Virus record (IMG/VR): IMGVR_UViG_3300021598_001531
Location: 1-27,464 of that record
Source: a virus
Reading direction: 5' to 3' (one strand)
Length of the DNA: 27,464 bases
The position numbers were made by a program, and so were the translations under genes. Shown here piece after piece: positions 1 through 27,464 of this stretch. How positions within the stretch are numbered: position 1 is the first letter of the stretch; the number at the start of each line of letters is the position of its first letter. The notes under the pieces are model-generated. The model saw nothing but the letters and a program-made list of their open reading frames with translations, searched no databases and had not been told where the DNA came from.

Positions 1-1
1 A

Positions 2-43
2 TCAGAAGAAAGAGTAGTTTGGGTTACGTCGTACTATGACTAA
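2..43 (+). CDS. C-terminal end of an upstream gene (partial)
   Basis: The frame starting at base 2 reads SEERVVWVTSYYD and stops at TAA 41-43. It overlaps the start of the giant fibre gene (ATG at 36) by 8 bases, a normal spacing for this phage. A second frame also ends here (TGA at 37-39), but its residues look less like a protein end. Only 13 codons are visible, so no function can be given; in related phages baseplate or fibre genes lie upstream. Confidence 0.45.
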   Translation, partial: SEERVVWVTSYYD

Positions 44-3000
44 GCAGGTACAGCTCAGAAGAGGAACAACAGCTGAACACGCAACATTTACAGGAGCAGT
101 AGGTGAATTAACCATTGATACTAGTAAAGACATCGCCGTTGTTCATGATGGAGTCACTACCGGTGGTCATGAACTTGTAGGTGTTGCTGCTACTGGACAA
201 ACAATTGTTAATAAAGATGGACTTGCAATTGGTTCTAGTATAGCTAGTTCTCCATTGACAGTTATAGGAAACTCATATATTTCTGGAATTGGTACTTTTG
301 GCGACGATGTTAATGTTGGATCTGACCTAACAGTTTCCGGGGATGCAACATTTGCTGGAATAACAACTACATTAGGCGTAACTATTGGGGTAGGAAATAC
401 CGATTTAATAGTAAATGGTACTGCAAGGATAACCAATACTTTGTCAATTGGTACTAGTACTATAACTTTAAATGGAAATACTAATACGATAAGTGCTGAG
501 ACTGCTTCTTTTACTAGATTATCAGTCAGTGGTGAGAATGTAACTGTTGCAACTTTTGGTAAAACAGTTACAAATACAGTTTCTTCGGGATCTACATCAA
601 TTCCAGTAAATAATACAACTTCTTTATTGGTGGGAGATTTAGTTAACGTTACTGGTATACTTACACATGTCCCAATTGTTGGATTAGGAACTACTTCAGT
701 AACTTCTTTTTATGAAACTGGATCAACGACCTCAATTTCAACAACAGTAAGTGCAGGATCCACTGTTATTGGTGTATCCACAGATGTTGGCATTTCAACA
801 TCAAATTTTATTTCTGTAGCTGGAATAATCACCAATGTACCTATTGTTGGATTTACAACTACTTCTTTAGGTAATGTTTATAACTTAGTAAGTATTACTG
901 GGGTAGCTTCAACTGTATCTTCAGCTTCAACATCTTTCCCAGTTAATGCGACAACTAATGTTATTGTTGGTGACTATGTGAGCGTTGCTAATAGTACTAC
1001 TGGTGCTATTTTAGTTAATAGACAACAAATATTAGGATTAGGATCTACTGATGGAACTCCATATTATCTAACAATCAATACTACATCTATTTCAACAACT
1101 GTAAGTATTGGATCAACTATTATTTCAATTGGAAGTACATCTGGAATTACCACAAGTTCATTTATTACCGTATCTGGAATTATCACCAATGCTCAAGTTG
1201 TTGGTGTAATTACAACAGGACTCACAACTTCTTATCAAACTTCCGGTTCAACTACCGTAGCTTCTACTGTAGCTACTGGATCAACGGTAATTTCTGTTGC
1301 TTCAACTTCTGGAATAGTTGTTGGAAGCGCTATTGACATTACTGGTATATTTGATAAGGTAAGAGTTACTGGTATAGGCCTCACTACAATAACAATTGGC
1401 GCAGGAAATACTTACAATAGTACTATATCATCTGGATTGGCTCTAACTTCATTTCTAGTTTCTGAGACTCTAAACTATGCTGCTCTGATTGGATCTGGAA
1501 GTACTTCAAATCAAGTTTTACCATCAGGAACATCTGTAAATGTAAATTCATTCATTACTCCATCAATACCTGTAGTAATCATTGGGTCTTCTGTTGGAAC
1601 TAATTTGGGTATAGGTTTTACTGTAACTTATGAAAGACTAACTACTCCTACTGGACCTGCTATTCTAATTGGATCTGGAAACACTTCAAATCAGTCCATT
1701 CCAGTTGGAACAGCTGTATCATACACATTTTTAAATAATGTAAGGTCAACTATTATTATTGGAACTGGAAATACTTCAACTTCTGTTATTTCTGCGGGAT
1801 CTTCTCTTAATATTATAAGACAAGAATCGGTGCAGAGTGATTTAAATATTAATAATTTGAAAGCGGTTGGTATTACAACTATTGAACAATTAGTTCTTTC
1901 TGGTCTAACTTTCCCAACTATTGATGGAGCAAAAGGACAAGTTCTTGCTACCGATGGTGCTGGTAATATTGGATTTACCACTGGTGGTGGAGGAGGAGGA
2001 TCTAACGTAATTCTTAGAGTATCTTCTAAGACAGGTAGTGACAGTAATGATGGCAAGATTCTTCCTCTTGCAACTATCAGAAAAGCAACTCAACTTGCAT
2101 CTATGGTTGGAGAACCGGTAACTATTCTCGTAGAAACTGGTGAATATGTAGAAGATAACCCAATTATTGTCTATGATGAGGTTTCTATTATTGGAGATTC
2201 TCTAAGAAATATCGTAGTAAGACCTCAAAATGCTGGTAAGGATTTATTTAAGGTCAGAAATGGTTGTTACCTCACAGGAATGACTTTTAATGATTATATC
2301 AATCCTACTACTAAAGTTCCTCAGCACACTTATAATTACTCCATAGCTTTTGACGATCCTTATGATTCATCAATATCTAGAACTGGTTATGCTGCTACAG
2401 CTATTGTAGATATCACAAATGCTGTCTATACGCCATCAACCGGCATTTTAACTGTTACAACAGCTACACCACACCAATTATATTCTCCAAACAGTGTAAG
2501 ACTTTCTGGACTTGCATTTACTTGTGGATATGATGAGGTTGGAGTTAGTACATTTAGATATACTAATACAACTGGTGTTTCAACTTGCACTACAGTAAAT
2601 GTACATGGACTATCTACTGGTAGCAAAGTATTTTTAGCAGGTCTTGCATTTACTTGTTCTGCAGAACATGCTGGAGTAACCACCACAATTTTCCCAGATG
2701 GGACCAGTCAATATGGAAGGATATTTACGGTAACTAGTGTTGGTAGCACCAATACATTTACATTTAATGCCGGAATTTCGACAATTGGACATAATTATGT
2801 AAGTGGAGGTACTGTACAAAAAGCACTAATTTACCCTGAAGCAAATTCCGATGGAAGAATTGATTTTGGTGTTATCAGTGTAGGTTCTTCAACTACATTT
2901 ACCATTAGAGCTGGAGTTACTACTGTACCACACTATTATACTCAAGATGGTACGGCTAGAATTTCCAAACCAATTATTAATAAATCTCCATACATACAAA

Positions 3001-6000
3001 ACTGTTCTATTCTTTCTTTCCTTGGTGGTAATGGTATTCTTGTAGATGGTAATAAGATTGCTAGTCAAAACGAAGCAATCGTTCCCGAACTTGGAGAAAG
3101 ACCTACTGCAGGAGAAGGACCGGAATTTGGTAAGTCAATGGTTGCTGCAACCTTTACCATGGTATCTTTTGGTGGTATTGGTTGGAGAACAATTAACGAT
3201 GGATATGCACAGGTTGTTTCTTGTTTCCAAATTTTCTGCCGTTATGCATCCTTAACTCAGTCGGGTGGTTACCTATCAATCACTAACTCCGCTACAAACT
3301 TTGGAGATTTTTCTCTTAGATCCACAGGTTTCAGTCCAAATGCTTTTGCATTTGATAAGGGACGTATTGCCGCAACTGGCACTAGAGACGGACTTCAAAC
3401 ACTCAAGGTCATTGGACTTGGTAGAACCGACCAAGATCTTTATGTTTTACAATTCTTAGATAATAATCTTGCCAATAGAACTGGTGATTTCAAACCAGTT
3501 GTAACAAGTCAAGAATTTAACGGTGGTCAAATTAGCACCACAACAAACATTTTCAACATTTCAGGTCACCCATTCAGTAACTTAGATCCAGTTGTATATC
3601 TTGGAAATGAAAACGACGCAAATCCACAGTTTATTAGTGGAATGGTTCCAGGAAACCAATATTATGTTTCATATATTGATGCATCTAATTTCTACCTCTA
3701 CCAAGATGAAGGTTTAGAAACCATTGTAACTATTGGATCTACATTTGTAGGCATTAATACATTATCTAAAAATAATCAAGAATTTTTTGTAGAAGAAATC
3801 TTTGATACTCATGGTTCATACCAAACAGTCAGTCTTGCATCAACTTCAAGTACACTTAAGTTTGTATCTGGAAGACAAATTACTCAAACCGTAACAGGGG
3901 GTAATGCAGTTGGTTATGCACTGACATTTAATTCAACCTCAAGACAACTTGTTGTTTCTGTAGAGGCTGTTGCTGGAGTTAGGAGATTCTTCTCCACTGC
4001 GGGTGGAAATATTAGTGATCACAATGCATCCCCAGTTTCAATTGGTGTAACTGCTGTTGCTGGAATAACAACATATAAAACGGTAGACTTCAAAGTAGAT
4101 TCTACTAATACAGGAACCGTTATTGCTGGTATTAGCACACTTCCAGAAAATTACTACTTACATTTCCATAGACCATCTATTATTAACTCTTCTGGTCATA
4201 CATGGGAATATTCTGGATCTGGAACTGATTACAATGCACTTCCTCAAAATGGTGGTAAAGGTGATGCTGCAACTGAACAGGTTTCAGAACTTGGTGGTAG
4301 AGTATATGCTTCTGGTACTAATGAACTTGGTGACTTTAAGATCGGTGATCAGATTACTGCATTTAACAGAACTGGTAACATTATCTTCAACAACAAAGTT
4401 ACAATCGGTCAGTTAGATAGTATTCGTCTTTCACTCTCTGGTGGTGTAGCCGTTGAGGAATTCTCTACAGACGTAAATCTTGGAGAAGGTGAGATTGGTG
4501 GACCACAGAATAAGAGAGTTTCTACTCAACTTGCTGTAAGATCTTTCCTTGGAAATAGACTTGGGACATTCATTGATAAGACGGTATCTGCAAATGCAGT
4601 TCCGAATGCAGTTGTTCAGTTAAATGCTAATGGCCAAATTAACCCAGATCTAATTCCTCCAAAAGTTGTTAATTATAACATTACCAACGTTGGTGGCGGC
4701 AGAACTATGTTATCCAACCAAATTCCATCAATTAATATTCTTCAGGGGGACACTGTTGTTGAGCCGGATGATTCTTATGTACTCGTTAATGATGTTTTAA
4801 GTCAATATCTGGTCTTAGATACTGATGGAAGAGATTATAACTTCAATAATGGTAATGTAGTTACTTCCGCACTTGCTGAAGCAGTTACTGGCGTTGTTAC
4901 GGCACCTCCTAGAGGACTTGCAATTGGTGTTGGTACAACTGGGTACGTAGATTATAATTACGTTGGTTATGGAACCACAGGCCTTGTTAAGGGCGTGATG
5001 TTGGGTGGTATAATTAATGCTGCTGGATCTGGATATAATGTCGCTGGAGTTTATACTGGAGTACAATTACTCACACAGACAGGTGTAGGTACTCAAGCCA
5101 CTGCTAATATTACGGTTAGTGCTGGTGGTAGTGTAACGAGTGTAGATATTCATGGTGGTGGTAGGTACTACGCAAGTGGAAACATTGTTTCTGCTGCGGC
5201 TACTGCTTTGGGTGGAAGAACTGGTGGATCTGACTTCCAGTTCACTATTAATGACGTTGAAACTAGACTTTACATTGGTCTTACAAATAATCAAAAGTTT
5301 GCTGGTTCTTCAGCTCTGGCCGATTATATTGCAGATAATGATGCAGCTGGTATTTCTACAGTATTAACTACAAGATATGAAGTAACCTTTACACCTACAG
5401 ATATTTCGGTTGGAGGTAATATTGACTTCATAAATGATAGAATTGTGGTTGGAGCCGGTAACAGTTTTGTTAATGGAGATCCAATCATTTATGACGCAAA
5501 TGGTGGTAACATTATTACTGTTGGTGGTCTTGGTATTATTAACTTGTCTACTTACTATGTTAAGGTAGTTGGAGCGGGTACTTCAGTTGAATTACACAGA
5601 ACATATCAGTTAAATGATCCATTAGATCTAACTGGTAGTGGAACAGGTACACACAAACTTGCAAGAGCTGTAGTAAACGTAGAAGAGGATGCTCTCGTAA
5701 TAGTTGGTCACGGATATTCAACTGGTACTCCAGTTAGAGTGACTGGATCAACACCAGTTGGAATTGATACTCATGCATTCTACTATGTTGGTTCAATAAC
5801 AACTAACTCATTTACATTCCACGAAACGCAATCTGATGCATTGTCTTCCGTAAATGGAGTAAGTTTCAATACAATTGCAATTGGATCAACTTCTACTGGT
5901 ACAATAACTCTAACAAAACAAAACGTAAGATATGCTTCTGTTGTTAATACTTCATCCACAAATCCCAATAACTGGGCTTTACTTGCTAGAGACAGTATTG

Positions 6001-6974
6001 ACGCTTCTAACATTGTATCTGGAGTAATTTCACCTACAAGACTAGGAACTGGATCTGCAAACTCAGACACTGTTCTTACCGGTACTTCGGAATATAAGAA
6101 GAATGTCTTCTCAGTGGGCATTGGTACGACTCAACCATTAGGTGTAAGTTCTTATACAAGTGCAGATTTAGCTGCAGGTGGAGTTGGAGTTAACACATAT
6201 TATGGTTCATTAAATTTTACAGTCACTAGAGCTGCTGGATCTGCAGATCTTTATTCAACTCTTGGTGTTGCAAGATTTAAGACCAGTACCTTCTCTGTAG
6301 ATACTGATGGTAATGTTCAGATTAAAAATTCACTAACTGGTGATGTTGATGCTGCTACTCTAGGTGGTCAAACCGGTGCTTATTATCTAAACTCACTAAA
6401 TCATACTGGCGCTGTTCCTATTACCAGGGGTGGTACTGGTCAAAATGGTGTTCCTGCTGCAGGTGCAATTCTGCAGGGTAATGGAACTGCTTATAACTTA
6501 ACTACTGCTCCAATATTTACAGGTATCACAACCTTCAGTGGCGGCACTGCATCATCTTCAACAACAACTGGACAGGTTGTAATTACTGGTGGTCTTGGAG
6601 TTAGTGGAAATATTAACCTAGGAGGAACCTTAAATGCGGTTTCCAAGTCATTCTTAATTGATCACCCAACAAAACCAGGATACAAACTCCAATATGGTTC
6701 TCTTGAGGGTCCAGAAAATGGAGTATATGTAAGAGGTAAACTTGTTGGTTCGGATACAATTCAACTTCCAGATTACTGGACTGGATTAGTTGATGAAGAA
6801 ACAATTACCGTAACATTAACTCCAATTGGACAAACTCCAGTTCTACATAGTGCAGTAAGTACAAGTATTTCTGAAGTAAAGGTAGCTAGTGCAGGTGATA
6901 TTAACTGTTACTATGTTGTTTACGCAGAAAGAAAGGATACTGAAAAACTTGTTGTAGAATTTGAGGGGGTTTGA
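36..6974 (+). CDS. Giant tail-fibre-like structural protein (2312 aa)
   Basis: Predicted virion protein of the tail or fibre apparatus. Residues about 4-50 (VQLRRGTTAEH... GELTID... VVHDG) match the N-terminal domain of major-tropism-determinant type fibre proteins, which usually attaches a fibre to the tail. Residues about 175-470 are five degenerate beta repeats of about 55-60 aa, followed by three shorter G-S/T-G-N/S-T-S repeats to about 600. From about 655 a segment with GSDSNDG, TIRKAT and VSIIGDS looks like a right-handed parallel beta-helix of pectate-lyase type. The middle holds more beta-rich sequence, including a GxGY-type motif shared with gp14. Residues about 2204-2312 (SKSFLIDHP... 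SLEGPE... VYAERKD) form a C-terminal domain common in marine phage fibres. The ATG at 36 is supported by the complete N-terminal domain. The sequence is rich in Thr, Ser, Gly and Val with few Cys, as expected for an extracellular trimeric fibre. Its exact position in the particle is inferred. Confidence 0.85.
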   Translation: MTKQVQLRRGTTAEHATFTGAVGELTIDTSKDIAVVHDGVTTGGHELVGVAATGQTIVNKDGLAIGSSIASSPLTVIGNSYISGIGTFGDDVNVGSDLTVSGDATFAGITTTLGVTIGVGNTDLIVNGTARITNTLSIGTSTITLNGNTNTISAETASFTRLSVSGENVTVATFGKTVTNTVSSGSTSIPVNNTTSLLVGDLVNVTGILTHVPIVGLGTTSVTSFYETGSTTSISTTVSAGSTVIGVSTDVGISTSNFISVAGIITNVPIVGFTTTSLGNVYNLVSITGVASTVSSASTSFPVNATTNVIVGDYVSVANSTTGAILVNRQQILGLGSTDGTPYYLTINTTSISTTVSIGSTIISIGSTSGITTSSFITVSGIITNAQVVGVITTGLTTSYQTSGSTTVASTVATGSTVISVASTSGIVVGSAIDITGIFDKVRVTGIGLTTITIGAGNTYNSTISSGLALTSFLVSETLNYAALIGSGSTSNQVLPSGTSVNVNSFITPSIPVVIIGSSVGTNLGIGFTVTYERLTTPTGPAILIGSGNTSNQSIPVGTAVSYTFLNNVRSTIIIGTGNTSTSVISAGSSLNIIRQESVQSDLNINNLKAVGITTIEQLVLSGLTFPTIDGAKGQVLATDGAGNIGFTTGGGGGGSNVILRVSSKTGSDSNDGKILPLATIRKATQLASMVGEPVTILVETGEYVEDNPIIVYDEVSIIGDSLRNIVVRPQNAGKDLFKVRNGCYLTGMTFNDYINPTTKVPQHTYNYSIAFDDPYDSSISRTGYAATAIVDITNAVYTPSTGILTVTTATPHQLYSPNSVRLSGLAFTCGYDEVGVSTFRYTNTTGVSTCTTVNVHGLSTGSKVFLAGLAFTCSAEHAGVTTTIFPDGTSQYGRIFTVTSVGSTNTFTFNAGISTIGHNYVSGGTVQKALIYPEANSDGRIDFGVISVGSSTTFTIRAGVTTVPHYYTQDGTARISKPIINKSPYIQNCSILSFLGGNGILVDGNKIASQNEAIVPELGERPTAGEGPEFGKSMVAATFTMVSFGGIGWRTINDGYAQVVSCFQIFCRYASLTQSGGYLSITNSATNFGDFSLRSTGFSPNAFAFDKGRIAATGTRDGLQTLKVIGLGRTDQDLYVLQFLDNNLANRTGDFKPVVTSQEFNGGQISTTTNIFNISGHPFSNLDPVVYLGNENDANPQFISGMVPGNQYYVSYIDASNFYLYQDEGLETIVTIGSTFVGINTLSKNNQEFFVEEIFDTHGSYQTVSLASTSSTLKFVSGRQITQTVTGGNAVGYALTFNSTSRQLVVSVEAVAGVRRFFSTAGGNISDHNASPVSIGVTAVAGITTYKTVDFKVDSTNTGTVIAGISTLPENYYLHFHRPSIINSSGHTWEYSGSGTDYNALPQNGGKGDAATEQVSELGGRVYASGTNELGDFKIGDQITAFNRTGNIIFNNKVTIGQLDSIRLSLSGGVAVEEFSTDVNLGEGEIGGPQNKRVSTQLAVRSFLGNRLGTFIDKTVSANAVPNAVVQLNANGQINPDLIPPKVVNYNITNVGGGRTMLSNQIPSINILQGDTVVEPDDSYVLVNDVLSQYLVLDTDGRDYNFNNGNVVTSALAEAVTGVVTAPPRGLAIGVGTTGYVDYNYVGYGTTGLVKGVMLGGIINAAGSGYNVAGVYTGVQLLTQTGVGTQATANITVSAGGSVTSVDIHGGGRYYASGNIVSAAATALGGRTGGSDFQFTINDVETRLYIGLTNNQKFAGSSALADYIADNDAAGISTVLTTRYEVTFTPTDISVGGNIDFINDRIVVGAGNSFVNGDPIIYDANGGNIITVGGLGIINLSTYYVKVVGAGTSVELHRTYQLNDPLDLTGSGTGTHKLARAVVNVEEDALVIVGHGYSTGTPVRVTGSTPVGIDTHAFYYVGSITTNSFTFHETQSDALSSVNGVSFNTIAIGSTSTGTITLTKQNVRYASVVNTSSTNPNNWALLARDSIDASNIVSGVISPTRLGTGSANSDTVLTGTSEYKKNVFSVGIGTTQPLGVSSYTSADLAAGGVGVNTYYGSLNFTVTRAAGSADLYSTLGVARFKTSTFSVDTDGNVQIKNSLTGDVDAATLGGQTGAYYLNSLNHTGAVPITRGGTGQNGVPAAGAILQGNGTAYNLTTAPIFTGITTFSGGTASSSTTTGQVVITGGLGVSGNINLGGTLNAVSKSFLIDHPTKPGYKLQYGSLEGPENGVYVRGKLVGSDTIQLPDYWTGLVDEETITVTLTPIGQTPVLHSAVSTSISEVKVASAGDINCYYVVYAERKDTEKLVVEFEGV
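561..1430 (+). repeat. Five degenerate repeats inside the giant fibre gene
   Basis: The protein here repeats a unit of about 55-60 residues of the form TVSxGSTxIxV, then xxGIxxxxxIxVxGI, then xxVxVxGI. Units begin near bases 567, 723, 891, 1071 and 1251. Units 2 and 4 resemble each other most (both contain SISTTVS and a GIITN segment), which suggests the array grew by duplication of a larger block. The same type of unit appears once as an insert in gp15. Divergence between units is high at DNA level. Confidence 0.7.
1486..1830 (+). repeat. Three short Gly-Thr-Ser repeats in the giant fibre gene
   Basis: Three copies of a short block (IGSGSTSNQ, IGSGNTSNQ, IGTGNTSTS, each followed by a PxGT/AGS segment) begin near 1488, 1668 and 1758. 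They follow directly on the larger repeats and precede the short linker before the beta-helix segment. They are seen directly in the translation; their role is unknown and probably structural. Confidence 0.6.
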
Positions 6975-6977
6975 TAG

Positions 6978-8423
6978 ATGACAATATCGGTAGGAAGTTC
7001 TTCTTTTATTTCTGATGGATTAATTTTATATTTTAATCCATCAAACCCCAAAAATTACCTATTGAATGAAATTGAGGTTTTATTAATTGGTGGTGGGGGA
7101 GGTGGATCGGAAAATCAATATGATGATGGATCCGGAGGTGGTGGAGGGGGATTTTTACAGAGGGTTACGAATGTCTCTTCATCTACAGCTTATACTATTA
7201 CTGTGGGTAATGGAGGTGGAACTGGTGGAAGTGGATCTGTCGGTGGAAATACCAGTGCTTTTGGGTTAATTGCTTATGGCGGCGGCGGTGGGTCTAGTCA
7301 TAGGAGTAGTGGTGGAACTGTTGATGGAGCTAGTGGCGGTGGATCAGGTGGACAATACTCTTCAGATATTCCAGTAGTAGGTAGAGCAATATATGGCGAT
7401 CAAGGAAATGATGGTGGTGCAAGTATAACTTATGGTGGAGGAGGTGGAGGAGGTGCGGGCTCTGCAGGACAAGGTTCAATAACTTATGGTCATGGCGGTT
7501 ATGGAGGCAAAGGTAGAGCTTCTTCAATATCTGGAACTTTAAGATATTATTCTGGAGGCGGAGGCGGTTTTGGTTATGCTAATTTGGGTAGAGGTGGAAT
7601 CGGTGGAGGTGGTTCTACGGGAGTTTCTCCACAAGCGAATAGTGGTGGTGGAGGAGGTGGAGGAAAAACCACCGGAAACAGAGCTACTGGTGGTGCTCAG
7701 GGAGTTGTGATAATTAGATACCCTGGTCCACAAAAAGCAACAGGTGGTAATACTATTACTTATATTGGTGGATATACTATTCATACATTTACTTCAACTG
7801 GAACGTTTACCACTCTTGGCACACCATCTAATGGTTCTACTGTTTATGGATTGTATGATCTGAGTAATAATTTAAATTCTGCAAATACCTTAGGAGCGTC
7901 TTATGCTCCTACTTACAATATTAGTGCATCGGGAACTTTACTTTTTGATGGATCTGATGATATTATTCAGTTTGATAGATCCCCCATTTTAAGTAATTTG
8001 AAAGCTTCTTTGGGAGGTGAAGGTTATACTGTTTTAATCTGGGCAAGATCTACGAGTACCACTGGCCAGTGGAGAAAATTAATAGGAAATGATGATGGCG
8101 AGAATTATATTGATCTATACCAAAATCCTAGTGGATATTATCATCAGGAGTGTGGATCAACGTTATATGTTGATGGTACACAAGTATCTCAGGGATCTTA
8201 TTATATGCCAAACGCCGGTTATCATTTTTGGGGAGCCACAAATTATAACTCCGGCACACTAAATAATCCCAGTAGAGGATTTGGAATATTTAATGAACCA
8301 GATAGAGTTAGATCATATCAACTTGCAGGAAATTTGGGAGAAGTTTTTATATTCAATAGAGTATTAACTACAAACGAGATTAATTTAATTTTTAATTCCA
8401 CAAAAAGTAGGTATGGACTATAA
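6978..8423 (+). CDS. Cassette 1 A protein: LamG-type lectin domain split by a glycine-rich module
   Basis: Predicted tail-fibre adhesin of 481 aa. Residues 13-28 (DGLILYFNPSNPKNY) are the first strand of a LamG/concanavalin-like domain. That domain is interrupted at residue about 30 by a glycine-rich module (about 33-246, starting IEVLLIGGGGGG and ending VVIIRYPG). It resumes after a linker (about 247-275, GYTIHTFTS) and continues through LLFDGSDDIIQF to the usual LamG-type end GEVFIFNRVLTTNEI. Glycine-rich modules of this kind form receptor-binding sandwiches in some T-even adhesins; the role here is inferred. The start ATG has a strong GAGGGGG ribosome site lying in the end of the fibre gene. 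No promoter is seen, so it is probably co-transcribed with that gene. The TAA overlaps the next ATG (TAATG). Confidence 0.8.
   Translation: MTISVGSSSFISDGLILYFNPSNPKNYLLNEIEVLLIGGGGGGSENQYDDGSGGGGGGFLQRVTNVSSSTAYTITVGNGGGTGGSGSVGGNTSAFGLIAYGGGGGSSHRSSGGTVDGASGGGSGGQYSSDIPVVGRAIYGDQGNDGGASITYGGGGGGGAGSAGQGSITYGHGGYGGKGRASSISGTLRYYSGGGGGFGYANLGRGGIGGGGSTGVSPQANSGGGGGGGKTTGNRATGGAQGVVIIRYPGPQKATGGNTITYIGGYTIHTFTSTGTFTTLGTPSNGSTVYGLYDLSNNLNSANTLGASYAPTYNISASGTLLFDGSDDIIQFDRSPILSNLKASLGGEGYTVLIWARSTSTTGQWRKLIGNDDGENYIDLYQNPSGYYHQECGSTLYVDGTQVSQGSYYMPNAGYHFWGATNYNSGTLNNPSRGFGIFNEPDRVRSYQLAGNLGEVFIFNRVLTTNEINLIFNSTKSRYGL
7716..7796 (+). repeat. 81-bp exact repeat, copy 1 (linker between modules)
   Basis: This stretch is identical to 10296-10376 and encodes the linker between the glycine-rich module and the rest of the lectin domain (RYPGPQKATGG to HTFTS). 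The flanking DNA differs. Cassette 3 has a related but diverged version near 12812. Confidence 0.9.
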
Positions 8424-8504
8424 TGGCTAACTCAGATAAAAATATTCTAATAACTCCCAATAAAAATGCCTCTGGTATTCCAGAAATTGCTCTGACTGGT
8501 TTTG
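8414..8504 (+). repeat. 91-bp exact repeat, copy 1 (end of A1, start of B1)
   Basis: This stretch is identical to 10994-11084. It begins in the last codons of the A gene, spans the TAATG overlap and covers the first 27 codons of B. In both copies the identity ends at the same base, and each B gene loses its frame at that point. The distance from the 81-bp repeat is the same in both copies (offset 2580). Confidence 0.92.
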
Positions 8505-9528
8505 TGGTTTTGGCAATTCTACAATTTCAGCAAATATTCCAGATTCTAACATTGGTACTTTAAATTTTTCTACAAGTACAAAAAATATTTTTTCAATTGA
8601 TAGTGATCAAAATTCAAATATCCAACTATCTATAGGAAGCACTACATCTGGTAGTTTTTTAGAGCTCAAAAATTTTGGAAATTTAAGTATAAACACTCCA
8701 AAAACTACAATATATGGAAAGGGGTTGAAATTATCAAAAGTAAAACCAACAACATCTCCTTCCGTTAACGGAAAAATTGCTTACGATTCCGTACAAAAAA
8801 CTTTGGTAGTTAGCAATTCAACTACATGGACTTCTTATAGTTCTCCAACTTATGTACAAGATGGACTTATAGTTTACTACGATGCTTCCAGACCAGACTC
8901 ATATCCAGGAAGTGGTAGCGTAGTTTACGATATTAGTGGAAGTTCTATTGGATCTGGTGAAATGCATGGAACAATGGGAAATGTTGGGTTTAGTACTGAA
9001 AGAGGTGGAGCCTTAACATTTAATGGATCCAATTCTTATATTGATGTCAATAATAGTAGTGATTTATTGCGAGATTTTTCTGGATATACTGTAGAGTGGT
9101 ATACCAAGATAACTACAGCTACTGCATGTGAAATTTTTGGTAATTATGGTCCTTCGTTTACAACTAATTACTTGTGGATTGCAGCAAGATATGGACATTA
9201 TTTAAATGGAGCAAATCCTTATTTTGTTGCAGGACCTTACACTGAGGCTGCTCCTCTTGAACCGGGATACACTTATCATGGAGCGGTGACTAGAGATCCT
9301 CAAACTAGAAATACGATGTTGTATTTGAATGGATTTTTAAATACAAGTTCTACTGCAGATGCAAGAATAGGAAATGGAATCAATTATAGAATTGGATTGG
9401 ATGTAAACTCAAGTACGGCCGAACCTTTTGGTGGTAGTTTATATTTAATCAGAGTCTATAATAGACCTCTTACCCCTAAAGAAATTCAAATAAATTTTGA
9501 GTCCGCAAGGACCAGAGTTGGATTATAA
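8423..9528 (+). pseudogene. Cassette 1 B gene: fibre protein with LamG-type lectin end, frameshifted
   Basis: The gene starts at ATG 8423, overlapping the stop of A1, with MANSDKNILITPNKN as in B2 and B3. As read, it stops at TAA 8561-8563 after 46 codons. The cause is visible: TGGTTTTG occurs twice in tandem at 8497-8512. Removing one copy restores one open frame to 9528, giving 365 aa that continue as GFGNSTISAN, the same GFGNS as in B3. The restored protein has an N-terminal module of about 135 aa and an uninterrupted LamG-type domain (DGLIVYYDASRPDSYPGSG through GALTFNGSNSYID to LIRVYNRPLTPKEI). It is probably an adhesin subunit. A TTG at 8725 opens the downstream frame but lacks a well-spaced ribosome site. 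The duplication could be real (an off state), or a sequence error. Confidence 0.8.
8497..8512 (+). repeat. 8-bp tandem duplication that breaks B1
   Basis: TGGTTTTG is present twice, head to tail. The first copy is the last 8 bases of the 91-bp repeat; the second leads into GCAATTCT, which fits the intact B frame. Eight bases shift the frame, matching exactly the difference between the B1 start frame and the frame of the long downstream part. Confidence 0.92.
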
Positions 9529-9531
9529 ATA
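9524..9531 (+). promoter_or_regulatory. T4-type late promoter for A2-B2
   Basis: An exact TATAAATA, the known T4 late promoter -10 element, lies across the stop codon of B1 and 32 bases before the ATG of A2. The same placement is seen before A3 and gp20. Transcription would begin a few bases downstream and give cassette 2 its own late transcript. Confidence 0.75.
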
Positions 9532-9563
9532 TCTTTTATGAAGACTAATAATAGGAAAAAATA

Positions 9564-11003
9564 ATGACCATAAGAGTTGGATCTGGAATAATTAAAGATG
9601 GTCTTATTTTGCATCTTGATGCAGCTGATCAGTTAAATTATCTACTTTCCGTTGTTGAAGTTCTTGTGGTCGCTGGCGGTGGTGGTGGCGGTGTTTGTTA
9701 TGGAGGAGGAGGTGGTGGAGGAGGAGTAGTATATTCAAATTCGTATTCCGTAACACCTGGTACTGGTATAAACGTTTCCATAGGTAATGGTGGAACTAAT
9801 CAAGTAAACGTTGTCGGTAATGGTGGCCCTGGAGGCAACTCTTCTTTTGGTAATTTAACTGCTATTGGTGGCGGCTACGGCGGCGGTAATTGTGGTAATG
9901 CAGGAGGTTCTGGGGGATCAGGAGGCGGTGGATCTGGTACAGGGTCTGCAAGAGTATCTGGTGGTACAGGAACTCCTGCGATGGGTTTTGATGGAGAAAC
10001 TTCTATTCCCGCTGGTGGAGGTGGAGGTGGAGGTGCTGGTTCTTTAGGATTTAGAAGAGCTGGCGGGAATGGACTTCCATTTACCATTTCCGGATCTATT
10101 CAATACTATGGAGGAGGTGGTTCCGGCGGTGGACCAGAGGACATGCCAGGCGGAGCTGGCGGTGGTGGAATGGGGGGCACTGCAGTTGCTTCTGGAAGAG
10201 CAGATGCGACTCCTAACACTGGCGGTGGAGGTGGAGGTAGTATTATTTCCGGTTCTGGAGTTTCTGGTATAGGTGGATCAGGAATAGTAATTGTAAGATA
10301 CCCTGGTCCACAAAAAGCAACAGGTGGTAATACTATTACTTATATTGGTGGATATACTATTCATACATTTACTTCAGCTGGAACATTTACTCCAAATTCT
10401 TTACCATCAAATAATAGTTCCATCAACGGATTATTTGATTTAACTGGAGATGGTAATACGGCTTTTCAATCTGGGGGAGTAACTTATAATGCAAGTAACT
10501 CTGGTGCATTAAATTTTGATGGGAGTAATGATTTTTTAACTTCTCCAGCATCCTCTTTGTTTTCATTTGGGACAGGGGATTTTACTTTAGAAATTTTGAT
10601 ATATCCAGAAAGTTTTTCTACTTATACCCATATGATCGCTCTTCCAGATCAAAATACATTTGCACTTAAAGCCAATGCATCTGATGGCCAAATATACTTT
10701 TATAGTCCATCTTATAATACTTTTGGTTCTACTTCGGGTTGGACTTTATCTTTGAATACTTGGAATCATGTAGTTTTTAAAAGAGAATCTTCTATAGGTT
10801 ATGCTTTTTTAAATGGTATTTCTAGGGGATCTAAATCTGGATTTATTAACAATTTTACATCACGAGTATTAAATATCCACAATGGATGGCCAAATGAATT
10901 TACTCAATGTAGAATATCAAATGTAATGATATATAATAGATCATTAACTACTTCAGAGATCCAACAAAACTTCAATGCACTCAGAGGGAGGTTTGGACTA
11001 TAA
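9564..11003 (+). CDS. Cassette 2 A protein: LamG-type lectin domain split by a glycine-rich module
   Basis: Predicted adhesin of 479 aa, paralogue of A1 and A3. Residues 12-27 (DGLILHLDAADQLNY) are the first LamG strand. Residues about 31-244 are the glycine-rich module (VEVLVVAGGGGG to VIVRYPG). The linker is encoded by the 81-bp exact repeat, and the rest of the lectin domain runs from GLFDLTGDGN and ALNFDGSNDF to ISNVMIYNRSLTTSEI and GRFGL. The variable part between the two exact repeats has the same length as in A1 (617 bases) but a different sequence, suggesting different ligand specificity. An AGGAAAAAAT ribosome site precedes the ATG, and a late promoter lies just upstream. The stop overlaps the B2 start (TAATG), with a GGGAGG ribosome site for B2 inside the last A2 codons. 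Confidence 0.8.
   Translation: MTIRVGSGIIKDGLILHLDAADQLNYLLSVVEVLVVAGGGGGGVCYGGGGGGGGVVYSNSYSVTPGTGINVSIGNGGTNQVNVVGNGGPGGNSSFGNLTAIGGGYGGGNCGNAGGSGGSGGGGSGTGSARVSGGTGTPAMGFDGETSIPAGGGGGGGAGSLGFRRAGGNGLPFTISGSIQYYGGGGSGGGPEDMPGGAGGGGMGGTAVASGRADATPNTGGGGGGSIISGSGVSGIGGSGIVIVRYPGPQKATGGNTITYIGGYTIHTFTSAGTFTPNSLPSNNSSINGLFDLTGDGNTAFQSGGVTYNASNSGALNFDGSNDFLTSPASSLFSFGTGDFTLEILIYPESFSTYTHMIALPDQNTFALKANASDGQIYFYSPSYNTFGSTSGWTLSLNTWNHVVFKRESSIGYAFLNGISRGSKSGFINNFTSRVLNIHNGWPNEFTQCRISNVMIYNRSLTTSEIQQNFNALRGRFGL
10296..10376 (+). repeat. 81-bp exact repeat, copy 2
   Basis: Identical to 7716-7796. It encodes the linker between the glycine-rich module and the second part of the LamG-type domain of A2. 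Confidence 0.9.
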
Positions 11004-11084
11004 TGGCTAACTCAGATAAAAATATTCTAATAACTCCCAATAAAAATGCCTCTGGTATTCCAGAAATTGCTCTGACTGGTTTTG
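10994..11084 (+). repeat. 91-bp exact repeat, copy 2 (end of A2, start of B2)
   Basis: Identical to 8414-8504. After base 11084 the two cassettes differ at once: copy 1 continues TGGTTTTGGC and copy 2 continues GTAAATAAT. The frame of B2 is lost at this junction. Confidence 0.92.
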
Positions 11085-11960
11085 GTAAATAATACTTCCC
11101 AAGCACCAGTATTCAATGTTAATTCTAATGGAAATTTAATTTTATCGCCAAAATTAGGGACAACAAATATTAGTGGAAATGGAATAACACTTCCATCTTA
11201 TAGTAGCAATTCATTACCGGATGGAGAAGAAGGACTTTTAATATATGATAGAACACTAAAAATTGTACGTATATATTCAGATAATAAATGGGTAAATTTG
11301 GGAAATCCACCAATTGTAACTAGTGGATTGGCCCTTAGATTGGATGCAAGTGATATTCGTTCATATCCCGGAAATGGTTCAATATGGTATGATCTAAGTG
11401 GATATAATAACAACTGCAATTGGAGCAGCACACCTTCATTTGATCATAGGGGATTTTTTAGATTCAATGGATCAAGTCATGCAGGAGTTATTACCAATAA
11501 TGGAAGTTTGAATACCAATTATGAACAAACTTTAATAATGGTACTGAAACATAATTATAACTCAGGAAGAAGAAATCCATGGAACCAAGCATACGCTGGT
11601 TTTGGAACTTGGACTCATGAACAGGGGGAAAATATTAGTTGGTATTTTGGTGATGGTGGCGGAGATAATAGTCCATACTTGGGATATAGTAGCCCATCAA
11701 CACCCCGAAATAGATGGAACATTCTTGCTACTGTTAGAAATATTTCAAATTATCAGTGGTATTATGATGGAATTTCTACCGGTGTTTCTTCAAATCCTTA
11801 TGCAGTTTTAACAGATAGTAGCGCAAATATTACAATAGGAAATGGATATGCTGGATATTGGCAAGGTGACATGGGAATGGTTCTTATGTACAGAAGAGCT
11901 TTGACTACTGACGAAATTCTCCAGACTTATAATGTCATAAGACTTCGTTATCCGATATAA
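11003..11960 (+). pseudogene. Cassette 2 B gene: fibre protein with LamG-type lectin end, frame broken by a deletion
   Basis: Starts at ATG 11003 overlapping the A2 stop, with the same first 27 codons as B1, then stops at TAA 11090-11092 after 29 codons. Just beyond the break the other frame continues VNNTSQAPVFNV and stays open to 11960. It carries the second half of the B N-terminal module (GNGITLPSY, GLLIYDRTLK) and an uninterrupted LamG-type domain (SGLALRLDASDIRSYPG to GMVLMYRRALTTDEI). Compared with B3, the DNA jumps from the codon for Gly28 to that for Val60, so about 95 bases are missing if the two were colinear. The upstream and downstream homologous sites share GTAA, so a short-homology deletion is plausible. 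A misassembly at the repeat end is equally possible. The downstream TTG at 11082 has no ribosome site. Confidence 0.78.
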
Positions 11961-11963
11961 ATA
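11956..11963 (+). promoter_or_regulatory. T4-type late promoter for A3-B3
   Basis: An exact TATAAATA overlaps the stop codon of B2 and lies 29 bases before the A3 ATG. It has the same geometry as the promoter before A2. It would allow cassette 3 to be expressed independently of the broken B genes upstream. Confidence 0.75.
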
Positions 11964-11992
11964 TAAAAAAAGATGATTTTACAATAATATAA

Positions 11993-13573
11993 ATGGCAAT
12001 AAGTATTGGCCAAACTTCTATTACTCCAACTAATGCAGATCTTCTTTTTTACTTAGATCCTGCGATTAGTTATAATTACACTTTATCTGACGTTGAAGTT
12101 CTCGTAGTCGCTGGAGGCGGCGGAGGAGGCGGCTGGGGAGGAGGAGGAGGCGGTGGGGGTGTAGTTTATAATAGATTGTATCCGGTGACTCCTGGTACTG
12201 GAATTAATATTTCTATTGGAAATGGAGGAAGTCCAGGAACTAACGCATATACCTCCGGTGGAGATGGAGAAAGTTCAGTTTTTGGTACTATTACTGCAAT
12301 AGGTGGAGGAGGCGGCGGACATTATAATGGGAATAATGGTAGAGCTGGTGGATCCGGAGGAGGCGGCGGTGGAGCCTCAAATGCAACTTATGGATTCGTG
12401 ACCACTGGTGGCTCTGGTACTCCGAGACAAGGAAATAATGGAGGTAGAGGTGGTGGGCTCCCTGACGGTTCAATCTATAATCCAGGTGGAGGTGGAGGTG
12501 GAGCTGGAGAACGTGGATATGATTTTGATATTAATCTTAGACTGGGTGGAAAGGGTGGAGATGGACTGCCATTTAATATTTCTGGAAGATTAAAATATTA
12601 TGGCGGCGGTGGAGGAGGCCATACAGATGGTAGAGGTGGAACCAACTCAACTTCTTTTGGAGGAAAAGGTGGTGGAGGTCGTGGAGGAAATTATGGCATT
12701 CCACGAAGAGGATTAGATGGTGCTCCAAATACTGGAGGTGGGGGAGGGGGATCTTATGGAACCTCATCCGGATATGAGTGTGGTGCTGGTGGTTCTGGAG
12801 TAGTCATCATTCGTTATCCAGGATTACAAAAAGCATCAGGTGGAAACACTATCACTCAGGTTGATGGTTATACTATTCACACGTTTACTTCGGGTGGAAC
12901 TTTTACTCCAAATACAGCACCAACAAATGGAGGTGGTTTGAATGGACTTCAAGATTTGGGTCCAAATGGATATAATTTCTATCAAGTCAATACACCAACT
13001 TATAATACAAGTAGATCTGGAACAATTGATTTCAACGGAACTAGTGCATACTTGGAATCCGTTTTACCAACAAGATATAGTGCAGCATCCGTTTATACTA
13101 TTAATATGTGGTTTAAAATTAATGGTGCCCCTAGTGGTGCAAGTGGAAATCAGGCCAATTTCTTGATAGATTTAGATGTTACTGGTGGATCTTTCAATGG
13201 ATTGATAGTTGATTGGCAGCCATACTTGTCAGGAAGTTCGCAAATGAGATTTGCATATGCAACTAGACCATCTAGTGGTGGATCTTATACACCTCTACTA
13301 GGATCAGTTTTAACTCAGGGGGTATGGTATAATGGTTGTGTTGTAAAAAATGGAACTACAGAAACCAGACTATATTTAAATGGATCTTTAGAATCTACAT
13401 ATTCTGGCAATATGCCTTCTTGGGGCACAAATACTGTCCGAATAGCTAGATGGACTGATGGAACAGTATATTCCAATTGTTCTGTTGGTGTAGTTTGGGT
13501 TCAAAATAAAGCCTTAACTGCTTCTGAAGTTTTGCAAAACTTTAATGCACTTAAAGGGAGGTATCAAGTCTGA
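11993..13573 (+). CDS. Cassette 3 A protein: LamG-type lectin domain split by a glycine-rich module
   Basis: Predicted adhesin of 526 aa, the most divergent of the three A paralogues. The first LamG strand (NADLLFYLDPAISYNY) is at residues about 14-29. The glycine-rich module spans about 33-273 (VEVLVVAGGGGGGG to VVIIRYPG). The linker (LQKASGGNTIT, GYTIHTFTS) is diverged at DNA level from the exact repeat of cassettes 1 and 2. The remainder of the lectin domain runs from GLQDLGPNGYN and TIDFNGTSAYLES to SVGVVWVQNKALTASEV and KGRYQV. The ribosome site before the ATG is weak, but a late promoter lies 29 bases upstream. The TGA overlaps the B3 ATG (TGATG), and GGGAGG in the last codons is the likely ribosome site for B3. 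Confidence 0.8.
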   Translation: MAISIGQTSITPTNADLLFYLDPAISYNYTLSDVEVLVVAGGGGGGGWGGGGGGGGVVYNRLYPVTPGTGINISIGNGGSPGTNAYTSGGDGESSVFGTITAIGGGGGGHYNGNNGRAGGSGGGGGGASNATYGFVTTGGSGTPRQGNNGGRGGGLPDGSIYNPGGGGGGAGERGYDFDINLRLGGKGGDGLPFNISGRLKYYGGGGGGHTDGRGGTNSTSFGGKGGGGRGGNYGIPRRGLDGAPNTGGGGGGSYGTSSGYECGAGGSGVVIIRYPGLQKASGGNTITQVDGYTIHTFTSGGTFTPNTAPTNGGGLNGLQDLGPNGYNFYQVNTPTYNTSRSGTIDFNGTSAYLESVLPTRYSAASVYTINMWFKINGAPSGASGNQANFLIDLDVTGGSFNGLIVDWQPYLSGSSQMRFAYATRPSSGGSYTPLLGSVLTQGVWYNGCVVKNGTTETRLYLNGSLESTYSGNMPSWGTNTVRIARWTDGTVYSNCSVGVVWVQNKALTASEVLQNFNALKGRYQV

Positions 13574-14727
13574 TGGCTAATTCTGATAAAGATATTTTAA
13601 TAACGCCTAATAAAAATGTTTCTGGGTTACCAGAAATAAGATTTACTGGATTTGGTAATTCAAGTCTCTCTCTTGTAGTTGCAGATGATAATACTGGAAA
13701 GATAAACTTTGTAAGTTCTGGTGCAACTGCTTTTTCAATTGATACCAATGTAAATAATGGAGTATTACTTAACGTTGCTGACAGAAATTCAGTACCACTT
13801 TTAGAAATTTCCGACACAAATTCTTTACTTGGATATGAATTGGGTACTGTTTCCGTGGAAGGTGATGGAATAGTATTACCTTCTTATGGAACAACTGCAT
13901 TACCAATAGGAACTCCAGAAGGAACTATTGTTTATGATGATAACCATCAAGTAGCAAAAGTATATAATGGCACTGTTTGGACACCAATTGGTGGCAGAAA
14001 AAATGGATTAACTGCTGATACCGCGGCAGAATCAACAGAACAATTAATCACAGATTATCCGGATTCTCCAACTGGTTTTTATTGGATTCTCGTTGATAGA
14101 ATCCCACAACTATTTTGGGTTGACATGGTTTATGAGGGTGGAGGATGGATTCTTGTATTAAATAATAGAATTAATACAAATGGAATGACAGGATTGAATT
14201 ATCAATCAGCAACTACTAGAGTAATTAATTATAGAGGAAATTATTATTCAGCAACAGGAAATAATCCTACAAACTTTAATCTTTGGGTTGGATTAGATGC
14301 ATGGGTAAAATTAGCTAATGCCAACTTTAGTACATCAAATAGAGTTGTTGAATTTGTTGCCTCTGCATATCAACCCCTTGGGGCAGTTCATCAACATACA
14401 AAAAGGGCTAGTTGGGATTGGAGTGGTTGGGGTGGTGCTTACGCTTGGCAAGGTCTTGCAAATACTTATTTAGAGTTGGGTGGATCTCTACCAGGATTAT
14501 ACTCATATCACGCAGCAAATGGATATAATTTAACTACTTTTGATGTAGACCAAGATGTAGCTGGTAACAATTGTTCTACTGCTTATTTTAATCAACCGAA
14601 TTGGTATGGTGCATGTTGGTCTGGTAGTCCTTTTGGGGGAGGTGGTTCCGGCAGTCATGCTGATGCTTGGTTCTGGGATAGTTCTACTAGCGACTATCAC
14701 AATTATGGTGCTTTATACGTTAGGTAA
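13573..14727 (+). CDS. Cassette 3 B protein: fibre protein with fibrinogen-like lectin end (intact)
   Basis: A 384-aa protein and the only intact B gene. Residues 1-135 form the shared B module (MANSDKDILITPNKN, TGFGNSS, GDGIVLPSYGTTALP, EGTIVYDDNHQ), a type common in phage fibre and appendage proteins. Residues about 140-384 differ completely from B1 and B2. GFYWI, then FWVDM, GGGWILV, a CWSG segment and the end AWFWDSS...YGALYVR resemble the fibrinogen C-terminal or intelectin-like lectin fold. The cysteine usual in the CDM motif of eukaryotic members is replaced (WVDM). It is probably a receptor-binding subunit recognising surface sugars. The fold call rests on motifs only. The gene is translationally coupled to A3. 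Confidence 0.75.
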   Translation: MANSDKDILITPNKNVSGLPEIRFTGFGNSSLSLVVADDNTGKINFVSSGATAFSIDTNVNNGVLLNVADRNSVPLLEISDTNSLLGYELGTVSVEGDGIVLPSYGTTALPIGTPEGTIVYDDNHQVAKVYNGTVWTPIGGRKNGLTADTAAESTEQLITDYPDSPTGFYWILVDRIPQLFWVDMVYEGGGWILVLNNRINTNGMTGLNYQSATTRVINYRGNYYSATGNNPTNFNLWVGLDAWVKLANANFSTSNRVVEFVASAYQPLGAVHQHTKRASWDWSGWGGAYAWQGLANTYLELGGSLPGLYSYHAANGYNLTTFDVDQDVAGNNCSTAYFNQPNWYGACWSGSPFGGGGSGSHADAWFWDSSTSDYHNYGALYVR

Positions 14728-14732
14728 AATTT

Positions 14733-15134
14733 ATGGAACCAATTAAAAGGAAATCAAACAAATTAAATATTTTAAAGTCTGAGGATGTATATAAATTAGT
14801 TTGGATAAATGATGACGAAATTATTTTTTCAGAAAAATATATTATTTCTTTTGATTCTGAAAATAATCCAACTAATTTCAATCTAACAGAAATCATTGAA
14901 CATAAAAAACATTGTTGTTTAGATATTGATGACGAAAATTTTCAAGTAATTGAAGAAGAAAATTTTAGTTTTATTATTGGTGTAAATGATGCAATTAATG
15001 ATTTGCGACCTGGATCAAAATATCAGTTAAACGGTAAAACATTTACTTATTGGGAACATGATTCTCAACCACCGTCTTGGGAAGAAATTTCTTTACACAT
15101 AAAAAAAATGCAGAGGGATTTGGATTCAAACTAG
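14733..15134 (+). CDS. Unknown protein after the adhesin array (133 aa)
   Basis: I do not recognise this protein. It is acidic, starts MEPIKRKSNKL, and has two neighbouring cysteines (HCCLD) and a C-terminal part with FTYWEHDSQPPSWEEI. It has no signal peptide or membrane segment. It starts 5 bases after the B3 stop with an AGG ribosome site overlapping the end of B3, so it belongs to the cassette 3 transcript, and it is followed by a hairpin/terminator. Small proteins directly downstream of fibre genes often act as fibre assembly chaperones, and the tryptophan/proline-rich end would fit, but this is inference from position. Confidence 0.65.
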   Translation: MEPIKRKSNKLNILKSEDVYKLVWINDDEIIFSEKYIISFDSENNPTNFNLTEIIEHKKHCCLDIDDENFQVIEEENFSFIIGVNDAINDLRPGSKYQLNGKTFTYWEHDSQPPSWEEISLHIKKMQRDLDSN

Positions 15135-15153
15135 TTAAATTTAAAGTTTAATT

Positions 15154-15161
15154 TATAAATA
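15154..15161 (+). promoter_or_regulatory. T4-type late promoter for gp13 and the following neck/tail genes
   Basis: An exact TATAAATA 27 bases before the ATG of gp13. Its last bases lie inside the 5' arm of the hairpin at 15157-15184. A T4 late start about 5-8 bases downstream would place the first RNA base near the hairpin loop. Confidence 0.75.
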
Positions 15162-15188
15162 CCTCTAGAAGACTAGGGGTATTTTTTT
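15157..15188 (+). terminator. Hairpin plus T-run directly before gp13
   Basis: AAATACCTCTAG (15157-15168) pairs with CTAGGGGTATTT (15173-15184) with one G-T wobble. The loop is AAGA and is followed by Ts up to 15188. This is the form of a factor-independent terminator for the adhesin array transcript. Its 3' arm contains AGGGG (15175-15179), the only good ribosome site for gp13, 9 bases before the ATG. The structure could therefore also hide that site in read-through RNA. Confidence 0.75.
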
Positions 15189-15862
15189 ATGGCGCAACCA
15201 TCTAGTAGGGCGGAGTTGAAAGAATACTGCCTTAAGCAACTAGGAAAGCCAGTTTTAGAAATAAACGTAGATGATGATCAGATTGATAATCTGATTGATG
15301 ATGCGATTCAGTATTTCCATGAGAGGCATTATGATGGTATTGATCGTATATTCCTGAAGCACAAACTTACTCCTTCAACCAAAACAACTTTAGCTCAACC
15401 AGGTCCAGTTGGAAGTGCAACTACTTCTCCAGTAGTTGTTGGTTCTGGGTTAAATTAGATCTTCTCAACTATGCAATGGTTAAGAGATATCTTGAGGATT
15501 TGGATTTTCTTTTAAACCCTAATGCACAAATTCGTTTTAACAAATTAAATCATAAATTATACTTAGATATAGACTGGCAACAAGTTGGTGAAAATGAATA
15601 TGTAATTATTGATTGTTATAGAATTGTAGACCCATCGGATGCTCCCAAACTTTATAATGATTGGTGGTTAAAAAAATACCTCACTGCATTAATCAAGAAA
15701 CAGTGGGGACAAAACATGATTAAATTTAATGGTGTTTTACTTCCTGGAGGAGTTCAACTCAATGGAAGACAAATCTATGATGATGGAGTTGCAGAAGTAG
15801 AGAAACTTGAACAACAACTTAAGGATGAGTACGAATTACCACCACTTGATCTCATAGGTTGA
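15189..15862 (+). pseudogene. gp13: Neck protein gp13, frame broken in the middle
   Basis: gp13 forms the head-tail neck of T4-like phages with gp14. The N-terminal part (MAQPSSRAELKEYCLKQLGK, then INVDDDQIDNLIDDAIQYF) is typical and ends at a TAG at 15456-15458 after 89 residues. The C-terminal part resumes in another frame with LDLLNYAMVKRYLEDLDFLL from about 15455 and ends with the characteristic ELPPLDLIG at 15862. The two parts together hold about 225 residues. From memory of the family, a conserved middle segment of roughly 50 residues between the low-complexity linker and the LLNY motif is absent, so a deletion with frame loss is likely. Because gp13 is needed for virions, a sequence or assembly fault must be considered. 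It is transcribed from the late promoter at 15154. Confidence 0.8.
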
Positions 15863-15863
15863 T

Positions 15864-17294
15864 ATGTCACCACTCAATTCTTATTTTTTACAAGGATCTC
15901 CGAGTGAGCAAAGACTTATTCAAGATCTAATCAACGAACAACTTAAGATGTATGGACAAGATGTTCTATACATGCCAAGAAGAATTATTGGTGAAAATAC
16001 AGTCATTAAAGAAGTCACTGCTTCAAAATTTGATGATAGTTTTCGTATTGAAGCCTATCTAATGAACTTTGAAGGTTTCAGTGGGAACGGAGATATTCTT
16101 AGTAAGTTTGGAGTCAGAAGTAATGATGAAATTAATCTCGTAATCTCCAAAGAAAGATATGATGATTTTATTTCTCCTTTGTTGAAATTATGGCCAGAAA
16201 CTGAAAGAAAACTTGCATATAGACCACAAGAAGGAGATTTAATTTGGTTTCCTCTTGACGAGTCTTTATTTGAAATCAAGTATGTTGAAGGTAAAAAACC
16301 TTTCTATCAACTTAATAATCTTTATGTCTATGAGTTAAGATGTGAGAGATTTGAATATGAAGATGAGATTATTGATGTTCCAGAGGTTGATCCAACGGGT
16401 ATTGAAGTCAACGAATCAATCAAAGATCTTGGAAACATTTATACTATTCAAATGGTTGGAACTGGAGCTACAACTGCAGTTGCAACTGTAGGTTTTGCTA
16501 CTACTAATCCAAATTCCAAGTCTGTTCAGTATGTTGATCTTATCAATGACGGATATGGATATACTTCCGCTCCTGTAGTTTCAATCTCTACTGCTCCGGC
16601 CGGAGGACTAACTGCAACTGCTGTTGCAATTATGACAAGTAGATCATCAAATCAGAAACTATCAATTGATAAAATTCTCATTACAAATCCAGGATTTGGA
16701 TATACTGAACCACCAGTTATCATGATTTCTGGTGGAGGTGGTGCTGGAGGTATCGCTACCGCAGTTATTAATAATAGAGTTCTTGGAATTGTTGGGTTAT
16801 CTTCCGGTGGAGTTGGATATACTACTACTCCACAAGTTACGATTCAAAGAATATTCATTCCTTCTGGTGCAGGCATTTCTTCAAACATCAACAATGCTCA
16901 AGCAGAAGCTGTAATCAATTCAAATGGAGTTGTTGTTGCGGTTCGTTATTCAAACGCTGGTGCTGGATACACATTTACTCCAACAATATCTTTCACAAAT
17001 CCAACTGCAACCTCTTTCGGTGATTACGATTATAACGAAGTTGTTACCGGAACAAGAACAGGTACAACTGGTTATGTAAGAAGTTGGGATGCTACAAATA
17101 GAGTTCTTAAGCTTTCTGTAGTTGATGGAACTTTTGCAAGAGGTGAAGCGATTGTTGGTGTCGCAGCAAGTTACAAAGTATCTACGGTTCAGACAAATGA
17201 ATTCTTAGACCTTTACGCAGAAAATATTCAAATTGAAAATGCTGCTGATAATATTGTAGATTTCAGTCAGAGAAATCCATTTGGCGAATACTAA
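15864..17294 (+). CDS. gp14: Neck protein gp14
   Basis: Second neck protein, 476 aa, directly after gp13 (stop and ATG one base apart). Residues about 1-190 are the conserved family part (QRLIQDLINEQLKMYGQDV, YMPRRIIGE, GDLIWFPLDE, YELRCERFEYEDE). The very end (FLDLYAENIQIENAADN, then FSQRNPFGEY) is also typical of cyanophage members. Between them, about 195-380, lie repeats of the form GxGYTxxPxVxIxxGG (GYGYTSAPVVSI, GFGYTEPPVIMI, GVGYTTTPQVTI, GAGYTFTPTISF), so the protein is far longer than T4 gp14 (256 aa). The insert is probably an extra decoration on the neck surface. Confidence 0.88.
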   Translation: MSPLNSYFLQGSPSEQRLIQDLINEQLKMYGQDVLYMPRRIIGENTVIKEVTASKFDDSFRIEAYLMNFEGFSGNGDILSKFGVRSNDEINLVISKERYDDFISPLLKLWPETERKLAYRPQEGDLIWFPLDESLFEIKYVEGKKPFYQLNNLYVYELRCERFEYEDEIIDVPEVDPTGIEVNESIKDLGNIYTIQMVGTGATTAVATVGFATTNPNSKSVQYVDLINDGYGYTSAPVVSISTAPAGGLTATAVAIMTSRSSNQKLSIDKILITNPGFGYTEPPVIMISGGGGAGGIATAVINNRVLGIVGLSSGGVGYTTTPQVTIQRIFIPSGAGISSNINNAQAEAVINSNGVVVAVRYSNAGAGYTFTPTISFTNPTATSFGDYDYNEVVTGTRTGTTGYVRSWDATNRVLKLSVVDGTFARGEAIVGVAASYKVSTVQTNEFLDLYAENIQIENAADNIVDFSQRNPFGEY

Positions 17295-17321
17295 ATAATT
17301 ATTACTCCAGAATAACTTGTA

Positions 17322-18374
17322 ATGATATCAAATTATTTTTATCACGAAATATTGAGAAAGACCATCGTATCTTTCGGTACTCTTTTTAATGATATTCAAA
17401 TCAAACATAAAGATAATGCAGGCGATGATTTTAGTATCTTAACTGTGCCGATTGCTTATGGTCCGGTTCAAAAGTTTTTAGCTAGAATCGAACAAGTTCC
17501 CGACCTAAAAAAGAGAGTAGCTATAACTCTTCCAAGAATGTCATTTGAAATGACTGGTATTCAATATGATCCTTCTCGAAAGTCTTCGACAATGCAGACT
17601 TTTAAAACAGTTGATAAGACTAGTAATAATGAATTAACACAGGTTTTTATGCCTGTTCCATATAATGTTAATATTCGTCTTTCAATTATGTCTAAATTGA
17701 ATGAAGATGCTTTGCAAATTGTAGAACAAATACTACCTTACTTTCAACCACATTTTAACTTAACAGTAGATCTCGTATCGAGTATTGGAGAAAAACGAGA
17801 TATTCCAATGATTCTGGAGAGAATCACAATGGATGATCAGTATGAGGGTGATTTTACTACAAGAAGGATTTTAATTTATACTCTAGATTTTACCGCAAAA
17901 ACATACCTATTTGGTCCAGTTGGAAATGGTAATGAGGCGTTAATCAAACAGGTTCAAGTCGATTATTACACAAATACAAATAGAGTTAATCCTTCAAGAC
18001 AACTTAGATATGTTGCTGAACCAAGAGCAATTAAAGATTACAATAACGATGAAATTACTATAGTTTCAGAAAATATTTCTGAAAATGTCACTGAGTTTAA
18101 TGTATCTGATGCAACTGGATTAATTGTAAATTCATACATTCAAATTGACAATGAATCCATGTTTATTCGTAGTATTAATGGAAATACTTTATTGGTAAAT
18201 AGAGGTCAAGATAATACTGATATTACAACTCACTCATCCGGAACTGCGGTTAATGTGATTAATAATGCAGATGATGAACTAATAGATATGGATGATGACT
18301 TTGGATTCAGTGAATATCGTTATGATTTTGCTGACGGTAAGATTTATAGTACAACAAAAGGAATTGATGTATGA
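17322..18374 (+). CDS. gp15: Tail completion / sheath stabiliser gp15
   Basis: Forms the terminal ring that closes the tail and stabilises the contracted and extended sheath in T4-like phages. It is 350 aa. Residues 1-235 are the conserved part (MISNYFYHEILRKTIVSFGT, LFNDI, LPRMSFEMTGIQYDPSRK, VPYNVNIRLSIMSK). Residues about 242-313 are an added beta domain (TEFNVSDATGLIVNSYIQID, then GNTLLVNRGQ, HSSGTAV) of the same kind as the repeats in the giant fibre protein. An acidic tail follows. The start ATG has no strong ribosome site. ACTAAATA at 17290-17297 could be a poor late promoter (6 of 8 bases). The stop overlaps gp16. Confidence 0.88.
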   Translation: MISNYFYHEILRKTIVSFGTLFNDIQIKHKDNAGDDFSILTVPIAYGPVQKFLARIEQVPDLKKRVAITLPRMSFEMTGIQYDPSRKSSTMQTFKTVDKTSNNELTQVFMPVPYNVNIRLSIMSKLNEDALQIVEQILPYFQPHFNLTVDLVSSIGEKRDIPMILERITMDDQYEGDFTTRRILIYTLDFTAKTYLFGPVGNGNEALIKQVQVDYYTNTNRVNPSRQLRYVAEPRAIKDYNNDEITIVSENISENVTEFNVSDATGLIVNSYIQIDNESMFIRSINGNTLLVNRGQDNTDITTHSSGTAVNVINNADDELIDMDDDFGFSEYRYDFADGKIYSTTKGIDV

Positions 18375-18787
18375 ATTTTGAAGACATTGATACAGCTTTA
18401 GATATTGAACCAACAGAAATTGTAAAGTCGGAACCAGTTCCAGTATTAAAACCACAGGAGACAGAACAACTTCAAAAAGATTATGAATATTCTAGAGGAC
18501 AACTCTATTCTATTATTGAAAAGGGACAAGAAGCAATTAATGGAATTCTAGAACTTGCACAAGAATCCGACTCCCCAAGAGCTTATGAAGTTGCTGGTCA
18601 ATTGATCAAAAACGTTGGGGACGTTACGGACAAGTTATTAGATCTTCAGAAGAAAATGAAGGATATTAACAAGGAGGAAAAAGGTGTGACTCCAACAAGT
18701 GTAACTAATAATGCCGTCTTTTTTGGTTCTACTGCGGAACTCCAAAAGTTTCTGAAGAGTTCCATGAATCAAGATACATCTAAATAA
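18371..18787 (+). CDS. gp16: Small terminase subunit gp16
   Basis: DNA-recognition and regulatory subunit of the packaging motor. It is 138 aa, somewhat shorter than T4 gp16 (164 aa). The central part (about 35-100) is helical with heptad character: QLQKDYEYSRGQLYSIIEKG, LELAQESDSPRAYEV and VTDKLLDLQKKM are typical of cyanophage small terminases. The first 30 residues are acidic. The ATG overlaps the end of gp15 (ATGA), indicating translational coupling. The position between gp15 and gp17 matches T4 order, except that three extra genes lie before gp17 here. Confidence 0.87.
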   Translation: MNFEDIDTALDIEPTEIVKSEPVPVLKPQETEQLQKDYEYSRGQLYSIIEKGQEAINGILELAQESDSPRAYEVAGQLIKNVGDVTDKLLDLQKKMKDINKEEKGVTPTSVTNNAVFFGSTAELQKFLKSSMNQDTSK

Positions 18788-18811
18788 TAGATAGACTACC
18801 AAAATAGATAA

Positions 18812-19234
18812 ATGAAAACGTTTAAAGATTTTTGTGCAGAGGCATATTCTATTGATGAAATGGCAATGAATCCAAAGAGTCGTTTTGTTACTCAGGGTCA
18901 GATGAGAAATTATGAAAAAGATAGAATTGGATCCCAGAGTTTTTCTGATAGAGGTGGATATGCAGGACTCAAAGCAGGTGGTGGCCAAGCAGCATTGAAA
19001 AAAGGAAGTAGTGTCAGTGATGTTCTTTATGCGGGACAAAAAGCAAAGCAAGCAAAGGCACAACAAGATTTTTCAAATAAAATAAACAGACCTACTCAAC
19101 ATCAATCTGGACCAGCAAAGAAACCAATGGATGATTTTGCTGCTGGTGGTGGAAATGCTAAGATGAAATCAACTGGTATGACTAAAGATCAAGTGATTGC
19201 ACTTGGAAAGAAAAACGTATCTAATCAAAAGTAA
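18812..19234 (+). CDS. Predicted internal head protein with T4-like capsid-targeting N-terminus (140 aa)
   Basis: The first residues, MKTFKDFCAEAYS, closely match the capsid-targeting sequence of T4 internal proteins (MKTYQEFIAEA in IPIII). That sequence directs proteins into the prohead and is cut after the Glu by the gp21 protease. Cleavage here would fall after CAE. The remainder is basic, rich in Lys, Gln, Gly and Ala, and mostly disordered-looking (GGYAGLKAGGGQAALKKGS, KKPMDDFAAGGGNAKMK), as expected for a DNA-associated internal protein. TCTAAATA at 18779-18786 is a one-mismatch late promoter 25 bases before the ATG. The function is inferred from the N-terminus and composition; I know of no named homologue. 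Confidence 0.65.
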   Translation: MKTFKDFCAEAYSIDEMAMNPKSRFVTQGQMRNYEKDRIGSQSFSDRGGYAGLKAGGGQAALKKGSSVSDVLYAGQKAKQAKAQQDFSNKINRPTQHQSGPAKKPMDDFAAGGGNAKMKSTGMTKDQVIALGKKNVSNQK

Positions 19235-19235
19235 T

Positions 19236-20882
19236 ATGGAAAAACTCACCTTTAAAGAGTGGTCTATTCTTGCAGACCTAGAAACTATCGCACCTCTTGG
19301 AGAGGACTTTGAGTTTTCTATGGCTCGTGGAGAACTTAAGACTGCTCAGGCAGCTATTACAAGATTGATGACTAAACTTAAGGGTGAGGGAGATTTGGAG
19401 GCATGGGTGCAATCCAAAATCACTAAGGCCGCAGAATATCTTGACACCGTAGCCGACCATCTTTCTCATGGTGAGGATGATACAGAAAGAACGAAAGAAG
19501 TCAAGGAAGGTTTCAAAGGCCACAAGTCTGTAGAAGAAATTGCAAAAAAGCATAAAGTATCTCCATCGGTAATTCAAAAACAACTTGAGATGGGGATGAA
19601 AGTAGAACATGAGCATACAACAGATAATGATGAGGCAATGGATATTGCCTTACAACATCTAGATGAAATTCCAAACTACTACTCCAAACTCAAGAAGATG
19701 GAGAAAGTAAAAGAGGAGTGGACAGAAATTCATGATGCAAATGGTAATACTTTTGCACATGTTGTTGATATCATTAAGGGATCTGATTATAAGTTCAAGA
19801 GTTTTACTGCACCAGTAAACGAGAAGTGTTGGGATGGTTATAAACAAGTTGGAATGAAGAAAAAAGGAAAAAAAGTAGTTCCTAATTGTGTGAAGGAGGA
19901 TTTTATTGATGAAGCCAACAAGAGTGGTGATAGTTCTCTGCGTGACTGGTTTACTAAGAGTCGCGCTTCTGATGGCACCCCTGGTTGGGTTCAACTGGGT
20001 GGTAAATACGCAGGACAACCCTGTGCAAAACAACCAGGACAAACAACCAAACCAAAGTGCGGTTCAAGCAAAATGAAATCAGACCTCTCTGATAAAGAAG
20101 AGGAGAGTGCATTCCGTCGTAAGAATCAGGAAGATCCAAATCCCGATAGAAAGGGTAAGGCTAAGATGGTTGCGACTGAAGAAAAGGATGCATGTTATTC
20201 AAAGGTAAAATCTCGTTATTCGGTTTGGCCTTCCGCATATGCATCTGGAGCACTAGTTAAGTGCCGTAAAGTCGGTGCAAAAAATTGGGGTAATAAGACT
20301 AAAAAGGAGTCTTTTGAACTTCAAGAAATGGGTGAAATTCAAAGATATTGTCCTAAGTGTAAAAAGAATGAGACGATGAAGGACTGTAGATATGGTGAGG
20401 GATATTGGAAAATGTTCTCACTTCCTGCATCATTAGCCCCAGATCCTTATGATCCCAATGATATTCATCCCGCTAATGAGGGAATGAGTTTTGAAATTGG
20501 TTCTGGTCATAAACAGGCGCAGAAACAAGCAAAGATCAGAAATCTTGCAACAGGAACTAATAATCCCAATGAAAAGTCTGCTGCCCTCAGGAAACTAACT
20601 GGACCTTCACTTCCTCTTGCAGATTCAGTAATCCAACCAGGACAACTGACAAATGAGGACTATCAACGGATACAATCCACTGGAAATGTTTATACTATAC
20701 TCTTCTCATGGAGAGGTAGACCGATGATGAATCTCCAATTCTTTTTCCCAAACATGAAGAGACCATCAAAAGATGAAGTTAAAAAGGAAATTGAGAAGTT
20801 CTATCCTGGTGCAGTTATAATGCAATGGTATCCAAGTCCTACTGATCCATCTAAACCAATTGTAGTGATTCCAGGTAATTGA
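19236..20882 (+). CDS. Multi-domain mosaic protein between gp16 and gp17 (548 aa)
   Basis: Unknown function; probably virion-associated by position. I chose ATG 19236, one base after the previous stop; the frame is open farther upstream only through a TTG. Visible segments in order are: residues 26-80 helical (SMARGELKTAQAAITRLMTK, KITKAAEYLDTVADHL); 94-156 a small domain with GMKVEHEHT and ALQHLDEIPNYYSKLKKME, like a DUF seen in many phages (DUF5661 type); 198-218 CWDGYKQVGMKKKGKKVVPNC; 229-350 a Cys-rich basic segment (SSLRDWFTKSRASDG, GWVQLGGKYAGQPCAKQPG, CYSKVKSRYSVWPSAYASGA) known from algal viruses and cyanophages; 372-384 a CPKC cluster; 465-548 a beta-rich C-terminal domain (VYTILFSWRGRPMMNLQFFF, PGAVIMQWYPSPTDPSKPI). 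The domain names are from memory. The mosaic make-up suggests repeated domain gain. Confidence 0.75.
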   Translation: MEKLTFKEWSILADLETIAPLGEDFEFSMARGELKTAQAAITRLMTKLKGEGDLEAWVQSKITKAAEYLDTVADHLSHGEDDTERTKEVKEGFKGHKSVEEIAKKHKVSPSVIQKQLEMGMKVEHEHTTDNDEAMDIALQHLDEIPNYYSKLKKMEKVKEEWTEIHDANGNTFAHVVDIIKGSDYKFKSFTAPVNEKCWDGYKQVGMKKKGKKVVPNCVKEDFIDEANKSGDSSLRDWFTKSRASDGTPGWVQLGGKYAGQPCAKQPGQTTKPKCGSSKMKSDLSDKEEESAFRRKNQEDPNPDRKGKAKMVATEEKDACYSKVKSRYSVWPSAYASGALVKCRKVGAKNWGNKTKKESFELQEMGEIQRYCPKCKKNETMKDCRYGEGYWKMFSLPASLAPDPYDPNDIHPANEGMSFEIGSGHKQAQKQAKIRNLATGTNNPNEKSAALRKLTGPSLPLADSVIQPGQLTNEDYQRIQSTGNVYTILFSWRGRPMMNLQFFFPNMKRPSKDEVKKEIEKFYPGAVIMQWYPSPTDPSKPIVVIPGN

Positions 20883-20883
20883 A

Positions 20884-21060
20884 ATGAATATTGACCCCTC
20901 TGAAATTGAACTTTCGGATATTAATAAGATGTTGATTTATGAACAACAGGCAAGGGTTATAGATAAATTAGATAGAGAAGAAGCAATAGAGTTTGCAAAG
21001 GCTTATTTTAAACTTTATCTCAAACAACAGGAAGTAGTAGCAAGTTTAGTTAAATTATAA
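20884..21060 (+). CDS. Small unknown protein before gp17 (58 aa)
   Basis: An open frame of 58 codons starts one base after the stop of the preceding gene (MNIDPSEIELSDINKML) and ends 9 bases before the gp17 start, filling the gap completely. The product is charged and helical (QQARVIDKLDREEAIEFAKA, YFKLYLKQQEVVASLVKL) and would form one or two amphipathic helices. I do not recognise it. Its tight packing and amino-acid make-up argue that it is a real gene. A packaging-related role is only suggested by position. Confidence 0.6.
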   Translation: MNIDPSEIELSDINKMLIYEQQARVIDKLDREEAIEFAKAYFKLYLKQQEVVASLVKL

Positions 21061-21069
21061 TTTTATACT

Positions 21070-22719
21070 ATGAATGATCAAGTATATCTTGGCAATCCCA
21101 ATCTTAAGAAGGCTAATGTAGCCGTAGAATTTACGCAGGATCAAGTTCTTGAATTCGTCAAGTGCAAGAATGATCCTGTATATTTTGCTAAAAATTATAT
21201 CAAGATTGTTTCTCTGGACCATGGTGAGATACCTTTCAAGATGTATCCGTTCCAGGAAAAATTAATTAATAATTTCCACGAGAACCGATTCAACATTTGT
21301 AGGATGCCTCGTCAGACAGGTAAATCTACAACTTGTGTTTCATATTTGTTACATTATGCGGTGTTTAACGATAATGTCAATATAGCTATTCTAGCGAACA
21401 AAGCATCCACTGCACAGGATCTACTGAGTAGATTACAATTTGCATACGAGAAACTGCCAAAGTGGATGCAACAAGGTATTGTATCATGGAATAAACGATC
21501 ACTAGAACTAGAAAATGGTTCCAAAATTATCGCAGCGTCTACTTCTGCATCTGCTGTCCGAGGCGGATCATATAATGTCATCTTTTTGGACGAATTCGCA
21601 TTCATCCCAAATCACATTGCTGATGAATTCTTTGCCTCTGTTTATCCTACTATTTCGTCAGGTAAAAGCACAAAAGTCCTGATTGTTTCTACCCCAAAGG
21701 GTATGAACCACTTCTACCGTATCTGGCATGATGCGGAGAGGGGTAAGAACGAATACATACCTACAGACGTACATTGGTCTGAAGTCCCTGGCAGGGACGA
21801 TAAGTGGAAAGCCCAGACAATTGCAAATACTTCCGAACAACAATTCAAAGTTGAGTTTGAATGCGAATTCCTAGGATCTGTCGATACTCTTGTATCTGCA
21901 GCAAAACTCAGATCCTTGGTTTATGAAGATCCAATCAAGTCAAATGCGGGTTTGGATATCTACGAAGAACCTCAGAAAGACCACAACTATGTTGTTACAG
22001 TAGACGTTGCTCGTGGAGTAGAAAAAGATTATTCTGCATTTACGATTTGTGATACTACATCATTCCCATATAGATTAGTAGCAAAATATAGAGACAACCA
22101 AATAAAACCAATGTTGTTTCCAAGTATTATCAAAGATCTTGCAGTTGCATATAACAAAGCATATATTCTTGTAGAGGTTAATGATATTGGAGAACAAGTA
22201 GGACAAATTCTACATATGGATTTGGAATATGATAATGTTCTCATGTGTACAATGAGAGGTCGTGCTGGACAACTGGTTGGTCAGGGATTTTCTGGAAAGA
22301 AATCTCAAATGGGCGTCAAGATGTCCAAGAATGTCAAAAAGATTGGATGTATGAATCTTAAGACATTAATTGAAGGAGATAAATTGGATATTAAAGATTA
22401 TGATACTATTAGTGAACTAACCACTTTCATTCAAAAATCAAATTCATTTGAAGCTGAAGATGGTTGTAATGATGACCTCGCAATGTGTCTAGTAATTTTT
22501 GCTTGGTTAATTGCACAACCTTATTTCAAAGAGATGACGGACAATGATGTTCGTAAAAGATTATATGAGGAACAAAAGAATCAAATAGAACAAGATATGG
22601 CTCCTTTTGGATTTATTTCTGATGGTTTAGATAGTGGAGAGAGTTTTGTTGATGAAGATGGAGATCGTTGGCACGTTGATGAATATGGAGATATGCAATA
22701 TATGTGGGATTACCGATAA
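21070..22719 (+). CDS. gp17: Large terminase subunit gp17 (packaging ATPase and nuclease)
   Basis: Motor that pumps DNA into the head and cuts the concatemer. It is 549 aa and complete. ATPase domain: Walker A-like RMPRQTGKSTT at 78-88, Walker B VIFLDEFAFI at 170-179 with D174/E175, and coupling motif STPKG at 207-211. Nuclease domain (RNase H fold): VDVARGVEKDYSA at 311-323 with D312 matching the first catalytic Asp of T4 gp17, LVEVND at 367-372 with E369, and the DD at 468-469. The acidic C-terminal tail (DEDGDRWHVDEYGDMQYMW) is typical of cyanophage members. There is no sign of an intein or intron. The stop overlaps the next ATG (TAATG). Confidence 0.95.
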   Translation: MNDQVYLGNPNLKKANVAVEFTQDQVLEFVKCKNDPVYFAKNYIKIVSLDHGEIPFKMYPFQEKLINNFHENRFNICRMPRQTGKSTTCVSYLLHYAVFNDNVNIAILANKASTAQDLLSRLQFAYEKLPKWMQQGIVSWNKRSLELENGSKIIAASTSASAVRGGSYNVIFLDEFAFIPNHIADEFFASVYPTISSGKSTKVLIVSTPKGMNHFYRIWHDAERGKNEYIPTDVHWSEVPGRDDKWKAQTIANTSEQQFKVEFECEFLGSVDTLVSAAKLRSLVYEDPIKSNAGLDIYEEPQKDHNYVVTVDVARGVEKDYSAFTICDTTSFPYRLVAKYRDNQIKPMLFPSIIKDLAVAYNKAYILVEVNDIGEQVGQILHMDLEYDNVLMCTMRGRAGQLVGQGFSGKKSQMGVKMSKNVKKIGCMNLKTLIEGDKLDIKDYDTISELTTFIQKSNSFEAEDGCNDDLAMCLVIFAWLIAQPYFKEMTDNDVRKRLYEEQKNQIEQDMAPFGFISDGLDSGESFVDEDGDRWHVDEYGDMQYMWDYR

Positions 22720-22949
22720 TGAATTTAGATAATCAGTTTGAATTAGAACATTTATTTTTAACTGAACGAAAGTGTAGAGTTTGTAAGGAAATAAAAGATT
22801 TAATTGATGGATTTTATCTAACTCGTAGTGGTAGAGGTCACATTCCCTCTGCGTATTCATATGAATGTAAAGAGTGTACTAAGAAACGAATTATCAGTAA
22901 TAGAAAACAAAAACCCACAGATTCATACTGGCAATATCCTGATTGGTAG
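22719..22949 (+). CDS. Small four-cysteine (zinc-ribbon-like) protein coupled to gp17
   Basis: A 76-aa protein whose ATG overlaps the gp17 stop; an upstream GTG in the same frame lies inside gp17 and is less likely. C19-x2-C22 and C50-x2-C53 form a probable zinc site (RKCRVCKEIKDLIDGFYLTR and YECKECTKKR). This pattern is common in small phage and bacterial proteins that sometimes precede or belong to HNH nucleases, but no HNH histidine/asparagine motif is visible. It is probably a nucleic-acid or protein binder of unknown role. Confidence 0.7.
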   Translation: MNLDNQFELEHLFLTERKCRVCKEIKDLIDGFYLTRSGRGHIPSAYSYECKECTKKRIISNRKQKPTDSYWQYPDW

Positions 22950-22987
22950 TGTTCACTGTCCGTTTCCCCAATATAAAGTTAGCAAAT

Positions 22988-22995
22988 AATAAATA
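22988..22995 (+). promoter_or_regulatory. Probable late promoter for gp18
   Basis: AATAAATA matches the late promoter element in 7 of 8 bases and fits the looser NATAAATA form described for T4-like cyanophages. It lies 36 bases before the gp18 ATG in the only clear intergenic gap of this part. Confidence 0.55.
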
Positions 22996-23031
22996 TTTGT
23001 AGTCAAGTTGAACTTCTTCAGAGGGAAAGAC

Positions 23032-25428
23032 ATGTCGCTAAACTTAGTATCACCTGGCATAAAAGTTCGAGAAGTTGATCTTACTGTAGGTAGAATCGAT
23101 GCAGTAAATGATCAAGTAGGTGCTTTTGCTGGACCTTTTGAGAAAGGACCAGTAGGCGAGCCAGTTCTTATAGAAACCGAACAGGATTTATTGAACACTT
23201 TTGGTAAACCATCTAATTCTGATGGTCAAGCCGAGTATTGGTTATCCGCTTCATCATATCTCTCATATGGAGGAACCCTACGAGTAGTTAGAACGGATTC
23301 CAGTAATTTGAGAAATGCAAATTATCCCGTATCTACTCCTGTTAATTTAAAAATTACTGGACAAGAAGATTATAACAACAATCATGCCACAGATAGTGAT
23401 TGGATTTTTGCGGCTAAGAATCCAGGATCATGGGGCAATGGATTAAAAGTTTGCGTTATTGATGCTTTCGCAGATCAAAGAATAGCTATTGGAACTTTTG
23501 GCATCTCTGCTGGATTTGCTATTACTTGTTCAATCGGAACCAGTTACGCTACCCCTAATGGAACCGTTGAAAATTTTGATGGATACGTTAAGGGAATCGT
23601 TACTAAAGTAAATGTCGGTAACATTGACGTAAAGGTAATAAGTCGTCACAATAATGTCACAGGTCTTTCTACTGAAATTACATATGCATCATCAGGATTA
23701 AATAGAATTCCCGATGGTCCAGGAAATTATTATCAATTGTTTAATAATGTTGGAACCGCTACTTCATTAGAAAAGTTTAGATTTGATGGAAATGCAACGA
23801 TCGGAATTGGATCTACAACTATTGCCTTCCCATCCGCATTAGATGCAACCTCTGTTAATGTTGGTGATCTAATCCAAACTTTAAATGGTGCATTATCTGC
23901 TAGAGTTGTTGGTGTCAGCACAGGTCAAGTTGTAATTGATTCCGCATCTCCAGTATCAATAGCTTCGACTACATTAGTAGTAAGATATACAAGAAGTATT
24001 TCTGATGGAACTAATGGTTTTGGTGAAGGTTTACTTACAGGTAATAGTACCGTTTCTCTAGATTGGTATGATCAACAGACTTTAGGATTATCAAATTCTA
24101 CCGTTTTCTGGAAATCAATTGCACCAAAACCAGGAACATCTCAGTATGCTATTGAAAGATCTGGAAAAAATGACGAGATTCATGTCGTTGTTGTGGATGA
24201 AAATGGTTCAATAACTGGAACATCTGGTAATATTTTAGAAAAGTATACAAATCTATCTAAGGCTGTTGACGGTAAGATTTCTCCTTCGGAGAATATTTAC
24301 TACAAAGATTATCTTGGAAATGTATCTTCATATATTTTTGTTGGTACTAGTGATTCAGTTACTGGGGTCAAATTCACCTCTATTGATGGATACGTTCAAG
24401 CTAGTGGTGGTTCCATAGCTAGTGGACAAAATGCTACTGGGGTTAATTTTGGATGTTTTGGAAATAAATCGTATTCATTCAGTAATGGATATGATTATTC
24501 TTCAGCGACTGGAGGAATGGCAGCAACTTTAGCTGACGTTATAAGTTCCTATGAAGTCTTTAGAAATCCTGCGGAATATGATATTAATTTCTTGATTGCA
24601 GGTCCTGATGGAGGACCAGCTATATTCGATTCACAAGCCAAAGCAAATAGACTAATTGATATTGCAGAAGCTAGAAAAGATTGTATTGCTTGCATTTCTC
24701 CAAGAAAATCGGGAGTTGTTAATATTGCAAATAGTGACCTCCAAACAGATAATATTATTAAATTCTTTGATGCTATAACTTCTTCTTCATATGCGGTATT
24801 TGATTCTGGTTATAAGTATATGTTTGATAGATTTAATAATTCATTTAGATATGTTCCATTGAATGGTGATATTGCTGGATTAATGGCAAGAACATCAATT
24901 AATAATTATCCATGGTTCTCTCCTGCTGGATCTTCAAGAGGAGTAATCAACAATGCAATTAAACTTGCATATAATCCTTCACAAGCACAAAGAGATTTAC
25001 TCTATCCTAAGAGAATTAATCCAGTAATCTTCTCACCAGGAGCTGGAATCCTTCTTTTCGGTGATAAGACTGCTTTATCTGTTGCTAGTGCTTTTGATAG
25101 AATTAACGTTCGTCGTTTATTCTTAACTATCGAAGATACAATTTCTAGAGCTGCTAGATCTCAACTATTTGAATTCAATGATGTTATCACCAGAAACAAC
25201 TTTGTTAATATTGTTGAACCATATCTACGCGATGTTAAAGCAAAGAGAGGAATTACAGACTTCCTCGTTGTTTGCGATGAATCAAACAACACTCCAGATG
25301 TAATTGATTCAAATCAATTTAGGGCTGATATTTTCATTAAACCTGCAAGATCGATTAACTTTATTGGTCTTACTTTTGTTGCTAATAGAACTGGTATTAG
25401 TTTTGAAGAGGTTGTTGGAACCGTTTAA
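23032..25428 (+). CDS. gp18: Tail sheath protein gp18
   Basis: Contractile sheath subunit, 798 aa from ATG 23032. I chose this ATG because a GAGGG ribosome site lies a few bases upstream; an in-frame TTG at 23008 has no such site. The N-terminus LNLVSPGIKVREVDLT and the C-terminal part (FDRINVRRLFLTIEDTISRA, then GITDFLVVCDESNNTPDVID, RSINFIGLTFVANRTGISFE) are hallmarks of the sheath family and form the inner domain that grips the tube. The middle (about 150-450) is beta-rich and variable, as expected for the outward-facing domains. It is longer than T4 gp18 (659 aa), as is usual in cyanophages. Confidence 0.93.
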   Translation: MSLNLVSPGIKVREVDLTVGRIDAVNDQVGAFAGPFEKGPVGEPVLIETEQDLLNTFGKPSNSDGQAEYWLSASSYLSYGGTLRVVRTDSSNLRNANYPVSTPVNLKITGQEDYNNNHATDSDWIFAAKNPGSWGNGLKVCVIDAFADQRIAIGTFGISAGFAITCSIGTSYATPNGTVENFDGYVKGIVTKVNVGNIDVKVISRHNNVTGLSTEITYASSGLNRIPDGPGNYYQLFNNVGTATSLEKFRFDGNATIGIGSTTIAFPSALDATSVNVGDLIQTLNGALSARVVGVSTGQVVIDSASPVSIASTTLVVRYTRSISDGTNGFGEGLLTGNSTVSLDWYDQQTLGLSNSTVFWKSIAPKPGTSQYAIERSGKNDEIHVVVVDENGSITGTSGNILEKYTNLSKAVDGKISPSENIYYKDYLGNVSSYIFVGTSDSVTGVKFTSIDGYVQASGGSIASGQNATGVNFGCFGNKSYSFSNGYDYSSATGGMAATLADVISSYEVFRNPAEYDINFLIAGPDGGPAIFDSQAKANRLIDIAEARKDCIACISPRKSGVVNIANSDLQTDNIIKFFDAITSSSYAVFDSGYKYMFDRFNNSFRYVPLNGDIAGLMARTSINNYPWFSPAGSSRGVINNAIKLAYNPSQAQRDLLYPKRINPVIFSPGAGILLFGDKTALSVASAFDRINVRRLFLTIEDTISRAARSQLFEFNDVITRNNFVNIVEPYLRDVKAKRGITDFLVVCDESNNTPDVIDSNQFRADIFIKPARSINFIGLTFVANRTGISFEEVVGTV

Positions 25429-25463
25429 TTTATTAAAACATCAATCCCTACAGAGGTAAAAAA

Positions 25464-26156
25464 ATGGCATTTTCAAATACCCCAAGTTTTGGCTCCAGAA
25501 CTTTAGAAGACTTTAAAGCAAGGTTAATTGGTGGAGCAGCTCGTCCAAATCTTTTTGAAGTTGAGTTAAACTTCCCAACATTTGCAACTGAATCAACTAC
25601 AACTGCAAGTGTCGATCAAACTAGATCTATAAGTGAACTTTCTAGATTCATGATCAAATCTGCAAATCTACCAGCATCAAATGTTGGTGTTATCGAAGTT
25701 CCTTTTAGAGGAAGAACTTTAAAAATTGCAGGAGATAGAACGTTTGATGTTTGGACAGTTACAATTATCAACGATGTTGATTTTACTATTAGAACTGCTT
25801 TTGAAAAGTGGATGAACGCTATCAACAAACATGATGATAACTCTGGACTTATTAACCCTTCACAATATCAGAGAGATGCTATTGTGAAACAGTTTGGTAG
25901 AACGTCTGTTGCATCTGCACAGTCAAATGTTTCTAACCCAATTACAACTAATGCTGGAGATCCAATTCCAGTTCTTAAAGCCTATAAGTTTTATGGAATA
26001 TTTCCAACTGCTATTAGTGCGATTGATTTATCATATGATTCCTCAGATACAATTGAAGAATTTACGGTAGATCTTCAGGTTCAGTGGTGGGATGCATTAG
26101 ATTCAAATGGAACAACTCAGTTAGGTACTGATCCACAAGTTGTGAACCCTCTATAA
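25464..26156 (+). CDS. gp19: Tail tube protein gp19
   Basis: Inner tube subunit inside the sheath, 230 aa (T4: 163 aa). Family features are FKARLIGGAARPNLFEVELN near the start, FMIKSANLPASNVGVIEVPF and RGRTLKIAGDRTFDVWTVTI in the middle, then AFEKWMNAINKHDDNSG and, at the end, EEFTVDLQVQWWDA. A strong GAGGT ribosome site precedes the ATG. No promoter is seen in the 35-base gap after gp18, so the two are probably co-transcribed. The stop codon lies inside the late promoter for gp20. Confidence 0.93.
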   Translation: MAFSNTPSFGSRTLEDFKARLIGGAARPNLFEVELNFPTFATESTTTASVDQTRSISELSRFMIKSANLPASNVGVIEVPFRGRTLKIAGDRTFDVWTVTIINDVDFTIRTAFEKWMNAINKHDDNSGLINPSQYQRDAIVKQFGRTSVASAQSNVSNPITTNAGDPIPVLKAYKFYGIFPTAISAIDLSYDSSDTIEEFTVDLQVQWWDALDSNGTTQLGTDPQVVNPL

Positions 26157-26159
26157 ATA
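26152..26159 (+). promoter_or_regulatory. T4-type late promoter for gp20
   Basis: An exact TATAAATA (within CTATAAATAG) overlaps the stop codon of gp19 and lies 27 bases before the portal ATG, the same spacing as for gp13. Confidence 0.75.
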
Positions 26160-26186
26160 GTACAAATAGAGTTAAATATTTGAATA

Positions 26187-27464
26187 ATGCCTAAATTATT
26201 TGGTTTCAAAATCCAAGATTCGGAGGACGATAGATCAAAAAAATCTATCGTCTCTCCTGTTCCGGAGAATCAAGAAGATTCTTCGGACTTTTATGTGTCT
26301 AGTGGATTTTATGGACAGTATGTTGATATTGAAGGTGTTTATAAGTCCGAGTACGATTTAATTAAAAGATATCGTGAAATGGCAATTCATCCTGAAGTTG
26401 ATGGAGCTATTGAAGATATTATTAATGAAGCAATTGTTTCTGATCAAAACGACTCTCCAGTTCAAATCGATTTACAAAATGTTCCTGCTTCTGACAAACT
26501 TAAGTCAATTATCAGAGATGAATTCAAGTACATCAAAGAAATTTTAGATTTTGATAAAAGATGTCATGAAATAATGAGGAATTGGTACGTTGATGGTAGA
26601 ATTTATTACCACAAAGTTATTGATTTACAAAAACCCGAAGAAGGTATTAAAGAAGTAAGATATATTGATCCTACAAAAATTAAACTTGTAAGAAAAATCA
26701 AAAAAGACGGTAAACATGTTCTAAATCCATCTTTCACAGTTACAGATGGAAGGACTGCTAATGCTAATATGGTCACTCCAGAAGTGGAGGAATTTTATGA
26801 ATATGATCCAAACACTAGAGGTGGACAGAGAACTAGTACATTTAAAAGCGGTGTTGGTGGGGCTGCAAGAATTTCTAAAGACTCTATTACCTATGTACAC
26901 TCTGGTTTAGTAGATAGAAATAAACAGGTTGTTCTTTCATATCTCCACAAAGCAATTAAAGCACTTAATCAACTCCGCATGATTGAAGATAGTCTTGTTA
27001 TGAACAATATTTACGAGATGTAATGACTCGTTATCGTAATAAGTTAGTTTACGATGCAAATACTGGAGAAATTCGTGATGATAAACGAATGATGGCAATG
27101 CTTGAAGATTTCTGGCTTCCTCGTCGTGAAGGTGGTAGAGGAACTGAAATTACAACTCTTCCTGGTGGTCAGAATCTCGGAGAACTTGCTGACATTGAGT
27201 ATTTCCAGAAAAAACTTTTTAGGGCTCTTGGAGTTCCCGAGTCACGCTTAGCTGGAAGTGGTGGTTTCAATTTGGGACGTTCTTCTGAAATTTTAAGAGA
27301 TGAAATTAAATTTACAAAATTTGTTGGAAGAATGAGGAAGAGATTTTCATATCTCTTCACAGATATGTTAAAGACTCAACTCATTCTTAAAAATATTGTT
27401 ACTCCAGAAGATTGGAAAATTCTTTCTGATCACATTCAATTTGATTTTGTTTATGATAATCATT
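26187..27464 (+). pseudogene. gp20: Portal protein gp20, frame broken in the middle, 3' end outside the window
   Basis: Twelve-fold ring at the head vertex through which DNA passes. The first frame gives 278 aa of a clear portal (FYGQYVDIEGVYKSEYDLIK, RYREMAIHPEVDGAIEDI, YLHKAIKALNQLRMIEDSLV), then MNNIYEM and TAA at 27021-27023. The true continuation is in another frame from base 27002: EQYLRDVMTRYRNKLVYDAN, TGEIRDD, FWLPRREGGRGTEI, TLPGGQNLGELADIEYF, open to the window end. Aligned by eye to T4 gp20, about 25 conserved residues (the IYRITRAPDRR to NMPARKA stretch) are missing between LV and EQYLRDVM, equal to roughly 73 bases and a frame loss. A portal lacking this should not work, so a real defect, a mixed population or an assembly fault must be sorted out. 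The TAATG at 27021-27025 could in principle restart translation. Confidence 0.85.

Follow-up and report, generated by a model that had tools for sequence, protein, structure and literature searches.

Downstream of its long tail fibre gene, a virus record carries what appear to be three two-gene adhesin cassettes (A1-B1, A2-B2, and A3-B3), which raises the question of whether all three are real and whether their parts are exchanged among related phages. The whole stretch analyzed (27,464 bases; hereafter, the window) begins inside the long fibre gene, and the cassettes are followed by gp13/Ad2, the head closure gene gp14/Hc2, and the tail sheath stabiliser; after the neck genes come both terminase subunits, sheath, tube, and portal, in that order (T4-like phage). 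Since the terminase showed 80-88% identity to those of Synechococcus phages S-SCSM2R, Sf-CH5, and S-T4, this marine or aquatic phage likely has a cyanobacterial host of the Synechococcus type. In cultured phage records, no match to the cassette DNA covered more than 2% of the query, and neither this DNA nor a full-length A was present in any record.

In this clade, proteins of the neck and tail seem to contain inserted domains. The gp14-like protein (15864-17294) had 476 aa versus ~290 aa in many relatives, its residues ~190-390 forming a fibre-like stretch that matched tail-fibre and baseplate PHROGs; the gp15-like protein (17322-18374) had 350 versus ~268 aa, and the sheath (23008-25428) 806 aa. 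An ORF of 140 aa (18812-19234) between the small and large terminase subunits had no family match and was missing from contig L004, otherwise 88-98% identical: a small gene presence/absence polymorphism.

Table 1. Positions of the cassettes, their joints and promoters, and the flanking genes in the window.
Feature	Position	Strand	Remarks
Long tail fibre gene	36..6974	+	2312 aa; Mtd_N N-terminus (Pfam PF18454, 1.1e-10; PHROG tail fibre, 1.7e-162); upstream flank, most of its 3' part ~97-100% identical among relatives with differing cassettes
A1	6978..8423	+	481 aa; LamG first strand 6978-7070; Gly_rich_2 7071-7715
A1 linker joint	7716..7811	+	remaining lectin 7812-8420
A1-end/B1-start joint	8414..8504	+	candidate homology patch for exchange; identical to 10994-11084
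B1	8423..9528	+	shared N-module, LamG end; frame broken; orthologue in L006 intact (369 aa)
Late promoter of cassette 2	9524..9531	+	TATAAATA, exact T4-type; overlaps B1 stop codon
A2	9564..11003	+	479 aa; first strand; Gly_rich_2 9654-10295; linker joint 10296-10391; lectin
A2-end/B2-start joint	10994..11084	+	82 nt from ATG and 9 before; identical to 8414-8504
B2	11003..11960	+	shared N-module, LamG end; ~118 bp absent at 11084/11085
Late promoter of cassette 3	11956..11963	+	TATAAATA, exact
A3	11993..13573	+	526 aa; first strand; Gly_rich_2 12092-12811; linker joint 12812-12907; lectin
B3	13573..14727	+	shared N-module, fibrinogen-like GGGW end; only intact B in window contig
gp13 late promoter	15154..15161	+	TATAAATA; downstream edge of exchanged block in relatives
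gp13 (head-tail adaptor)	15189..15862	+	downstream conserved flank; split by ~155-bp gap at 15453/15454

Layout of the A and B genes

The first-pass annotation had described every A gene as a first LamG strand followed by a glycine-rich module, a linker, and the rest of the lectin, and domain matches and an AF2 model bore this out. A2 and A3 were 44 and 40% identical to A1, respectively, and the parts kept across A1-A3 were the first strand, the entry of the Gly-rich module, the linker (RYPGPQKATGGNTIT..GYTIHTFTS.GTFT), and the C-terminus. Gly_rich_2 (PF21722) was detected in all three proteins with 69-92 bits, above the curated cut-off of 24.3, and in A2 it was followed C-terminally by Laminin_G_3 (PF13385; 1.2e-16). 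The model of A3 (pLDDT 85.3, pTM 0.84) matched domain 4 of arabinanase AbnA with a Z score of 22.6 and an rmsd of 2.1 over 190/206 residues. Since this alignment ran from model residue 16 to residues 518-519, across the Gly-rich insert, the first strand and the part after the Gly module are predicted to form one jelly roll; as modelled, A is a single ConA/LamG jelly roll with a 245-residue Gly_rich_2 domain inserted after its first strand. The list of PDB fold matches of A3 was filled by the lectin half and dominated by receptor-binding domains of toxins with the same generic ConA jelly roll, which we read as likeness in fold and not in function. Against PDB sequences, the Gly module matched only antibody Gly-linkers. 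When viral contigs were scanned with a profile of A, the matches listed, which were filled by Gly patterns, comprised only distant Gly-rich proteins. A LamG homologue was the C-terminal part of an S-PM2 protein labelled "virion structural protein", a label that is annotation only.

The B genes shared an N-terminal module and differed in their ends, as had been claimed; the end of B3, on the other hand, was fibrinogen-like (GGGW type) and not a LamG lectin. The earlier phrase "swapped lectin ends" was right for A2 and A3. The window B3 end matched NF040941 with 31.6 bits (curated cut-off 30) and that of L006 matched PF00147 with 29.5 bits (curated cut-off 22). Fibrinogen-like B3 ends were assigned by profile in the window, L006, L095, and L099, and through 66-96% identity to these profile-matched ends in L004, L091, and L092; those of L093 and L094 gave no family match. 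Since B1 and B2 have LamG ends and B3 mostly a fibrinogen-like one, the head at position 3 tends to be of another type. An AF2 model of B3, made from 18 sequences, had a pLDDT of 38.6. Directly after B3, an ORF of 133 aa (14733-15134; clade counterparts of 133, 123, and 142 aa) had no family match and could encode a fibre-folding partner. L094 had two extra genes after B3 (12389-13631): the first encoded a 2OG-Fe(II) oxygenase, and the start of the second resembled the C-terminal part of the 133-aa product, as if the small gene had been fused to it.

Both the separate late promoters and the overlapping stop and start codons described earlier were found. Exact TATAAATA preceded A2 by 32 nt and A3 by 29 nt. 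All four exact copies in the window were on the + strand, 27-32 nt before A2, A3, gp13, and gp20; the chance of this placement was ~7e-9 by position alone, and the count itself (four versus 3.6 expected) was not in excess. Across the five locus types defined below, the element was exact before A2 in every one; before A3, it was exact in the window and L006/L091 and had one mismatch in L092, L093, and L094. Upstream of A1, no exact late promoter was found in the window or in any relative. The A stop and B start overlapped as TAATG in A1-B1 and A2-B2 and as TGATG in A3-B3, implying coupled translation, and such overlaps occurred throughout the relatives except after A1 of L093.

Among non-orthologous cassettes, mean nucleotide identity was 77% in the first 27 codons of B and 72% in the A linker, versus ~50% in the bodies. 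Two B starts within one genome were identical over 82 nt in the window, a value that assembly could have affected, and over 89 nt in L006 and 101 nt in L092, values independent of the window; L093 and L094 contained no such pair. Between genomes, B starts at the same position were at most 91% identical, apart from the near-identical L006/L091. As far as these sequences indicate, the within-genome identity is what gene conversion, or a recent copying event at the joint, would produce, and the joint may be the actual crossover site.

Cassettes and their exchange in related phages

Five independent locus types were compared: the window together with contigs nearly identical to it, L006/L091, L092, L093, and L094. 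All five contained three A and three B genes between the long tail fibre and gp13/gp14, so that the three cassettes in a row, as first described, were repeated by four independent relatives. While the number was constant, the order A-B-A-B-A-B was replaced by A-A-B-B-A-B in L093, and strict A-B pairing is therefore not universal. The constant number also means that replacement of cassettes was observed here, and their gain or loss was not. Other contigs of marine T4-like phages had, at the same place, versions of this lectin that lacked the Gly insert, with 1-4 such genes in a row, often overlapping by 1 nt, followed by one B-module protein; among 190 loci with the B module, more than one B occurred only in contigs of this clade. 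The Gly insertion and the multiple B genes are thus features of the clade.

In 250-nt bins, the tail fibre genes of L006 and L094 were ~97-100% identical as far as position ~1750, and the sequence from gp13 onward was again 97-100% identical, whereas the whole A/B block between them was only ~50% identical, all six genes having been replaced. L093 and L099, each compared with L006, gave a similar pattern of near-identical flanks and divergent cassettes; the block is a non-syntenic, hypervariable island (~50%) between flanks of ~97-100%. Identity resumed at ~10755-10768 of L006, which is the gp13 TATAAATA (10760-10767), in two comparisons (with L094 and L099), and at the upstream edge it decayed within the final ~450 nt of the fibre gene, collapsing at A1. 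L006 and L091 differed by 10 mismatches in 8300 nt, and their divergence began at 8674, ~100 nt beyond the A3 linker. Within the A genes, five of seven homologous pairs combined 74-83% identity in the Gly domain with 27-30% in LamG, the background identity of unrelated LamG being 28 ± 4%; A3 of the window and of L094 showed the reverse pattern (Gly 49%, LamG 56%). These contrasts indicate that swapping of the lectin ends was independent of the Gly domains. The exchange of cassettes, previously an inference from one genome, is strongly supported by near-identical phages that differ only in their cassettes. The relatives are all contigs from metagenomes, the sample numbers of several being adjacent, and their long-range phasing could be chimeric; even so, several cassette sets beside one near-identical flank need real junctions. 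In L204, L206, and L212, whose gp13 was 81-91% identical, one giant protein of 3242-3315 aa stood directly before gp13 with no cassettes, which underlines the island as an exchange site.

Could the row of cassettes have been made by a metagenome assembler that multiplied or chimerically joined a single one? The window contains three junction scars (an 8-bp overlap in B1, a ~118-bp gap in B2, and a ~155-bp gap in gp13), and other contigs stop at the same repeats. We nevertheless regard multiplication in assembly as barely credible and reject it, because three diverged cassettes were present in five locus types; within one genome, the A and B bodies were near background identity (~50% at the nucleotide level) and so are not copies of one cassette. 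The scars themselves appear, from the contigs compared, to be assembly defects, because an unmerged 8-bp overlap and two gaps match what joined contigs leave. In B1, the 8-bp TGGTTTTG was in tandem duplicate (8497-8512), versus a single copy in the near-identical contig end L084; B2 was intact in L004 (97.8% identical; 359 aa) and L006 (366 aa); and gp13, split into two ORFs in the window, was whole in L008 (99.98% identical over 6 kb), L004, and L006. Because of the duplication and the gap, B1 and B2 are out of frame after codon 27; neither is open from its ATG in the window contig, a correction to the earlier description. The frame is lost precisely where the shared 82-nt block ends, which might suggest silent or phase-variable B1 and B2, with a frameshift as the switch and B3 alone expressed. 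This was also rejected as very improbable: all six A/B genes were open in L006, L091, L092, L093, and L094, the near-identical L084 and L004 were free of the defects, and the defect in B2 was a gap, not a change in repeat number. As for an adhesin switch by inversion, the window contained only weak inverted pairs (74-86%, 20-30 nt), none of which framed the ends.

Possible function and alternative readings

We propose, with a probability of roughly three in four, that the locus is a variable host-recognition island with three coupled adhesin pairs, which are exchanged by recombination at conserved patches. The three pairs would be translationally coupled late virion adhesins: A, a ConA/LamG lectin bearing a Gly-rich insertion after the first strand, and B, which would resemble a fibre, sharing an N-terminal module for attachment and ending in a lectin (B1 and B2) or a fibrinogen-like domain (B3). 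Conserved patches (A start, A linker, A-end/B-start joint, and gp13 promoter) would frame the variable bodies, and homologous recombination at these patches could exchange a single body, a single gene, or the entire block; with the bodies so framed, replacement would be possible while reading frames, couplings, and promoters stay. A and B are presumably located on the virion, where B may act as the anchor and the ends of both may bind cell-surface glycans, with three specificities together on one particle. A host-binding role is plausible from the domain content (LamG, Gly_rich_2, and fibrinogen-like) and from the position of the locus, which matches the host recognition cluster published in PMC7029224.

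In T4, the wac whiskers have their place beside gp13. The cassettes lie just upstream of the neck genes, and the folds of LamG and Gly-rich domains serve generically in glycan binding or display; A and B might therefore be neck or capsid decorations that bind particles, extracellular polymers, or environmental surfaces instead of a host receptor. We consider this quite improbable, since the slot is occupied in relatives by giant genes of tail-fibre size (3242-3315 aa), tail fibres are placed in the host recognition cluster by PMC7029224, and the strong diversification is also compatible with receptor evolution. In another reading, A helps B to fold or caps it, in the manner of a tail-fibre chaperone or a gp38-type tip adhesin, and does not bind by itself, each cassette then encoding one adhesin. 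Coupled translation, implied by the stop-start overlap, would suit such partners, and Gly-rich tips form the distal fibre end in S16 gp38 and Pam3 gp24 (PMC9608196). However, A is a complete lectin jelly roll in the model, its insert-free LamG relatives number 1-4 per phage beside a single B, and in L093 one A has no B next to it; a partner role is possible, if rather unlikely.

Within the island reading, a more specific proposal is a combinatorial adhesin system, in which the joints divide the cassettes into exchangeable Gly-rich tip, lectin, and B end, and intragenomic gene conversion keeps the joints homologous. We put this forward tentatively, as somewhat short of an even chance. If true, three fixed, coupled, and promoter-equipped cassettes would yield many receptor-binding combinations on a near-clonal backbone, which is relevant to how T4-like phages of abundant aquatic bacteria track variation in host surfaces, and the locus would be a case of joint homogenisation keeping an adhesin array exchangeable. 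The natural near-clonal phages with mappable breakpoints (gp13 promoter, A linker region, and A/B joint) would provide ready pairs for tying adhesin modules to host range.

Relation to known loci

By comparison with described loci, the island appears to be of an already known kind, the host recognition cluster (HRC) or multi-receptor-binding-protein (RBP) locus. According to PMC7029224, HRCs are known from pelagimyophages and cyanomyophages, with the VrlC gene as the upstream border; here VrlC would fall outside the 27-kb record, which starts in the long fibre gene. Like the present locus, the HRC occupies a hypervariable stretch of structural genes in T4-like phages of abundant aquatic bacteria, with the long-fibre region on one side and the neck genes on the other, and encodes binding domains of ConA type, Mtd, and other kinds; the cassettes likewise lay among structural genes, directly ahead of the neck genes. 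The passages of PMC7029224 considered describe varied content, whereas in the island analyzed here three coupled A-B pairs follow each other regularly. In marine T4-like phages L010, L012, L013, L018, and L028, tandem single-domain LamG genes have the same locus and lectin, with several 1-nt overlaps and then one B-module protein, and differ in having one B, no Gly insertion, and no A-B repeats. L028 (9704-14286) also carried another multi-adhesin array before gp13, consisting of a fibrinogen-like-looking protein and three LamG-ended proteins, with a shared N-terminal module different from that of the window, followed by a Gly-rich protein.

In Pam3 gp24 and S16 gp38, the receptor-binding tip is Gly-rich (PMC9608196), and A resembles them in having a Gly-rich, putatively receptor-binding part in which Gly motifs are conserved and loops vary; in A, the Gly-rich domain (PF21722) is inserted in a ConA lectin. 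The nearest functional analogue appears to be the multi-tailspike locus of Ackermannviridae, in which conserved N-termini permit the acquisition and recombination of receptor-binding genes (PMC11414711, PMC8432352). As in CBA120 TSP1-4 and kuttervirus S117 (PMC11414711, PMC8432352, PMC7506556), where shared N-modules carry different ends swapped between phages, B1-B3 are tandem RBP-type genes with related N-termini and different C-termini. The CBA120-type proteins are tailspikes in one branched complex, whereas the ends described here are of lectin and fibrinogen-like type, and a second gene family (A) is present, unlike in the Ackermannviridae loci. What sets the present island apart from the HRC as described is the regular row of three A-B pairs with repeated promoters and conserved joints.
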